A stretch of DNA of 64,000 bases from an uncultured Prevotellaceae bacterium (GTDB lineage: Bacteria; Bacteroidota; Bacteroidia; Bacteroidales; Bacteroidaceae), in NCBI GenBank assembly GCA_947167515.1, contig CAMVIM010000008.1, positions 1 through 64,000 of the forward strand. Direction: 5' to 3'. This document shows positions 1 to 64,000 of the stretch, in pieces. Each line of letters opens with the position of its first letter. Positions within the stretch are counted from its first letter, which is position 1. Below the pieces are notes generated by a model. It did not search any database, was not told where the DNA came from, and saw only the letters and a program-made list of their open reading frames with translations. The position numbers and the translations under genes are program-made.

Positions 1-239
1 AAGGTACAACGACACTACAACTGCTACAACGTGTATTTAAACGAATGCTTACTCATTACACGCTTCTGTCAGTTGTTTCTTCAAGGAAGATGACGAGTGA
101 CAGCCTGAGGTAGATACGGGTGACAGGGTGAGGACGATACAAGTGTGAGGCGGAGGAAGATACAGGTGCGTGAACGTGGTGGATGCAGGTGCACGATGGC
201 GGAGAATGCAGGTGTGCGTTCGCGGTATATGTGGAACCG
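1..239. other. left flank, no gene seen
   Basis: I see no convincing gene here. The only open frame (56-244, minus) is short, has no recognisable motif and is probably chance. No further copies of the CRISPR repeat are visible upstream of position 240, so the array does not continue in this direction within the window. Confidence 0.5.
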
Positions 240-362
240 CACAAAATTTGCTTTCAAATTAGTATCTTTGTAGAGTCATATACACCTGCTTGCCGTTGAT
301 GCTGTAGAACGGCTCGGTTGTGATTTGCTTTCAAATTAGTATCTTTGCAGAGTCATATACAC
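240..362 (+). CRISPR. type II-C-like CRISPR array remnant, two repeats and one spacer
   Basis: Two 46-base repeats lie at 240-285 and 317-362, separated by a 31-base spacer (286-316). From base 246/323 onward the copies differ at one position (T or C after ATCTTTG). The first six bases of copy 1 are degenerate, while copy 2 begins GTTGTGATTTGC. The sequence GTTGTGATTTGCTTTC...ATTAGTATCTTTG matches what I remember of the long repeats in Bacteroides and Prevotella type II arrays. The anti-repeat in the tracrRNA at 5688-5709 pairs with the 5' part of the repeat, which gives rightward transcription. A degenerate first repeat at the 5' end fits type II-C, where arrays grow at the transcriptional 3' end. 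With only two copies the array call would be weak alone; the tracrRNA makes it strong. Confidence 0.85.
318..347 (+). promoter_or_regulatory. promoter embedded in the CRISPR repeat
   Basis: Inside repeat copy 2, TTG (318-320) and TATCTTTG (340-347) are separated by 19 bases, matching the Bacteroidota -33/-7 consensus TTTG-N19-21-TAnnTTTG. A transcript from it would start near the repeat's 3' end. In copy 1 the -7 element survives but the -33 part lies in the degenerate end. Repeat-embedded promoters are known for type II-C arrays in Neisseria; here it is inferred from sequence only. Confidence 0.55.
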
Positions 363-605
363 TTTTTATTTGTGCTTTTCTGAGTGACAGTAACTTCGGC
401 GGAGCCAACGTTAAGATAAACGAACAATTTTCGAAGATTAACGCAGAATGACCGTAAATAAAAGGCTATATGGGGAATAACGACACATCTTTCGCCGCTC
501 GTTTCCTAATTAGGAAACCACAATATTTGTATATTGATGATTCTTTGAAACAAGTAATTTTGTAGATGGAAAGTAAAAAGGAGTAATTAAATGGCAAATA
601 AGTTT
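363..605. other. array-flanking region, no gene seen
   Basis: This stretch follows the last repeat, where the acquisition-side leader of a II-C array would lie. The only open frame (466-675, minus) has no recognisable motif; I could not identify a cas2 remnant in it. It contains a perfect 18-base palindrome, listed separately. The left junction of the inserted cassette should lie here or just beyond. Confidence 0.4.
501..518. promoter_or_regulatory. perfect palindrome, possible operator
   Basis: GTTTCCTAATTAGGAAAC is a perfect 18-base inverted repeat. It lies about 90 bases upstream of the promoter of the downstream HTH regulator gene, so it is a candidate operator. It could equally mark the recombination junction. 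Function is inferred. Confidence 0.35.
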
Positions 606-634
606 TTTGCTTCACAAACAATTTATTACCTTTG
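606..634 (+). promoter_or_regulatory. promoter of the four-gene cassette
   Basis: TTTG (606-609) and TACCTTTG (627-634) are separated by 17 bases. This is a good Bacteroidota-type promoter and places the transcript start near 641, about 34 bases before the first ATG of the operon. Confidence 0.65.
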
Positions 635-674
635 CAAACAAAATGCCTAATTCTATACAAATCAACTTGGAGCA

Positions 675-893
675 ATGGATGATTTACATTATAATTGTAT
701 CAAGCCTGTATTAGAAGAGAAAAACAAGACAGGAACGTGGCTATCAGAACAGATGGGAAGAAACTTTGGAATAGTTTCGAGGTGGATGACGAACAAAGTG
801 CAGCCATCAGTGGAATTGTTATATAATATTGCTAAGTATTTAGATGATGATGTAATGGATTTAGATAGTTGCATCGAAATAAATGAAGCATAG
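675..893 (+). CDS. small XRE-family HTH regulator
   Basis: This 72-residue protein is almost entirely one Cro/cI-type helix-turn-helix. Residues 10-60 have the XRE pattern: TWLSEQMG as helix 2, IVSRWMTNKVQPS as the recognition helix, then LLYNIAKYLDDDV. It is the first gene of the operon, directly downstream of a good promoter. Its stop overlaps a possible start of the next gene. The likely role is autoregulation of the cassette, perhaps through the palindrome at 501-518. The fold is clear; the target is inference. Single-domain regulators of this size often head toxin-like or defence operons. Confidence 0.85.
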   Translation: MDDLHYNCIKPVLEEKNKTGTWLSEQMGRNFGIVSRWMTNKVQPSVELLYNIAKYLDDDVMDLDSCIEINEA

Positions 894-1509
894 GACAAAG
901 ATAAATACATATATGAATCAAACGGAACTGACTGATAATCTTGGGAATTTGCAAGACATGTACAATAATGTGCAAATTTTGTACAATGCCCATGCCAAAG
1001 GAAACCAAGAACTGACCGACTTGGCAAATATGACTGGCTACCTGCTGTGGAATTATACAAAATCATTAATCACATTAAAAAGTTTTCAAAATGCGACATT
1101 GCGTTGTGAACAAGACTTTGCAATCGGAGAATTATGTGTTGTTATTAATGAATGTACCAAAAAGATTATTGGTTTTAGAACAGGGAAGACAAGAAAAGAG
1201 AGTTTATGGATAGATAAAATTGGTAGATATATCACAAGGCATCCGGAATTAACCCAAGAATATAATTCCTTAAAAGAAAAATGGATATCTTATGCTGACA
1301 CGGATGACACACAAGGTGAGATTAAAGATATTCGAGACATCGCTACTCATGGCGATAACGAATTATATAAACTTATAAAACTACATGACACATCAACTTC
1401 AGATGTCATAAACTATTTAGATATATGGGGAAAACTCATGTGGCCAACTGCCAATTTCGTATTTACATGTTTTGAGAATGAATGTCAACAAGAAATTAAT
1501 AAAAGATAG
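883..1509 (+). CDS. HEPN-like protein with R-x4-H motif
   Basis: A protein of 208 residues, or 198 if it starts at the second Met (913). It looks all-helical. Near residues 148-153 it has RDIATH, which fits the R-x4-6-H signature of HEPN nucleases (Arg followed by a polar residue, then His). HEPN proteins often act as RNases in toxin-antitoxin, Abi and CRISPR-linked systems; the assignment here rests on that motif and the helical character. The start at 883 overlaps the HTH gene by 11 bases, suggesting translational coupling, while 913 would leave a 19-base gap. It ends 7 bases before the next gene. A likely role is RNA-cleaving effector of the cassette. A pairwise profile search is needed to confirm the fold. 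Confidence 0.7.
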   Translation: MKHRTKINTYMNQTELTDNLGNLQDMYNNVQILYNAHAKGNQELTDLANMTGYLLWNYTKSLITLKSFQNATLRCEQDFAIGELCVVINECTKKIIGFRTGKTRKESLWIDKIGRYITRHPELTQEYNSLKEKWISYADTDDTQGEIKDIRDIATHGDNELYKLIKLHDTSTSDVINYLDIWGKLMWPTANFVFTCFENECQQEINKR

Positions 1510-1516
1510 CATACAT

Positions 1517-3484
1517 ATGATAACCAAAAATGAATTTGAAGAAATATACCCACTTGTAAACGAAATTGTAGTTTTCACAAACTCATTCGCAAATGAGGAC
1601 AATCCCTTGTTTAAATATCTCAAAACAAGAGGGGATGTCTATGGTTCTAATGACCTTATGAAGATTATACGTTCTAATCTACTTGCCGATTTAGTTCATT
1701 GTTATTTTGCTCTTGGTTATCAGCAAAATTACGATAGTGACTATTATTTATTATTTGATCTGCTTCAATATGCGTTTTGGTTTGAAAAGGATCATTTTTC
1801 TTATGAAGATTTCGAGGAATATGTGAGTTCTCAATCAAATGTACATTATTTCCAGAAAGGCTTTAACAATGCGAAAAGGGATAATGATTCTATTCAGTTT
1901 CCCGCTTTGTACATAAGTTTGATTGGTATTGACCAGTTAAAAGGGGCTAAGTATATTTTGATTCTAAAAAAGATTGTCGCCATGCTATCAGAAAACCATG
2001 ATGAAGGAACAAAATCAAAAGAAGAATCAGTTAAAGGTCTATTGACATATTTAGAGTCTATGTTAGTTTCCAGAGAATATAACAATGAAAGTCTTCAAAT
2101 TGAAGATAATGGAAAATATAATATGATTACAAATGAAGAATATGAAGAACTTTATCTTCTAACAAGAAAGATTGATCGTTTTGTGAAACTTCTTACTAAC
2201 AAAGCTGATTGCAATTCAGAACTGTCCACATATTTAAAAACCATAGGTTGCAGTTTTGACAACAATCTCACTTTAAAAGATTATGTAAAATTAATCATAG
2301 AAAAAGATATCCTTAATTGTTACTTCTTACTTGGTTATCAGCAAAGTTATAAAAGAGAATTATTTATGCTGTTGGATATGATTGAATATAGTTTCAGTAT
2401 TCATGAAGTACCATGGTCATATAAAGATTTTCTGAATGTCTATGAAATATATAACAATTTCTTCTATGAGGTGTTCAATATAAAAAAGAATGCTATAAAG
2501 TCTTATGATTTTCCTGGTTTATACTTATACCTAAGCGAGGTAGGTGACGCTAGAGCTGATGACTATATTAGTATTCTTCAGAATATTGCTATTACATTGT
2601 CCAAAAAACAAAAAGATGGCTCAATCAAAGACCCACGAATGGATGTCTTGTTAACTTATCCGCAGGCTTTTTTATATTCCCAAGACGATAATAATGAGAG
2701 CCAACAAATCGATGATGACAGAGACATTCAACAAATTGAAGAAGATAATAGTGGTTTCAATACAGATAATAATTGCCAAACTATGAATTTATTAAAAGAC
2801 AAATTATATAATGGAATCTCTTTTGAAATAATTGGAGAGGAATATCATAAAGGGTCATCTCTTCCTTTTAGATTGTATCTTCGTATATCAAACTATAATG
2901 ATCAAAAGAAAAACATCAGTGTGGATATAAAATATATCTCTGAAAAACATGGATTAAAGACAAGAAGTGGTATATTTGGAGATTTTGTCCCTGACAACTC
3001 TTTTGTTGACTTGGATGTCGGTTTTGAGGATATAACAGGCGCATATAATGGCGATCGAATCGAAATGGAAATAAATGAGGGGAAATATGCTTCTTTAAGA
3101 TTGATTAGAGAAAGAAACCAATGGGCAATTGTCGAATCCATAGAAAGAAGCACATACAATAGAGAATTGAAGAACAAAGTTGAAAATTTTGAGGCGATAG
3201 AGGAACAATTTGGTATAACTCTACAAAACTTCTCAGTCAAGGTTGAAGATGAACACTCTCTGAAAGTTTTCTGTGAGGTTCTTGCCTTAAACGGTGAAAT
3301 TCCAAAGAATGATTTCACCATTAATATCGCTATATATGATAATAACAACGAAATAGTTTATACTGATAGTGAATCCAAATACGCAGAAGAATTCAAGGGA
3401 TTCGAAGTATTAACCTTTGATTACATTAAACTGGATATTACAGTTGACGAGATAAGCAAAATAAGAATTTATCCCACACGATGA
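1517..3484 (+). CDS. uncharacterised protein with internal tandem duplication
   Basis: I do not recognise this family. The open frame begins at 1472, but ATG 1517 is preferred because it follows the HEPN stop by 7 bases and starts the repeat cleanly. From 1517 the protein has 655 residues. Two copies of a roughly 200-residue alpha-helical unit lie in tandem. Copy 1 starts MITKNEFEEIYPL (1517) and copy 2 starts MITNEEYEELYLL (2123). Both contain an [FL]LGYQQ.Y motif and end in NNES.QI.D. A C-terminal region of about 220 residues looks beta-rich (YLRISNYND, VDIKYISEKHG) and may be one or two Ig-like sandwiches. No catalytic motif is visible, so a scaffold or sensor role is plausible. The stop overlaps the next start as ATGA. 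The gene is strongly AT-rich. Confidence 0.8.
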   Translation: MITKNEFEEIYPLVNEIVVFTNSFANEDNPLFKYLKTRGDVYGSNDLMKIIRSNLLADLVHCYFALGYQQNYDSDYYLLFDLLQYAFWFEKDHFSYEDFEEYVSSQSNVHYFQKGFNNAKRDNDSIQFPALYISLIGIDQLKGAKYILILKKIVAMLSENHDEGTKSKEESVKGLLTYLESMLVSREYNNESLQIEDNGKYNMITNEEYEELYLLTRKIDRFVKLLTNKADCNSELSTYLKTIGCSFDNNLTLKDYVKLIIEKDILNCYFLLGYQQSYKRELFMLLDMIEYSFSIHEVPWSYKDFLNVYEIYNNFFYEVFNIKKNAIKSYDFPGLYLYLSEVGDARADDYISILQNIAITLSKKQKDGSIKDPRMDVLLTYPQAFLYSQDDNNESQQIDDDRDIQQIEEDNSGFNTDNNCQTMNLLKDKLYNGISFEIIGEEYHKGSSLPFRLYLRISNYNDQKKNISVDIKYISEKHGLKTRSGIFGDFVPDNSFVDLDVGFEDITGAYNGDRIEMEINEGKYASLRLIRERNQWAIVESIERSTYNRELKNKVENFEAIEEQFGITLQNFSVKVEDEHSLKVFCEVLALNGEIPKNDFTINIAIYDNNNEIVYTDSESKYAEEFKGFEVLTFDYIKLDITVDEISKIRIYPTR

Positions 3485-5514
3485 ATACGGAATTACAAAA
3501 ATTGAGAGAGTCTCTTATAACTGAGGCAAAGAGTTCTCCTATGCTTTTGTCTGATCTTGCAGGATTGGAAGCATACGTGTCTGAGAGTTACAATAGTCGT
3601 TCGTTTATTGAACTTTTGCAGAATGCAGATGATGCCAATGCAACTAAGTTTTATGTTAAGCGTTCTGGAGATTATTTGTTCGTAGCCAATAATGGTCGTC
3701 CATTTAACATAAAAGATTTAGAAAGCCTTTGTCGTAGTGCATCCTCCAACAAAGTAAGAGGAACAACAATTGGTTATAGAGGTATAGGTTTCAAATCAGT
3801 AGTTAGTTTTGCGAAAGAGATTCACTTGATAAGTGGCAACTTTGAGATTACATTCTCAAAAGAGTTGTCAAAACAAATAATTCCACAGGCTAATAAAGTT
3901 CCTTTGATAAGAATTCCTCATGAGTTGGACAAGTCTATAAAAAATGAATTGTCTGATGAAATTAAAAGAATACAGGATGAGGAATTTGAGACTATTTTTA
4001 TTTTCTCTGGTGTATTGGCTAATCAGATTGACGAAGAGTATACATCATTTGCCAGTACCACATTATTGTTTTTACATAATATACAGGTAATAAAGATAGA
4101 TTTAAGTAAAAAAGTAACTGCGAATATTGCAGAAATTGATAAAAACGAGAAGGGACGCTTTTTAAGAGTTTCTACAACAGATGCAATATCAAATTGGTTT
4201 GTATGCACAGATTCCAATTGCAGCATTGCTTTCTTCATGAATAATGATAAGGTTTCAAGATTATCCAAAAGCGATGCGATTATTCATGCATTCCTTCCTA
4301 CAGAGGATAGTTGCGGATTAGGCGTTGTGGTAAATGGAGATTTTAGTACAGACCCCTCTCGCAGGCATTTGATAATGGATGAAACTACCATTAAGGTCAT
4401 TTCAAAACTCGCTAATCTCTACGCCTCCTTGTTGAAATATGCATTAGCCAATAATGACAAGGGTGCCGTTGATGCATTGATGCCATATTTCGATTTGAAA
4501 CTGATTCAATTGATGAAACAATCATTCGAGAAAGAATTTGCAAAGAACATTAAAGACGCTTTTGGCAAAGAACTTTCAAACATCAAATTGGCTCCTTCAT
4601 GGTTGAATGCTGAGGATTTTGCCAAAATCATGGAAGTTTCTAATTTACCATATATTGCTCCAGAATGCAGTGATGTTCTCGGATTGAGCGATTTCTTAAA
4701 GTATTTGGGAAACAAACCTGAGCTTGTTGAGTCTCTTATAAAAAAAGTAGGACAAGCAGATATTTCTGTATTGGGATATGCCCAAATAGTTGCCGCAGGA
4801 ATCAAAGAGGCTTTAATGAATCACAAAATCCTCTCTTTACCCACTACAGATTTAGTAATTTCGGGTGGAAGGTTGTGTTCACTTAAGGAAATAAATGATA
4901 ATGAAGAAAAAATAGATGAGAGTTATTTGCAATTGTTGGCAGACAATGGAATTTCTGAAAACGATATTAGTCTGTTTTTTAAAAAGGTGGGATTGTCCAA
5001 GATAAATGAAGTGCAATTCTCTGACGAAGACTTTTACGGTAATGATGATGAAGATAAAGAATCATATAATCCCCCAAGTGTTTCTCAGTGGTTTAATGAT
5101 GCTGACATATCTTCAAAGCAGGTCGCAAATAATGAAGGTGTCCAGAAATGGAGAAGTGCAGAAGAAAACACATTAGCAGCATTGAATGCTAACGGATTCA
5201 GACTAAAAGATGTGAGTAAGCAAAATCTCGGATTTGACCTTGAAGGAAGTGACCCAAACGGAAAAAATATTTATATAGAAGTAAAATCTATCGATTATGT
5301 TGGGCAGAAATTCCGAATGACAAACAACGAATTTGCAGCAGCACAATATAAACCAGAAAACTATTATCTTGCTCTTGTTTTTCAAAACAAGGATTCGTTT
5401 GAAATAAGTTTGATAAAAGACCCTGTTAATCGACTTAATCTGACAAGACAAGTCGTGCAATGGGTCTGGGAGTGTACAGATTATGAGTATAAGCCGATGA
5501 AGTTCAAATTATAA
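3481..5514 (+). CDS. HSP90-like (sacsin-type) ATPase with C-terminal DUF3883 domain
   Basis: This 677-residue protein has a GHKL ATPase domain at residues 20-260. The N-box is ELLQNADDA, the G1 box is VANNGRPF, and the G2 lid is TIGYRGIGFKSV, as in sacsin and HSP90-like proteins. Residues 300-540 form a helical middle region. Residues 545-677 resemble DUF3883, a PD-(D/E)xK-like fold, with an FDLEGSD...YIEVKS core that supplies Asp and the E-x-K pair. Such ATPase-DUF3883 fusions recur in bacterial defence islands. A plausible reading is that ATP-driven conformational change gates a nuclease. It is the last gene of the operon, overlaps the previous stop by four bases, and ends 25 bases before the cas9 remnant. 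Confidence 0.85.
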   Translation: MNTELQKLRESLITEAKSSPMLLSDLAGLEAYVSESYNSRSFIELLQNADDANATKFYVKRSGDYLFVANNGRPFNIKDLESLCRSASSNKVRGTTIGYRGIGFKSVVSFAKEIHLISGNFEITFSKELSKQIIPQANKVPLIRIPHELDKSIKNELSDEIKRIQDEEFETIFIFSGVLANQIDEEYTSFASTTLLFLHNIQVIKIDLSKKVTANIAEIDKNEKGRFLRVSTTDAISNWFVCTDSNCSIAFFMNNDKVSRLSKSDAIIHAFLPTEDSCGLGVVVNGDFSTDPSRRHLIMDETTIKVISKLANLYASLLKYALANNDKGAVDALMPYFDLKLIQLMKQSFEKEFAKNIKDAFGKELSNIKLAPSWLNAEDFAKIMEVSNLPYIAPECSDVLGLSDFLKYLGNKPELVESLIKKVGQADISVLGYAQIVAAGIKEALMNHKILSLPTTDLVISGGRLCSLKEINDNEEKIDESYLQLLADNGISENDISLFFKKVGLSKINEVQFSDEDFYGNDDEDKESYNPPSVSQWFNDADISSKQVANNEGVQKWRSAEENTLAALNANGFRLKDVSKQNLGFDLEGSDPNGKNIYIEVKSIDYVGQKFRMTNNEFAAAQYKPENYYLALVFQNKDSFEISLIKDPVNRLNLTRQVVQWVWECTDYEYKPMKFKL

Positions 5515-5539
5515 TAAAGATGGAAACCACTAACAATTC

Positions 5540-5566
5540 TAAATCAAAGCCTAAAATCTTTTTCAT
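5540..5566 (-). pseudogene. first nine codons of cas9, rest missing
   Basis: On the minus strand, ATG at 5566-5564 starts a frame reading MKKILGFDL, then diverges to ELLVVSIFIII and stops near 5504. Bacteroidota Cas9 proteins commonly begin MK[KR]ILG[LF]DLGT.SIGWA, the RuvC-I motif, so the match covers the conserved start up to the second motif residue. It has a full promoter upstream and sits divergent from the tracrRNA, the usual II-C layout. I infer that cas9 was cut at about 5539 when the cassette arrived. Nine residues are few; context is what makes the call credible. Confidence 0.65.
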
Positions 5567-5614
5567 ATTGGTTTCGGTGTTTCTAATTTGAAGGTTTTAG
5601 AGTTATTTTGCCGC

Positions 5615-5647
5615 CAAATTTACGGAAAAACAATAAAATTGTCAAAA
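5615..5647 (-). promoter_or_regulatory. orphan cas9 promoter
   Basis: Reading on the minus strand, TTTTG (5647-5643) and TAAATTTG (5622-5615) are 20 bases apart, a near-consensus Bacteroidota promoter. It points at the cas9 start codon remnant 49 bases away and, beyond it, into the 3' end of the cassette. It could therefore produce antisense RNA to the HSP90-like gene. Confidence 0.55.
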
Positions 5648-5651
5648 TAAA

Positions 5652-5683
5652 TTTGTAGATATTCTAAAAACATCGTAATTTCG
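5652..5683 (+). promoter_or_regulatory. tracrRNA promoter
   Basis: TTTG (5652-5655) and TAATTTCG (5676-5683) are 20 bases apart; the -7 element differs from TAnnTTTG at one position. The expected start near 5690 coincides with the beginning of the anti-repeat. Confidence 0.55.
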
Positions 5684-5687
5684 CCTC

Positions 5688-5772
5688 ACTAATTTGAAGC
5701 AAATCACAATAAGGATTATTCCGTTGTGAAAACATTCAGGTTTCTGCCCTCGTCCTTAACGGGGGCTTTTTT
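5688..5772 (+). ncRNA. tracrRNA of a type II-C CRISPR system
   Basis: Bases 5688-5709 are complementary to repeat bases 318-340 with a single one-base bulge, so this is the anti-repeat. It is followed by AAGGATTATTCCGTTGTG, which resembles the nexus region of Cas9 tracrRNAs (compare AAGGCTAGTCCGTTATC in the S. pyogenes RNA). Next come a small hairpin (CAGGTTTCTG) and a GC-rich terminator hairpin with six T. All parts expected of a functional RNA appear intact, although no cas9 is present in the window. It may serve a Cas9 encoded elsewhere or be a relic. Confidence 0.85.
5746..5772 (+). terminator. Rho-independent terminator of the tracrRNA
   Basis: GCCCTCG (5746-5752) pairs with CGGGGGC (5760-5766) around a seven-base loop, including a T-G pair, and is followed by TTTTTT (5767-5772). 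Confidence 0.8.
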
Positions 5773-5889
5773 GTTGCAACTGGGGCGATTTTTCTGTCGG
5801 AAACGTGTTCTTTTGAAAACGGGTGTGTTCCCACGAATTGATTTAGGTCTTTCATCTTGTTATTTTGTGATTGTTAATAAATATCGGCT

Positions 5890-5976
5890 ACAAAGGTACA
5901 CCTATGTTGTTCCAAATCACGGTACAGGCTTTGTTTTTTTCGGTATTGTGGCCACAAAGGTACACATTATATTGTT
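5890..5976 (-). repeat. two direct repeats carrying minus-strand -7 elements
   Basis: ACAAAGGTACAC plus an AT-rich TTGTT tail occurs at 5890-5911 and 5954-5976. Read on the minus strand each contains TACCTTTG. They may be promoters reading leftward toward the old cas9 region or a degenerate repeat pair. No gene is visible in 5773-6068 otherwise. Confidence 0.35.
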
Positions 5977-5983
5977 ATAAAAC

Positions 5984-6011
5984 AAAAAAGCAGGAGGTTT
6001 CCTGCTTTTTT
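5984..6011. terminator. bidirectional terminator
   Basis: AAAAAAGCAGGA and TCCTGCTTTTTT form a 12-base stem around a four-base loop. A and T runs on the two sides allow termination in both directions. It lies between region 1 and the convergent lipoprotein gene ending at 6069. It is followed by imperfect repeats of GAGAGTTGA up to 6055. Confidence 0.8.
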
Positions 6012-6068
6012 TTGGGGGGGGTAGGGTTGTTGAGAGTTGAGAGTTGAGAGTTGCGGGTGAGGGTTTGG

Positions 6069-6977
6069 TCATTCTTCTGCCTTGAGCCAGAACTGGGGGG
6101 TCTTCCATTCGAGCATGGGGAAGTAGTAGGTGCAGACGATGTAGGTGGGGGAGGAGGCGGTGGAGGTGGCAGCTTCCTGCTTGTCCAGCAGTTGGGCTAT
6201 CTGGTCGTCGGTCAGCTTGGAGGGGTCGAAGTTCATGACGTAGCCTTCCTCGGTGGTCTTGGCCATCGACTTGGGATAGGAGAAGAGGACTTCTCTTTCG
6301 CTGTCCTGGGAATAGTTGATGGCGGTGTCTGTTTCGCTGTATTCGATGAGGCTGATGCGCGACTGGGGGGTGACTATGATGCCGTTGGTGAGCTGGCCGA
6401 CCCAGAGCTTTTCTTCGCCCCAGAGTTCGTTCACCTCGATCTGCATGGAGAGGCCTTTGTATTTGCCTTCAGTTTTCACCAGTGAGGTGAGTCCTATTTC
6501 GGATGCCACCTGCTCCATCAGTTCGGCGGTGATGGGTTCTGGCTCGATGTCTTCGGTTGCGCTCTTGAGCAGGTAGGCGGCTTCGACGTCCACGCTGCCA
6601 TCTTTCACGCTCACACGCCAGTAGTCGCCTTCTTCGCCCAGTACGGCGAAGACTTGGCCTGCGTAGGTGCTCTGGGTATGGGTCACATAGCCTTGGGGCA
6701 CTTTGTCGTCGCTCCACTGATAGCGGAAGTCAATCATGTCTGACTCTTCGTCTTCCATGCAGTTGATCAGGTGGGGGCTGTTGGGGTCGGGTGCTTTGAG
6801 CAGGGGCATGTCGTCTTGTGTGGTGATGACGAACTTCTGCACTGTGGGCACCTTCACGTTCAGTGCCGTGGAGGTCTCTTCGTTTTCACTTGTGGTGGCA
6901 GGGGCGTCTTTTCCCTTGCAGCTCCACATCATCAGGGATGCGCAGCATCCCAGCAGCATCAATGTCCATTTTTTCAT
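6069..6977 (-). CDS. lipoprotein of unknown function
   Basis: A 302-residue protein with a lipoprotein signal peptide: MKKWTLMLLGC..., lipobox-like LMMWSC with the lipidated Cys near residue 20, then a charged, low-complexity spacer. Residues 45-145 look like a bacterial SH3-like fold, with hydrophobic beta segments such as GQVFAVLGEEGDYWRVSV around a WRVSV core. The rest is unrecognised. It starts 21 bases after the stop of the RyR-channel gene and is probably co-transcribed with it, so it may be an envelope-side partner of that channel. An SH3-like assignment is tentative. The gene is much more GC-rich than the cassette to its left. Confidence 0.8.
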   Translation of the reverse strand: MKKWTLMLLGCCASLMMWSCKGKDAPATTSENEETSTALNVKVPTVQKFVITTQDDMPLLKAPDPNSPHLINCMEDEESDMIDFRYQWSDDKVPQGYVTHTQSTYAGQVFAVLGEEGDYWRVSVKDGSVDVEAAYLLKSATEDIEPEPITAELMEQVASEIGLTSLVKTEGKYKGLSMQIEVNELWGEEKLWVGQLTNGIIVTPQSRISLIEYSETDTAINYSQDSEREVLFSYPKSMAKTTEEGYVMNFDPSKLTDDQIAQLLDKQEAATSTASSPTYIVCTYYFPMLEWKTPQFWLKAEE

Positions 6978-6998
6978 TGTCTTGTCTGTTTTTGGGGG

Positions 6999-9191
6999 TT
7001 AGTATTGGGTTGTCATGTTTTCGGTCATCTTCATGATCCACGGGATGTAGCGTGTGAATTCGCTGTCGAGTTCCTTGATGGTGCCGAGTTGGTCGAAGGG
7101 TCGTATGTCGTGGTGGATGAAGAGGTCTTTGTTTTTCTTGAGTTGGTCGGCGTATTGGGGTGAGGCGTTTTTGTCCTCTTTGGATTGGGGTTTGCGGTAG
7201 CCCATGAGGAGTTTCTCCACGTTCCATCGGTTGTGCTCCATGATGGCGAGGGCTTCGGTCTCTTGGTCGGAGAGCGTGTCGAAGTCATGGGTGGTGTCAT
7301 CGGGCTTGAGGTGGCGCATGGCTCGGAGTGTGGCGAGTTTGGTGCGCATGGCGTAGGCGCTGTAGAGGTTGGACCATTTGAGTGCCACGCTGAGTTTTTT
7401 CCATTCTGCGTTGGCGCGTTCCCAAATTTGTTGGGTGGGAATAGCTTCGAGGGTGAGGACTCCGGTGAATTTGTAGGTGGTGTAGTTGGCGGTGGCGTAG
7501 AGGTAGTTGATGAGTTTGGCGCGCTGGAGCGAGTGCTCGTCGGCGCTGTAGGCGGTTTCTTCCATGCCGAAGGGGTAGATGTTGGCGTAGCGTGCCTGAT
7601 GTTTCTGGATGGTCAGGTTGCCGTTCTCGACGATGGCATAGGGGAGTTTCAGGTCTTCTGTGCGCTGGTCGGTGGTGCGGAGGTTGGTGACGAAGTTGTC
7701 TGAACGGTCTTGGCGGATGAAGACGGGGATTTCGTTGCTGTAGATTTCGTCGGGCATGTTCATGCTGAGCACGAAGTTGCTGCGCTGATTGGCGAGGGCG
7801 AGGAAGATGGACAGGTATTGATGGTCTTTGTCGTTGGCCCAGCGGGTGATTTCGTCTTGTATGGGCTGGGAGAAGACGTCGCCTTTGATGAATTCGAATT
7901 CGACATCGAGGAAGTTGCTGTTGGAGCCGTGGAACTTGAGGAATTCGGTGCGGACTGGGTCTTGTGGTTGGGGGGTGGGGGTGGAGAGGTCGTGGTAGAG
8001 GTAGGACTGCACCTCGAAGAAGTGTCGGTTGCGGATGATGAATTCGTCTTTTTCCTTGTCGGCGTTGATGTCGATGAAGGTAATGCGTGTGCGGCGGCTG
8101 CTGTTCCTCTGGTCGGTTGTGCAGGAGTCGTGCATGAAGTTGGGGAAGTGGAGCACTTGTGCGGCTTCCATGGCAAAGGCTACGGCGAAGTGGGTGGTGC
8201 CGACGAAGACGAGGTGTACGTATTTGGGGTCGTCAGCGCTGATGCCATTGCCATAGACGGAGGGGTAGGGGTATGTTTGTTTGCGATTGTCGAAGTCGCG
8301 GTATTGGCGTCTGATGAAGACTTGTTTGGCCCAGCCGGCATGGGTGTTGTAGGGGATGAACTCGATGCCGAGCGCGCTGACTTTCTGGAAGATGTCGGTG
8401 GTCTTGAAGGTGGCGTAGGTGTCGAGATCCTTGAACACGCAGGTGATGCGGGCGGGGCGCTGCTGTATGTGTGGCTGGTCGAGGTAGCGGCAGATGCAAT
8501 CGACGCATTCCACATTGATGGCGTCGTGGGAGGATTTCTGGAGGTTGCCCACGATGTAGATTTGTTCGGCGGATTCGAGATGGATGTCGGGGTAGGTGTC
8601 GGCGGTGATGCGGTGGCCGTAGTTGATGATGATGTGTTCGAGTTGGTCCTGACGGAAAGACTTACGCAGTTTCTCTCTGATTTCTTTGGCGTTCATGGAA
8701 CTGAGAATGAGAACGTAAGCATCCTTATCCTTATCAAATACATGAGTGATGAAAGAGGGCAAGGTGTTGTCGTATCCCATGATGATGTAGTGGCCCGAGA
8801 GGAGGTAGTGGATGCGTCCCTCCTTGTGGTCTTTCACTCGGCTCTCGATGGATGTGGTGATGAGTCCGATGATGATGCCGTTGAAGATGAAGGCACCGAG
8901 CAGGAAGGAAATGGTGCTGGCAAAGAGCATCCACCCGTGCACTCCGTTGTCGATGTAGAGATTGTTGAGCGCATTGGAGTCGATGAGCAGATAGAGGGGC
9001 AGAAGCCAGGGGTTCAGGTCGTGTGAGCGGCAGAACGCTTGCCAGTTGCTGCCCGAGAGTGCCAGCATCAGGTAGGAGAAGGCCAGCACGACGAGGAATA
9101 CGACTCCGAGCACGGCGAGCTGCTTGAGGAAATTCTGCGACAGGATTCGGTCGAACCGGAGCCAGAGTCTTCTTTGTGTTTTCTTTTTCAT
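6999..9191 (-). CDS. two-TM channel-like protein with TrkA-N-like region and RyR domain
   Basis: A 730-residue protein. Hydrophobic segments at about 24-46 and 90-113 flank a possible re-entrant loop (LLPLYLLIDS), the layout of 2-TM channels. No TVGYG potassium filter is present, recalling CASTOR/POLLUX-type channels. Residues 125-480 look like tandem RCK/TrkA-N Rossmann units (GHYIIMGYDNTLPSFI; VHLVFVGTTHFAVAFAME). Residues 645-712 fit the RyR domain (PF02026): ALAIMEHNRWNVEKLLMGY followed by a conserved L.PFDQL end. RyR domains are named after ryanodine receptors and have been predicted to sense ADP-ribose-type nucleotides in prokaryotes. In a TIR-rich island the protein could be a membrane effector or sensor gated by a TIR product. 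It is preceded by a TM-coiled-coil gene and followed by a lipoprotein gene in the same direction. Confidence 0.8.
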   Translation of the reverse strand: MKKKTQRRLWLRFDRILSQNFLKQLAVLGVVFLVVLAFSYLMLALSGSNWQAFCRSHDLNPWLLPLYLLIDSNALNNLYIDNGVHGWMLFASTISFLLGAFIFNGIIIGLITTSIESRVKDHKEGRIHYLLSGHYIIMGYDNTLPSFITHVFDKDKDAYVLILSSMNAKEIREKLRKSFRQDQLEHIIINYGHRITADTYPDIHLESAEQIYIVGNLQKSSHDAINVECVDCICRYLDQPHIQQRPARITCVFKDLDTYATFKTTDIFQKVSALGIEFIPYNTHAGWAKQVFIRRQYRDFDNRKQTYPYPSVYGNGISADDPKYVHLVFVGTTHFAVAFAMEAAQVLHFPNFMHDSCTTDQRNSSRRTRITFIDINADKEKDEFIIRNRHFFEVQSYLYHDLSTPTPQPQDPVRTEFLKFHGSNSNFLDVEFEFIKGDVFSQPIQDEITRWANDKDHQYLSIFLALANQRSNFVLSMNMPDEIYSNEIPVFIRQDRSDNFVTNLRTTDQRTEDLKLPYAIVENGNLTIQKHQARYANIYPFGMEETAYSADEHSLQRAKLINYLYATANYTTYKFTGVLTLEAIPTQQIWERANAEWKKLSVALKWSNLYSAYAMRTKLATLRAMRHLKPDDTTHDFDTLSDQETEALAIMEHNRWNVEKLLMGYRKPQSKEDKNASPQYADQLKKNKDLFIHHDIRPFDQLGTIKELDSEFTRYIPWIMKMTENMTTQY

Positions 9192-9276
9192 GATGTGGAT
9201 GCCGATATGGGAAAATACTTTTTTATGAGTCGGTTTGGCCAGATGAGTCTGTGGGTTTTTCGGCTTTGAAGAGGTC

Positions 9277-9795
9277 TTACTCCGGCTTCTCCATCTTCAG
9301 AATGCTTTCCAGCTCCTTGACATCAATATCCTTCATCTCCTTCAGACCTGTTTTCTTGCTTTGCATGCCCCGAATCATCTGGCACAGCAGCAGGTTGTAA
9401 CGCAGGCATTCCGTCTTGTCAAGATGTATCTCCTTGTCCTTGCTGGCGTGGGTCTTGGCCTGGTCTTGCTGCATGTCCAAGAGTTTGTCACACAGTTTCA
9501 TCCTCAGTTCCCGTTCCTTGTCCTCCAGTTTCCACTGCCTCTCTCTGCACTCACGCTGGCTTTCACCGATGAGGCTCAGCACTTTCCACACCAGCAGGAA
9601 TGCAGCGGCAATGACGGCGATGCCCACCACATGTCCACAGATTTCTTCCACAATGTTCACGTCGGCTTGATTGGTGCCGCAGGCTTGCAGGGCCGTATTC
9701 CATGTTTCCCGCATCTCTGTGGCAAGGGTGCACATGTCTCCGCATGCGTGGCTCGTCACCGAGTCGCCCGAACAGAATAAAATGCTTGTTGTCAT
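9277..9795 (-). CDS. single-TM coiled-coil protein
   Basis: A 172-residue protein, family not recognised. The first 50 residues are Cys-rich (six Cys), a TM helix spans about 53-76 (VVGIAVIAAAFLLVWKVL), and residues 78-120 form a charged coiled coil (RQWKLEDKERELRMKL). The C-terminal half should be cytosolic. It has its own promoter with the island's CTAACCTAAA box and leads a minus-strand run into the RyR-channel and lipoprotein genes (85 and 21 base gaps). A membrane adaptor role is a guess. Confidence 0.75.
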   Translation of the reverse strand: MTTSILFCSGDSVTSHACGDMCTLATEMRETWNTALQACGTNQADVNIVEEICGHVVGIAVIAAAFLLVWKVLSLIGESQRECRERQWKLEDKERELRMKLCDKLLDMQQDQAKTHASKDKEIHLDKTECLRYNLLLCQMIRGMQSKKTGLKEMKDIDVKELESILKMEKPE

Positions 9796-9806
9796 ATTCC
9801 TTGGTC

Positions 9807-9835
9807 TTTAGGTTAGCATTTCTTCCACAAAGGTA
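9807..9835 (-). promoter_or_regulatory. promoter -7 element plus CTAACCTAAA leader box
   Basis: Reading leftward, TACCTTTG (9835-9828), 11 bases, then CTAACCTAAA (9816-9807), then ATG at 9795. The box would lie at the extreme 5' end of the transcript. The same arrangement recurs at four other starts in this island. Confidence 0.6.
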
Positions 9836-9952
9836 GGGAATAGAAATGGAGTGGCAAAGAAAAATGGGAAGAAAAATGGACAAAAAGGTTTCGTTTCACT
9901 TGCAAAGTGAATGCTTTTCATTGAAAGTGGCAAGAATGTGGGGAATTTCTCC

Positions 9953-9960
9953 TATCTTTG
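9953..9960 (+). promoter_or_regulatory. promoter -7 element for the gene at 10026
   Basis: TATCTTTG followed by CAGCAGGA. It lies inside the longest open frame, which begins at 9846, and so argues for the downstream start at 10026. A very similar stretch (TATCTTTGCAGCAGGA) precedes the primase gene at 17421. Confidence 0.6.
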
Positions 9961-10025
9961 CAGCAGGAACGGAGAGGTGGTGCGGAGGAGTTTGTAAACG
10001 GTTTAGAAAAGAAAGGAGAAAAGCT

Positions 10026-10748
10026 ATGATGTGGTTCAAGAAACAAAAGGCGTTCACCGTGGAGAAGACGGATGTGTGCGTGAGGATCATGGGACGGACG
10101 GTACACTATCCGAGCCTGTTGGATGCGGTGCAGCATGCAGGTCCCTGGCTGGAGTACGATTTGGCGGCGATGGTGCTCTACAATGTCCAATACCGCGACT
10201 GTCTGCGCAGCGAGGGCATGGAGGACCTGAAGGCGAGGTTGCTGAGGGAGGCGCCGGTGCTGGTTGGGCAGGAGAAAGTGATGCGGGGGATGGAGGAGTG
10301 GGTGCAGCGGCATCTGCCTCTGGCGGATTTCGACATCCAGTGCTACAACATTCACGATGTGGTCACCATCGAGGGATTCGACTTCTGCGGATGGCAGGAC
10401 GTGCATGACCACATCGAACTGATGGCAACGAAACGGATAGACCACTTCGACGTCTGGAGCCGCGAACCGAAGAGCACCGCGGAATCTGTCCATGTGGGCT
10501 GCCTCTATGCCAGCTATCCCACCTTCGACAGCAGTGATTGGGGCGATGACCGCACCTACGACAACTACCTTATCCGCCGCCATCCCATCACCGAGAGCGA
10601 GATGGCGGAACTGGCCAGGGTGAAGTATGCGGACAACTACCAGCGTGTGAACGAGTGTTTGCCAGCCCACCTCCTGCCTGTGCTCTACTACAAGGGCGAT
10701 GGCGACTGCATGCTGCTGGCCACGGCGAAGCATAGTTCCATCCATTAG
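10026..10748 (+). CDS. hypothetical protein, about 240 residues
   Basis: The open frame extends back to 9846, but the promoter at 9953 and a good ribosome binding site (AAAGGAGAAA) place the start at ATG 10026 or 10029 (MMWFKKQKAF). That gives 240 residues. I see no signal peptide, membrane segment or known domain. The sequence is rich in Trp, Tyr and His (WLEYDLAAMVLYNVQYRDC; DFDIQCYNIHDVVTIEG) and looks globular and cytosolic. It is divergent from the TM-coiled-coil gene and convergent with the BatD/vWA gene, so it stands alone in the island. Function unknown. Confidence 0.75.
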   Translation: MMWFKKQKAFTVEKTDVCVRIMGRTVHYPSLLDAVQHAGPWLEYDLAAMVLYNVQYRDCLRSEGMEDLKARLLREAPVLVGQEKVMRGMEEWVQRHLPLADFDIQCYNIHDVVTIEGFDFCGWQDVHDHIELMATKRIDHFDVWSREPKSTAESVHVGCLYASYPTFDSSDWGDDRTYDNYLIRRHPITESEMAELARVKYADNYQRVNECLPAHLLPVLYYKGDGDCMLLATAKHSSIH

Positions 10749-10777
10749 GTCTGCTCACACCCGGTTGTACTTCCTGA

Positions 10778-12463
10778 TTAGAAATCAGTTTCAGCATCAG
10801 ATATGATACCATCATACAATTTGTATAGAAGGCTGATATTGGGTGCGAACGTCTTTTCAGGCGATAAGTCAGGTGTGGGTGCATTGCGAAGACTCTCCCT
10901 GACTTGGCGGATGGCCGCTGGAATCTGCTTCTTGTTGTCAATCCAGATGAAGAATCCGTTGGTTGCCTGTGCAATGCTTTTCACGTCTTCCATATTCTGC
11001 GTGTTGTCCATCTTTATGAATCCTAAATCTTTTCCTAGGGGATAAAACAAGGAATCCTTCTTGCTGGCAAAGGCTATCACGTCAACCCTGATCTTGTTTT
11101 GTAATAAGATGTTGATGAGTGTGGATTCGGATAGGTGGCTGGCGTTGTCAGAGCCATCAGTCAACAGCAAAACAGAAAAGGGAGGATGCCCTGATGTCAA
11201 AGCGCCTTCACGTAAAGCGCTGGCCAAGATGGCATCGTAGATGGCTGAACCGTCATTTCCTGCTGAAGGAGAGACATCGGAGAGGTTGTCCAATTCCGTC
11301 CGTGTTGGATAATGTGGTTTCTTTGCAAACAATGTGACAGAATGATCAGATGGGAGATTGCTCTGCATCAGTTTGACAAATAGAGTCTCCAAGTCAAGGA
11401 ACGATTCCGAAAGCGTGTCATTCCTGGCGAAGAGACTTGAAGAGCGGTCGATGACGAGACCTATGCCATGAGGTTGCTCAGACATGTTTGGCTTGGCATC
11501 TCTCGTTGGCATCTGCTTGTCTGCCACGTGTATCTCTATCGGGTTAGTTTGAACGATGGTGTCATGATTGATGTAATTGTTTCCACCATTAAAGAAAGCC
11601 TCAAAGGGATCCACATCGGGCTTTGGGGTTTGGTACCAAGCCGTGAAAATCATGGGATCTATCCGAATCGTGCCGGATTGTAGAGGAATAATCGAATACT
11701 TCGCCCAAAGAACCGAATTGACGGAAGCGCCATTGTATTCAGTTGTTTCAACTTTCTTCTGTTCCGGCAGGTCATGCTCCCTCCAATAGGCATTGCTGAC
11801 AGGAAGAACGGAAAAGGGGGTCATCTGCGTCACGTTCATGTTGGTGTACAAACGTATTTCACAATCAAAGCTGTCTCCGAGGCTGATGTCTGTCTTGTTC
11901 ACCTTCGCTTCAACCACAAAAAGGTTTTCAGCCTTAGGGGCATCGCTCGTCGATGGTGCCGCTTGCGTTGGTTGAACCGCTTCTGTCGTCACGCGAACCG
12001 TGAATGGTTGGGATGTCAAAGTTTCACCCGTCGTCGATTTCGTAGTCATGGAAGGTATGGTGAAAGAACCAGGGCGGGTGAATTTGATGTAATAAGAATA
12101 CATCATACCGTATAAAACGGATTGTTTTCCGTTTCTGAAAGCATATGATGTTTGGGTGGATTTTGATGGCCCATAGAGCAGTTCATGATGAGGATGGTTC
12201 CAATTCCATTGAGGAGGAAGGATACCCGCCAACGAATCTCGGCTCGTGTACAGAAAACCGATACGAAAATTCTTTCCCACCTGAACAGCAGGGTCTGCTC
12301 TGACAACCAATTGGTTGACTAGGCTGTCATCGAGCACTTGCCCTTGAACATGGGGAGAAATGATGATGCATAAAAGCAACCAGATAAAACGTGAAGACCT
12401 CCAAATGTTTCCAAAAACAATGGTCAATGTGGAGTTGTTGAATTGATACTTGCGTGGTTCCAT
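10778..12463 (-). CDS. BatD-like protein with vWA domain
   Basis: The open frame starts at 12484, but the promoter -7 element (12491-12484) overlaps that codon, so ATG 12463 (MEPRKYQFNN) is preferred, giving 561 residues. A signal-anchor or signal peptide (FIWLLLCIIISPHVQG) comes first. Residues 40-330 have the beta-sandwich character of BatD (aerotolerance family): VNKTDISLGDSFDCEIRLY and IIPLQSGTIRIDP. Residues 340-540 are a von Willebrand A domain with the metal site DRSSS and LLLTDGSDN. BatD and vWA are normally separate proteins of the Bat operon; a fusion is unusual. The start carries the island box. It follows the TIR-FG-GAP gene on the same strand. A periplasmic ligand-binding role is likely. 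Confidence 0.8.
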   Translation of the reverse strand: MEPRKYQFNNSTLTIVFGNIWRSSRFIWLLLCIIISPHVQGQVLDDSLVNQLVVRADPAVQVGKNFRIGFLYTSRDSLAGILPPQWNWNHPHHELLYGPSKSTQTSYAFRNGKQSVLYGMMYSYYIKFTRPGSFTIPSMTTKSTTGETLTSQPFTVRVTTEAVQPTQAAPSTSDAPKAENLFVVEAKVNKTDISLGDSFDCEIRLYTNMNVTQMTPFSVLPVSNAYWREHDLPEQKKVETTEYNGASVNSVLWAKYSIIPLQSGTIRIDPMIFTAWYQTPKPDVDPFEAFFNGGNNYINHDTIVQTNPIEIHVADKQMPTRDAKPNMSEQPHGIGLVIDRSSSLFARNDTLSESFLDLETLFVKLMQSNLPSDHSVTLFAKKPHYPTRTELDNLSDVSPSAGNDGSAIYDAILASALREGALTSGHPPFSVLLLTDGSDNASHLSESTLINILLQNKIRVDVIAFASKKDSLFYPLGKDLGFIKMDNTQNMEDVKSIAQATNGFFIWIDNKKQIPAAIRQVRESLRNAPTPDLSPEKTFAPNISLLYKLYDGIISDAETDF

Positions 12464-12464
12464 A

Positions 12465-12491
12465 TAGGTTAGTATTTCCTTCACAAAGGTA
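12465..12491 (-). promoter_or_regulatory. promoter -7 element plus CTAACCTA leader box
   Basis: TACCTTTG (12491-12484), 11 bases, CTAACCTA (12472-12465), then the ATG almost immediately at 12463. The leader is therefore only about 15-20 nucleotides long. Confidence 0.6.
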
Positions 12492-12598
12492 GGGAATAGA
12501 ATTGGAGTGACAAAGAAAAATGGAAAGAAAAATGGACAAAAAGCTGATTTCGAGTCCCGTTGTCCATTTTGTTCAATCGTCTCAAGACTAATAAGGGT

Positions 12599-13906
12599 TT
12601 AATCGAAAACGTATTCATTGCCATTCCACTTGACCACATTGTCCTCGTCATAAATTAGGTCATGCATTCCGTTTGTCTTGGATGAAAGAATTCCAATACG
12701 ATCGACTCCAATACCATCATAGTTAAGGATATTGCCATTGAGTATTATATTGAAAAAAAGTTTATCCCACCTGTCCCAATACGTACATTCAAAATAGTCT
12801 TCTTCACCATTGCCATCTAAATCATAACTCATACGAATAGTTTCTTCTTCTTTACCATTATGAAAGTCTGATGAACGGATCTCTTGTAAAGCAACGATGG
12901 AATTTTTCTTCGATGATTCCACTCTAACGGCATCACCTTGCTTCAGTATATACCTTTCTTTTGAATTGTAATTGGAGTCAGTGTTAAAATCTTCATTTGT
13001 GTCAATTATCACAACAGATTTCTGGCCTTTCCACTCTTCTATAGAGGGTTCCTCCCAGACATTTCCGCCAAAACTGTTTGAAACAGAAAAGTAACCATTC
13101 CCAGTGTAGCTCACAAAGAAAAATGAACTGCCAATAGCATTACCGCCACAAGCTTGTACGTTTTCAATTAAGGCATCCTCTATACCATCTCCATCGAAGT
13201 CTTCCTGTGCTACAATATTAAAACAGATGTCCTTTGGTATTTCTATTGTATATTCATATCCATCTACATTTGCATAAAGTTCATTAAAAAACATATCAGA
13301 TTCCTTTTTCTTTCCATAGAAATTAATATTGACAGCCTTTGCATAAATTTCGGGCTTATCATTCGCAGGTGCATGATGGGAAATAGCATAGACAATGCCT
13401 GCTATCGCCAGAATGGCAAGCAAGGCTACTGCAAAATGTTTTACAAGACGACTTTTAGGGCGTGACTTTAAGAATCGTTTTTTTAAGTCTTCATAAAACG
13501 CATTAAAATGGTAACGATTATATTCTGGACCATTCTTCATGCTGATACCCGCTATGTCGCTTGGCAGATTATTTGGAAACCCATTCGTGCCAGAAAGAAA
13601 GACTGGCACAATGTTCTTGTTTTTCTTGAGTGCATGAGCAAGTTCACACCGCATCCAGTCATTCTTGGGATTGAACTTGGGGTCAAGTGTGCGATCAAAA
13701 GCATGTTGGTCGACTATCAAGATGAAGTCGGTGCATTGATCTATCCTCTCAAGTAGCTGAGTGTCGAAATTTCCGCTGCGCAAGGTGTCAATGTCAAAAC
13801 TTACCTTATAGCCATCTCTGACCAGCAGGTCATTTAGATGTTTTGCTGTGTCATAGCCACCCTCACGTCGGTAGCTGATAAAGATGTCGTATTTTTCCTG
13901 TGCCAT
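12599..13906 (-). CDS. TIR-TM protein with FG-GAP/EF-hand-like C-terminus
   Basis: A 435-residue protein. The TIR domain (5-145) starts KYDIFISYRREGG and carries WMRCE (W84, E88), which matches the W-x3-E glutamate of catalytic TIR NADases. A TM helix lies at about 158-176. The external part (190-435) has two acidic loops, DFDGDGIED and DLDGNGEED, like the D-x-D-G-D-G loops of FG-GAP/VCBS or EF-hand proteins, which often bind calcium. Topology would put the TIR in the cytosol and the sensor outside. It lies between the TIR-WD40 and BatD/vWA genes, all on the minus strand, and has its own promoter with the leader box. The C-terminal half is AT-rich compared with its neighbours. Confidence 0.85.
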   Translation of the reverse strand: MAQEKYDIFISYRREGGYDTAKHLNDLLVRDGYKVSFDIDTLRSGNFDTQLLERIDQCTDFILIVDQHAFDRTLDPKFNPKNDWMRCELAHALKKNKNIVPVFLSGTNGFPNNLPSDIAGISMKNGPEYNRYHFNAFYEDLKKRFLKSRPKSRLVKHFAVALLAILAIAGIVYAISHHAPANDKPEIYAKAVNINFYGKKKESDMFFNELYANVDGYEYTIEIPKDICFNIVAQEDFDGDGIEDALIENVQACGGNAIGSSFFFVSYTGNGYFSVSNSFGGNVWEEPSIEEWKGQKSVVIIDTNEDFNTDSNYNSKERYILKQGDAVRVESSKKNSIVALQEIRSSDFHNGKEEETIRMSYDLDGNGEEDYFECTYWDRWDKLFFNIILNGNILNYDGIGVDRIGILSSKTNGMHDLIYDEDNVVKWNGNEYVFD

Positions 13907-13913
13907 AGTTGGG

Positions 13914-13942
13914 TTTTAGGTTAGATTCTTTTTGCAAAGTTA
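13914..13942 (-). promoter_or_regulatory. promoter -7 element plus CTAACCTAAA leader box
   Basis: TAACTTTG (13942-13935), 10 bases, CTAACCTAAAA (13924-13914), then ATG at 13906. The -7 element is part of a short stretch (13934-13957) that also occurs in degraded form at 9903-9926. Confidence 0.6.
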
Positions 13943-13997
13943 ATGCTTTTAATTGAAAGCAGCAAATGCTGGGGAAAAAATCTTCACATCCGTACTT

Positions 13998-16910
13998 TCA
14001 CTCCAGATAGTATTTTCGCCGTTCTTCTGGGGTTAGTTGGCGGGATTGGAAACGCTCGCGGGTTTCGTTAATAAGGTGTTGGAGAGGAGGAAAATCCCAT
14101 GTGCGGATGGTGTGGTCAGCAGATGCCGACACAATTTTTGTTCCGTCGGGACTGAAGGAGGCGGAATGGACATAGCTTGTATGTCCTTCTAACGGCTGTC
14201 CTATCTGCTTTCCTGTTTTAGCATCCCAGATACGAATGGTGTTGTCCGATGATGCCGAGACGATTGTCTTTCCGTCAGGGCTGAAAGAGGCGGATTCAAC
14301 AATGGCAGTATGTCCCTCCAACTGCTGTCCTATCTGCTTTCCTGTTGCTGTATTCCAGATGCGGATGGTGCGGTCTGATGATGCCGATACGATTCTTGTT
14401 CCGTCGGGACTAAAGGAGGCGGAATGGACAGCATCTGTATGTCCCTTCAACGGCTGTCTTATCTGCTTTCCTGTTGCTGTATCCCAGATGCGGATGGTTT
14501 CGTCCCCTGATGCCGAGACGATTCTCTTTCCATCAGGGCTGAATAAGGCGGATTCGACATAATCTGTATGTCCTTCCAAAGGTTTTCCTATCAGCTTCCC
14601 TGTTGCAGCATCCCAGATGCGGATGGTGTTGTCGTATGATGCCGAGACAATTTTCTTTCCGTCAGGGCTGAATGAGGCGGAATGGACAGCATCTGTATGT
14701 CCCTCCAATGGTTTTCCTATCAGCCTTCCAGTTGCAGCATCCCAGATGCGGATAGTGTTGTCGTATGATGCCGAGACGATTTTCTTTCCGTCAGGGCTAA
14801 AGGAGGCGGAATAGATACCGATTGTGTGTCCCTCCAATGGTTTTCCTATCAGCTTCCCTGTTGCAGCATCCCAGATGCGGATGGTTTTGTCCAATGATGC
14901 CGAGACGATTTTCTTTCCGTCAGGGCTGAAGGAGGCAGAATGAACATAGTGTGTATGTCCCACAAACGTCTGTCTTATCAGCTTTCCTGTTACAGCATCC
15001 CAGATGTGTATGGTGTTGTCGTCGGACGCAGAGACGATACTTTTTCCGTCAGGGCTGAATGAGGCGGAATAGACAATGGCAGTATGCCCCTCCAACGGCT
15101 GCCCTATTTGCTTTCCTGTTGCTGCATCCCAGATATGTATGATCTTGTCCCATGATGCCGAGACGATTTTCTTTCCGTCTGGACTGAATGAGGCGGATTC
15201 GACAAAGCTTGTATGTCCTTCAAACGGCTGTCCTATCAGCTTTCCTGTTGCAGCATCCCAAATGCGGATGGTCTTGTCCCATGATGCCGAGACGATTTTC
15301 TTTCCATCTGGACTGAATGAGGCTGAATAGACAAAGCTTGTATGTCCTTCTAGCGGCTGTCCTATCTGCTTCCCAGTTGCAGCATCCCAGATGCGGATGG
15401 TGTTGTCCGATGATGCCGAGACGATTTTCTTTCCGTCAGGGCTGAAAGAGGCGAAATTGACATAATCTGTATGTCCCTTCAACGGCTGTCCAATCTGCTT
15501 TCCTGTTGCTGTATTCCAGATGCGGATGGTCTTGTCCCTTGATGCTGAGACGATTTTCTTTCCGTCAGGGCTGAATGAGGCAGAATAGACAAAATCTGAA
15601 TGTCCCTCCAACGGTTTTCCTACCAGCCTTCCAGTTGCAGCATCCCAGATGCGGATGGTTTTGTCTAATGATGCCGAGACGATTCTCTTTCCGTCCGGAC
15701 TGAATGAGGCGGATTCGACAAAGCTTGTATGTCCTTCTAGCGGCTGTCCTATCTGCTTTCCAGTTGCGGCATCCCAGATGCGGATGGTGTTGTCGTATGA
15801 TGCTGAGACGATTTTCTTTCCGTCAGGGCTGAATGAGGCGAAATGGACTCCATCAGTATGTCCCTTCAATATTGCATTATCATGTACTTGTGCTGCTCGA
15901 AATGCTGATTCCATCTCTACAGTACATGGCCCATCCTTTAATGCTTCCAAAATTAAGACACGCGCTGTGTAAGAATCTCCCTCATCCACCAACTCCATGG
16001 CCTTTTCTGCAATGGCAAGGTTGCGGTTTCTCAGCAGGCCTTCGGTGGCGATGGTGAGGCTGCGCTCCCGTTCGCTCAGGTGTTGGTTCGAGAGTGCCAG
16101 CAGATTGTAGGTCTTGGTTAGGCTGTCTTTCTGTTGGAGAATCAGCGTGTTTTGGTGGGTAATGCTGTCGTTTTGTGTGGATAGTTTCAGCGAATCTTCT
16201 TGGATGCGCTGGATGTGGTTGGCCATGGTGACGGAGTCTTCCATCAGCCTTGCGGTTTGGTTTTGTAGTTGTTCCTTTTGGTCTTCTATGATGCCGTTCT
16301 GCCGCACAAACCATCCACCTACAGCAAGGCTGACAAGGGCGAAGAGTAGGGCACCGCCCACCAGCATTCTTCTCCGTCTCTTCTGTTCTCTTTCATATCT
16401 CTGCCACAGGGTGTCGAATTTCAGACCGAACATGTGCGCCACCACCTTCACCACGGCTGCGTCGCGTCCCATCTCATTGATGTTCACACCCAGCAGTTCC
16501 TGCTCTTTGGGCAGTTTCAGCAGGGCGGATGGGAAACATTCCTCTTCAGAATCTTTCGAGAACGGGGTACCTCCGATGATGAACGGGATAATTTTATCCG
16601 ACCGCCCCATATCGATGAATGCCTGTACCTCCTTGCCCACCCATTCCGACTGCGCTGCTCGTGGGGAGCAGATGACGATGAGGAACTTCGAGTTTTCCAG
16701 GGCGTTGCGAATCTCCTCGGCCAGCACACCGGCAGCCAGTTCCGACGTGTCCTTGAAGATGGGGCGTATCGTCTGTGGCAGTGCCGCATTCTCCTTCCTC
16801 ACATTCACAGGCAGTCGGTAGTGCTCCAGCTTGTGCTGCAGCCACTCAGCCCACTTCTCATCCTCTCGCTTGTAGCTGATGAACGCAAAATATTCTTTTG
16901 GGGTGCTCAT
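13998..16910 (-). CDS. TIR-TM protein with 14 WD40 repeats
   Basis: A 970-residue protein. The TIR domain (5-165) starts [11 protein letters not shown] and has WVGKE (W90, E94), consistent with the catalytic glutamate. A basic stretch and TM helix follow at 176-203, then a Gln/Ser-rich coiled coil (205-300), a short helical region ([10 protein letters not shown]) and 14 WD40 repeats of 43 residues (348-945), enough for two seven-bladed propellers. The repeats are nearly identical ([25 protein letters not shown]). Aravind and colleagues described TIR-WD40 proteins as conflict or signalling receptors. The leader is different from the other TIR genes (TTTTACCCCCAAAAAACAAC) and no CTAACCTA box is seen. 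Confidence 0.9.
14076..15869 (-). repeat. 14 tandem WD40-coding units of 129 bases
   Basis: Each unit encodes 43 residues, from GHT... to ...IGQP. Nucleotide identity between units is very high, including third positions, so recent duplication or gene conversion is likely. The variable positions fall mainly after GH (TDG, TSF, SDF, TDY, TAI, THY, TIG), in the loop region likely to face a ligand. Confidence 0.9.
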
Positions 16911-16967
16911 GCCGTTGTTTTTTGGGGGTAAAAGGTTTCTCTTTCTGTATAGACGAATGATGTTAAA

Positions 16968-17060
16968 TCAACAAAAAAGATGATCGGTCTTGATGGCTGG
17001 AAGTATATAGCTGTCCTTTCGGCTATAGCTAATGAACACATCATATTTTTCCTGTGCCAT
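16968..17060 (-). pseudogene. truncated TIR gene start
   Basis: ATG at 17060 opens a 30-codon frame, MAQEKYDVFISYSRKDSYI..., whose first 14 residues closely match the TIR-FG-GAP protein (MAQEKYDIFISYRR). The promoter, CTAACCTAAA box and bases up to the ATG also match that gene almost exactly. The frame then loses similarity and stops at 16968. It looks like the stub of a former TIR gene or a recombination donor. It lies directly upstream of the TIR-WD40 gene on the same strand, so its promoter may now drive that gene. The 192 codons upstream of 17060 in the same frame are not coding. Confidence 0.7.
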
Positions 17061-17067
17061 AGTTGGG

Positions 17068-17094
17068 TTTAGGTTAGTTCCGGTGGCAAATGTA
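17068..17094 (-). promoter_or_regulatory. promoter -7 element plus CTAACCTAAA leader box (TIR remnant)
   Basis: TACATTTG (17094-17087), 9 bases, CTAACCTAAA (17077-17068), then ATG at 17060. It could supply the transcript of the TIR-WD40 gene, which has no clear promoter of its own. Confidence 0.5.
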
Positions 17095-17586
17095 GGGATT
17101 TTTCTTTGTATGACAAACAAATTGGTGATTTTTTGTGGGTTTTTGTGAAAAATGGAAGGGGAGGGGGTGGCGTATGTCGTGTGGCGGTGGGAGTGTGAGG
17201 TTTGTTCCGTAAGGCTCGCGAGGGTAGTGGGGGAATGGTCGCGAGGTTTGTGGAAGGAGGGCGGGTGACAGTTGAGAGTTGGCGGTTGACGGTTGACAGT
17301 TGACAATTGACAGTTGAGGGTTGTGGAGTGAGGAGTGGGGTGGTGGGGCTTTGAAAAGATTTTTTTTGGGGGGAAAAAAAATATGTGGGGAGTTTTGTTG
17401 GTGGGTTGGGGAATTTTGTGTATCTTTGCAGCAGGATTTGGGAGTGAAGGGGCTGGGATGCTCCGTAGCTTGAGAATCGGGGGCGGCAACCCTGAAAATA
17501 CGGCTATGAAAAGGGTGGTGTTTGGAAAGCACGTGCCTTTGTTAAAGTGACGAAAAGATTGTGAAACTATTAAAATCAAAACCATT
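17095..17586. other. intergenic region with simple repeats and primase promoter
   Basis: No gene is seen. Bases 17267-17325 are imperfect copies of GTTGACAGTTGA-like units. Bases about 17210-17232 hold a reverse copy of the CCTCGCGAGC-TTACG unit found at 34793 and 55147. TATCTTTG at 17421-17428 is the likely promoter of the primase gene, leaving a leader of about 150 bases with the coding-like but uninformative frame 17335-17550. Confidence 0.5.
17421..17428 (+). promoter_or_regulatory. promoter -7 element for the primase gene
   Basis: TATCTTTG preceded by a TTTTG-rich stretch and followed by CAGCAGGA. It is the only good -7 element in the 490-base gap and points at the gene starting at 17587. 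Confidence 0.5.
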
Positions 17587-19071
17587 ATGAAAGGGGATAC
17601 TATTTCAAAAACCAAAGGACTGGAGGGCGAGGGCAAGGATGCCTTTGCGCTGGAGATGCGCCGTCAGGAGGGGCTGGTGGCGCGGAGGAGTGTGCGTCGC
17701 GACGTGGTGAGGGAGACGTTGGCGGTGATGGAGGAGCGTGTGGCTGGGCGTCATGGGGATGTGCTGGCGATTCAGGGCGGCAACGGGAACAAGCGGGAGC
17801 TGCTGCAGGATTTGGTGGGGGACGAGATGGAGCGTGTGGCGAATGGCTCGATTTCGGTGCCTCGTTATGACCCTGCGCTGAAGACGGGGCAGGTGATTTA
17901 CCTGTATGTGGGCACGCATTGGGTGAGGCTGGACAATGAGCGTTTTTTCCAGCTGGTGAGGAAGTGCTGCCAGCGGATGGGTTTGCCGAAGTCGAAGGTG
18001 AACAGCACGGCGTTCATGGCGGAGGTGTTTCACGGGGTGGCTTACCGTTTTTCGGGCTGCTGGGACAGGGTGCCGCCGCCGGAGGGTGTGGCTTTGCTGA
18101 ACTTGCAGAACGGAACGCTGGAGGTGAACCGTGAGGGGAGGCGTGTGTTGCGTGAGCACAGGCGGGAGGATTATTTTGTGAACTGCCTGCCGTTCTGTTA
18201 TGATGAGGGTGCGGAGAGTGCGTTGTGGCATGGGTTTCTGGCGAAGGTGCTGCCCGACGAGGGTTGTCAGCGTGTGCTGCAGGAGTTTGTGGCGAATGCG
18301 CTGGTGAAGGGTGCTGTGAAGCTGGACGTGATGCTCGTTCTGAAGGGCAGCGGCGCGAACGGCAAGAGTGTGCTGCTGGAGGTGATGGGTGCCTTGGCGG
18401 GCAAGGAGAATGTGTCGAGCATTTCGCTGAACGACCTGACGAGCGATGTGGTGATGCGTCACGGCTTTGAGCATAAGTTGCTGAACACGAGCAGCGAGAG
18501 CGAGTCGAAGTGGGTGACGTCGGTGCTGAAGCAGCTGACGTCGCATGAGCCGGTGATGGTGAAGGAGCTGTATCATAATCCGTACGAGATGGAGGACTAT
18601 GGCTATCTGATGGCTGCGGTGAACGAGATGCCGCGCGCGGAGGCGACGGATGCGTTCTACAGGCGTTTGCGCATCTTGCCTTTCGAGGCGACTTTCTCGC
18701 CTGAGGAGGCTGACCCCGAGATGGCGACGAAGCTGAAGGGGGAGCTGGCGGGCATCCTGAACTGGTTTCTGGAGGGTCTGCCGCCGCTGATGAAGCGGAA
18801 GCACCTGCCGAGCTGCAAGGTGTGTGACGCGGAGATGCAGAACTATCGCGGGGCAACGGACATCGTGTACTTGTTCGTGCAGGAGTGCTGCGAGAAGTCG
18901 GACACGTGGGTGACGGGCAAGATGCTGCACGACCGCTTCAAGTATTTCTGCGAAATCAACAGCCTGTCCTACACGCTGACTCCCCAGCGGTTTTATGAGA
19001 AGCTGAAGAACTTGAGGGTGAAACGGGACAACAGGCACAATCAAGTGCACTTTCAACTGGGCCTGATATAG
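17587..19071 (+). CDS. phage/plasmid-type primase-helicase (D5/P4 family)
   Basis: A 494-residue protein. The Walker A motif GSGANGKS is at residues 254-261, with an upstream D5-N-like region (LLNLQNGTLEVN, typical of P4/D5 primases) and a downstream SF3-type core (SSISLNDLTSD; LLNTSSES; AAVNEMPRAEATDAFYRRLRILPFEATF, with the sensor Asn and arginine finger). This is the helicase half of phage P4 or D5-like replication proteins. The C-terminus (residues 420-494) looks like a winged helix. It probably acts with the CHC2 protein downstream, which supplies primase activity. The two form a conserved-looking pair, suggesting an integrated element or a domesticated module in Bacteroidales. It is G-rich in codon use. 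Confidence 0.88.
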   Translation: MKGDTISKTKGLEGEGKDAFALEMRRQEGLVARRSVRRDVVRETLAVMEERVAGRHGDVLAIQGGNGNKRELLQDLVGDEMERVANGSISVPRYDPALKTGQVIYLYVGTHWVRLDNERFFQLVRKCCQRMGLPKSKVNSTAFMAEVFHGVAYRFSGCWDRVPPPEGVALLNLQNGTLEVNREGRRVLREHRREDYFVNCLPFCYDEGAESALWHGFLAKVLPDEGCQRVLQEFVANALVKGAVKLDVMLVLKGSGANGKSVLLEVMGALAGKENVSSISLNDLTSDVVMRHGFEHKLLNTSSESESKWVTSVLKQLTSHEPVMVKELYHNPYEMEDYGYLMAAVNEMPRAEATDAFYRRLRILPFEATFSPEEADPEMATKLKGELAGILNWFLEGLPPLMKRKHLPSCKVCDAEMQNYRGATDIVYLFVQECCEKSDTWVTGKMLHDRFKYFCEINSLSYTLTPQRFYEKLKNLRVKRDNRHNQVHFQLGLI

Positions 19072-19074
19072 AAG

Positions 19075-19271
19075 CAGGTGGTGAAAGTGGATGGGCAGGT
19101 GGTGAAAGTGGTGGTGTTTTCTTTCTTAAAAACACGCTTGTATTCTATTGACAAACAAGGATGTGTGAATGAAGTAGGTGGTGAAAGTGGTGAAAGTGGT
19201 GTTATAAAAAAAGTTTTTGAAAAATGAAAATATAGACAGTTTTTGAAAAAAAACACCACCTTCACCACCTG
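19075..19271. repeat. iterated 16-base repeats between primase genes
   Basis: CAGGTGGTGAAAGTGG occurs at 19075-19090 and 19096-19111 (21-base spacing). It recurs with one change at 19175-19190, and in reverse orientation with one mismatch at 19256-19271. Shorter fragments lie at 19191-19201 and near 19331-19345. The rest of 19072-19407 is AT-rich and has no gene. The layout (iterons beside an AT-rich stretch and replication genes) resembles a plasmid-type origin, but this is inference. Confidence 0.6.
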
Positions 19272-19407
19272 ACACCATATAGATGTCTATGAAACAGTCG
19301 AATAAGTAGGTGGCGTCATGCCTAAAAAACACCACCTTTTCACCCTCCCCCACCCGCATCATCCCACATCGTACATCATTCATCGTACATAATAAAAAAA
19401 GGACAAC

Positions 19408-20514
19408 ATGATGGACAAGAAAGTGCATTTTGATTTAGATAGATTGCGCGCCATCCCCATTTCGAGGGTGGCGGAGCGATGGGGCTGCCGGCTGAAGAAG
19501 GTGGGCAGCCGAATGGTGACGAACTGCCCCTGGCATGCGGATGAGCACCCGTCGCTGACGCTGTATGAGACGGGCAAGGAGAACCATTGCCACTGCTTTG
19601 CCTGCGGCAAGGGCGGTTCGGTGATTGACTTCGTGATGGCGAAGGACGGGGTGGATTTCAAGGAGGCTTGCCAGCGGCTGGAAAGGACGTTTGGTGTGTG
19701 GGGAAGTATGAATGGGGTGAATGGGGTGAATGGGGTAAGTGGGGTGAGTGGGGCGAATGGGATGAGTGGGCCGAAGAAACGGAAGCAGGCGACCTCCTAC
19801 ATCCCCAGGGAGTGGGTGGAAGCTCAGGTGTCGGTGGAGAACTCGATGAGCAAGTGTCTGCGGCAGATGTTCGACGGGCATCTGGTGGAGCATCTGACGG
19901 AGGAGTATCTGCTGGGCAGCCACGACAACGGGCGGCACGAGGATTGTGTGCTGTTTCCGAGCATCGACGTGGATGGCTGGGTGCGCAACGTGAAGGTGCA
20001 GCACTATGAGACGGATGTGCGGTCGGAACGGTTTGCGCATTGCGACAAGCGGTGCTGCTACTGGCTGGGCAAGGAACTGGCGAAGGAGGGCATTGTGGAG
20101 ACTCAGGGGGACGGGAACACGGAGCCGTCGTTCGACAACGAGTGCCTGTTCGGGGAGCATCTGCTGAGGCGGTATCCGACCCAGACGGTGGCACTGGTGG
20201 AGTCGCCAAAGAATGCGCTCATCGGTGCAGCTGTGCAACCCAAGTATGTGTGGGTGGCGACGGGCAACAAGGCGATGCTGAAGCGCAGTGTGATGGAGGT
20301 GCTGAGAGGCCGTCAGGTGATGGTGTTTCCCGACCGCGATGCCATCGGCGAGTGGAAGGAGCTGCTGCATGGGATGCGCGACATCGCCACGTTTTCGGTG
20401 TCGGACTTCTGCGAGCGGTTCGCTGCGGAGGACGACAAGAAATTTGACATCGCGGATTATGTGGTGGGGAGGTTCCTGAAAAGTGATTGCGGCATGCTGC
20501 CGAAGAAAGAATAG
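19408..20514 (+). CDS. CHC2 zinc-finger DNA primase-like protein
   Basis: A 368-residue protein. Residues 30-85 form a CHC2-type zinc finger: CPWH...CHCFACGKGGSVIDFV, with Cys-x2-His and Cys-x2-Cys ligands as in DnaG. A short low-complexity linker (MNGVNGVNGVSGVSG) at about residues 101-121 is encoded by 9-base repeats. The C-terminal half (270-350) has a Toprim-like look (VALVESPKNALIG; VMVFPDRDAIGEW). It is probably the primase partner of the upstream helicase, separated by an iteron-bearing gap. Similar CHC2/Toprim proteins occur in Bacteroidales mobile elements. Start at 19408 or 19411 (two adjacent ATG). Confidence 0.85.
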   Translation: MMDKKVHFDLDRLRAIPISRVAERWGCRLKKVGSRMVTNCPWHADEHPSLTLYETGKENHCHCFACGKGGSVIDFVMAKDGVDFKEACQRLERTFGVWGSMNGVNGVNGVSGVSGANGMSGPKKRKQATSYIPREWVEAQVSVENSMSKCLRQMFDGHLVEHLTEEYLLGSHDNGRHEDCVLFPSIDVDGWVRNVKVQHYETDVRSERFAHCDKRCCYWLGKELAKEGIVETQGDGNTEPSFDNECLFGEHLLRRYPTQTVALVESPKNALIGAAVQPKYVWVATGNKAMLKRSVMEVLRGRQVMVFPDRDAIGEWKELLHGMRDIATFSVSDFCERFAAEDDKKFDIADYVVGRFLKSDCGMLPKKE

Positions 20515-20931
20515 GTGAAAACAAGTAAAAATAGAGAAAAAACATATTGCTTTGCAATCATTAAACGAACCTTTAGGCGTAGCCAATGGAACAAATTATT
20601 TGTTCAAGTTTCGCAAGTATTTTTAACCACGAATTACACGAATTACACGAATTTTTTTTCTGTTGTTTCGGCTATTACACGAACCGTCAGCTCGGCGTAG
20701 CCAATTATATTCTAATTTCACGAATTTGAGCCTCGACGGCTCTTGGGAGCTGCCGCCTTGCTCGCCGCATGGGGCTTTTGCCGAAAAAGCCATGGGTAAA
20801 TTCGTGGTTTTAAAATAAACACATTGGTTTTATTACTTGCGAAAGTTGAGTTAAATTTAATTAGTTAAATTTGCCCGAAGGGCGATGTTTATTTTTATCT
20901 ATTTTTTTATGAGTTTTTTTGAAAAAAAGTT

Positions 20932-20961
20932 CCCGAATTGCTTGTACAGTTCGGGATTTTT
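20932..20961 (+). terminator. possible terminator or attenuator hairpin
   Basis: CCCGAA and TTCGGG form a six-base stem with a 12-base loop, followed by ATTTTTTC. It overlaps the -33 part of the promoter at 20942-20972. Confidence 0.4.
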
Positions 20962-20972
20962 TCGTAACTTTG
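20942..20972 (+). promoter_or_regulatory. promoter of the DUF5675-like gene
   Basis: TTG (20942-20944) and TAACTTTG (20965-20972), spaced by 20 bases. Expected start near 20979, a leader of about 95 bases. Confidence 0.55.
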
Positions 20973-21074
20973 TAACAGAAATCAGAAGGGAAGATGGATG
21001 CCGAATGGGTCGGTGATAAACGCTTGCTTTTGAGGTGAAAGGATTGTTTAAGTTTAATTTATGCATGAACCATT

Positions 21075-21524
21075 ATGAAAATCGTTTTGGAACGTTATTA
21101 TGGCGACTGGCGCATCACGAAGAGTGTGATGACGGTCGTGGGAGAAGACGGCAAGGTGCTTCTCCAGGGAGAGGCCCGGGAGCCTCGCTTTGCACAGTAT
21201 GTCGAGGCCTTCCCCGGGTGCTCCAAGTGCTGCCTGGCCTGTGGGGTGTTTGCCCTCAAGGTGATGGGCACGGAGATGAGTCCGATGACACTCACGGCGG
21301 TGAAGAGTCCGGGCCACAGGTGCTGCCGCATCGGCTGGGACTACACGGCGCAGGTGAAGCCGAACACGGTGCTGGTGGGCGAGCCTGACGGCCGCGAGGA
21401 AGAGGAATTCCGCGACCTGGTGCGCTCGAAGGAGGTGTTTGACCAACTCACGGCGCTGGTCTATCAGGCCTATGCGATGGATGAGCCGATGTGGCTGGAG
21501 GTGAAGAACCTGAGGCTGCTCTGA
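21075..21524 (+). CDS. DUF5675-like small protein
   Basis: A 149-residue protein. The order MKIVLERYY...GEDGKVLLQGEARE, then KVMGTEMSPMTLTAVKSPG, CCRIGWDYTAQVKPNTVLVG and a C-terminal FDQLTALVYQAYAMDEPMWLEV recalls DUF5675, where the middle segment normally reads GVRIH.GN...T.GCILVG. The central Cys pairs (CSKCC, RCC) are unusual. DUF5675 proteins are found next to phage-like and HU-like genes in Bacteroidales; function unknown. It sits between the primase pair and the HU-like gene on the same strand. The family call is by pattern and could be wrong; the gene itself is convincing from its promoter and codon use. Confidence 0.65.
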   Translation: MKIVLERYYGDWRITKSVMTVVGEDGKVLLQGEAREPRFAQYVEAFPGCSKCCLACGVFALKVMGTEMSPMTLTAVKSPGHRCCRIGWDYTAQVKPNTVLVGEPDGREEEEFRDLVRSKEVFDQLTALVYQAYAMDEPMWLEVKNLRLL

Positions 21525-21550
21525 GAGAATGAGAAGAAGAAAATAGATAG

Positions 21551-21600
21551 GGAAGTCCTAGGGATGCCTAGGCAATCCAAGGAAGTCCTAGGCAATCCTA
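21551..21600. repeat. five 10-base units, GGNNNTCCTA
   Basis: Units GGAAGTCCTA, GGGATGCCTA, GGCAATCCAA, GGAAGTCCTA and GGCAATCCTA lie in perfect 10-base phase, upstream of the HU-like gene. The same type of array occurs at 40091-40142. Confidence 0.75.
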
Positions 21601-21659
21601 GAAATAGTGTTAATCAACTTTATTATGAACCCCCATTAAAAAAGAAAGGAGAAAAGATT

Positions 21660-22079
21660 ATGGGAATTCAGTATCGTAAGGCGAAGATGCGCCTCACCTA
21701 CCGTGAGGAGAAGCCAGAAGTGTTCAAGTTGCGTCAGCTGACCTATCCGCAGGTCACTTTCGCGCAGTTGGTGAGCGAGTGCAGCCAGTCGTGTGGCGTG
21801 AACCCTGCACAGACCCGTGCGGTCATCGATGCGCTGGTCAACCGTCTGGTCCACTACATGGAGATTGGACACGGCGTGAAGATGGGCGATTTCGGCTCGT
21901 TCAAGCCCACCTTCAACTCGAAGACCGCCCGCTCTCTGGAGGAGACCACCCTCGACACGGTGACCGTGAAGAAGGTGCAGTTCTATCCCGGCAAGGCGTT
22001 CAAGGACATGATCTCCGGCCTCGACATGAGCGAAGCCGCTGCCGTGAGCCTCAAGCCCGAGGAAGAGCCTGAACCTTGA
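21660..22079 (+). CDS. HU/IHF-family DNA-binding protein
   Basis: The frame is open from 21564, but that part runs through the 10-base repeats; ATG 21660 follows AAAGAAAGGAGAAAAG and gives 139 residues (MGIQYRKAKMRLTYREEKPE). Residues 30-125 match the HU-like family of Bacteroidales: TFAQLVSECSQSCGVNPAQTRAVIDALVNRL, then GHGVKMGDFGSFKPTF, which corresponds to the HU G-FG-F arm base. The acidic tail (KPEEEPEP) is typical of these long HU-like proteins. It ends the plus-strand replication module and is followed by a terminator. Role: DNA bending or nucleoid organisation, possibly for the element. Confidence 0.88.
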   Translation: MGIQYRKAKMRLTYREEKPEVFKLRQLTYPQVTFAQLVSECSQSCGVNPAQTRAVIDALVNRLVHYMEIGHGVKMGDFGSFKPTFNSKTARSLEETTLDTVTVKKVQFYPGKAFKDMISGLDMSEAAAVSLKPEEEPEP

Positions 22080-22152
22080 TGAGAGGGGTGGGTTTAGAGT
22101 TTAGGGTTTAGAGTTTAGGACTGACGTGGTCTGAATGGGCTGAATCAGGAAG

Positions 22153-22184
22153 GGGATGGGTGCATGAGTGCATCCATCCCTTTT
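22153..22184 (+). terminator. terminator after the HU-like gene
   Basis: GGGATGG (22153-22159) pairs with CCATCCC (22174-22180), extended by TGCA/TGCA, and is followed by TTTTGCTGTTTTT. Just before it, 22091-22120 holds imperfect GTTTAGAGTTTAG repeats. Confidence 0.65.
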
Positions 22185-22232
22185 GCTGTTTTTGTCATTG
22201 TCTGATTTCAGCATGTTCAAACAAGATGCTTG

Positions 22233-25200
22233 TTAGAAATCGGCATCGTACAATACAAACGGTGCCCAATAATATGGGGAGGGTGTCTTTTTTCGTTGTT
22301 CCAGCATGGCTTCTCGCATGGCTTGCTGCATATTGGTTCCGTGGTATTGTGCTATCCACAAATGGTAAAAGGACTGCATGAGTTGGGAAGTGGACAGGTC
22401 GTTCACGCTCCAAAGACTGGCGCAGATGGCTTGCACTCCGGCTTGTTTGAGTCCTCGTTGTAAACCGAACACACCTTCGCTCTCGAAACTGCCTAACCCC
22501 GTTTCGCATGCCGATAGCACTGCCAATCGTGTGTTGCTCCAATCGAGTGATGCTATTTCGATGGAAGAAAGGATGTTATCTTCTTTTAGTTCGGCGATGG
22601 GATTTTGCCAAGATTCTTCTCCGTTCGCCAAAACTAAGCCTGTACACAGCATGGCATTGAGTTCGTTGAAGCGGCGGAAATATGGAACTTGCTTCGCTTT
22701 CATTATGTTGTTGAAGAAGAATCCGTGAGTGGAGATGTGCAGAATGTCTGGGCTTTGACCATCCAGACTTCGTATCTCTCTTTCGGTGGGGCGTTCTCCG
22801 ATTTCTTCTTTCACGGTGATTTGGTTGTCTGTCAGCGTTTTGGTGATGGCATCACATTCGGTGAGCGTAAAAGGCAGGAAAGGATATTTGTCTTCATTGA
22901 GGATGGCTCCTCTTTTCTGGTTCTGTGCCCGAAGCGTCTTTTCTGCCATTCGTTCGTTTTTGCGCATGTCGGCAATCAGAGAGCCTTTTTCATTTTTTTG
23001 TTTCTGGGAATAGAAAATGGAACCATACACGTTTGCCGATTGTGGAACGGTATTGTTCTGAGCAGACTCCCGATAGGCCAATCTGCCTGTGGTGGTCAGT
23101 TGGTGGAGGTTGTATTTATCCATCAGGAATTGTCCGTCGGGCAGAGGTATGGCTGCAAATGCGATGCTATTCAGGAATCCAGTGGGGGAGTAATATACGG
23201 TGTGAATTCCTTCCAGTTTGTTCTCAAGAGGTTGCCATATTCTGTTGTACAGGTGTGCCGTGTTCTTTTCATACACATCTTGTATCAATCGGTTTTTAGG
23301 GGTATTCGTTATTTTCTCAAGAACGTCCTCCATTTCTTCTATCTTCATGAGGGGAACGCATTGCGGTGCCTCGGCATGCGGGGTCAGCACCAATGCCAGA
23401 GTTGCGGAGTCAGTGATGACAAATTCAATACATGCCTCCCCCTCTTTTAGGTGATCTCTCACCTGTTCCCAACTCGGAATGTCGTCACCCTTTTTCCTGA
23501 ACGGCTCTGATGCGCGTACAATAAATCGTTCCAGTTTGTCGTGCTGGTCGCGCAGCATACGGAACTGTTCTTGCGATTCCTGGGTGTTGTTTTCCATAAT
23601 CTGCAACTGCTGCCGGAGGATGTGCAAAGAATCCAAAGCATGAATGAGGGTGTCGTTGTTGGATGAGAGAATGGATGTGTGTATTCTTTCCGAAGCACGC
23701 AATAGCAGCCCCTTCTCTTGGAGCATGATGTTATAAACTACAGGCGACAGTTCTTCGGGCTTGTGGGGCAGCAACCATTCTAACAGTGTTCCGCCAGCAC
23801 CATTTTTCATGAGGAAGGCTTCACGTTCGTTTTGTGTGTATAAATCGAAATTCTTTTCAATCTGTTTTTGGCTGGCTGCATAATATATTTGGGCAGGTTT
23901 TATGGCTTTGTCATATTCACTGGCTTGGTAATAGGCCATGCCAATTCGTCCGTACATTTCGCCGCGCATGTTGGCAAACAGGTCTTGGAGGTTTTCATCA
24001 TCTTTATCTTCCAGCATTTTCTCAATATGGGCATAAGTCTCAACGGCTTTTTCTGTATTTCCTGTTTCTAAGTAGAAGTCGCCCAGCAGGGGTAGCCATT
24101 GCTGTTCGTTGCATTGAGTCAGTTGGATATAATATTGCTCAGCCAGATTCAGATCATCTGTACAGCGTTGATTGGCCACGGCAAGATTCATCAGTATCTG
24201 CTGATAGTTGGGTGTCTGCCTGTAGATGGAGGGGTATATTTGTATCAGGTCTTCTCTTCTTTTCAGCAGAAAGGGTATCAGGTTCTCAACGATGTCTTTT
24301 TTTAGGGGAAGCCAAATTTTTTCATCGAATTCTTTTTCTGAAGAAAGTGCTATTGCCATCGCTCTGTATGAGGGTTCTCTGGCAGCAAACGCAATTTTTT
24401 TTGTAGCAAGATATACACCATAATTGATGACTAGCGTTTCATTGTTCTTGCTGGCTTGAACATATTTCCCAATGGCCTCTTCTAATAGCCCGTAATATTT
24501 GTTCAGCATGAAAAAGTCAAACGGATTCTTGAATTCGACTAATTCGTAGAGAATACGGAGTTGGTCAATGTATGCTTCATAGTTCCCAAAGTCTTTGATT
24601 TTGTCGATGTCTCTTTCAATTCTTTCAGCCAGCAGTAAACATTTGTCCATGTCACTATAGGCATTGCCATAGATCTGCACCAGTGCCTGTATGATTTTGG
24701 TGTAGAATCCATCGGCAGCCTGATTGGGATTCTTGTCGTAGTATTCCAGACATTTTGTCAAAAGTTGCTCGGCTTCTTTTATCTGATTATGTCTCATGTA
24801 GCAGGACACCACCGCCTCATGGATGTGAGAGCTGAATCCCGGCTGGAAGTCGATGCCATCGGCAAACTCGTGCAAAAGTTTCTCATCATAGTAGTCGATG
24901 GAATCGGATGCGGTTCCTTCTTGTCCATAAGTAGATAGAATATAGGCATATTGGCTGGCCAAATAATAGCGGTTGGCATCTTTCTCCACTTGCGAGAGTT
25001 GTTTGTTGGCGCTTTCTTTTTCTATCGTTTCAACGGCTTGTATAAAATAGGTCCTGGCTCTGGCTGGATTGCCTTGCATAATATAATATACCCCTGTAGC
25101 TGTGAATGCTGTCTGTACGGTGCTACATGTTTGGGCACATGCTATGATGTCAGAATAGAGTGCCTCCGCATCGTCTTCACCCTCCAGCGTGGTGGCTTCG

Positions 25201-26768
25201 GAGGGGTAGGTTGAAGCGACCATTCGGCCATATTCGATATACTCGAAGACAAAGAGGGGGTGTGTCTTGTTGATCATTTTGTTCAGCAGCAATAAGACTT
25301 TGTGCTGAAGCCGAAGCGCTGTTTTTTTGTCATTGAACATCGTCTTGGCTGTTTCGACTAACTGTTTGCCTACTCCAATTGTTTCGAAATTGAGATGCTG
25401 CTCACAATGGTCCATGAACTCTTGCACCAAATCGTCAAATGCGGTCTCATAACGAGGTGCTCCAGTTCGTTGGAAGTACCAGTCTGTATACCGGAAGGCC
25501 AGTTGGTGAATGATGTCATGCTGATATTTTTCTTTTGTGATGGCATGCAATAAATCTGATAGAAGGAGCGCACGATTGTTTTGTCCGGCAAAGACATACA
25601 TGCTCATTTCCTTATTCACCACAGTGATGAAAGGAATGGAAGTCTCGGAATAGTAATTTTTTAGCGTGAACAATAAATCATCATTGTTGATTCCGTCGGT
25701 TTTGTGCTCTTCCATCAATAGTTTGGTGGTCAAGGTGCGCTTCGAGGTGACGTATTCAAGGCTCGTCTCTCCAAAGTACTCTTTACTGTAATCAATCAGC
25801 ATGCCTATTTCTTCGTTTGTGGCAAAGGATGGGTCTTGGTAATAGATACCCATCTTGGTATTGATCACTTCGGGGTGATAGGCATGTGTGCATTGTGCCA
25901 AAATGGTAATGGAAGCCTTTTGAAAGTCTTGATGGTCAGCAATCTTTTCGTCCCCATCTTGCTCGGTCAGGTAGGACAAGGGAATTTGTCCAATCAGAAT
26001 GCTATCATTCTTGTCATAGAACGTCTGATTGATATATGCACAAAAATCGGGATACAGGTAGCATTGTGAGAAATACTCACTAATATATTCATATATACGG
26101 GATCTAATCTCAGAGAAGATGTGTGTGCGTGCATAAAATTTGATGATGTCAGCAATGAGTAACCAGTGTTTCTCGTAAGTCAGCGGATTTTCATATAGTT
26201 GTAATGTTCCATCATCAATATTCAAGAATTGGGCAAAAAGCCATAACTCCTCGTTTTGTGGAGAAGGATGTGTGGTATAGAGTTCTTTGGCGGCAGTATA
26301 GAAGATTTTTACCCATTTCGTTTCCTCTTCCTCTTCAATGGAAGTTAGTGCCAGATACATGCCGATTTGTGTGGTGGCATAGCTGGATGGACCATTGATT
26401 TCTTTTGATTTTTCCCACAAAAGCTTCAGACACATACGTGCCATGGCATTATCTTTGTCTATGGCTTTTTGGCTTTTTGAATCGGCAAACTCTGCCAGAT
26501 CTTTTAATCCGTATTGTTCACCTGCATACCTGATGATGTTGATGTAGCGTTCTTCATAGCATGGTGTCACAATCGCCTTTGTAGCCTCAATCAATAAATT
26601 CTCCTGGCTCAAAGTGTCGGGCAATGGCACATGGGTTTCCACCCATTCTTGGTGCATCTTGATTTGCTGGGAGATGTCTGGATCGATGCTCCACAGTTGT
26701 GTGATGTTGATGAGGCCAACAAGGCAAATTAGGAAAACTCTTTGGAATGATAAATGGATATGTGCCAT
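22233..26768 (-). CDS. secreted TPR protein with C-terminal CHAT protease domain
   Basis: A 1511-residue protein with an N-terminal signal peptide (VFLICLVGLINITQLWS). Residues 50-1100 are helical TPR-like repeats (for example AVETYAHIEKMLEDKDDEN; EKAVETYA). Residues 1130-1511 form a CHAT domain, a caspase/separase-like peptidase, with catalytic His in HISTHGFFF (about H1348) and Cys in LSACETGLG (about C1421). The region between them (LVLANGEESW...EDNILSSIEI) is typical of the family. CHAT proteins act in stress and immune signalling, for example the Craspase and gasdermin systems. It is the last gene of an operon with a TIR-FGE gene and a small secreted protein (26-base gap), suggesting joint action. 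An export signal on a CHAT protein implies a periplasmic protease. Confidence 0.9.
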   Translation of the reverse strand: MAHIHLSFQRVFLICLVGLINITQLWSIDPDISQQIKMHQEWVETHVPLPDTLSQENLLIEATKAIVTPCYEERYINIIRYAGEQYGLKDLAEFADSKSQKAIDKDNAMARMCLKLLWEKSKEINGPSSYATTQIGMYLALTSIEEEEETKWVKIFYTAAKELYTTHPSPQNEELWLFAQFLNIDDGTLQLYENPLTYEKHWLLIADIIKFYARTHIFSEIRSRIYEYISEYFSQCYLYPDFCAYINQTFYDKNDSILIGQIPLSYLTEQDGDEKIADHQDFQKASITILAQCTHAYHPEVINTKMGIYYQDPSFATNEEIGMLIDYSKEYFGETSLEYVTSKRTLTTKLLMEEHKTDGINNDDLLFTLKNYYSETSIPFITVVNKEMSMYVFAGQNNRALLLSDLLHAITKEKYQHDIIHQLAFRYTDWYFQRTGAPRYETAFDDLVQEFMDHCEQHLNFETIGVGKQLVETAKTMFNDKKTALRLQHKVLLLLNKMINKTHPLFVFEYIEYGRMVASTYPSEATTLEGEDDAEALYSDIIACAQTCSTVQTAFTATGVYYIMQGNPARARTYFIQAVETIEKESANKQLSQVEKDANRYYLASQYAYILSTYGQEGTASDSIDYYDEKLLHEFADGIDFQPGFSSHIHEAVVSCYMRHNQIKEAEQLLTKCLEYYDKNPNQAADGFYTKIIQALVQIYGNAYSDMDKCLLLAERIERDIDKIKDFGNYEAYIDQLRILYELVEFKNPFDFFMLNKYYGLLEEAIGKYVQASKNNETLVINYGVYLATKKIAFAAREPSYRAMAIALSSEKEFDEKIWLPLKKDIVENLIPFLLKRREDLIQIYPSIYRQTPNYQQILMNLAVANQRCTDDLNLAEQYYIQLTQCNEQQWLPLLGDFYLETGNTEKAVETYAHIEKMLEDKDDENLQDLFANMRGEMYGRIGMAYYQASEYDKAIKPAQIYYAASQKQIEKNFDLYTQNEREAFLMKNGAGGTLLEWLLPHKPEELSPVVYNIMLQEKGLLLRASERIHTSILSSNNDTLIHALDSLHILRQQLQIMENNTQESQEQFRMLRDQHDKLERFIVRASEPFRKKGDDIPSWEQVRDHLKEGEACIEFVITDSATLALVLTPHAEAPQCVPLMKIEEMEDVLEKITNTPKNRLIQDVYEKNTAHLYNRIWQPLENKLEGIHTVYYSPTGFLNSIAFAAIPLPDGQFLMDKYNLHQLTTTGRLAYRESAQNNTVPQSANVYGSIFYSQKQKNEKGSLIADMRKNERMAEKTLRAQNQKRGAILNEDKYPFLPFTLTECDAITKTLTDNQITVKEEIGERPTEREIRSLDGQSPDILHISTHGFFFNNIMKAKQVPYFRRFNELNAMLCTGLVLANGEESWQNPIAELKEDNILSSIEIASLDWSNTRLAVLSACETGLGSFESEGVFGLQRGLKQAGVQAICASLWSVNDLSTSQLMQSFYHLWIAQYHGTNMQQAMREAMLEQRKKTPSPYYWAPFVLYDADF

Positions 26769-26794
26769 ACGGATATTTCTTGTGGAATAACGGC

Positions 26795-27451
26795 TTAATT
26801 GCTAATGACGACAAAACTGCAATCCTTTTTTCCGCAGTTGATGATTTCGAGTTCGACCGTGTTCTTTATGTTGGTGGGCAGGTCGAATGAGGTTTGACGT
26901 TGGGGAAGTCCAATCTTGACATTTTTGATGTCGTTCTTGCGAAAATTGAGTCCGGCACTATTGGTGACATGGATTTTCATGGTGACGAGACCTCCTGCCT
27001 CTGCCACAACGGCAAGTTCCTGATGGCCTTGGGAGGAGAAAGTGTATTTGGCGCTTTTGCCTGCCTTGACGAAGCAGGTTTTGGTGAGGATGGATCCATC
27101 GGAGGTTTGGCCGCGCATAGTTCGGGTACGTATGATTTCGTCTGCCTGGTCATAGACATCTTTGCCTGCTGCAAGACTGTCTGCAAAGGCTTCTTCGAAA
27201 ACGAGATGACCGTTGAGGGATGGTGTGGTGCGGGCGGTGCTTTGGAGCGTGTAGAAATCCATAGTGTTGCAGTCTCTCAAAGCTTCGGATGACTGGCGGA
27301 TGGCAGCGGTGTCGCCTACTGCCACGGCATCACGCATGGCTATACAGGCATCAATGGCGGATTGGATGGCCAGGTCGTCGGTTTCGTTGTCTTGGGCGGC
27401 TATAGGTAGAGTGCAGAGTGCCACGATGAGTAGTGAGATCAGTTTTTTCAT
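26795..27451 (-). CDS. secreted protein, unknown function
   Basis: A 218-residue protein with a clear signal peptide (MKKLISLLIVALCTLPIAAQ, cleavage after AAQ or nearby). Residues 25-110 are helical (IDACIAMRDAVAVGDTAAIR) and residues 115-218 look like a beta-sandwich ending VELEIINCGKKDCSFVVIS. No family recognised. It lies between the TIR-FGE and CHAT genes with gaps of 46 and 26 bases, so it is surely co-transcribed. It may be a periplasmic substrate, partner or inhibitor of the CHAT protein; this is inference from position only. Confidence 0.8.
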   Translation of the reverse strand: MKKLISLLIVALCTLPIAAQDNETDDLAIQSAIDACIAMRDAVAVGDTAAIRQSSEALRDCNTMDFYTLQSTARTTPSLNGHLVFEEAFADSLAAGKDVYDQADEIIRTRTMRGQTSDGSILTKTCFVKAGKSAKYTFSSQGHQELAVVAEAGGLVTMKIHVTNSAGLNFRKNDIKNVKIGLPQRQTSFDLPTNIKNTVELEIINCGKKDCSFVVISN

Positions 27452-27497
27452 TGTTGTGTTTTTTTATGGGTTATTATTTGAATGTGAGAATCATGTG

Positions 27498-28835
27498 CTA
27501 TTCAATGGGAGTTTTTCGGATGACGATGCGGAAACCGACTGTGGGACTTTTGGCACCTGCTTCGAAACCGGCACGTGAGGAGGCGGTCACCTCATCGGCT
27601 GGCGAGTTGTAGTTGCCGCCGCAAATGGTGTAGAATCCATTTTCGTTGAAGGAGGTGTTGCATAGTTCGCTCACGTTACCACTCATGTCGAAGAGGTCGA
27701 GATTGTTGGGCTCAAGGTCTTGTTGACCATCACTGGGGTGTAAGACACCGTTTGAGTTGTCGCGATACCATGCCACTTGATTGACATCATCGTTGCCAAC
27801 ATAGAGAGTGGTCTCGTGGTAAGAACCTCCGTGAGCCGCATATTCCCATTCATCGACAGAGGGCAGACTCACCTGAAGATTGGTCATGGGCTTGGTGTTT
27901 GTGTCGCTAGGGTTGCCCAGTTCGTTCAGGAGCGTGTAAATATCGCCATACGACACATCGGTCTTGGGCATGTAACGCTCAGCTTCCGCGAAGATGGCGT
28001 CCTGGATGCCGTACCATTGGCCTACGGTGAATTCGATTTGACTCATCCAAAGTGTGTCGGGACGCACAGGAACCATATATGTGAGCAGGGTGTCAATGGT
28101 GCGCATTTGTTTCTCGGATAGGTCGGGGCGAAGTTGGAGCCCGAATACTTTATGGCGGTCTTCAATTTCGGAGCGCAGTTGCTGGAGGGCGACCTTTTGG
28201 GCTTCTGCCTGTTCCATGTCCAGCTGATGTCGTACAAACCATATGCAGACTCCCAAAACCGCCAACACTGCGATGGTGACACCGACGATGGTGAACCACT
28301 TGATGAATCGGTTGCGCTGCTTAATCTTCCGAAGTGTCTCTTTGGCTCCTGTATAGTCGTTATCCACGTGGTTTTGTACTTGGCGTGTTCCGATCTTGGG
28401 TGCGATTCGGTTCTGTATCATCTGTTCGATGGTCACTCCCAAGTTTTGTCCAAAGTCTATTTCTGAGTGTTGGTTGTCGCAGGCTACGGTGCGGATGGCT
28501 TCTGGCACATCGGCTTTGATGCCATCAAAGGTCTTGTCCGGATTGATGGGCACAAAGATTTTTTGTTCCTGCACGGCAAGAAGAATTTCTTCGCGCACCC
28601 AGTCGTCAGGGTTGACGCAACGTTCCATGGAGTCCTTGGAGAGAACCAGCATAAAGATGGGGGCTTCATGGATGGCTGCCTTGATGCGCTTTCCAAAAAC
28701 GCCATCGCGGAGTTCGTCGTAGTCAAGGAACACTTTGTAGCCTCGTTGGATGAGCATGAGTTGCAGAATGCGGGCATATTGTGCGCCTCCAACTCTTCGA
28801 TAACTGATGAAGATATCGTATTTTCCGGTTTTCAT
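27498..28835 (-). CDS. TIR-TM protein with FGE-sulfatase (SUMF1-like) domain
   Basis: A 445-residue protein. The TIR domain (4-145) starts KYDIFISYRRVGG and has WVREE (W79, E83), consistent with the catalytic TIR glutamate. A TM helix lies at about 180-201, then a short coiled coil (ALQQLRSEIEDR). Residues 255-440 match the formylglycine-generating enzyme family: FTVGQWYGIQ, LPSVDEWEYAAHGG, LFDMSGNVSELC, GGNY and VGFRIV. FGE-like domains in such receptors usually bind ligands rather than modify sulfatases; the retained Cys residues near the C-terminus are few. It heads the operon with the small secreted protein and the CHAT protein and carries the leader box. Confidence 0.9.
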   Translation of the reverse strand: MKTGKYDIFISYRRVGGAQYARILQLMLIQRGYKVFLDYDELRDGVFGKRIKAAIHEAPIFMLVLSKDSMERCVNPDDWVREEILLAVQEQKIFVPINPDKTFDGIKADVPEAIRTVACDNQHSEIDFGQNLGVTIEQMIQNRIAPKIGTRQVQNHVDNDYTGAKETLRKIKQRNRFIKWFTIVGVTIAVLAVLGVCIWFVRHQLDMEQAEAQKVALQQLRSEIEDRHKVFGLQLRPDLSEKQMRTIDTLLTYMVPVRPDTLWMSQIEFTVGQWYGIQDAIFAEAERYMPKTDVSYGDIYTLLNELGNPSDTNTKPMTNLQVSLPSVDEWEYAAHGGSYHETTLYVGNDDVNQVAWYRDNSNGVLHPSDGQQDLEPNNLDLFDMSGNVSELCNTSFNENGFYTICGGNYNSPADEVTASSRAGFEAGAKSPTVGFRIVIRKTPIE

Positions 28836-28840
28836 ATCGG

Positions 28841-28869
28841 TTTAGGTTAGTTTGTTGAAGGCAAAGGTA
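28841..28869 (-). promoter_or_regulatory. promoter -7 element plus CTAACCTAAA leader box
   Basis: TACCTTTG (28869-28862), 11 bases, CTAACCTAAA (28850-28841), then ATG at 28835. It drives the TIR-FGE/CHAT operon. Confidence 0.6.
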
Positions 28870-28996
28870 GAAAAAAGATTTGAGTCAAGTGTTGTTTTTT
28901 GTAAAAAAAAGGGAAAAAGGGGGTGTGGGGTGGGGAAATGGGTGGATTTTTCTCATTTTCTTATCCTTTTTCGCCTGTGGAAAGAAAAAATGTGTG

Positions 28997-29004
28997 TATC
29001 TTTG
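28997..29004 (+). promoter_or_regulatory. promoter -7 element for the Fe-alcohol dehydrogenase
   Basis: TATCTTTG, about 40 bases upstream of the start codon and divergent from the TIR-FGE operon. Confidence 0.5.
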
Positions 29005-29045
29005 GAACTTGAAATGGTTTGATTGAGAAAAAATAGATATTGATT

Positions 29046-30233
29046 ATGAAGGATTTCACGTTTTATGCCCCCACAGAAGTGGTGTTTGGCAAGGAGTCGG
29101 AGGAGCAGGTGGCTCGTCTGGTGAAGAAGTATGGCGGCACTCGGGTGCTGGTGCATTATGGCGGCGAGAGTGCACGGCGTTCGGGGCTGCTGGACAAGGT
29201 ATGTGGCCTGTTGAACGAGGGCGGTGTGCCCTTCGAGGTGCTGGGCGGCGTGGTGCCGAACCCGAGGCTGTCGAAGGTGAAGGAGGGCATTGCGCTGTGC
29301 CGCGAGAAGGGCATCGACTTGATTCTGGCAGTTGGCGGCGGCAGTGTGATTGACTCGTCGAAGGCGATTGCCTATGGTGTGCCTTATGGGGGCGACGTGT
29401 GGGATTTCTACGAGGGGAAGGCGCATGCCGAGGTGTGTCTGCCAGTGGCTTCGGTGCTGACGATTCCTGCTGCCGGCAGCGAGATGAGCGAGGCGAGTGT
29501 GATTACGAATGATGAGAGTGAGGGATGGACGAAGTTGGGCTATTCGAACAATATCTGCCGCCCGAAGTTTGCCATCATGAATCCGGAGCGCACTTTCACG
29601 CTGCCTGCTTATCAGACGGCGGCGGGTGTGACTGACATCATGATGCACACGATGGAGCGGTATTTCAATCCTGACGGCGACATGACGCTGACGGATGCCA
29701 TTGCGGAGGCGCTGATGCGGACGATGAAGGAGTGTGTGTTTGAGGTGCTGAAGAATCCGCAGGACTACCGCAACAGGGCGCAAATCATGTGGGCTGGCAG
29801 TTTGGCTCACAATGATGTGACGGGCAACCGTGTGACGGGTGACTGGGCGACGCATCAGATTGAGCATGAGCTGAGTGCGCTGTTCGATGTGACGCACGGG
29901 GCTGGTCTGGCTGTGGTGTGGCCCAGCTGGGCGCGCTATGTGATGAGGGAGAACGTGAGCCGTTTTGTGCGCTTTGCCGTGAATGTGGCGGGTGTGGAGA
30001 ATGACTTCACCGACCCAGAGGGCACTGCGCTGCGTGGCATTGCGGCGATGGAACGGTTCTATCATGCTATCGGCATGCCGACGAGCATTCATGAGCTGAT
30101 TGGCCGTGAGGTGACTGAGGCGGAGATTGAGGAGATGGCTCGTAAGTGTACACGAAACCAGACGATTACGCAAGGGAAGTTTAAGGTGCTGAGGATGGAA
30201 GATATTGCCGAGATTTACCGCATGGCGAAGTGA
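29046..30233 (+). CDS. iron-containing alcohol dehydrogenase (butanol dehydrogenase type)
   Basis: Two possible starts lie at 29040 and 29046; MKDFTFYAPTEVVFGK (29046, 395 residues) is the usual family start. The protein reduces aldehydes to alcohols with NAD(P)H. The dinucleotide site GGGSVIDSSK is at about residue 100. Metal ligands are seen as DIMMHTMERYF (Asp and His) and HQIEHELSALFDVTHGAGL (two His), all in place. The closest named relatives are BdhA and YqhD. Length is normal for the family. A PrsW-like gene follows after about 45 bases. Confidence 0.92.
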   Translation: MKDFTFYAPTEVVFGKESEEQVARLVKKYGGTRVLVHYGGESARRSGLLDKVCGLLNEGGVPFEVLGGVVPNPRLSKVKEGIALCREKGIDLILAVGGGSVIDSSKAIAYGVPYGGDVWDFYEGKAHAEVCLPVASVLTIPAAGSEMSEASVITNDESEGWTKLGYSNNICRPKFAIMNPERTFTLPAYQTAAGVTDIMMHTMERYFNPDGDMTLTDAIAEALMRTMKECVFEVLKNPQDYRNRAQIMWAGSLAHNDVTGNRVTGDWATHQIEHELSALFDVTHGAGLAVVWPSWARYVMRENVSRFVRFAVNVAGVENDFTDPEGTALRGIAAMERFYHAIGMPTSIHELIGREVTEAEIEEMARKCTRNQTITQGKFKVLRMEDIAEIYRMAK

Positions 30234-30278
30234 GGTTATGCGGTTATGCGGTTGTACGGTTTTAAGTCTTAAGTTTTT

Positions 30279-30989
30279 ATGGAAATTCCGGTTATGATTT
30301 GGGCAGGCGTGTTGCCTGTGGTGGTCTTTCTGGTGTATATCGTTTGGAAAGACAGGAAGAAGGAGCCTGTGTCGCAACTGCTGAAGGCTTTCTTGCTGGG
30401 TATGGCGACGTGTATCCCGGCCATTTTCATCGAGCAGGGCATCAGTGCGGTGCTTTTTGGCGATAGCGAGCCTGACTCGGAGGATTTCTTTGGCAATGCG
30501 GTCGATGCATTCTTTGTGGCGTCGCTGACCGAGGAGTTGCTGAAGCTGCTGGCGTTGTGGCTGGTGCTGCGTCGGAACAAGTACTATGATGAGCACTATG
30601 ATGGCATCGTCTATGCGGTGTTTGTGGGCTTGGGCTTTGCGATGGTGGAAAATGTGGGCTATCTGGTCGGGAACGCCAGCGAGGGATGGGTGCTTGTGGC
30701 TTTCATGCGCGCTTTCCTCTCCATTCCGGGGCATTATGCCTTTGCCGTGCTGATGGGCTATTTCTATTCGCTCTATCATTTTTGCGGACACCGGCTGCAC
30801 CACCAGCTGCTCATCTTTGTGGCTCCCTTTGTGGCGCACGGTCTCTACGACACGCTTGTCAACCCGATGCCGGTCATTGGCTATTGCAGCATCCTCATCA
30901 TGCTGGTGCTGTTCTACATGATGCAGAGATTCTGCCAGAAGAAGCTGATGGGGCAGATTGAGAAGGACAAAATGGAGGGTCGCATCTGA
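30279..30989 (+). CDS. PrsW-family intramembrane protease
   Basis: A 236-residue membrane protein with about seven hydrophobic segments. The PrsW signature is present: EE in TEELLKLLALW, then AMVENVGYL, IPGHYAFAVLMGYF and FVAHGLYDTLVN, which carry the conserved Glu and His residues. PrsW of Bacillus cleaves anti-sigma factors at the cell surface; substrate here is unknown. It follows the alcohol dehydrogenase on the same strand and could share its transcript. Confidence 0.88.
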   Translation: MEIPVMIWAGVLPVVVFLVYIVWKDRKKEPVSQLLKAFLLGMATCIPAIFIEQGISAVLFGDSEPDSEDFFGNAVDAFFVASLTEELLKLLALWLVLRRNKYYDEHYDGIVYAVFVGLGFAMVENVGYLVGNASEGWVLVAFMRAFLSIPGHYAFAVLMGYFYSLYHFCGHRLHHQLLIFVAPFVAHGLYDTLVNPMPVIGYCSILIMLVLFYMMQRFCQKKLMGQIEKDKMEGRI

Positions 30990-31105
30990 GGATGTGAAAG
31001 TTTGACTAACTGACTCAACTTTCGGGAGTTGAGATTCGAGGAGCGATAGAGGAGTTAAAGTGAAGCTTGCGAACCTTTAATAACTTATATAAAAAACAGT
31101 GTAAT

Positions 31106-34100
31106 ATGAAGAGATGTTTATTTTTCGTTTTTGGCATGATGATTGCATCGGTGCTGATGGCGGGGCCTGTTGACCAGGAGACTGCTCGCCAGGAGGCATT
31201 GAATTTCATTAATCGGAAAGCTTCCTCGACGTTCCGACGTGCGCAGGCGGTGGGTCCCGAACTGACGTTGGCTACGAGCGAGCCGGCCTACCATGTGTTC
31301 AATGTGGGGCAGGGCGAAGGCTTCGTGGTCGTGAGTGGCAGCGACTGTGCGCCAGGTGTATTGGGCTATTCCAATGAGGGCACGTTTGATGCCTCCAACC
31401 TGCCCGACAACATGAAGGCCTGGCTGCAGGGCTATGCCGACCAGATGGCATGGCTGGAGAGTCATGGCGGCCAACAGGCTGAGGCACAGGTGAACAGCCG
31501 CAGGGCTGGAGGTGTCAAGGCGAGCATTGCCCCGATGATTGAGACGAAGTGGGATCAGGACAATCCCTACAATCTCGATTGCCCCGACTTTTTGAATGGA
31601 CAAAAGAGCGTGACGGGCTGTGTGGCCACGGCGATGGCGCAGGTGCTCTACTACGACTATCAGAAGGAGGGTTTCCCCGCAGGCACTACGAAAGAGATTC
31701 CTGCCTATCAGTGTGCAACGAACTGGGGTAGTCATGTGCAGGTGCCGTCTCAACCAGCCATCACTTTCGATTGGGTCAACATGAGAACCACCTATACAGG
31801 CAAGGAGGAATCTACAGATGCCAGTGCCAAGGCTGTGGCAGCCCTGATGGCTCGCTGTGGCGCATCGGTCAGCATGGACTATGCAGACGTTCTCAATGGA
31901 GGTTCCAGCGCATCGATGTCGAGTGTGGCTCAGGCTCTGAACGATTATTTCGGCTATGACCGTAGTGTGACGTATCTGCGGCGTGAGTTTTTCACCACTG
32001 CCGAATGGGAAGGCCTTATCTATGCCGAACTGGCAGCAGGTCGGCCTGTGCTCTATGGCGGTCAGTCGAGCGGTGGCGGACATGCTTTCGTGTGCGATGG
32101 CTATAGCGAGGATGGTTTCTTCCATATCAACTTTGGCTGGAGCGGTGGAGGTAACTCCTATTACCGTCTTTCCGTGGCCAATCCCTATACTCAGGGCATC
32201 GGTGCCAGCAGCAGTGTCGATGGCTACACGATGAACCAAGACATGGTGATTGGCATCCAGAAGCCGTCGGGTGCTGTCGTGGAAAACGATGGTCGGTTGG
32301 AGGTGACGAGGTTGGGACTGAATGGTTCCACATCTGTCACAAAGAACCGCTCAGTTGCCACAGGGGTTAATTTTTCCTATGGCTGCATGAATCGTCTGGC
32401 CTATACCGACAGTTATGACTTAGCCATCGGTCTGTTCGATGAGGAGGACAACCTCGTGGGCGAGTCCACTACTACGTTGGTGAATAATTTGACCTTAGCC
32501 AACAATAAAGGTCGGTCGGGCTGGGGAAACTGGAGCATCAACCTTTCGGAGGCCATTTTGCCAACAGGCAAGACCTACACACTCAAGGCTATCAGCCGCA
32601 TCAGCGGTACAGAGAAATGGAGTCAGTGTTTCAATGCCGCCAACTACTGCATCAAGGCCGAGGGAACTTCCTCGTCGCAGGTGACACTCACGGTGGTGGA
32701 GCCTGCCGCAACGAGTCTGACGGTGTCGGGCCTTCCTGCCACCATTGACTGTGTGAAGAATGAAATTACCACCATCGAGGCCACCATCACCAACAGTGGC
32801 TCTGCCTATCATGGCGACCTCTATCTGATTGCAAGCGGTGTTTCGACTCCTTTGTCGGGCAACGGCATCAGCGTAGAGGCTGGCGAGACGACGACCGCCA
32901 TATTCACCTTCAAATATACCGACTCTGCCCCTGTGGTGAAGACGCTGAAGATAGCCACCGACTCGAAAGGTGACAATGTGATTTGGACGGGTAGCCTGAA
33001 TGTGATTGCTTCCGTCGTGGAAGGAACCGATGCGCCCGAACTCACCTTCACGACACAGCTGAATGTGGATGGCAACAAGATTTTGGGCAATCAGTTGATT
33101 GGTGTGGTGACTGCCACCAACTCGACCTCAGCCAACTATACGGGTACAGTGGCACTGGTTCTGCACAAGTTTGAAGGAGGATTTGACTATAGTACATGGT
33201 GGCCGAAAAACATCACGGTGCCTGCCCATTCTTCGGTAGATGTTACTTATGAATATGATGTGGATTACGATGTGAAATACAGTGTGGTGATGATGTATAT
33301 GCACAATGGCTCGCAGGTGAATGACGAGACAACTCATTATGTATATTATTACGCCAAGCCAGCCATCACGACTCTTGCTGCCGATGGCACAGAGAAAAAG
33401 AAATTGGCAGAGGCTTCCTTCACTGTTCCTGCCGATGCGGCTGTGGTCGATTTGCGCGGTCAGAGCATCGTGACCTCCATCACTCCCAACAGTAATCCCA
33501 ACACGCTCTATCTTTTGGACGAGTCGGCCACTATCCCGAGCGGCATCTCTACCAATGCAGTGCTGGGCGCAAAGGCTGAAAGCATCGTGCTGGCCGATGG
33601 CGAGGACTTCTACGCACCTGTCGATTTCACAGCTACGAAGATGACCTACGAGCGCACGTTCACTCAGGGTCTCACCGCCGACTGGAAGGGATGGAGCACG
33701 ATTGTGTTGCCGTTCACCGTGGAGAAGGTGACCTTGGACGGAGAACCCATCGACTGGTTCCACGGCAGCAGCGACACCAAAGGACGCTTCTGGGTGTATG
33801 CCTTTGCTGGCGACGGTGCGGATGAGGTGACTTTTGTTCATGCCGACAGAATCATGTCCAACACGCCTTACATCATCAGTGTGCCGGGCAACGCATGGGG
33901 CGAGGAGTACAACCTCGTGGGCAAGACCCTCGTGTTTGAAGGCACCGATGCCAAGGTGGTGAGCGGTGCGAAAGTCTCTCTTAGCGGCGACAACTTCGTA
34001 TTCAAGGGCGGCACGAGCGAACAGACTCTCAGCAATGTCTATGCACTGGATGCCGATGGTCAGACCTTCGAGAAGACGGCTTCTGCCACTGTGGAAGCCT

Positions 34101-34342
34101 TCCGTGCCTACTTTGCAGCCTCTTCGCGTAACACCGTGGCCTCCGCACTCGCCATCCGCTTCGGGGATGGGGATGAGGCAACCGCCATCTTTGCGCCTGT
34201 GGCCGATGGTGCCGATGCCAATGCCAATGTCAATGCCGATGCGGTGTATAACCTCAATGGCCAGCAGGTGGGCACCCGCGCCCAGTGGAAGTCGCTGCCT
34301 CGCGGCATCTACATCGTGAACGGAAAGAAAATCAGCAAATGA
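31106..34342 (+). CDS. C10-family cysteine protease (streptopain/interpain type), secreted
   Basis: The frame opens at 31067 but MKRCLFFVFGMMIASVLMAG (31106) is the signal peptide, giving 1078 residues. An N-terminal propeptide (21-140) has the Spi-like pattern FVVVSGSDCAPGVLGYS. The C10 peptidase follows with catalytic Cys172 (SVTGCVATAMAQVL) and His326 (GGGHAFVCDGY, then FHINFGWSGGG). Beyond 400 are several beta-sandwich modules. The C-terminus (YNLNGQQVGTRAQWKSLPRG, then IYIVNGKK) resembles the type IX secretion sorting tails common in Prevotella. Interpain A of P. intermedia has the same layout and degrades host proteins. The next gene, 19 bases downstream, encodes a 62-residue protein. 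Confidence 0.92.
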   Translation: MKRCLFFVFGMMIASVLMAGPVDQETARQEALNFINRKASSTFRRAQAVGPELTLATSEPAYHVFNVGQGEGFVVVSGSDCAPGVLGYSNEGTFDASNLPDNMKAWLQGYADQMAWLESHGGQQAEAQVNSRRAGGVKASIAPMIETKWDQDNPYNLDCPDFLNGQKSVTGCVATAMAQVLYYDYQKEGFPAGTTKEIPAYQCATNWGSHVQVPSQPAITFDWVNMRTTYTGKEESTDASAKAVAALMARCGASVSMDYADVLNGGSSASMSSVAQALNDYFGYDRSVTYLRREFFTTAEWEGLIYAELAAGRPVLYGGQSSGGGHAFVCDGYSEDGFFHINFGWSGGGNSYYRLSVANPYTQGIGASSSVDGYTMNQDMVIGIQKPSGAVVENDGRLEVTRLGLNGSTSVTKNRSVATGVNFSYGCMNRLAYTDSYDLAIGLFDEEDNLVGESTTTLVNNLTLANNKGRSGWGNWSINLSEAILPTGKTYTLKAISRISGTEKWSQCFNAANYCIKAEGTSSSQVTLTVVEPAATSLTVSGLPATIDCVKNEITTIEATITNSGSAYHGDLYLIASGVSTPLSGNGISVEAGETTTAIFTFKYTDSAPVVKTLKIATDSKGDNVIWTGSLNVIASVVEGTDAPELTFTTQLNVDGNKILGNQLIGVVTATNSTSANYTGTVALVLHKFEGGFDYSTWWPKNITVPAHSSVDVTYEYDVDYDVKYSVVMMYMHNGSQVNDETTHYVYYYAKPAITTLAADGTEKKKLAEASFTVPADAAVVDLRGQSIVTSITPNSNPNTLYLLDESATIPSGISTNAVLGAKAESIVLADGEDFYAPVDFTATKMTYERTFTQGLTADWKGWSTIVLPFTVEKVTLDGEPIDWFHGSSDTKGRFWVYAFAGDGADEVTFVHADRIMSNTPYIISVPGNAWGEEYNLVGKTLVFEGTDAKVVSGAKVSLSGDNFVFKGGTSEQTLSNVYALDADGQTFEKTASATVEAFRAYFAASSRNTVASALAIRFGDGDEATAIFAPVADGADANANVNADAVYNLNGQQVGTRAQWKSLPRGIYIVNGKKISK

Positions 34343-34360
34343 AAAGAAAGGTGAAAAGAT

Positions 34361-34549
34361 ATGGAAATTGTGAATAGAAAGCAATATCTCCGTCCCGAAA
34401 TGGAGCGTGTTCTGATGGAAACGGAAGAGATGATTCAGGCAAGTCCGGGTCTTCCGTCAAGTCCCGGCACTCCGGGCATCAGTGGTGCACAGATGCGCGA
34501 GATGCCTGCCGCATCCGAAGGCATGGAAGCGGAGGAGGAACTCTGGTAG
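34361..34549 (+). CDS. small protein following the C10 protease
   Basis: A 62-residue protein with a plausible ribosome binding site (GAAAGGTGAAAAG) 19 bases after the protease stop. It begins with RKQYLRPEMERVLMETEEM, a pattern I have seen in many short Prevotella proteins ([KY]..P.M.V..LE....), and continues with a Gly/Pro/Ser segment and an acidic end (EAEEELW). No signal peptide is obvious. It is followed by a strong terminator, so it closes the transcript. The function is unknown; a secreted or leader-type peptide is a possibility. Confidence 0.7.
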   Translation: MEIVNRKQYLRPEMERVLMETEEMIQASPGLPSSPGTPGISGAQMREMPAASEGMEAEEELW

Positions 34550-34580
34550 TTCCCTTTCTGCACAGACCTTCAAACATGAA

Positions 34581-34616
34581 AAGAAGCCATGCCGTAACAT
34601 TGCGGCATGGCTTCTT
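34581..34616 (+). terminator. strong terminator after the C10 protease transcript
   Basis: AAGAAGCCATGCCG (34581-34594) and its exact complement (34603-34616) form a 14-base perfect stem with an eight-base loop, followed by TTACG. The A-rich start on the other side may also allow reverse termination. Confidence 0.85.
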
Positions 34617-34830
34617 TACGTTAGTTCTGTCCGTTTCACAGCGTCACGTCCACCATTTCTTTCATCGCCTCCTCCTCCGCATTCCAAATACACCTTCCTC
34701 TTAGGTTGTTTTTATTCCTCGGATGTGGAGAAAACACACTTCCACTCCCTCTTTGGCCTCACTTCCACTAAGCTCACGACCTTTCCCCCACTGCCCTCGC
34801 GAGCTTTACGCCGCTTGACTCCCCCTGCTT

Positions 34831-35586
34831 TCACTCCAAGAGCGGCACACCGAAGACGGAGTTTTCGGGCGTGTCGTTTTGCAGGGCGGGAATGGCTGTT
34901 TGTGCTGCGACGGCGAGGGTGAGGATGGAGATTCTCACGTTGGGTGCCTTGGCAAGTTCTTGGGCACAGGAGGTGAGGGTGGCTCCTGTGGTGACGACAT
35001 CATCGACCAAGAGAATGTGCTTGCCTGCAATGCGTTCGGGCTGCAGGAGGCGGAAGATGCCTTTCACGTTCTCCTTGCGCTCCAGCCCTTTCTTGTGAAC
35101 TTGCGAGGGGTTGTTCTTCGCCCTCTTCACCACCTGTTTCCACACGGGAATGCCTGTCTCCTGACTGATGCCCTGGGCGATGAAGTGACTCTGGTTGTAG
35201 TGGCGTTTCAGCTGACGCCGCCAATGCAGGGGGATGGGAATGATGGCGTCGATGCCCTCGAAGAAAGGGCTGTTTTCCTTCAGCTCCTTTGCGTACATCG
35301 CAGCCAGATAAGTCCCAGCCTTCGGATTTCCCCAATACTTGATGTTGTAGATGATGTGCCGCGTCCGTTCCCCGTCGTGATGAAACATCGCCGTTGCCCT
35401 CTCCACAGGAAACAATCCCCAGAACCGCTTCTCCAGCGGACTATGCTCCAGCCGATGATATTCCGTCAACGGCAGGTGCATGCGGCAGACCGTGCAGAGA
35501 CTGTTTTCCTGCATAGAAAGCCTCTCCCCGCACACCAGGCACCTGCGCGGCATCAGAAAATCGGTTATGTCCTGGAGAATGTTCAT
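34831..35586 (-). CDS. comF: ComF family phosphoribosyltransferase-like protein
   Basis: A 251-residue protein. An N-terminal zinc ribbon has CLVCGERL and CTVCRMHL. The PRPP-binding loop is HILLVDDVVTTGATL near residue 195. Typical ComF motifs YNIKYWGNP and PIPLHWRRQLKRHYNQSH are present. ComF supports uptake of DNA in competent bacteria; in Bacteroidota its job is not established. It has its own promoter at 35603-35610 and is preceded on the minus strand by the oadGAB terminator. Length is normal. Confidence 0.92.
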   Translation of the reverse strand: MNILQDITDFLMPRRCLVCGERLSMQENSLCTVCRMHLPLTEYHRLEHSPLEKRFWGLFPVERATAMFHHDGERTRHIIYNIKYWGNPKAGTYLAAMYAKELKENSPFFEGIDAIIPIPLHWRRQLKRHYNQSHFIAQGISQETGIPVWKQVVKRAKNNPSQVHKKGLERKENVKGIFRLLQPERIAGKHILLVDDVVTTGATLTSCAQELAKAPNVRISILTLAVAAQTAIPALQNDTPENSVFGVPLLE

Positions 35587-35602
35587 CGTTCTGAAATATT
35601 CA

Positions 35603-35610
35603 CAAAGTTA
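35603..35610 (-). promoter_or_regulatory. comF promoter -7 element
   Basis: TAACTTTG read leftward, 16 bases before the start codon at 35586. Confidence 0.5.
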
Positions 35611-35680
35611 CGCCATTCTCTCCTTTTCGCCAAACGAAAGGGAAAGAAAAGACTGAAAAATGAGGCTGAAAAAAGAAAAA

Positions 35681-35717
35681 GAAAGGGAAAGCTCCATCCA
35701 TTGAAACTTTCCCTTTC
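35681..35717 (-). terminator. terminator of the oadGAB operon
   Basis: GAAAGGGAAAG and CTTTCCCTTTC form an 11-base stem; on the minus strand a run of T with one C follows. It lies 27 bases beyond the oadB stop. Confidence 0.8.
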
Positions 35718-35743
35718 TGTAAAATGTAATAATGTGTCTCTTT

Positions 35744-37006
35744 TTACAGACTCATGCCTTGCAGGAAGGAGATGAGCACACCAGCAGCGACAGCTGAACC
35801 AATCACACCTGACACGTTGGAAGACATGCAGTAGTTGAGCACGTGGTTCTTGGGGTCGTACTTGGTGGAAATCTCGTTGCAGACACGGCTCGCCATTGGC
35901 ACGGCTGAAAGACCTGTGGCACCGATGAGCGGGTTGATCTTCTTCTTGCTGAAGAGGTTCGTAATCTTCACCATGCAGATACCTGATGCGATGGAGAGAC
36001 CGAAGGCGAAGAAGCCACCAACCACGATACCGATGGTGGTCCAGTTGAGGAAAGCCTGCACCGTCATGGTTGCGCCCACACAGAGACCAAGGAACACGGT
36101 AGCGGTGTTCATGATGGAGTTCGACACGGTGTCGAACAGGCGGCCTGTGTCAGAACCAATCTCCTTCAACAAGTTACCGAACATCAACATGCCGATGAGG
36201 CTGACTGCTGATGGAACGAGCAGTGCCACGATGGTGGTCACAGCGATAGGGAAGATAATCTTGATGACCTTCTCGTTCTTGATTTTGTTGCTGGAGGGGA
36301 AGAGTTTGTCCTGCTCCTTCATGTTAATCTTCAGTTCCTTCTCTGTGCAGAGCATCTTCACCACGAGTGGGATGATGACAGGCACGAGTGCCATGTAGGA
36401 GTAGGCTGCGATGGCGATAGGAGCCAAGAGGTGAGGAGCCAACTTGATGGTTGTGAAGATGGCGGTAGGGCCGTCAGCACCACCGATGATGCCAAGTGAA
36501 GCAGCCTCCTTGATGTTGAACTGGCCAGATGCCACAGCGATGATGAGCACAGCGAAGATACCCATCTGTGCGGCAGCACCGAAGATGGACAGGCGAAGGT
36601 TGCGGAGCATAGGACCGAAGTCGGTCAGTGCACCCACACCCATGAAAATCACTGGGGGCAGGAAGCCTGTCTTGATGAGCATGTAGTAGAGGAAGTTCAT
36701 CAAGCCGAGGTCGTGAGCAATCTGAGGAAGCGACATCTCCCAGATGTTCTCTGCCAGCACCTTGCCTTCTGCATTGACGATGCGTCCAGCCTCGTCTGCC
36801 TGATACACGCCCATGTCGCCGCCAGGGAAGTTGGCGATGAGCACACCGAAGGCGATGGGGATGAGCAGCAGCGGCTCGAAGTGCTTGACGATGCCGAGGT
36901 ACAGGAGTACGAAGGCAAGCAAGTACATGACAAGATAAGTACCATTGGCGGCGATGATGTCGCTGAATGCCGTCATCTGGTATATGTTATTCAGTATTTC
37001 TTCCAT
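35744..37006 (-). CDS. oadB: sodium-pumping decarboxylase beta subunit
   Basis: A 420-residue membrane protein with about 10 TM helices. GIIGGADGPTAIFTT carries the conserved Asp used for carboxybiotin decarboxylation and sodium transport. Beta subunits of oxaloacetate, methylmalonyl-CoA and glutaconyl-CoA decarboxylases are alike, so the substrate rests on the alpha subunit. It starts 2 bases after the alpha subunit stop and closes the operon. Confidence 0.93.
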   Translation of the reverse strand: MEEILNNIYQMTAFSDIIAANGTYLVMYLLAFVLLYLGIVKHFEPLLLIPIAFGVLIANFPGGDMGVYQADEAGRIVNAEGKVLAENIWEMSLPQIAHDLGLMNFLYYMLIKTGFLPPVIFMGVGALTDFGPMLRNLRLSIFGAAAQMGIFAVLIIAVASGQFNIKEAASLGIIGGADGPTAIFTTIKLAPHLLAPIAIAAYSYMALVPVIIPLVVKMLCTEKELKINMKEQDKLFPSSNKIKNEKVIKIIFPIAVTTIVALLVPSAVSLIGMLMFGNLLKEIGSDTGRLFDTVSNSIMNTATVFLGLCVGATMTVQAFLNWTTIGIVVGGFFAFGLSIASGICMVKITNLFSKKKINPLIGATGLSAVPMASRVCNEISTKYDPKNHVLNYCMSSNVSGVIGSAVAAGVLISFLQGMSL

Positions 37007-37008
37007 AA

Positions 37009-38850
37009 TTAAGCCATTTTCATGATTGGGTCGTCTTCTTCCACTGAGTCGCCAGAGTTGACGAGGATGGCGGTGATGGTGCCAGCCTTGTCGGCACGGA
37101 TGGCGTTGAAGGTCTTCATGGCCTCGATGTAGCCGAGGGTGTCACCAGCCTGAACAGCATCGCCCACCTTCACGGGAGTCTCAGAGTTGTCCTTCACGAG
37201 GTAGAACTTACCCTCCAATGGAGCCACGATGTCCTCACCTTCGCCTGCCGGAGCGGCTGCTGGTGCTGCACCTGCTGCTGGAGCGGCTGGAGTAGCGTCG
37301 CCATAAGCGATTTCCACCTTGTAGTTCACACCGTTCACCTGAACAGTCACGCTCTTAGGACCTTCAGCACCTGCTGCTGGAGCATTCTTGGCAGCCTTGC
37401 GCTTAGCCAAGTCAGCCTCGAAGTCAGCCTTCGCCTTACCGCTCTTGTAGGCACGGTACTGCTCTGGGTGCATGGCGAGTTCGAAGAGCTCTTCGTCGTC
37501 CTGACCGAAATCCCAACCGTTCTGCTTCATTTCCTCGCGGAACTCGTCGAGCTTGTCGGGGAAGTAAGACTGTGGGTCTTGTGTCTCAAACTCACGACCC
37601 TGTTCCTTTGCCATCTCAACGAGCTCAGGCGCAACGGGACCAGGCAGCTGACCAGCCTTGCCGAGAATCATGTCCCAGATGGTGTCGGCAATCATGCTCC
37701 AACGCTGCTTGCCCTTTTCCATCTGCATCACGTTCATCAGGGCGAGGTTCTTCACATACTGGGAGAATGGAGTCACCAAACAAGGATAACCCACCTTTGG
37801 CCATACGTAAGCCACTTCGTCGAAGAGCTTGATGAGCAGGTCGTCGGTAGTCAGCTCTGGCTGACCGTTCTTCACCTTCCACTTGTTCAGCGACTTGAGG
37901 TTGTCCTCCAAGTCGGTCATCAGCGAACCCATCATGCCGCCTGGAAGACCTGGCTTCACGAGCAGCGAGTTGTTGATGTGGTTGAGGTCGGGGATATAGT
38001 AGCCGAGGAAGTCGTCGCACATCTCCTGAATCTGAGTGCGCACCTCCATGTAGGCAGCCATGTTGATTTCCTTCACCTTGAAGCCAGCGTCCTTCAGCAT
38101 CTCCTGCACGGCGATGATATCAGCGTGACCAGTACCCCAAGAGAGTGGAGACATACCTGTGTCGATGTAGTCACAACCGGCGTTGCAGACTTCGAGGATG
38201 GAAGCCATGTTGAAGCCAGGGCCAGCGTGAGAGTGATACTGAATCACGATGTCCTTCTTCAGGTTCTTGATGCCAGCCACAATCTTGCCGAGTGATACAG
38301 GACGGCCGATCCCAGCCATATCCTTCAGACAGATTTCGTCAGCACCAGCCTCGATAAACTTCTTGGCGAGGTCCACGTAGTACTCAACGGTGTGGATAGG
38401 GGAGTAGGTGATGCAGAGAGAAGCCTGGGCAATCATGCCTGCCTCCTTGGCATACTGGATGGAAGGAATCACGTTGCGTGGGTCGTTCAGACCGCAGAAG
38501 ATACGAGTGATGTCCGTACCCTGCGCCTTCTTCACCTTATAGAAAAGCTTGCGCACATCCTTTGGAACTGGGCTCATGCGCAGAGCGTTCAGAGCGCGGT
38601 CGAGCATGTGGGTCTGGATGCCAGCCTCATGGAAAGGCTTGGTCCATTCGCGCACAGACTTGTTGGGGTTTTCTCCGTAGAGAAGGTTCACCTGCTCGAA
38701 ACCACCACCGTTTGTTTCAACACGGTCGAAACATCCCATCTTGATGATGGCTGGAGCCACTTTAACGAGTTGGTCCACACGAGGCTGATACTTACCAGCA
38801 CTCTGCCACATGTCGCGGAAAACCAACGAGAATTTTACTTCTTTTGCCAT
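37009..38850 (-). CDS. oadA: sodium-pumping decarboxylase alpha subunit with biotin domain
   Basis: A 613-residue protein. Residues 1-300 form the carboxyltransferase TIM barrel: SLVFRDMWQSAGK in place of the usual DTTLRDGHQS, EICLKDMAGIGRP, and YHSHAGPGFN with the metal-binding H-x-H. Residues 300-480 are the conserved PYC_OADA region. An Ala/Pro linker then leads to the biotinyl domain with EAMKTFN (biotin on Lys579). The barrel variant start (FRDMWQS) is typical of the Bacteroidota forms often called oxaloacetate or pyruvate carboxylase subunit B; methylmalonyl-CoA cannot be ruled out. In anaerobic succinate and propionate metabolism it couples decarboxylation to sodium export. Confidence 0.92.
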   Translation of the reverse strand: MAKEVKFSLVFRDMWQSAGKYQPRVDQLVKVAPAIIKMGCFDRVETNGGGFEQVNLLYGENPNKSVREWTKPFHEAGIQTHMLDRALNALRMSPVPKDVRKLFYKVKKAQGTDITRIFCGLNDPRNVIPSIQYAKEAGMIAQASLCITYSPIHTVEYYVDLAKKFIEAGADEICLKDMAGIGRPVSLGKIVAGIKNLKKDIVIQYHSHAGPGFNMASILEVCNAGCDYIDTGMSPLSWGTGHADIIAVQEMLKDAGFKVKEINMAAYMEVRTQIQEMCDDFLGYYIPDLNHINNSLLVKPGLPGGMMGSLMTDLEDNLKSLNKWKVKNGQPELTTDDLLIKLFDEVAYVWPKVGYPCLVTPFSQYVKNLALMNVMQMEKGKQRWSMIADTIWDMILGKAGQLPGPVAPELVEMAKEQGREFETQDPQSYFPDKLDEFREEMKQNGWDFGQDDEELFELAMHPEQYRAYKSGKAKADFEADLAKRKAAKNAPAAGAEGPKSVTVQVNGVNYKVEIAYGDATPAAPAAGAAPAAAPAGEGEDIVAPLEGKFYLVKDNSETPVKVGDAVQAGDTLGYIEAMKTFNAIRADKAGTITAILVNSGDSVEEDDPIMKMA

Positions 38851-38878
38851 ATTCTTTTTATCCTTAAAAAATTATATC

Positions 38879-39148
38879 CTACAACTTGGTGATTTTGGTT
38901 GCACGGCCCTTACCGCCCGTGATTTGGCTGATGGTCGCGTCGATGATAGCCTTCGTGTTGGCATCGATCGCCTCGATGGCCTTGGCTACAGGAGCCACTT
39001 TCTTGGGCACTGCTTCTTCGGGAGCCCATTTGTTCACTGCCCAGATGAGCAACTTGCCGAGATAGATCACGATGAGCAGCACGAGGAACACGGTGACCAT
39101 ACCGACAACGAGGAGCTGCAAAGCTCCATAAATGTCATTAGTAATCAT
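38879..39148 (-). CDS. oadG: sodium-pumping decarboxylase gamma subunit
   Basis: An 89-residue protein with one TM helix (LLVVGMVTVFLVLLIVIYL) and a charged Ala/Lys-rich tail. This matches OadG, which holds the complex together. It is the first gene of the operon, 28 bases before oadA, with a promoter at 39187-39195. Confidence 0.9.
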   Translation of the reverse strand: MITNDIYGALQLLVVGMVTVFLVLLIVIYLGKLLIWAVNKWAPEEAVPKKVAPVAKAIEAIDANTKAIIDATISQITGGKGRATKITKL

Positions 39149-39186
39149 ATTCAGAAAATTTTAATCTTTCTACGTTAAAAAACGGT

Positions 39187-39195
39187 GCAAATATA
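39187..39195 (-). promoter_or_regulatory. oadGAB promoter -7 element
   Basis: TATATTTGC read leftward, about 40 bases before the oadG start. Confidence 0.55.
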
Positions 39196-39309
39196 CGGAG
39201 ATTTTTCCACATATTTAATATGAAATGTTCCCTTTTTTCTGAAATGCTTCAAAATGCAGCGAAAAATACCTGCTTTTGATGATAAATGAAATGATGCGGA
39301 AACAAAAAA

Positions 39310-39327
39310 GAGGGGAATTATCCCCTC
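39310..39327 (-). terminator. terminator overlapping the pgeF stop
   Basis: GAGGGGA and TCCCCTC form a seven-base stem with a four-base loop; on the minus strand a T6 run follows. The last three codons of pgeF are part of the hairpin. Confidence 0.75.
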
Positions 39328-40046
39328 ATGATTCCGTTGATGATGCGTCCGTTGAGATGTCTGCGGGCAGAAAAGAAGCGTTCGTAGTTTGTGTAGGTGT
39401 CAATCTTCGCCACATGAATGTTTTCGGGGCGGACTCCCTTCTCTATGAGTTGCAAACGGTTACACTCCCAGAGGTCGATGTGCCAAGCCTCCTCCGCCTC
39501 TCCTAAGGGGGAGTGAGTGCCACGTTTTCTTTGTGGTGATGAGGGCATGAGCGGGTGGCGTTTGGCGAGTTTGTCCATCGGGAATCCTGCTTGGGCAAAG
39601 AGGTCATAGACTTCGTCGCCCACTTCAAAACTGTCGGGTCCAATGCCTGGACCGATGATGGCATGGAGGTGTTCGGGACGGGTGCCGAAGGTGGCTTTGA
39701 GCACGTCGATGTTGGCTTCGGCGATTCTTTTCAGCGTACCTTTCCATCCAGCATGAACCGCCGAGACAATCTCGGTCGTGTCGTCCCATAGGAGGACGGG
39801 GATGCAGTCGGCAGTCCTGACGCAGATGCAGACATTGGTCAGATGGGTGGAAAGGGCATCCACGCCATCGAGGGCGAGGGCTTGTGTCAGCGGGTTCTGG
39901 TTGAGAAAGGCCTCGTCGATGATGACTGTCTTGGTCTCATGCGTCTGGTGCAGCGGCATGAGCAGACGGGGGATAGGAATGGAAACACCGCCATCTCGTG
40001 TGGTGGAGAAGGCGGTGATATGGGAGGGGGTGGTGTAGATGTGCAT
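39318..40046 (-). CDS. pgeF: laccase-domain (YfiH/PgeF) protein
   Basis: A 242-residue protein of the multicopper polyphenol oxidase-like family. Metal ligands are visible in VRTADCIPVLL (Cys) and VSAVHAGWKGTL (His). GPGIGPDSFEVGDEV is also typical. YfiH proteins act on purine nucleosides and correct misincorporated L-Ser in peptidoglycan precursors. It follows obgE on the minus strand, separated by the CCTAGG repeats. Residues 187-201 look like a short polar insertion (SSPQRKRGTHS). Confidence 0.9.
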   Translation of the reverse strand: MHIYTTPSHITAFSTTRDGGVSIPIPRLLMPLHQTHETKTVIIDEAFLNQNPLTQALALDGVDALSTHLTNVCICVRTADCIPVLLWDDTTEIVSAVHAGWKGTLKRIAEANIDVLKATFGTRPEHLHAIIGPGIGPDSFEVGDEVYDLFAQAGFPMDKLAKRHPLMPSSPQRKRGTHSPLGEAEEAWHIDLWECNRLQLIEKGVRPENIHVAKIDTYTNYERFFSARRHLNGRIINGIMRG

Positions 40047-40090
40047 GTTTCGTTGTTTTGTGGGCTGTTGTTTTTTAGGGGGCTTTCTTG

Positions 40091-40142
40091 GGTTTTCCTA
40101 GGTTTTCCTAGGCATTCCTAGGTTTCCCTAGGTTTCCCTAGG
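40091..40142. repeat. five 10-base units with CCTAGG
   Basis: GGTTTTCCTA, GGTTTTCCTA, GGCATTCCTA, GGTTTCCCTA and GGTTTCCCTA follow in exact 10-base phase, ending GG at 40142. CCTAGG recurs five times. It lies between obgE and pgeF and touches the obgE stop at 40145. Same design as 21551-21600. Confidence 0.8.
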
Positions 40143-40144
40143 CT

Positions 40145-41329
40145 TTATTCTTCATACTCAAAGTCTTCGAGGTCTTCGATGTCCTCTTCTTCAAGATACT
40201 CGATGTCGTCCTCTTCGGGGATGTCCTCGTCGCCCCAACCATCTTCGTCGTCGGCAATGTCGTCCATGTAGGCGAAGGTCTTGGCAGAGTGGATGATGGA
40301 CTCTTGGGTGTTGATGGCAGCGATTTTGTTGCTTTCGCTGTTCATCTCTTTCCAGAGGATGTCCTTGAGTTCTTGCAGTCCCAGCTGCGCGACGGAACTG
40401 ATGAAGACAACGGGGATGTCTTCGGGCAGCCCCTCTTTCAACATCTCCTTCAGCTCTTCGTCTTGTCCGAGGAGATCGCACTTGGTGATGGCAAGCACAC
40501 GTCCCTTGTCAAGCAGGTCGGGGTTGAACTGCGCCAGTTCGTTGAGCAGCACGTCATATTCGTGACGAATGTCCTCGGTGTCGGCTGGCACCATGAAGAG
40601 TAACAGGGAGTTACGCTCGATGTGACGGAGGAAGCGGAGACCGAGTCCCTTGCCTTCGCTGGCTCCCTCGATGATGCCTGGAATGTCGGCAATGACGAAA
40701 GAGCGTCCGTCGCGGTAAGACACGATGCCAAGCGAAGGTTCGAGGGTGGTGAAGGGGTAGTTGTCAATCTTTGGCTTTGCCGACGAAATGGCATTGACCA
40801 GAGTCGATTTACCCGCATTGGGGAAACCCACCAGACCCACGTCTGCCAAGAGTTTCAGTTCGAGGATGAAGGAGCGTTCCTGCATCGGCTCGCCTGGTTG
40901 AGCGTAGCGGGGTGCCTTGTTGGTGGGGGAGGCAAAGTTGAAGTTGCCCAGACCGCCACGACCGCCTTTCAGCAGAATCACTTCCTGCTCATGTTCGGTC
41001 ACATCGCAGATGTATTCGCCTGTTTCAGCGTCATACACCGCTGTGCCGCATGGCACCTCGATGTAGGCGTTAGCTCCTTGCTTACCCGTCGATTTGTTCT
41101 TCGACCCATTGCCGCCATGCTCCGCCTGAATGTGGCGGTCGTAGCGCAGGTGGAGCAACGTCCAGTAGTTGCGGTTGCCACGCAGAATCACGTGACCTCC
41201 ACGACCGCCGTTGCCACCGTCGGGACCACCTTTGGGCAGATACTTGGCGCGGTGCATGTGGGTGGAACCACGCCCACCGCGACCCGAACGGCAATAGATT
41301 TTTACGTAATCAATGAAGTTTGAATCCAT
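40145..41329 (-). CDS. obgE: Obg family GTPase
   Basis: The frame extends to 41440 but that part lies in the inverted repeat; ATG 41329 ([19 protein letters not shown]) is the true start, giving 394 residues. The Gly-rich Obg fold (1-160) precedes the G domain with [17 protein letters not shown] and TKCD (a variant of NKxD). The C-terminus is strongly acidic ([14 protein letters not shown]). Obg GTPases act in 50S ribosome assembly and stress control. It follows adk, with a palindromic element in the gap. Confidence 0.95.
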
Positions 41330-41342
41330 AGTTCTTGTAGTG

Positions 41343-41456
41343 AAGTGAAAAGTGAAGAGTGAAAAGTGAAAAATTTGCTTCTGCGCTTGCAAGTCAACAG
41401 GTTGGCGAACAGTTGCGGTAGCAAATTTTTCACTTTTCACTCTTCACTTTTCACTT
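41343..41456. repeat. perfect 37-base inverted repeat element
   Basis: Arms 41343-41379 and 41420-41456 are exact complements (AAGTGAAAAGTGAAGAGTGA...AATTTGCT) around a 40-base loop. The right arm overlaps the last codons and stop of adk. A sister element lies at 46140-46236, again directly after a stop codon. Likely a mobile palindrome or transcript-end element. Confidence 0.8.
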
Positions 41457-42023
41457 AATAGTGTCGAGGAAAGCGAAAATTTCGCCCAGCATCACATCCT
41501 TGGAACCCTTCCATGTGAAAGTGTTGCGAATGCCTTCCTGCTCGAACCATTTAGAGAGAGGTTCGGTCTGCTTGTGATACACTTCGAAACGCTTCTTGAT
41601 GGTCTCTTCGTTGTCGTCGGCACGGCCTTGTTCAATGGCGCGGTTGAGCAGACGGGCGAGGAGGGTCTCTTCGTCCACGATGAGTTCAATCATGATGCCC
41701 ATGTCATGCTTGCGTGCAGCCAGCATCTTCTTCAGTGCCTCGGCCTGCGCGATGGTGCGTGGGAAACCGTCGAAGATGACTCCCTGGCCTGCTGGCAGTG
41801 CATCATAAGTCTTGGCGAGGATGTCAATCATCAACTCATCGGGAATGAGTTGACCGTTGTCTATATATCCTTTGGCAATCTTGCCGAGTTCTGTACCGTT
41901 CTTGATTTCACTGCGGAGTACATCGCCTGTAGAGATGTGACCCATGCCATAACGTGCAACGATTTCGTCGCTGTAGGTGCCCTTGCCTGAACCTGGAGCA
42001 CCAAAGATGATGATATTCTTCAT
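41451..42023 (-). CDS. adk: adenylate kinase
   Basis: A 190-residue enzyme that converts AMP and ATP to two ADP. The P-loop is IIIFGAPGSGKGTYSD. HISTGDVLR (AMP site), FDGFPRT and the short LID variant typical of 190-residue forms follow. It lies 31 bases downstream of hpt on the minus strand. Its stop codon sits inside the inverted repeat at 41343-41456. Confidence 0.95.
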   Translation of the reverse strand: MKNIIIFGAPGSGKGTYSDEIVARYGMGHISTGDVLRSEIKNGTELGKIAKGYIDNGQLIPDELMIDILAKTYDALPAGQGVIFDGFPRTIAQAEALKKMLAARKHDMGIMIELIVDEETLLARLLNRAIEQGRADDNEETIKKRFEVYHKQTEPLSKWFEQEGIRNTFTWKGSKDVMLGEIFAFLDTIK

Positions 42024-42054
42024 TTGGAGTGTTTGTTTGTATAGTTATTCTTTT

Positions 42055-42591
42055 TTATTGATTTTCTTTCACTACATAGATGCTTCGGTAGTTGCGGCCA
42101 ATGCCGTCATAGTCAAGCCCGTAGCCCACGATAAACTCGTTCGGAATCTCCATGGCGCAATACTTGATGTCGAGTGGCACCTTCAGCTTGCCGGGCTTCA
42201 TCAGCAGGACGGCAACCTCCACCGACTTCGCCCCCTTGCTCTTCAGTAGCGGGATGAGCTTGCTCATGGTGGTTCCCGTGTCGATGATGTCTTCCACGAT
42301 GATGACATCGCGGTCTTTGAGGCTGATGGAGAGTCCGATCAGCTCTTTCACGTTGCCCGTCGTGTCCATACCATCGTAGGATGAATACTTGGCAAACTGT
42401 ATCTCGTGGTCGAAGTTCAGTTTTCGCACAAGGTCGGCCGCAAACATGAAGGCACCATTCAAGATGGCTATCAGGATGGGGTTGCGCCCTGTGTAGTCGG
42501 CGTTCAGTTGCTCGGCCAATGCACTAACTCTGTCAGCAATCTGTTCATGATGAATGAACGGCTCGAACTGTTTGTCTTTTATTGTTATCAT
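42055..42591 (-). CDS. hpt: hypoxanthine phosphoribosyltransferase
   Basis: A 178-residue purine salvage enzyme. The PRPP loop is VIIVEDIIDTGTTM and the flexible loop region SSYDGM is present, with the base-contact segment EFIVGYGLDYD. It is the first gene of the hpt-adk-obgE-pgeF run, with a promoter at 42618-42626. Confidence 0.94.
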   Translation of the reverse strand: MITIKDKQFEPFIHHEQIADRVSALAEQLNADYTGRNPILIAILNGAFMFAADLVRKLNFDHEIQFAKYSSYDGMDTTGNVKELIGLSISLKDRDVIIVEDIIDTGTTMSKLIPLLKSKGAKSVEVAVLLMKPGKLKVPLDIKYCAMEIPNEFIVGYGLDYDGIGRNYRSIYVVKENQ

Positions 42592-42617
42592 GGAAAAAAT
42601 AATTAACTAAATTTTAT

Positions 42618-42626
42618 GCAAAGCTA
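42618..42626 (-). promoter_or_regulatory. hpt promoter -7 element
   Basis: TAGCTTTGC read leftward, 26 bases before the hpt start. Confidence 0.5.
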
Positions 42627-42732
42627 CACAAAAAATCCCTATTTAAGGATAAAAAGCGGAATAATAACTTGAAAAAACATGTGATAAAGCATCTTTTTCT
42701 CCGTTTTTACTCGTTTTTTAATATCTATTCCC

Positions 42733-42740
42733 TATTTTTG
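42733..42740 (+). promoter_or_regulatory. nnr promoter -7 element
   Basis: TATTTTTG followed by C, about 42 bases before the start at 42783; divergent from the hpt promoter. Confidence 0.5.
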
Positions 42741-42782
42741 CACAAAATAAAAGAGAATTTCATTCGTGAATTCCCCTGAATT

Positions 42783-44330
42783 ATGAAGATTTTATCAGCA
42801 GCTCAACTGAAAACTGTAGATGCCTACACCATAGAGCATGAACCCATATCCTCCACCAACCTGATGGAACGCGCTTCCCGTGCTGTGGCGGACAAGATAC
42901 GTGCACGGTGGGGAGTTGGCACACCCGTCAAGATTTTTGCTGGCCCTGGCAACAATGGTGGCGACGCATTGGCCATTGCAAGGATGCTTGGCGAGTCCAA
43001 TTATAAGGTGTGGGTGTATTTGTTCAACACCTCGGATGAACTCTCGCCTGATTGTCAAATAAATAAGCAGCGATTGATTGATTTCCTGACTGTTAAGAAA
43101 AGCACGATGGGAGCTCCGAATGTGGAGTTCATGGAGATCACCTCGCAATTCACTCCTCCGAAACTGGAACAGGAGGATCTGGTCATAGACGGTCTGTTCG
43201 GCACAGGATTGTCACGTCCGCTGAATGGCGGCTACGCATCGGTGGTCAAATACATCAATGCCTCGCCTGCCACGGTGGTCTCCATCGATGTGCCTTCTGG
43301 CTTGATGTGCGAAGACAACACCTACAATGTGATGAACCACATCGTGAAAGCCACCGTCACCTATACCATCCAATACCCCAAACTGGCTTTCTTCTTCCCC
43401 GAACATGAACAGTATGTGGGGGAGTGGGAAGTGCTGGACATCGGCATCATCGATCCCTGCAACGAGGAAACGCAGACTCCCTACTATCTGACCGAGAGGA
43501 AGGACATTCAGGCTATGCTGAAAACTCGCTCGAAGTTTGCCCACAAAGGCTCGGTCGGGCATGCCTTGCTGATAGCCGGAAAAAAGAGCATGGCAGGAGC
43601 CGCCATCCTGAGTGCCAAAGCCTGTATGCGCGGTGGAGTGGGGAAGTTGACTGTCCGCACGCCAGAGTGTAATGTGCCCATCCTGCAAACAACAGTTCCC
43701 GAAGCAGTGCTCGACATTGACGTCGATCCCAACTGTTTCAGCCAGTCGTTCGACACGACCGACTACGATGCGATGGCCATCGGGCCTGGCATCGGCACCT
43801 CTTCCTACACGGTGCAGGCCTTCATCGAGCAGGTGAGCATGTCGAAATGTCGCATGGTGCTTGATGCCGATGCGCTCAACATTTTAGGCTCCCACCGAGG
43901 ATGGATTACACAGTTGCCTCGCCACTGCATCTTGACCCCTCACAAGAAAGAACTTTTTGGGCTGATCAGTACCACACGCAATTCATACGAAGAGCTCGAA
44001 CGCACCCGCGAACTGGCGGCTCGTCAGCAAATCTACATCCTGGTCAAGGGTGCCTATTCAGCCATTGTCACTCCGGAAGGCAATGTGTTCTTCAACACCA
44101 CGGGCAATCCTGGTATGGCCACTGCTGGTGCGGGCGATGTGCTGACGGGTCTTGTGCTGGCGTTGCTCGCCCAGTCCTATGTGCCCGAAGCGGCTCTGCG
44201 CATGGGGGTCTATCTGCATGGACTTGCAGGCGACATTGCCGTTCAGGATTTGTGTTGCGAAAGTCTCATTGCGAGCGACCTCGTGAATTACATCCCCAAG
44301 GCCTTCAGGTCCCTGCGGGACAATAAGTAA
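42783..44330 (+). CDS. nnr: bifunctional NAD(P)HX epimerase/dehydratase
   Basis: A 515-residue fusion that repairs damaged NADH and NADPH hydrates. Residues 1-220 are the YjeF-N epimerase (FAGPGNNGGDALAIARML). Residues 240-515 are the ribokinase-like dehydratase, with AIGPGIGTSS and GNPGMATAGAGDVLTG. Length is normal. The DUF4831 gene follows after 9 bases. Confidence 0.95.
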   Translation: MKILSAAQLKTVDAYTIEHEPISSTNLMERASRAVADKIRARWGVGTPVKIFAGPGNNGGDALAIARMLGESNYKVWVYLFNTSDELSPDCQINKQRLIDFLTVKKSTMGAPNVEFMEITSQFTPPKLEQEDLVIDGLFGTGLSRPLNGGYASVVKYINASPATVVSIDVPSGLMCEDNTYNVMNHIVKATVTYTIQYPKLAFFFPEHEQYVGEWEVLDIGIIDPCNEETQTPYYLTERKDIQAMLKTRSKFAHKGSVGHALLIAGKKSMAGAAILSAKACMRGGVGKLTVRTPECNVPILQTTVPEAVLDIDVDPNCFSQSFDTTDYDAMAIGPGIGTSSYTVQAFIEQVSMSKCRMVLDADALNILGSHRGWITQLPRHCILTPHKKELFGLISTTRNSYEELERTRELAARQQIYILVKGAYSAIVTPEGNVFFNTTGNPGMATAGAGDVLTGLVLALLAQSYVPEAALRMGVYLHGLAGDIAVQDLCCESLIASDLVNYIPKAFRSLRDNK

Positions 44331-44339
44331 AAACTGAAT

Positions 44340-45389
44340 ATGAAAAGAAACATAATGATGATGATGGCTGTGCTGATGTCGCTTGGCATGATGGCACAGA
44401 CACAAGTGACAGAGTTCAATCCCGGTGTCGCCGCCAATGGTGTCAATTATGCACTGCCAAAGACCGTGCTGAAAGTCGATGCCTCGGCCATCAAGGTGGT
44501 TTACACGCCTGGCGAGTTCGCCAAATATGCCGACCGCTATCTCCACATTGGCGGCGTGAGTGCCGAAGCATCCACCCTGTGGGAAATTACCCACCTCGAT
44601 GTCTATCAGGAAGGAGTGCCCGACACGACAAAGGTCTATACCGTCAAGATGAAGGACAAGACCGTTGCGCCGATGGCACAGCTCACGCCCAGCGGACTGC
44701 TCGTTGCCGTCAATACTACCACCGACTTCTCTCCCCGTTCCCTTCCAGAACCCCGCACCACGAAGCATAAACTGGAGGCGCGGCAATATCTGACAGAAGA
44801 CATCCTTTCAGCCACCTCCTTGAGCAAGATGGCGGAACTGACAGCACAGGAAATTCTTGATATTCGTGAGAGCAAGAATGCCATCAAGCGCGGACAGGTG
44901 GAGTCGATGCCACAAGATGGCGCATCGCTCAAGATTGTCCTCGACGAACTCAATCGTCAGGAAGAGGCACTCACCCAGCTCTTCACTGGCTATGCCGACA
45001 CCACCTTTGTGGTGCAGACTTTCAGCCTGATGCCGACAGCCGATGTGGACAAGGAGGTCCTTTTCCGCTTCTCCCAGAAGTTAGGTTTTGTCGATGCCGA
45101 CGACTTGGCTGGCAATCCCTACTACCTCACGCTGAAAGACCAGCACACTGTCATTCTTCCCGACGAGAAGGAGGCTGCCAAGAGAAAGATTGAGGGACTG
45201 GTCTATAATATGCCCAGTGTGGCAAGCGTGACCATCAGCACGTTGCAGGGCACCATCTATGAGCACGAATGGCCCTTTGCGCAGTTCGGCACCATCGACA
45301 TGCTCAGTCCCACATTATTTAATAAAGGGGCCACCACAAGGCTGACACTCAATCCAGCCACGGGGGCGATCCTGCATTTGGAACAATGA
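44340..45389 (+). CDS. DUF4831 family exported protein
   Basis: A 349-residue protein with a signal peptide (MMMMAVLMSLGMMAQ). The pattern GVNYALPKTVLKVD, then YLHIGGVSAEASTLWEI and PLPEP-like segments, matches DUF4831 proteins of Bacteroidales. Function unknown. It starts 9 bases after nnr and is probably co-transcribed with it. No catalytic motif visible. Confidence 0.85.
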   Translation: MKRNIMMMMAVLMSLGMMAQTQVTEFNPGVAANGVNYALPKTVLKVDASAIKVVYTPGEFAKYADRYLHIGGVSAEASTLWEITHLDVYQEGVPDTTKVYTVKMKDKTVAPMAQLTPSGLLVAVNTTTDFSPRSLPEPRTTKHKLEARQYLTEDILSATSLSKMAELTAQEILDIRESKNAIKRGQVESMPQDGASLKIVLDELNRQEEALTQLFTGYADTTFVVQTFSLMPTADVDKEVLFRFSQKLGFVDADDLAGNPYYLTLKDQHTVILPDEKEAAKRKIEGLVYNMPSVASVTISTLQGTIYEHEWPFAQFGTIDMLSPTLFNKGATTRLTLNPATGAILHLEQ

Positions 45390-45465
45390 GAATTGATGAT
45401 AGACAATTGCTGGTTGGCAATTGAAAAAAACAGCTTATTTATAAACCCTAAAAACATTAAAAACA

Positions 45466-46137
45466 ATGAAGAAGTATTTAGCAGAAATGGTGGGAACTAT
45501 GGTTCTTACACTTCTCGGTTGCGGTACAGCCGTATCGCTCAATTGTGGTTCTGACACAGCATCTGTGGTGGGTACAGCCATTGCATTCGGTCTGGCAGTG
45601 GTGGCGATGGCCTACACGATTGGCGGCGTTTCTGGTTGCCACATCAATCCAGCCATCACACTTGGCTGCCTTGTGTCGAAGCGCATCAGCGTGAAAGACG
45701 CCGTGATGTACATGGTGTTCCAGGTCATCGGTGCCATCATCGGTGCTGCCATCCTCTTTGCGCTGACTTCCAACGATATGGCTCAGGCTGGTGGCACTCT
45801 CACTGGTGCTAACAGCTGTGGCGACCACGGCGTGGTGGTTGGTCTCATTGCCGAAATCGTCCTCACTTGCATCTTCGTTCTCGTGGTGCTCGGCACAACT
45901 GATGCCAAGAAGGGTGCAGGCAACTTTGCAGGTCTGGCCATCGGCCTCTCACTCATCCTCATCCACCTCGTAGGCATTCACTACACAGGCACTTCTGTCA
46001 ACCCAGCCCGTTCCATCGGTCCAGCCATCTTCGAAGGTGGTCAGGCGCTCAGCGACCTCTGGGTGTTCATCGTTGGTCCATTCGTGGGTGCAGCCATTGC
46101 AGCAGGCATCTGGAAGATTATCGGCGAGGAAAAGTGA
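45466..46137 (+). CDS. aqpZ: aquaporin (MIP family)
   Basis: A 223-residue membrane channel with six TM helices. The two NPA loops are SGCHINPAITLG and GTSVNPARSIGPAIF. The selectivity Arg (NPAR) is present, and HYTGTSVNPAR provides small residues, so a water channel is more likely than a glycerol channel. Its stop codon is followed by the palindromic element at 46140. Confidence 0.93.
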   Translation: MKKYLAEMVGTMVLTLLGCGTAVSLNCGSDTASVVGTAIAFGLAVVAMAYTIGGVSGCHINPAITLGCLVSKRISVKDAVMYMVFQVIGAIIGAAILFALTSNDMAQAGGTLTGANSCGDHGVVVGLIAEIVLTCIFVLVVLGTTDAKKGAGNFAGLAIGLSLILIHLVGIHYTGTSVNPARSIGPAIFEGGQALSDLWVFIVGPFVGAAIAAGIWKIIGEEK

Positions 46138-46139
46138 AG

Positions 46140-46236
46140 AGTGAAGAGTGAAAAGTGAAAAATTTGCTACCGCACTTGCACGTCAACTGTTGGCGAACTG
46201 ATGCGGTAGCAAATTTTTCACTTTTCACTCTTCACT
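46140..46236. repeat. 35-base inverted repeat element (second copy)
   Basis: Arms 46140-46174 and 46202-46236 are exact complements ending TTTGCTACCGCA, around a 27-base loop. Arms and loop share most of their sequence with the element at 41343-41456. It follows the aqpZ stop by two bases and is convergent with the next gene. Confidence 0.8.
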
Positions 46237-46248
46237 TTTTTCTTCTCC

Positions 46249-46662
46249 CTACCTCTTGAAGAAGTCAAAGAAGAAGAACGCGGCGGCATAGCGTACAGGC
46301 ACTCCCTTGGCATAGCCGATGGCCGAGTTGCTGCTGTTCCTCACGGTGCCGTCTGAGTCAATCTTGCCAATCCTCGAATTGCTGCCGTTTCTCACGGTGC
46401 CGTCCGACTCCACCCGTCCGATGGTCGAGTTGCTGCTGTTTCTGATGGTGCCATCCGAGTCAATCCGTCCGATAGCAGAATTGCTGCTGTTTCTGATGGT
46501 GCCGTCCCGTTCAATCTTTCCGATGGTTGAATTGCTGCTGTTCCTTACCGTGCCATCCGACTCAATCTTTCCGATGGTCGAATTGCTGCTGTTTCGCAAG
46601 TCCTGTGCATTCATCGTGGCAGTGGCCAATCCCAGTGCCAGCAAAACGAACAATTTTTTCAT
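46249..46662 (-). CDS. 5-fold beta-flower type repeat protein
   Basis: Start at ATG 46662 after AAAAAAGGAGGTTATT, giving 137 residues; the longer frame to 46728 runs across the promoter. A signal peptide (LALGLATATMNAQ) precedes six 16-residue repeats of RNSSNSTIGKIESDGT type (48 bases each). The end is hydrophobic (AAAFFFFDFF). NCBI names such small exported proteins 5-fold beta-flower; function unknown. Promoter TATCTTTGC at 46700-46692. Confidence 0.85.
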   Translation of the reverse strand: MKKLFVLLALGLATATMNAQDLRNSSNSTIGKIESDGTVRNSSNSTIGKIERDGTIRNSSNSAIGRIDSDGTIRNSSNSTIGRVESDGTVRNGSNSRIGKIDSDGTVRNSSNSAIGYAKGVPVRYAAAFFFFDFFKR

Positions 46663-46691
46663 AATAACCTCCTTTTTTAAGTGTTCACGTT

Positions 46692-46700
46692 GCAAAGATA
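46692..46700 (-). promoter_or_regulatory. promoter -7 element of the beta-flower gene
   Basis: TATCTTTGC read leftward, 30 bases before the start codon. Confidence 0.55.
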
Positions 46701-47074
46701 AGGAAAAAACATCTTCCCCACCAAACAAACCTCTTTCTTTTTTTCATCGAAGCCCGTTTCCTCCCTACATCCAACGTCGTTGCATATATAAATGGTACGC
46801 CGTAGCTATTCCAATTGGTGTGCCGTACCAATTGCATATTGTACGGCGTAGCGTCTGAATTGGAATTGAGAGTTAAGATTTAGGAGTTGGGAGTTGAGGG
46901 GGTGTTTTCCCTTTGCGGGGAGTTTTTATACAGTAAAAGTAAGATTATTGCTGGGAAGTTGAAAGTTTTTCTGAAAAAAACGGGGAAATCTTTTGTTAGT
47001 TCCGCAATTTGTTGTACCTTTGCACTCGCTAACGGAGAACGCCTGTTCGCCGAAGGCTGAAAGAAACATAAAAC
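46701..47074. other. intergenic region before tRNA-Asp genes
   Basis: No gene is seen. Inverted motifs TACGCCGTA and TACGGCGTA lie around 46796-46855 with two ACCAATTG-type palindromes. GAGTT-type simple repeats follow at 46862-46900. The tRNA promoter (46991-47022) closes the region. Confidence 0.5.
46991..47022 (+). promoter_or_regulatory. tRNA-Asp promoter
   Basis: TTTTG (46991-46995) and TACCTTTG (47015-47022) with 19 bases between, about 50 bases upstream of the first tRNA. Confidence 0.65.
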
Positions 47075-47148
47075 GGTGCGTTAGTTCAGTAGGTTAGAAT
47101 ACATGCCTGTCACGCATGGGGTCACGAGTTCGAGTCTCGTACGCACCG
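47075..47148 (+). tRNA. tRNA-Asp (GTC)
   Basis: Acceptor stem GGTGCGT/ACGCACC, anticodon loop CTGTCAC with GTC, T loop TTCGAGT. CCA is not encoded (GCA follows). The start may be off by one base. Confidence 0.93.
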
Positions 47149-47200
47149 CAAAAAGGACCAGAGGTTTTCGGAGGTCGGTAAAGAAGATGGAAAATGTAAC

Positions 47201-47274
47201 GGTGCGTTAGTTCAGTAGGTTAGAATACATGCCTGTCACGCATGGGGTCACGAGTTCGAGTCTCGTACGCACCG
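47201..47274 (+). tRNA. tRNA-Asp (GTC), second copy
   Basis: Same sequence as the copy at 47075, 52 bases downstream, probably one transcript. The anticodon GTC and the acceptor stem are intact; CCA is not encoded. Confidence 0.93.
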
Positions 47275-47373
47275 CAAACTTTGAGAAAGGAGGCTTCAAA
47301 GCCTCCTTTTCTTGTATGCATTGCACAAAAAAATGCATTGCACAAAAATGCACATAAAAGGGACTGCACAAAA

Positions 47374-47403
47374 AAGGGACTGTGTCTTTCGGCACAGTCC
47401 CTT
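47374..47403 (-). terminator. terminator of the TPR-like gene
   Basis: AAGGGACTGTG and CACAGTCCCTT form a perfect 11-base stem around an eight-base loop; on the minus strand T6 follows. It may also stop the tRNA transcript in the other direction. Confidence 0.85.
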
Positions 47404-47418
47404 GCTTTTTGTTGTGAT

Positions 47419-48717
47419 TTAGTTGGCTTTGTAGTATTTCTTGTAGGGGGCAGCGAGGTTCATCTGCTGCGTGTTGTTGTAGAGGATGTAGAGTGCCTCG
47501 CCCCACATTTCAGAGTCGTCGGGGTTCTCCGATTCGAGTTGCTTGAAGAGTTGGATGGCCTCGTCCATGTCGGGCTTCTTGGAGCCGTTGGTTTGAGCCT
47601 TCATCCATGCGGAACGGGCTGCCATGAGGAGGCACTTGGACTCGTCGGGGAACTTCTCCTTGGCGGCGAGGAAGATGTTCTTGGCACTGTCGTAGTCCTT
47701 GTCCTCGAATGCCATCTGGCCTTCCATCAGGTAGGCGTTGACAGCGTTGTCGTTGTCGGAGAATTCTTCCTTGATGAGTTGTGCGGTCTTCTTGAAGCCT
47801 TCCTTGTCACCCTTCTGGAACTGGTTCTGCATGAGGATGATGGCGAAGTTGCCGCGCAGGTCTTTCTGCTCTGGGTCGTCCTTCAGGGCATCAATGCCTT
47901 CTTGCAGGTATTTCAGCTGCTTGGCTTGGTCTTTCTCGCGGTAGTAGTTGGCGAGCGACTGGTAGGCGATGCCTTTGTATTTGGTGTTTACCAAGTCGAG
48001 ATAGGCTTTCTCGATGGTGGCTTCGGGCGTTCCTTCAATGTTGAGGTAGGACTGCGCACGGAAAGCCTTGGCATAGGAAATGTAGTCGTTGCGGTTCTCG
48101 TTCTTGAAGTCGGAGAGGAGCGATGACTGCATGGCCTGAAGGAAGAGTTCGGAGTATTTCACACCCTGTTTCAGTTCCTCCTGCTTGTCGCTGTTGGAGA
48201 GGTTCTGCGATGCCTGCAGCACTTGCAGCGAGGCGTTGACAGCCATTGTCTGGTACTTCTGGTGCTCAGTCTTGAGTTCGTCGGGCTTGGCCTTGGGGTT
48301 CAGACGCATGAGGGAGTCGTACATGACGCAGTAGTTGGTCAGGTTTGCGCAGGTCTCCACAAACTGCTGTTTCAGCTGTTCGTTGTCGGGGTCTGCCTTG
48401 GTTTCGTTCTCCTGCTTCTTGTAGTATTCGAACGTCACGTCGGCAGCCACTTTCCATGTCATGGCGTCGTCCTTGGTGTACTGGTTCTCCATGGCTTCCT
48501 GCAGCATGGGGAGGGTGGTGCCCAACTTCTCGAAGTCAGTTTCCTTGCGTCCGTACTGTGCATTGGGGATGGAGAGTTCATAAGTGGTTCTGGCTTTCTT
48601 GACCACTTTCTCGGCTTCTTTCTGAGCCTCTTTCTGTGCTTTCAGGGCTTCCTTGTCCTGTGCGTAGGATGCGCTGAACAGGAAAAGGCCTACCATCATC
48701 AAAACTAATTTTTTCAT
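47419..48717 (-). CDS. exported TPR-like protein
   Basis: A 432-residue protein with signal peptide MKKLVLMMVGLFLFSASYAQ. Charged helix (ALKAQKEAQKEAEKVVKKA), then helical TPR-like repeats (GIAYQSLANYYREKDQAKQL; AYLMEGQMAFEDKDYDSAKN). Similar long TPR proteins are common in Bacteroidales envelopes; function unknown. It follows gyrA on the minus strand by 33 bases and is likely in its transcript. Confidence 0.85.
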   Translation of the reverse strand: MKKLVLMMVGLFLFSASYAQDKEALKAQKEAQKEAEKVVKKARTTYELSIPNAQYGRKETDFEKLGTTLPMLQEAMENQYTKDDAMTWKVAADVTFEYYKKQENETKADPDNEQLKQQFVETCANLTNYCVMYDSLMRLNPKAKPDELKTEHQKYQTMAVNASLQVLQASQNLSNSDKQEELKQGVKYSELFLQAMQSSLLSDFKNENRNDYISYAKAFRAQSYLNIEGTPEATIEKAYLDLVNTKYKGIAYQSLANYYREKDQAKQLKYLQEGIDALKDDPEQKDLRGNFAIILMQNQFQKGDKEGFKKTAQLIKEEFSDNDNAVNAYLMEGQMAFEDKDYDSAKNIFLAAKEKFPDESKCLLMAARSAWMKAQTNGSKKPDMDEAIQLFKQLESENPDDSEMWGEALYILYNNTQQMNLAAPYKKYYKAN

Positions 48718-48749
48718 GATTGATACGATTTAATGTGTTTATAAATAGG

Positions 48750-51350
48750 TTATTGGTTGTTCTCTGGAGTGCCTGTGGCTTCTGGCATGTTACCGTCCGT
48801 CGTGTCGGGGGCTTCGGTGCCTTCCTCGTTCAGGTCTTCTGGTTCCTCGGAGTGCTCCACCACGCAGACAGAGCTGATGACATCGTTGCGCTTCTGGATG
48901 TCGATGAGCTTGACGCCCTGCGTGTTGCGTGAAGACTTCTTGATGTCAGCCACAGCCAGACGGATGGTCACGCCGCTCTTGTTGATAATCATGATGTCTT
49001 CGTCCTCGGTCACCTTCTTGATGGCAACGAGTTTGCCTGTCTTTTCGGTGATGTTGATGGTCTTGACACCCTTACCGTTGCGGTTTGTGATGCGGTATTC
49101 GCCGATGGTGGAACGCTTGCCGACACCCTTCTCGGAGAGTACCAGAATGGTTGGCATGTTGGGATAGAGTTCTTCGTCCGACTCGTTTTCTTCGGCGTTC
49201 TCGTCGTAACCTTCAGGCTTCGTGAGGGCAATCATGCCTATCACTTCGTCTTCCTCGTCCTCGTCAAGACGCATGGCCTTCACACCCGTGGCGCCACGTC
49301 CCATGTTGCGGACGGTGCTTTCGTTGAAACGGATGGCACGACCGTTGTGGTTGGCAATGAGGATTTCGTCCTTGCCGCTGGTCAGCAATACCTCTACCAC
49401 TTCGTCGCCTTCGTTCAGGTTGATGGCAATGATGCCGTTGTTGCGTGGACGTGAGTAGTTGACGAAGGCAGTCTTCTTGATGATGCCTTGGCGGGTGCAG
49501 AAGATGAGGTTGTGGCTGTTCACCCATTCTTCGTCGTTGATGTTCTCGATGCAGATGAATGCCGTCACCTTATCGTCGCTGTCGATGTTCAGGAGGTTCT
49601 GGATGGCGCGTCCCTTATCGGTGCGTGAACCCTCTGGGATGTTATACACCTTCATCCAGAAGCAACGACCCTTCTGTGTGAAGAACATCATCGTGTTGTG
49701 CGTGTTGGCAGGATAGATGAACTCGATGAAGTCCTTGTCGCGTGCCGTTCCGCCCTTCACGCCGATGCCACCACGAGCCTGTGTGCGGAATTCGGTGAGG
49801 GTGGTGCGCTTGATGTAGCCGAGGTGACTCACGGTCACGACCACCTCTTCCTTTGCATAGAACTGCTCGGGGTCGAAGTTCTCGCTGGCAGTCACATCAA
49901 TCTCCGTCTTACGCTCGTCGCCCCACTTCTCCTTCACTTCGAGAAGTTCGTCCTTCATCACCTTCTTGCACAGTTCTGGGTCATCCAGAATCTGCTGGAG
50001 GTATTCAATCAGCTTCATCAGGTCTTCATACTCAGCATGCAGTTTCTCTTGCTGCAGACCTGTCAGCTGGCTGAGTCGCATGTCCACCACATACTTTGCC
50101 TGTGGTTCATCGAATCCGAAGCGCTCCATCAATCGTGTCTGAGCCTCTTGTGGCGTCTTTGATGACTTGATGATTCGTACCACTTCGTCGATATTGTCGC
50201 TGGCGATGATGAGTGCCTCGAGCAGGTGTGCGCGCTCCTCTGCCTTCTGCTTGTCGAACTTCGTGCGACGAATCACCACATCGTGGCGATGGTTCACAAA
50301 GTAGCGGATGCAGTCCTTCAATGAAAGTTGCTTTGGACGGCGGTCGGCAATGGCGATGCAGTTCACGGCAAAGGTGCTCTGCAAGTCAGTCAGTTTGAAG
50401 AGTTTGTTGCGCACCACATTGGCATTTGCCTCACGCTTGATGTCGATAACGATACGCATACCCTCGCGGTCAGATTCATCGTTCACGTTGCTGATGCCGT
50501 CAATCTTCTTCTCGTTCACCAGTGCGGCTATCTTCTTGATGAGTTCCGACTTGTTCACGTTGTAAGGAATCTCGCTCACGATAATCTTATCGTGCGTTCC
50601 CTCTGTCTCAATCTCCGTCTTCGAACGCACCACGATGCGACCGCGACCTGTCTCGTAAGCTTCTTTAATGCCATCCACACCACAGATGATACCACCCGTT
50701 GGGAAGTCAGGACCTTTGATGTACTGCATCAGATCGAGGCTTGTCAACTCTGGGTTGTCGATGTAAGCCACACAACCGTCAATCACCTCGCTCAAGTTGT
50801 GAGTAGGGATGTTGGTGGCCATACCGACAGCGATACCTGTGGCGCCATTCACCAAGAGGTTGGGGATGCGGGTTGGCAATACGGTTGGCTCCTTCTCCGA
50901 GTTGTCGAAGTTGTCCACCATATCCACTGTTTCCTTGTCGATGTCCTGCAGCATTGCCTCGCCAAGCTTGCTCAGACGAGCCTCCGTGTAACGCATGGCT
51001 GCTGCACCATCACCATCCACGGAACCGAAGTTACCCTGTCCGTCCACCAGCGTGTAACGCATGGCCCAAGGCTGAGCCAAACGAACGAGTGCGCCATATA
51101 CAGACGAGTCGCCGTGTGGGTGCAAGTGACCGAGCACGTCACCCACGATACGGGCACACTTCACGGTTGGCTTGTCTGATGTGTTGCCGTGCTTGTCCAT
51201 CGAGTAGAGGATGCGTCGGTGCACGGGCTTGAAACCGTCACGAACTTCAGGAAGGGCACGAGCCACAATGACTGACATCGAGTAGTCGATGTAGCTCTTC
51301 TTCATCGTCTCGTTGATTTCAACTTTAATGATTCTGTCTAAATCTTCCAT
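48750..51350 (-). CDS. gyrA: DNA gyrase subunit A
   Basis: An 866-residue protein that cuts and rejoins DNA in the gyrase A2B2 complex. Catalytic Tyr is at 121 (AMRYTEARL). The quinolone region is HPHGDSSVYGALVRLAQ (S82, S83, G86). The GyrA box is QARGGIG (the Bacteroidota form). The acidic C-terminal tail (EEPEDLNEEG) is normal. Position 86, usually Asp or Glu in other bacteria, is Gly here. Promoter at 51452-51459. Confidence 0.95.
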   Translation of the reverse strand: MEDLDRIIKVEINETMKKSYIDYSMSVIVARALPEVRDGFKPVHRRILYSMDKHGNTSDKPTVKCARIVGDVLGHLHPHGDSSVYGALVRLAQPWAMRYTLVDGQGNFGSVDGDGAAAMRYTEARLSKLGEAMLQDIDKETVDMVDNFDNSEKEPTVLPTRIPNLLVNGATGIAVGMATNIPTHNLSEVIDGCVAYIDNPELTSLDLMQYIKGPDFPTGGIICGVDGIKEAYETGRGRIVVRSKTEIETEGTHDKIIVSEIPYNVNKSELIKKIAALVNEKKIDGISNVNDESDREGMRIVIDIKREANANVVRNKLFKLTDLQSTFAVNCIAIADRRPKQLSLKDCIRYFVNHRHDVVIRRTKFDKQKAEERAHLLEALIIASDNIDEVVRIIKSSKTPQEAQTRLMERFGFDEPQAKYVVDMRLSQLTGLQQEKLHAEYEDLMKLIEYLQQILDDPELCKKVMKDELLEVKEKWGDERKTEIDVTASENFDPEQFYAKEEVVVTVSHLGYIKRTTLTEFRTQARGGIGVKGGTARDKDFIEFIYPANTHNTMMFFTQKGRCFWMKVYNIPEGSRTDKGRAIQNLLNIDSDDKVTAFICIENINDEEWVNSHNLIFCTRQGIIKKTAFVNYSRPRNNGIIAINLNEGDEVVEVLLTSGKDEILIANHNGRAIRFNESTVRNMGRGATGVKAMRLDEDEEDEVIGMIALTKPEGYDENAEENESDEELYPNMPTILVLSEKGVGKRSTIGEYRITNRNGKGVKTINITEKTGKLVAIKKVTEDEDIMIINKSGVTIRLAVADIKKSSRNTQGVKLIDIQKRNDVISSVCVVEHSEEPEDLNEEGTEAPDTTDGNMPEATGTPENNQ

Positions 51351-51451
51351 TGATTATTGTTGATTGTGTTTTTTTAGTTGCTGTCTTTTGTTTTTGAGTG
51401 ATGATTGATTGTTCCAGCGTTTTCTGCGCTATATATATTAAATATGTGTAC

Positions 51452-51459
51452 AAAGTTAC
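51452..51459 (-). promoter_or_regulatory. gyrA promoter -7 element
   Basis: TAACTTTG read leftward, about 100 bases before the gyrA start, giving a fairly long leader. Confidence 0.5.
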
Positions 51460-51484
51460 CGATTAAAGTTGGAACAAACAAAAA

Positions 51485-51508
51485 AAGAACGGTTTTTTAA
51501 CCGTTCTT
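51485..51508 (-). terminator. terminator between kdsB and gyrA
   Basis: AAGAACGGTT and AACCGTTCTT form a 10-base stem with a TTTT loop, with T-rich sequence after it on the minus strand. Confidence 0.8.
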
Positions 51509-51672
51509 AAAACAAAAAACCTCTAATTCGGCACGAAAGAGGCTCATTTTGCGATTCTCGATTCATTTTCGAGGGGGAGTCGAGTCGTGTGGCCTATGCC
51601 CTCAGAGGGGAGAAATAGGGCTATTTCTCTTGTGAAGGTGGTTTCTTGTGGAAACAGTTTGTCTTGTAGGGG

Positions 51673-52434
51673 TTATTTCTCTTGTGAGAGTTTCTGCAAG
51701 AACTTTTCCGCTCTTTCCAAATCTTCGGGTGTGTCGATGCCGATGGTTTCTATTTCGCTGATGCCCACCTTGATTTTGTAGCCGTTCTCCAACCAGCGGA
51801 GTTGTTCGAGCGATTCGGCGAGTTCGAGGCTGGATTGGGGCAGGGAGGTGATTTCCTTCAGCACCTGGGCACGATAGGCGTAGAGGCCGATGTGCTTGTA
51901 GTAGGTGTGGCCGCTGAGCCATTCTGCTTTGTCCTTGCCGCGTGTGAAGGGGATGATGCTGCGCGAGAAGTAGAGGGCTTCCATCCGCTTGTTCACCACC
52001 ACTTTGGGTGAGTTGGCGTTTTCGAGGGCTGCAAAGCCATCTTCGGGCTTGAAGGGCTTGACGAGGGTGGCGATATCGACGCTCTCGTCGTCGAAGCATT
52101 GGCGGATGGCTTCCAGTTGCTGCGCTTGGATGAAGGGTTCATCGCCTTGTATGTTCACGATGACATCGAAGCCGTCGCCTACTTTTGTGAAGGCTTCGTG
52201 CACTCGGTCGGTTCCGCTCTTGTGGTTCACGCTGGTCATGACGGCCTTACCTCCAAAGGAGAGGACGGCGTTCATGATGCGGTCGTCATCGGTGGCAACG
52301 ACGACATCGTCAAGCACACCTTCCACTTGGCGATAAACTCTCTCGATGACGGTCTTTCCGCCAAGCATGGCAAGCGGCTTGGCGGGAAAGCGGGTGGAGG
52401 CGTAGCGGGCGGGGATAATTCCGATGAATCGCAT
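51673..52434 (-). CDS. kdsB: CMP-KDO synthetase
   Basis: A 253-residue cytidylyltransferase that activates KDO for lipopolysaccharide. The start is MRFIGIIPARYASTRFPAKP, and NIQGDEPFIQ and ETIGIDTPEDLERAE are the family signatures. Minus strand, between PBP1A and gyrA, separated from the latter by a terminator. Confidence 0.95.
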   Translation of the reverse strand: MRFIGIIPARYASTRFPAKPLAMLGGKTVIERVYRQVEGVLDDVVVATDDDRIMNAVLSFGGKAVMTSVNHKSGTDRVHEAFTKVGDGFDVIVNIQGDEPFIQAQQLEAIRQCFDDESVDIATLVKPFKPEDGFAALENANSPKVVVNKRMEALYFSRSIIPFTRGKDKAEWLSGHTYYKHIGLYAYRAQVLKEITSLPQSSLELAESLEQLRWLENGYKIKVGISEIETIGIDTPEDLERAEKFLQKLSQEK

Positions 52435-52531
52435 GGGGGTAATGGGGGTGGTGATGGGGTTAATGGGTTTGATGGGGGGTGGGGAGGATGGGTTTTATGG
52501 GGTTAATGGGCTTTATGGGGTTAATGGTTGG
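52435..52531. repeat. imperfect ATGGGGTTA-type repeats
   Basis: The gap between kdsB and PBP1A consists mostly of variations on ATGGGGTTAATGGG, most regular at 52496-52530. A similar 9-base unit occurs inside the CHC2 primase gene (about 19707-19771). Confidence 0.6.
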
Positions 52532-54946
52532 TTAGAAGAATTCTTCGTCGTATTGGACGGGGTCTTCTTCGATGGGGTGGAGGACGGATTCTGCACTGGG
52601 CAGATCCATCAGGTCGTTGTCGCAGGGTTTGTAGTCCTCGGGGATGTCGAACTTGTCTTTTTCGCTGATGCCGAGGAGTTTGCTGTTGTAGATTTTGCGC
52701 ATCAGCTTGCCGAAGATAGGCAGGGCGGCGCGGGCACCTTGGCCGAATGCCATGCTGCCGAAGTGGATGTCGCGGTCTTCACCGCCCACCCAGCTGGCTA
52801 CGACCAGTTTGGGGCAGAAGCCGATGAACCAACCGTCGGCGTTGCTGTTCGTCGTACCTGTCTTGCCGCCCAAGTCGCCTGTGATGTGGTAGGCTCCACC
52901 TCGCAGCGCGCGACCCGTACCAGAGTTGATGACGGCCTTGAGCATGTCAATCATCTGCCATGCTTTTTCTTTCGATAGCACCTCGTTCATGCGTGGTGAG
53001 AAGTGGGCGATGACGTTGCCTTCAGAGTCTTCGATGCGGGTGACGAGCATGGGCGAGTAGTGGATGCCCATGCCTGGGAAGATGGTGTAGGCGCTGGCCA
53101 TTTCGCCTACGCTCACATCGCCCGAACCCAGCGCGATGGTCAGGTTGGGTTGCATGGTGTAGGTGGAAATCTTCAGCTGGTCTCTGAGGAAGTTGATGAA
53201 GTTCTGCGGGCGGATGAGGTTGAGCAGATAGACGGAGGCGTGGTTGTTGGAGTGGGCGAGTGCTGACTTCAGCGGCACCATGCCGAGTGCGCCTCCCTTG
53301 GGTGTCCATCCTCCGTAGCTTTTGGGGCTTGCGTTGACGTAGTCGCAGGGGGTGAATCCCTGGCTGGAGAGTGCGAGGGAGTAGAGGAGGGGTTTGATGG
53401 TGGAACCCACCTGGCGGTGTCCGCCGCCCAGCACGTTGTCGAACATGAAGTGCTCGAAGTCCAATCCTGGCACGTATGCCTTCACTTGTCCGTCGGCAGG
53501 GTCGATGGCGCATACGGAGGCGCGCAGGAACTTCTTATAATACATGATGGAGTCGCGTGGTGTCATGCGTCTCTCTATCATGTCCGGCTCGTCGTAGGAT
53601 TTGCCGTATTTGAACAGGCGCATATCGAGTGGGGTGTTGAATGCCCGCATGATTTCCTCGTCGCTCATGCCGTCGGCCTTCATCACGCGGTAGCGTTCGC
53701 TCTGACGCACCGAGCGGTCGATGATTTTGTTCATCTTCTCGACGGTCATCTGCTTGTAAGGTCCCGTCTTTGAGTATTGTATTTCTCGTTCGAAAGCGGG
53801 TTGCAGGTATTGTGCCACATGCTCAAAGAGGGCTTCTTCTGCCATTTTCTGCATGCGTGTGTCGATGCTGGTGTAGATTTTCAGGCCATCGGTGTAGATG
53901 TTGTAGTGCGAACCGTCCTTTTTTGTGTTCTTGTTGCACCAGCCGTATAGCGGGTCGGTTTCCCACGAAACGGAGTCGTCGTGATATTGCTGTCCCTGCC
54001 AGGAGGCGTACTGGCTGCGTTCGGGTCGTTTTGCCATCATGATGCGGCGCAGGTATTCGCGGAAGTAGGGTGCTGCACCTTCCTTGTGGCTGGTCACCTT
54101 GGGTTTAGGCAGGAGCGACAGCGGCTGGCTTGCCACTTCGTTCATCTGTGCCTGTGTGATGTAGCCTTCCTTCACCATCTGTCCCAGCACCACGTTGCGG
54201 CGTTCGCGGCAGGTTTCGTTGGGGATGTAGGCACCGTTCTCGTTCCTTCGGTAGGGGTTGTAGAGCGAGGGGTTTTTGCACATGCCCACGATGGTGGCAC
54301 ATTCGTTCAGGTTGAGGTCGATGGGGTTCTTGCCGAAGTAGGTGTGGCAGGCGTTCTTGATGCCCACGCCCATGTAGAGGAAGTCGAAGTAGTTGAGGTA
54401 CATCGTTATGATTTCCTCCTTGGTGTAGTAGCGTTCCAGCTGCACGGCGATGAACCACTCGATGGGTTTCTGCATCATGCGCGCCCTGTCGGTGTGAGCC
54501 ACGTCGGAGTAGAGTTGCTTGGCCAGCTGCTGTGTGATGGTGGAGCCGCCACCGGCGCTCTTCTGTCCCATCATGAGTCGCTTCACGACCGCACGTCCGA
54601 TGGCCTTCATGTCGATGCCTGAATGCTCGTAGAATCGGGCGTCCTCGGTGGCCACCAGTGCATTCACGAGGTTCTCGGGCAGAGAGTCGAAGGGCACCAT
54701 CACGCGGTTCTCGCTGGCGTAGCTCCATGTGCCTATCAGCTTGTTGTCTGACGAATAGACGCGTGAGGCGTACTTGTTGATGGGGTTCTGCAAGTCGCTG
54801 ACAGGAGGCAGTTTGCCCAGCCATCCCTGCGAGATGGCAAAGACACTGAAAAACATCAAAAAGATAATGATGGCCGTGAAAATCCACCATCCCTTGATGG
54901 CTTTGTTCACGCTTGATGTATCATCTGTTTTCTTCGTAATACCCAT
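52532..54946 (-). CDS. penicillin-binding protein 1A-type (bifunctional)
   Basis: An 804-residue class A PBP. TM helix at about 20-43. The glycosyltransferase (60-250) has EDARFYEHSGID, GGSTITQQLAKQLY and FDFLYMGVGI. The transpeptidase (400-740) has STIK (serine nucleophile), SNN and KTGTTNSNADGWFIGF. The tail is acidic and short. Builds peptidoglycan from the inner membrane. It precedes kdsB on the minus strand, about 97 bases apart. Confidence 0.94.
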   Translation of the reverse strand: MGITKKTDDTSSVNKAIKGWWIFTAIIIFLMFFSVFAISQGWLGKLPPVSDLQNPINKYASRVYSSDNKLIGTWSYASENRVMVPFDSLPENLVNALVATEDARFYEHSGIDMKAIGRAVVKRLMMGQKSAGGGSTITQQLAKQLYSDVAHTDRARMMQKPIEWFIAVQLERYYTKEEIITMYLNYFDFLYMGVGIKNACHTYFGKNPIDLNLNECATIVGMCKNPSLYNPYRRNENGAYIPNETCRERRNVVLGQMVKEGYITQAQMNEVASQPLSLLPKPKVTSHKEGAAPYFREYLRRIMMAKRPERSQYASWQGQQYHDDSVSWETDPLYGWCNKNTKKDGSHYNIYTDGLKIYTSIDTRMQKMAEEALFEHVAQYLQPAFEREIQYSKTGPYKQMTVEKMNKIIDRSVRQSERYRVMKADGMSDEEIMRAFNTPLDMRLFKYGKSYDEPDMIERRMTPRDSIMYYKKFLRASVCAIDPADGQVKAYVPGLDFEHFMFDNVLGGGHRQVGSTIKPLLYSLALSSQGFTPCDYVNASPKSYGGWTPKGGALGMVPLKSALAHSNNHASVYLLNLIRPQNFINFLRDQLKISTYTMQPNLTIALGSGDVSVGEMASAYTIFPGMGIHYSPMLVTRIEDSEGNVIAHFSPRMNEVLSKEKAWQMIDMLKAVINSGTGRALRGGAYHITGDLGGKTGTTNSNADGWFIGFCPKLVVASWVGGEDRDIHFGSMAFGQGARAALPIFGKLMRKIYNSKLLGISEKDKFDIPEDYKPCDNDLMDLPSAESVLHPIEEDPVQYDEEFF

Positions 54947-54985
54947 ATCTTACTTAAAACTGAAAAATCCTTTTGCTTTTGTAGT

Positions 54986-54994
54986 GCAAAGTTA
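54986..54994 (-). promoter_or_regulatory. PBP1A promoter -7 element
   Basis: TAACTTTGC read leftward, 40 bases before the start at 54946. Confidence 0.55.
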
Positions 54995-55146
54995 CGAAGA
55001 TTCACATATAATACAAAAAGAATACCCCCTTTTTTGCGGAAAACCCCAAAAGCTTTGGCGTGAAAAGGGTGATTTGCGAAAAATGGCGAGTTTTCCTCTT
55101 GGCTTTCTTTGAAAAATGTGGTGCCGTTTCTGTGAAAATGCCAACG

Positions 55147-55294
55147 CCGTTGCCTCTGTGAGCTTTACGCCGTTGCCCTCGTGAGCTTTACGTCGTTGCC
55201 CTCGTGAGCTTTACGCCGTTGCCGTAATTACATTTACGTCGTTGGCGTAATTACGTTTACGTTGTTGCCGTAATTACGTTTGTGTCGTTGGTGG
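55147..55294. repeat. six and a half tandem copies of a 23-base unit
   Basis: Units start near 55147 and repeat every 23 bases to 55284, then a partial copy. The first three read CCGTTGCCCTCGTGAGC... and the next three CGTTGCCGTAATTACGTTTA-like. A related unit occurs at 34793-34814 and, reversed, at 17210-17232. No gene lies in 54947-55515 besides the promoters listed. Confidence 0.75.
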
Positions 55295-55463
55295 AAATGG
55301 GGTTCGGGCATTGTGAAAAAAAGGATTTTCCCGTTCTCGGCGATGCCGTTTTGGCACATGAAAAAAAGGGCGTATGCGCTCTAAAAAGCCGAGGAAAGGA
55401 CGATGAATGATAAAAAAAAGTGAAAAAAGTGGAAAAATATTCGTTCTGTTAGAAAAAAGTCCT

Positions 55464-55472
55464 ATATTTGCA
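55464..55472 (+). promoter_or_regulatory. promoter -7 element of the CMD-family gene
   Basis: TATATTTGC. It overlaps the first ATG of the longest frame (55468), so the later ATG at 55516 is the true start. Confidence 0.6.
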
Positions 55473-55515
55473 AACTCAATTGAACAATCGATTATTGTAT
55501 AACGAAAAGAATAAC

Positions 55516-56304
55516 ATGGCCATGAAAGAAATCATGATTAGCGACTATGCGCGCCAGCAGATTCGCAAGCTTTTCTCACAGCGCAACTCCGTCAACACGC
55601 TCAAACGCGATCCGGAATTGACACAGATTTTCGATAACTTTGCCTTCGACGAGGCTCTCAAGCTCACCGAAGAGCCAGTGCTGGAAAAGACGCGGTGCAT
55701 GTGCATCCTTGCCAGCACCATCGGCTGCAATGCCATGCGCCAGTTTAAGGTGTATGTGGATGTGTGTCTCAATGTGGGCGTGAAGCCACGTGAGATTCGC
55801 GAAGTCATCTACCAGACAGTGCCCTACGTGGGCTTCTCCAAGATGATTGACTTCCTCCTTGAAATGAACGAGGTGTTTGAGGATAATGACATCAAGCTGC
55901 CCCTTGACAATCAAAGCACAACGACCATCGAAAATCGCCGCGAAAAGGGACGTGAATACATCGACGGCATCTTCGGAGCTGGCACAGCAGAGCAGATGGA
56001 GAAGAATGCGCCCAAGGGACAGGAACACATCATTGAGTTCCTCGAAAGCTACTGCTTTGGCGACTTCTACACCCGCAACGGCATCGACATGCAGCACCGC
56101 GAACTCGTCACCTTCTGCCTCCTGGCATCGATGGGTGTTGCACAGCCACAGCTCGAAAGTCACGGATTCGGCTGCAAGAACATGAAGATTAGCAAGAAGG
56201 AAATGGTGGCGGTCCTCACGGGCATGCTGCCTTACATCGGCTTCCCCAAGACGCTCAACGCCCTCACTGCCGTCAACAAGGCTTATACGGAGGATGAGGA
56301 ATAG
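55516..56304 (+). CDS. carboxymuconolactone decarboxylase family protein, duplicated domain
   Basis: Start at 55516 (MAMKEIMISDYARQQ), 262 residues. Two CMD/AhpD-like halves: residues about 50-115 (CNAMRQFKVYVDVCLNVGVK, then VPYVGFSKMIDFL) and about 190-255 (ELVTFCLLASMG...VLTGMLPYIGFPKTLNAL). The usual CxxC redox pair is not seen in either half, so peroxidase-like thiol activity is doubtful. Similar proteins are common in anaerobes. Convergent with the HAD gene. Confidence 0.88.
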   Translation: MAMKEIMISDYARQQIRKLFSQRNSVNTLKRDPELTQIFDNFAFDEALKLTEEPVLEKTRCMCILASTIGCNAMRQFKVYVDVCLNVGVKPREIREVIYQTVPYVGFSKMIDFLLEMNEVFEDNDIKLPLDNQSTTTIENRREKGREYIDGIFGAGTAEQMEKNAPKGQEHIIEFLESYCFGDFYTRNGIDMQHRELVTFCLLASMGVAQPQLESHGFGCKNMKISKKEMVAVLTGMLPYIGFPKTLNALTAVNKAYTEDEE

Positions 56305-56315
56305 TTCGCTGAAAA

Positions 56316-57125
56316 TTAGCTGAAAAAGCGCTCTAAAGCGATTGCAATGCCGTCGGCTTCGTTACTCTCTGTGACGAAGTCGGCGGCTTTCTTTGTCACC
56401 TCCTGCGCATTTCCCATTGCGATGCCCATGCCAGCAAACTGAATCATGCCGATGTCGTTGTAGCCATCGCCGAAAGCCATCAGCTCCTCACGTTTCAAGC
56501 CAAGATGGGCAAGGAGAGCAGAGAGTCCTTGCGCCTTCTCTATGCCTGTTGGCACCACCTCCAGAAAGAACGGTTCGCTGCGGTAGGCATCGGCGCGTCC
56601 CTGCAACTGAGGCACCATCTCCAACTCCAGCTGATGCAGCGGTTCGGGATCGCCCACAATCATGCACTTGGTGATGGGGTAGGTCACTTCGGCAAGAAAG
56701 TTTGGCACGGCGTGGATGGGCATGCGGTTGCGCATCGACGTGAACTGCACATAGGGGTTGTCTGCTACATCTGACACAATGTGGTCGCCCACATAAGTGA
56801 GAATGTGGAAGTCCCCCCTCTGGACACATTCGCAAAGATAGGGCAGCACGGCGGAGTCGAGCCTCTGGGCATAAATCTCCTCTTTCGTCGCCCAGTTGTA
56901 GATGCCCGCACCGTTGTAGCTGACCACAAAGCCTCCGAAGTCAGCCAGCCGCAGCGTGTTGGCATGGGGGGCAATGCCGAAGGTGGGGCGTCCGGAACAG
57001 ATGCACACCTTCATGCCCTGCTCCTGCACGCGGATGAGGGCTTCGAGTGTGCGGGGCGAGATGCTTTGGTCGCTTCTGACCAAAGTGCCGTCTATGTCGA
57101 TGGCAATGAGTCGATACTTCATCAT
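56316..57125 (-). CDS. HAD superfamily Cof-type phosphatase
   Basis: About 269 residues (start 57125 or 57122). HAD motif I is IDIDGTLV, motif II the ICSGRP Ser, motif IV GDGYNDIGMI. The large cap is Cof-type, as in sugar or flavin phosphatases (YbjI, YidA). Substrate cannot be told from sequence. The next gene to the right is divergent. Confidence 0.9.
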   Translation of the reverse strand: MMKYRLIAIDIDGTLVRSDQSISPRTLEALIRVQEQGMKVCICSGRPTFGIAPHANTLRLADFGGFVVSYNGAGIYNWATKEEIYAQRLDSAVLPYLCECVQRGDFHILTYVGDHIVSDVADNPYVQFTSMRNRMPIHAVPNFLAEVTYPITKCMIVGDPEPLHQLELEMVPQLQGRADAYRSEPFFLEVVPTGIEKAQGLSALLAHLGLKREELMAFGDGYNDIGMIQFAGMGIAMGNAQEVTKKAADFVTESNEADGIAIALERFFS

Positions 57126-57196
57126 GAAAACTGTAAATTTGATTGCAAATTAACAAAAAAGAAGTGAAAGAGGCGTTATGTTTGTCGTTTTTGTTT

Positions 57197-57205
57197 TACT
57201 TTTGC
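57197..57205 (+). promoter_or_regulatory. promoter -7 element of the small exported protein gene
   Basis: TACTTTTGC, about 22 bases before ATG 57227; it rules out the earlier start at 57143. Confidence 0.55.
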
Positions 57206-57226
57206 AAAAAAATAGGAGAATATACG

Positions 57227-57640
57227 ATGAAGAAAACCTTTTTTATGTTCATTTTCATTCTTGTGGCCTCGATGCAGTGTTGGGCACAGGAGCAGTTTGC
57301 GGGTGCATGGAACTGTGAGGCACTGAAGGCCTCGTTGGTGATGGATTTGATGGAAAAAAGCATCCCGCTGAAAGACTTCGACAGCGACGAGGATACGTAT
57401 GGCTATGTGAAAGGTCAGCTGAACGGCACATGGGTCATCCTGAAGGTGAAGAAACTGGAGGGGAAAAAGGCGCTGGTGCGCATGGTGAGCGACATCGGCT
57501 ATGATGCCCAGGATGTGGAGTTCCGCCTGCTGGATGACGGAACGATGGAGATGAGGCTGGTGGGCGACCAGGTGATGAAGACTATCGATAAGGGAAAGTA
57601 TGTGAAGATGCCCAAGATGGTGGTGTTCAAGAAAAATTGA
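57227..57640 (+). CDS. small exported protein, unknown
   Basis: ATG 57227 after AGGAGAATATACG, giving 137 residues. Signal peptide FFMFIFILVASMQCWAQ. The rest looks like a small beta-barrel (GQLNGTWVILKVKKLEGK; LLDDGTMEMRLVGDQVM), lipocalin-like in feel. No family recognised. The helicase gene follows 12 bases later. Confidence 0.8.
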   Translation: MKKTFFMFIFILVASMQCWAQEQFAGAWNCEALKASLVMDLMEKSIPLKDFDSDEDTYGYVKGQLNGTWVILKVKKLEGKKALVRMVSDIGYDAQDVEFRLLDDGTMEMRLVGDQVMKTIDKGKYVKMPKMVVFKKN

Positions 57641-57652
57641 AAAATTGAAGTT

Positions 57653-60013
57653 TTGGAGAATTATTTAGATACGTTCAACCCACCGCAGAGGGCGGCTGTG
57701 GAATATTGTGACGGCCCTTCTTTGGTGATTGCAGGTGCAGGTTCGGGGAAGACGAGGGTGCTGACCTACAAGATTGCCTACCTGATGGAACATGGCTATC
57801 AGCCTTGGTCGATTTTGGCCTTGACGTTTACGAACAAGGCGGCAGGCGAGATGAAAGACCGCATTGCCAAGATTGTCGGGGTGGATTATGCGCGGATGTT
57901 GTGGATGGGCACCTTTCACAGTATTTTTCTCCGCATCCTTCGGCAGGAACATGAACGGATTGGCTTTTCATCCAACTTCACCATCTACGATGCCGCCGAC
58001 AGCAAGAGCTTGGTCAAGTCCATCATCAAGGAGATGGAACTCGATGACAAGACCTACAAGGCGGGCAATGTGCTTGCCACAATCAGCAACTGCAAGAACC
58101 AGCTGGTGACGGCTGAGCAGTACGCTTCCAATCCTGCAAATCGGCAGGGGGACGCAAGGCGCAACATGGCTGCATTGGGACAGATTTTCCTTCGCTACAG
58201 CAACCGTTGCCGACAGAGCGACGCGATGGACTTCGATGACATTCTGCTCTACACCTATCTGCTCTTTGAACAGCATCCCGACGTGCTGGAAAAATGGGAA
58301 CGGCGTTTCCGCTATGTGCTGGTGGATGAGTATCAGGACACGAACTTTGCGCAGCACCGCATTGTGTGGCAACTGACACGCCAACACCAGCATGTGTGTG
58401 TGGTGGGAGACGATGCACAAAGCATTTATAGTTTTCGTGGTGCAAATATCGACAACATTCTGACTTTCCAAAAGATATATGATGGTGCGCGACTGTTTAA
58501 GTTGGAGAGAAACTACCGCTCCACGCAGAATATTGTAGAGGCGGCAAACAGCTTGATCAAGAAGAACAGCCATCAGATTCAGAAGGATATTTTCTCGGAG
58601 AATGATAGGGGAGAGAAGCTGCACGTGATGGATACGCACTCGGACATTGAGGAGGCGAAAATGGTGGTGAATGCCATCCGTGCCATCAAGCGAAGAGAGG
58701 GAAGTGAGTACTCCGATTTTGCCATCCTCTACCGAACGAACGCGCAGAGCCGTGTGTTTGAGGACACGATGCGAAAGGAGGGATTGCCCTACCGCATCTA
58801 TGGAGGCCTTTCCTTCTATCAGCGCAAGGAAATCAAGGATGTGATTGCCTATTTCCGTTTGGCAGTCAATCCGAATGATGAGGAAGCATTCAAACGCGTC
58901 ATCAACTATCCAGCACGAGGCATCGGACAAACTACGGTGATGAAAATACTGGCGGCAGCGACGGAGCATGGAGTGAGCCTCTGGACAATCATCAACAACC
59001 CAGATCGGTATGGGTTGGGCGTGAACAAAGGGACGCTGACGAAGATTGGAACCTTCCGCGAACTGATTACCTCGTTCATTGAGAATGCGCAGAAACTTCC
59101 TGCCAATCAGGTGGGCACGATGATTGTGAAGCAGAGCGGCATCATCGCCGACATCTACCAGGACAAGACGCCAGAGAACCTTTCGCGTCAGGAGAATGTG
59201 GAGGAACTGGTCAACGGTATGCAGGACTTCTGCGATATGCGCATGGAGGAAGGCAACGAAAACATCTCCTTGAGCGACTATCTGTCTGAGGTGTCGCTGA
59301 TGAGCGATGTGGATAGCGACAAGGGCGACGATGGGCACAAGATTACCCTCATGACCATCCATTCCGCCAAGGGATTGGAGTTCGACACCATCTTTGTGGT
59401 GGGGCTTGAAGAGGGACTCTTCCCCAGCGATATGGTTTCAGGCAATCCGCGAGAGATGGAGGAGGAACGCCGATTGTTCTACGTTGCCATCACACGTGCC
59501 AAGACCCATTGCTACCTCTCCTATGCCCAATGCCGTTTCCGTTATGGACAGATGGAATTTTCCTCCCCCAGCCGCTTCCTCAAAGACATCGACCCCAAAT
59601 ATCTGGACAAACAGCAAAGCATGTTCTCCTCGCGACGAAGCATCGACGATGAAGTGCAACTGCCTTGGGCACGACGCGGTAGCTTGTTTGGCAATACCGA
59701 AAGGCAAGACACTCCACGTCCCTTTCGTCCCACCATCCCTTCCGTCAAGCCTGTTCCTGCAGCAAGACCCATGCCAACAGCAAGACCCCTGTCGTCCACA
59801 TCTCAAACGACTTCCTCGCCGCATGGTCTTCCTCCCAATAATAGAGGGGGAGGATTGAAGGAGGGGGTCTTTATCCTCCACAACCGCTTTGGCCGTGGCA
59901 AAGTTCTCCGCATCGAAGGCACTGGCGACAGCACCAAAGCCACCGTCCAGTTCGAGAACGTCGGAACCAAACAGCTGCTGCTGAAATTCGCAAAATTTGA
60001 GGTGTTAGATTGA
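57653..60013 (+). CDS. UvrD/PcrA-type DNA helicase
   Basis: A 786-residue SF1 helicase. Walker A is AGAGSGKTRVL, motif II VLVDEYQDTNFAQ, motif III VVGDDAQSIYSFRGA, and motif VI VAITRAKTHCYL. A Pro/Ser-rich linker (about 665-730) leads to a PcrA-type C-terminal Tudor-like domain (FGRGKVLRIEGTG). Unwinds DNA in repair. The best frame has no ATG at the start: TTG at 57653 gives MENYLDTFNPPQRAAVEY, which matches the usual N-terminus. nspC follows 6 bases later. Confidence 0.93.
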   Translation: MENYLDTFNPPQRAAVEYCDGPSLVIAGAGSGKTRVLTYKIAYLMEHGYQPWSILALTFTNKAAGEMKDRIAKIVGVDYARMLWMGTFHSIFLRILRQEHERIGFSSNFTIYDAADSKSLVKSIIKEMELDDKTYKAGNVLATISNCKNQLVTAEQYASNPANRQGDARRNMAALGQIFLRYSNRCRQSDAMDFDDILLYTYLLFEQHPDVLEKWERRFRYVLVDEYQDTNFAQHRIVWQLTRQHQHVCVVGDDAQSIYSFRGANIDNILTFQKIYDGARLFKLERNYRSTQNIVEAANSLIKKNSHQIQKDIFSENDRGEKLHVMDTHSDIEEAKMVVNAIRAIKRREGSEYSDFAILYRTNAQSRVFEDTMRKEGLPYRIYGGLSFYQRKEIKDVIAYFRLAVNPNDEEAFKRVINYPARGIGQTTVMKILAAATEHGVSLWTIINNPDRYGLGVNKGTLTKIGTFRELITSFIENAQKLPANQVGTMIVKQSGIIADIYQDKTPENLSRQENVEELVNGMQDFCDMRMEEGNENISLSDYLSEVSLMSDVDSDKGDDGHKITLMTIHSAKGLEFDTIFVVGLEEGLFPSDMVSGNPREMEEERRLFYVAITRAKTHCYLSYAQCRFRYGQMEFSSPSRFLKDIDPKYLDKQQSMFSSRRSIDDEVQLPWARRGSLFGNTERQDTPRPFRPTIPSVKPVPAARPMPTARPLSSTSQTTSSPHGLPPNNRGGGLKEGVFILHNRFGRGKVLRIEGTGDSTKATVQFENVGTKQLLLKFAKFEVLD

Positions 60014-60019
60014 ATTTAT

Positions 60020-61186
60020 ATGACATTATTGGAAAAGAATTTGGATAGGATTCCATCACCATGTTATGTGATGGAGGAGGCGTTGCTGCGGAGAAACCTG
60101 GAGTTGATTCGCGGTGTGGCTGAGCGTGCGGATGTGGAAATCATCTTGGCGTTTAAGGCGTTTGCCTTGTGGAAGAGTTTCCCGATTTTCAGAGAGTATA
60201 TCAGTTGTACGACAGCTTCGTCGCTGTTTGAGGCTCGGCTGGCGAAGGATGAGTTTGGCAGCAGGGCGCACACGTATTCGCCTGCTTATACGGAGGAAGA
60301 GTTTGAGGAGATTTTGGATTGTTCGAGCCATATCACGTTCAATTCGCTGAGCCAATATGAGCGGTTTGCGCCGAAGGTGAAGGGGAGGGCTTCTGTAGGG
60401 TTACGGGTCAATCCTGAATATAGTGAAATTGAGACGGAACTGTATAATCCTTGTGCGGCTGGGTCGCGATTCGGCGTGTTGGCAAAAGATTTGCCAACCA
60501 CTTTGCCGACGGATGTGGAGGGATTCCATATCCATTGTCATTGCGAGTCGGGCAGCGATGTGTTTGCACGAACCTTGGTGCATATAGAGGAGAAGTTCTC
60601 GGGTTGGTTCCCACAGTTGAAATGGATTAACTTTGGGGGTGGGCATCTGATGACGCGGAAGGATTACGACGTGGAGTTGCTCGTCAGGACTTTGCAGGAT
60701 TTTCATGTGCGCTATCCACACCTGAAGGTCATCCTCGAACCAGGCAGTGCTTTCGCTTGGCAAACAGGACCTCTTGTTGCTCAAGTGGTGGATGTTGTGG
60801 AGAACAGCGGGGTGAAGACAGCCATCATCAACGCCAGCTTCACGTGTCACATGCCTGACTGTCTGGAGATGCCTTACAAGCCTGCCATCCGATATGCGGA
60901 AACGCTGGAAGAGGAAGACCTCGATACGGCGAGGACAAAGCCTCACACCTATCGCATTGGTGGCAATTCCTGTCTTTCTGGGGATTTCATGGGTTTGTGG
61001 CAGTTCGACCACGAACTTCAGATTGGGGAACGGCTGATTTTCGAGGACATGATTCACTACACGACGGTGAAGACCAACATGTTCAATGGCATCGGGCATC
61101 CTTCCATCGGGATGTTGCGTGAGGATGGAACATTTGAGTTGTTCCGTCGATACACATACGAAGATTATCGCAACAGAATGTGCTGA
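60020..61186 (+). CDS. nspC: carboxynorspermidine decarboxylase
   Basis: A 388-residue PLP enzyme. PLP lysine is at about 46 (LAFKAFALW). The C-terminal GGNSCLSGDFMG supplies the active-site Cys. It makes norspermidine or spermidine from the carboxy precursor, the polyamine route typical of Bacteroidota. Translationally close to the helicase, convergent with the receptor gene. Confidence 0.94.
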   Translation: MTLLEKNLDRIPSPCYVMEEALLRRNLELIRGVAERADVEIILAFKAFALWKSFPIFREYISCTTASSLFEARLAKDEFGSRAHTYSPAYTEEEFEEILDCSSHITFNSLSQYERFAPKVKGRASVGLRVNPEYSEIETELYNPCAAGSRFGVLAKDLPTTLPTDVEGFHIHCHCESGSDVFARTLVHIEEKFSGWFPQLKWINFGGGHLMTRKDYDVELLVRTLQDFHVRYPHLKVILEPGSAFAWQTGPLVAQVVDVVENSGVKTAIINASFTCHMPDCLEMPYKPAIRYAETLEEEDLDTARTKPHTYRIGGNSCLSGDFMGLWQFDHELQIGERLIFEDMIHYTTVKTNMFNGIGHPSIGMLREDGTFELFRRYTYEDYRNRMC

Positions 61187-61194
61187 GCATGAGC

Positions 61195-64000
61195 TTAGAA
61201 GCGGCCACCGCCGCCTCCGCCACCGTTTCCACCTCGGCCACCGCCTCCGAAGCCACCACGGCCGCCGCCTCTTTCTCCACGACCTTCACCTCGTCCTTCA
61301 CGACCGCCTTCTGCATCGAAGTCAGGACGCTCGTTCATGAAGTTGCGCATATTGCGGAGGTTTTGACGTGCTTCTTGGGTGCCAAAGAGGTTAAACCGCC
61401 AGATGAAGTGAGCCATCACATAGCTGTAGATGCTGTTGGTTTCGCGGTCGGAACGAGAATAGGCGCTGATGGTGCGGCTGATGTTGCTGCGCCTGTGGAG
61501 GATGTCGTAGGCTTGCAGCGAGACAGTTGCCTGCTTCCGTTTCAGGAATCGGTAGCTCACTTGAGCATTCCAGATGAGTTCGTTGGTGTTCATGTTGGCT
61601 GATGAATAGCCGCGACGTGAACTCATGTTGATGTCGGTGGAGAAGCCGAAGCCATTATTGAAGTTTCCAGTAGAGGAGAGGCCGTAGTGGAAGTTGAAGG
61701 TGTTCTGATTGCTGGCTTCCACCATCTCGCTCATGGTCTTTGACCAGGTGATGCTTCCGTTTGCACGGATGTCGAAGTTGTTCAGTCGTAGCGTCAGGCT
61801 CAGGTTTTCTCCCAGCGTGGTCTGCTTCACATCATTTTTGAAGGTTTCATGATTCTGATAGATGTAACCCACATTGTGTCGCAGGGAGGCAGAAGTGTTC
61901 GTGTTCAGCGTTAGCTTTTCCCACCCCAGCGGTGTGTTGAAGCCCACGTTGCCGTTGATGCCCCAGTTTCCGTTGATGTTTTCTGGACGTGTCGTTTGTC
62001 CACCCGTCTCTGCGTTGTACTCAGTGCGATTGCTGATGCTGTTTTGTGTGGTGTTGAAAGAGAAGCGGCCGAAAATGGACTGCTGGGTATTTTGCAGATA
62101 GTTGTTGTAGTCGAGGTTGATGTTGTGGGTGAATGATGGTTTCAGATTGGGGTTACCCTCACGGATGTTGAGCGGGTTGCTGTTATCCGTCAGGTTGAAG
62201 AGGTTGGTCATGTCGGGCTGTTGTGTGTTGCCTCGGTAGGTGAGGCGAAGCGTGTGCTGCCTGGTGAATCGGAAGCGCGCGTTGAGGGTGGGGGAGATGC
62301 GCGAGATGTTGCGGCTGGCTATGGTGTCGAGTCCTTGATACTGATACACCATCTTTTGGTTTTGCTCTTCGATGCGGATGCCTGCGCTGATGTTGAGCAA
62401 CTGTGTGATGTAGCGCAACGAGAAGTCAATGTTGTGTGTCTTGTTGATGTTGTCGGTGTAGCGTGAGAGCGAGTCGCTCAGGAAGTCGAAATAGTTGGGT
62501 GGCAGCATGCCGTACTGTCCGTAGTTCTCCCACAGTTCGCGCCCAATCTCGTCAGCTTTGGCAAAGTCGAAGGTCTGTCCGTCCGAATGGCGTTTGGAAT
62601 AGTTGTAGCTGTAATTGAGTTGAGCGAACAGGTTGCGCATGATGGGCTCTGAATAAGAGAGTCCCACGCTAAAGTTCTTATTGTCCGAAGGGTTGTTGCG
62701 GTGGCGGTAGGTCAGGTCGGTGGAGTCGTTTCGCTGGTGATAGATGACGTTTGAGTAGTTGTAACTCTTGTTCTTGTTGTCGCTGATGGAGCCATTGAGA
62801 CGCAAGCTGATGTTGCGGCCATTGGTGCCTCTCACTGCACTGGGGCCAAACCATGGCTTGCCCCTCAGACGACGATTGAGCATGAGGTTTCCGCTCACGT
62901 TGTAGTTGTCACCGTTGCTCCAGTTGGTGGACGTGTTCTCGTTGATTTTGATGTCGTTGCTGATTTCGTCAATTTGTGCCAAAGGGTCAGAGACACCATT
63001 CTGATAGGGGTCATCGTTGAATGTGGCAGACGCATTGCTCGATGAGCTCTTGGAGTCACCTGTGGAGAAACGTGGTTGAAAAAGCAGTGTGGTGAGTGAG
63101 TCAATTTTCCATTCCGCCTTGAAGTCTCCGTTGATGTTCTTGTTTCTGTTTGTGTTTGTGTTGTGGCTATTGCTGAATGAAGCGTTGGTGGAGACGAAAT
63201 TCTGCGAACTGTTGTAAGAGCGATTGTTTGTTTTGTTATAGTTGAGTCGGATGTTGCCGCCAAACTCGAAATTCTTTACGTCGAACACCAGCCGTCCGCC
63301 CACTTGTTTGTTGATGGTGTTGCCGTTGTTGCCCGTGTTGTTTTGCGAGCCGATCACGTTCGATTGTAGTTTTTCCGAAAAGCGGTTGATCATGAGTCGT
63401 CCCGAATAGCGTTCGTGAGTGCCGTATGCAGCATCCACATTGCCGAACCATCCTTGCTGCATGCCCTTCTTGATGGTCAGGTCAATCACCGTTTCCTCCT
63501 CGCCGTCGTCGATGCCCGTGATGCGGCTGAAGTCCGACTGCCTGTCATACGTTTTCACCTTGTCGACAATCTCGGCAGGCAGGTTCTTCATCGACATGTT
63601 CTGGTCGTTGCCAAAAAACTCCTTACCGCCCACCATGATCTTCTTCACCGTCTTGCCGTTCACCTTCACCACGCCGTCCTCGATCGTCACGCCTGGCAAT
63701 TTCTTGATGAGTTCCTCCAGCACACTCCCTTCCGGCACCTTGAAGGCATCGGCGTTGAAGATGAGCGTATCTTCCTTCACTTCCACCTCCTTCATCTGCG
63801 CTGTCACCACTGCCTGCTTCAGTTCCACCGTGTTCGGAGTGAGCAGCACCGTTCCGATGGTCAGCGTTCCCTTGTTCTCTTTCCGCTTCACTGTGATGGG
63901 GCGGTAGAAGGTGCGATAGCCGATGTACGACACCCGCAGCAGATACGAGCCATCCTTCACTTTCTTGATGTTGAACGAGCCATCGAGAGCCGTGGCGATA
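61195..64000 (-). CDS. TonB-dependent receptor-like outer membrane protein, partial
   Basis: The gene runs off the right edge, so its 5' end is missing; 935 codons are visible. The frame continues upstream of the GTG at 63960 as IATALDGSFNIKKVKDG, part of a CarboxypepD_reg-like domain. A plug domain (EDTLIFNADAFKVPEGS, VKVNGKTVKKIMVGGKEFF) follows, then a large beta-barrel rich in Asn and Thr. The C-terminus is a Gly/Arg-rich tail (GGGRGGFGGGGRGGNGGG), which is odd for a barrel protein. Family: outer-membrane beta-barrel of the Bacteroidota regulatory-like type. Confidence 0.9.
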   Translation of the reverse strand, partial: IATALDGSFNIKKVKDGSYLLRVSYIGYRTFYRPITVKRKENKGTLTIGTVLLTPNTVELKQAVVTAQMKEVEVKEDTLIFNADAFKVPEGSVLEELIKKLPGVTIEDGVVKVNGKTVKKIMVGGKEFFGNDQNMSMKNLPAEIVDKVKTYDRQSDFSRITGIDDGEEETVIDLTIKKGMQQGWFGNVDAAYGTHERYSGRLMINRFSEKLQSNVIGSQNNTGNNGNTINKQVGGRLVFDVKNFEFGGNIRLNYNKTNNRSYNSSQNFVSTNASFSNSHNTNTNRNKNINGDFKAEWKIDSLTTLLFQPRFSTGDSKSSSSNASATFNDDPYQNGVSDPLAQIDEISNDIKINENTSTNWSNGDNYNVSGNLMLNRRLRGKPWFGPSAVRGTNGRNISLRLNGSISDNKNKSYNYSNVIYHQRNDSTDLTYRHRNNPSDNKNFSVGLSYSEPIMRNLFAQLNYSYNYSKRHSDGQTFDFAKADEIGRELWENYGQYGMLPPNYFDFLSDSLSRYTDNINKTHNIDFSLRYITQLLNISAGIRIEEQNQKMVYQYQGLDTIASRNISRISPTLNARFRFTRQHTLRLTYRGNTQQPDMTNLFNLTDNSNPLNIREGNPNLKPSFTHNINLDYNNYLQNTQQSIFGRFSFNTTQNSISNRTEYNAETGGQTTRPENINGNWGINGNVGFNTPLGWEKLTLNTNTSASLRHNVGYIYQNHETFKNDVKQTTLGENLSLTLRLNNFDIRANGSITWSKTMSEMVEASNQNTFNFHYGLSSTGNFNNGFGFSTDINMSSRRGYSSANMNTNELIWNAQVSYRFLKRKQATVSLQAYDILHRRSNISRTISAYSRSDRETNSIYSYVMAHFIWRFNLFGTQEARQNLRNMRNFMNERPDFDAEGGREGRGEGRGERGGGRGGFGGGGRGGNGGGGGGGRF

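Follow-up and report, generated by a model that had tools for sequence, protein, structure and literature searches.

Bacteria are known to lose their cas genes while the CRISPR repeats remain. Among the described systems closest to the locus investigated here is the type II-C CRISPR-Cas system of Bacteroidota, with its 47-nt repeat. The window, i.e. the whole 64,000-nt stretch of DNA from an uncultured Prevotellaceae bacterium that was analysed, agrees with this system in the repeat, the tracrRNA, the layout and the start of cas9, but differs from it in that cas9, cas1 and cas2 are gone and two repeats are left. A further parallel is phage ICP1, for which a nuclease is described as occupying the genomic locus of the phage CRISPR-Cas system (PMC8263062). 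Both cases have another weapon at a CRISPR-Cas locus; the ICP1 case, however, is a single chimeric nuclease in a phage genome, whereas in the window the locus is bacterial, still contains relics and has four genes in its cassette. Very probably, the II-C locus of the window lost its cas genes, a 5.2-kb four-gene segment stands in their place, the relics are inert and the cassette acts alone.

CRISPR relics and junctions

The genome measures 3.68 Mb in 74 contigs and is 98.85% complete, and the window covers the initial 64 kb of its contig C8; as the first base of the window is the start of the contig, just 239 nt are known to the left of the array. An array remnant at 240-362, proposed in an earlier sequence-only reading of this DNA, proved to be real. 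On the plus strand, repeat comparison identified a trailer-end copy of the II-C repeat with an altered 5′ end (240-286), which is followed, as read from the sequence, by the sole surviving spacer of 30 nt (287-316) and by a second repeat (317-362) recognized by its Rfam fit and by comparison with relatives. The complete II-C repeat has 47 nt, and this second copy retains 46 of them, being short of the final base alone. The two copies are 98% identical across 40 nt (246-285 versus 323-362), and with up to three mismatches allowed, the window contains two occurrences of an 18-nt repeat core, against a chance expectation of 0.10. The stretch 317-363 aligns over its full length to Rfam CRISPR-DR49, but under the gathering score (34.2 versus 41 bits, E 0.011). 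An exact match of the spacer was not found in viral contigs. Within the second repeat (318-347) lies a promoter-like sequence, TTG-N19-TATCTTTG, directed at the cassette. This motif of the II-C repeat resembles the Bacteroidota promoter consensus, and since the repeat holds it, each II-C repeat may launch its own transcript.

On the right edge, similarity to relatives and duplex energy revealed a tracrRNA on the plus strand (5688-5772), including the anti-repeat and the terminator hairpin. Over its 85 nt it is 96.5-98.8% identical to the tracrRNA of six relatives, and the stretch upstream of it shows 73-80% identity. The repeat:anti-repeat duplex of the window has an energy of -29.0 kcal/mol, equal to that in three of five intact relatives (-27.5 kcal/mol in the other two), while none of 1000 shuffles did better than -21.6 kcal/mol. 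The first nine codons of cas9 (MKKILGFDL), recognized by similarity to the Cas9 starts of relatives (MKKILGLDLG), are all that remains of this gene; they lie on the minus strand (5540-5566), where the frame from 5566 reads MKKILGFDLELLVVSIFIII and meets a stop after 20 codons. Also on the minus strand, motif reading gave a promoter-like cas9 motif, TTG-N20-TAAATTTG (pattern TTG-N20-TAnnTTTG), at 5645-5615. The sequence-only reading had named all three of these features, and they were borne out, the promoter as a promoter-like motif; its reservation that the pairing might be due to chance did not hold, as the real duplex was stronger than every shuffle.

The comparison set consisted of 45 genomes of the same genus, the own genome included, and 19 of them matched the 238-nt right edge. 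Five intact loci were fetched (L024 from G012, L025 from G027, L026 from G033, L027 from G010 and L028 from G023), and all five showed a common layout in which the array is followed by cas2, cas1 and cas9, encoded on the opposite strand, and these by the tracrRNA. In each of them, tblastn verified all three cas genes, with two distinct Cas9 lineages; in a sixth locus (G042), cas9 is interrupted by a contig end. The distance from repeat end to anti-repeat is 5332 nt in the window versus 5635-6198 nt in the five relatives. In the window, tblastn of positions 1-12000 gave no match to cas1 or cas2, though the five relatives match. No cas9 was found in the own genome by TIGR01865, a weak test in which 0 of 14 control genomes passed the cut-off, and none by a query with the Cas9 protein of a relative, which matches in 16 of the 45 genus genomes. 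In five relatives, cas9-cas1-cas2 lie between an array and a tracrRNA of the same kind as here. Together with the pairing beyond shuffles, this supports the replacement that the sequence-only reading had preferred, and the possibility raised there that no relative would have cas9 at the site did not come true. A separate observation was made in L143 (G031 C68, 9370-13620), where the same kind of array and cas1-cas2 accompany a very different Cas9-like protein of 1416 aa; perhaps the effector alone was swapped.

The junctions lie at the repeat end (362/363) and inside codon 10 of cas9 (5539/5540), similarity to relatives on the right stopping at codon 9-10. On the left, the five relatives have CATATACACC followed by TGAATC (L025, L027), ACAATC (L026, L028) or CTGAATC (L024); the window reads CATATACAC up to the junction and TTTTTATTTG from there on. 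An AT-rich operon of about 4.9 kb had been described in this gap. The AT-rich cassette is there, but the foreign DNA extends over 363-5539 (5.2 kb), with the genes at 675-5514. GC content is 33% in the cassette versus 50-54% in the flanks; AT-richness alone is nevertheless weak evidence, because the relic on the tracrRNA side (5540-5775) itself has 31.8% GC and the cas genes of relatives 40-42.5% (three measured).

The new DNA begins with 121 nt (363-483, strand not assigned) of truncated dispersed intergenic elements adjoining the left junction, detected by a DNA search of genus genomes; the query 363-674 matched 24 of the 45, the own genome included, mostly inside 363-483. The element is broken at its contact with the CRISPR repeat. 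Such short intergenic Prevotella elements (window 363-483; L091-L099) are sometimes arranged in tandem with steps of about 73 nt, and several end with a promoter-like box, GTAACTTTGC. DNA similarity to the best relative of the cassette, L049, spans 620 to 5513; by these limits, the new DNA arrived with intergenic sequence at both ends, about 260 nt at the left and 25 nt at the right. Recombination between conserved edges, as suggested in the sequence-only reading, found no support: the repeat end meets a truncated dispersed element, no shared sequence was seen by eye at the junctions, and no duplication was seen at the edges. Illegitimate recombination would be the simplest account of these edges.

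The window stems from a single assembly, which leaves room for a chimera at either junction (362/363, 5539/5540) and counts against replacement. An assembly or binning artefact of this kind would have attached foreign cassette DNA to the end of a CRISPR contig, and the start of the window at a contig end and the sharp change in GC would fit it. Both CRISPR edges, however, flank the cassette on one 124-kb contig, and other assemblies, too, contain isolated II-C repeats next to other systems; we regard an artefact as improbable.

The four-gene cassette and its relatives

The cassette comprises four genes in the same direction (plus strand) with operon-like spacing: 675-893, 883 (or 925)-1509, 1517-3484 and 3481-5514. 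The first encodes a possible HTH protein of 72 aa, with a weak match to HTH_3 (E 0.011, 16.2 bits versus a cut-off of 23). The second (883-1509) encodes a helical protein of 208 aa, or 194 aa if started at 925, in which alignment and a structure model were used to examine an Rx4H motif. R137, D138 and H142 (numbered in the 194-aa form) are invariant in all three aligned sequences, in agreement with an Rx4-6H motif. HEPN RNases are described as having an Rx4H form with a polar residue after the R (PMC3710099). The 194-aa protein resembles HEPN toxins of that description in both features (PMC3710099), but unlike them it gave no family or fold match: profile searches found no family, and the structure-fold search with the helical model (pLDDT 77.6, built from three sequences) gave generic bundles in which a HEPN fold was not confirmed.

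The third gene (1517-3484) encodes a protein of 655 aa, here called protein B, which was characterized by self-comparison, a model and its relatives. Its N-terminal part contains two related segments (about 1-200 and 202-402), which a model of low confidence shows as helical. The C-terminal half (about 420-655) is beta-rich and directly precedes the ATPase in relatives. Profile searches found no family match for protein B as such; CARF_m1 matched at E 0.00096, with all single stretches below passing.

The fourth gene (3481-5514) encodes, according to profiles and alignment, a GHKL/sacsin-type ATPase of 677 aa with a C-terminal NOV_C domain (DUF3883) and the motif D586...E600-V-K602. It scored 75.6 bits against NF047352 (cut-off 50), in agreement with a GHKL nucleotide-binding domain, and 52.5 bits against PF13020 (cut-off 22.1), in agreement with NOV_C; the score against Pfam SACS was slightly under the cut-off (32.4 versus 32.8 bits). 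In an alignment of 13 ATPases, made up of the window protein and all named relatives except L052 and L056 (12 of 14), E44, N48, D79, the glycine motif, D586 and K602 were invariant and E600 was found in 12 of 13. DUF3883 (NOV_C) has been named a novel REase domain (PMC3710099). Among known defence profiles, PADLOC TmtA matches the ATPase at E 3.3e-57, the best match spanning profile positions 11-530 of 1538; the TmtA profiles differ in length (1063-1782 positions versus 677 aa), and the 194-aa protein and protein B gave no family match as such. With these four proteins, the cassette looks like a defence module, and motifs of catalytic type are conserved in it. Farther along the window (12599-28835), the translations suggest TIR-like proteins, one of them with WD40-like repeats, as well as a large TPR/CHAT-like protein and a primase/helicase pair.

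The nearest ATPase, with 89-91% identity, belongs to one species of the same genus. A full-length ATPase is present in two of the 45 genus genomes and protein B in four of 399 family genomes, the own genome included in both counts. The 14 named relatives of the ATPase (L048-L061) match over at least 663 of 677 residues, and in other genomes the flanking genes of the cassette relatives are different. L049 contains the complete four-gene set and a second B-like gene, L050 carries a relative of the 194-aa protein, and L053 has two B-like halves. Different genes stand alongside the ATPase in L051, L052, L054 and L058, a short fragment of protein B and no more is retained in L055 and L056, and protein B was not detectable in L057, L059, L060 and L061, where ATPase identity is 30-33%. 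In L061 (3131-12507), the distant ATPase lies among what we take to be PglZ-like and BrxL-like genes in a BREX-type setting. A description of this cassette family was not found in the published literature.

The sequence-only reading had also allowed for a new operon that uses the leftover RNA parts, i.e. an RNA-guided system working with the remaining crRNA and tracrRNA. The tracrRNA, the anti-repeat pairing and the cassette-directed promoter motif of the repeat are indeed intact, but just one spacer remains and profile searches found no Cas-like domain in the cassette proteins. A scan was carried out on 33 loci (L047-L079) that had been retrieved by a match to protein B or the ATPase, with flanks of up to 8 kb, shorter at contig ends; this number counts duplicates and near-duplicates as well as partial homologues of distant kinship. 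II-C repeats or anti-repeats at up to four substitutions were seen only in L075, which is the window itself, and 12-mers repeated at least three times at 50-90-nt steps were absent throughout; the same search was positive in three control loci whose arrays are known. With II-C repeats or anti-repeats at 0 of the 32 other loci, and a regular array of at least three copies likewise at 0 of 32, use of the RNA parts by the cassette found no support and appears extremely unlikely.

Isolated II-C repeats in other genomes

The repeat core was found in 89 of 399 family genomes, the own genome included, and a reversed control pattern in none. By hand count, 28 genomes besides the own had one or two core copies. 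Surroundings were viewed in 21 of these (23 sites) and at two own sites, giving 25 sites; left aside were seven genomes (G005 with its single copy, G056, G117, G138, G264, G325 and G360), some of them because the match lies at a contig end. Five sites had an intact II-C operon (G217, G230, G269, G359, G394) and 20 had no II-C cas genes in the examined DNA, the genome-wide cas9 search covering genus members.

The window itself is one of the 20 isolated sites. At three others, as a raw count, a different CRISPR type lies 3′ of the repeat: type I-B in G007, V-A in G032 and I-C in G337. PADLOC, applied to 20 selected neighbour genes, matched genes within about 3 kb on the 3′ side at three sites, namely type I restriction in G066 C59 (with a PDC-S01 gene also 5′ of the repeat), PDC-S01 at one G180 site and PDC-M19 on own contig C6. 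At ten sites none of these neighbours was found (G006, G066 C48, G072, G153, G220, G236, G263, G295, G314, G363); G066 C48 has type III restriction about 4 kb away, and G220, G236 and G314 have at most 3.2 kb of DNA on the 3′ side. Several sites, with such neighbours as well as lacking them, match part of the repeat only and may be promoter look-alikes. ORF lists and a marker search showed no CRISPR locus of another type 5′ of the repeats, where G032 has about 0.65 kb.

At the remaining three sites (G204, G303 and the second G180 site), repeats are followed within about 30-140 nt by a tracrRNA tail, with cas genes absent. This arrangement was observed at L177 (2776-2900), L189 (3572-3690) and L183 (11780-11980), and such sites are apparently bare deletions. 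They would fit a sub-case of replacement in which loss came first, the cas operon being deleted and the cassette later entering the vacant site. Unlike the bare-deletion sites, the window keeps cas9 codons and the whole anti-repeat, and because these persist, a single event is equally simple; loss first has a slightly less than even chance of being correct.

In G007, which gave no match with the Cas9 query, the I-B locus contains Cas6 and Cas1b (NCBIfam) and a repeat 12-mer occurring 23 times, and just 22 nt separate its terminal repeat from a single II-C repeat oriented as in the window (L100, G007 C25, 13550-15089). The right flank is common to G007 and the window (a 730-aa gene, presumably TrkA-like, at 86% DNA identity). 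The left flank differs, and as its counterpart in the own genome sits on contig C21, the ancestral site is just half anchored, a point against replacement. G032, likewise without a Cas9 match, encodes Cas12a (TIGR04330, 1257 bits) and has a cas2-like gene; the array there ends with a repeat 29 nt from two II-C repeats (L142, G032 C34, 13662-19159). In G337 C3 (L184, 2989-12294), a lone II-C repeat is immediately followed by a WYL gene and the type I-C cas locus. Since three CRISPR loci of other types abut II-C repeats, chance looks unlikely; this applies less to the restriction cases. A second lone II-C repeat of the own genome (L023, C6, 8045-8091) is flanked on one side by PDC-M19 genes together with a type IIG restriction gene, on the other by what we take to be a Phd/YoeB-like pair.

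No published account was found of II-C scars that lie, as a set, next to other immune systems. Tentatively, and with rather less confidence than in its opposite, we suggest that the II-C array end is a recurrent exchange point across Prevotellaceae, at which II-C operons were swapped for whole immune systems (I-B, I-C, Cas12a, restriction, GHKL cassette), trailer-end repeats being left as a scar with its 3′ end turned towards the incoming system, whose expression may be aided by the promoter-like site in the repeat.

Proposed course of events and meaning

In the preferred replacement, a II-C CRISPR-Cas9 locus would have lost cas2, cas1, all of cas9 beyond nine codons and probably most of its array, and the 5.2-kb AT-rich segment with its four-gene defence cassette would have taken their place, probably from another Prevotella-type genome. 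Because no Cas9 was found, the repeats, spacer, tracrRNA and cas9 promoter should confer no immunity and would be relics. The cassette most probably acts on its own. It may be a phage sensor driven by ATP, with a nuclease-like domain and, in the version found here, a partner that cuts RNA. The GHKL ATPase and the beta-rich half of protein B might change their state upon a phage cue, after which the ATPase would act via its nuclease-like NOV_C domain and/or release the HEPN-like protein. The latter would cut RNA and thereby halt the infected cell, and the HTH-like protein may repress the operon.

The ATPase cassette appears as a recurring core with changeable partners, open to phage testing. 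The window preserves the swap of an immune system with both broken edges legible, and isolated II-C repeats provide a sequence tag for counting swaps of this kind in many genomes. The swap of one immune system for another may have been repeated several times in related bacteria.
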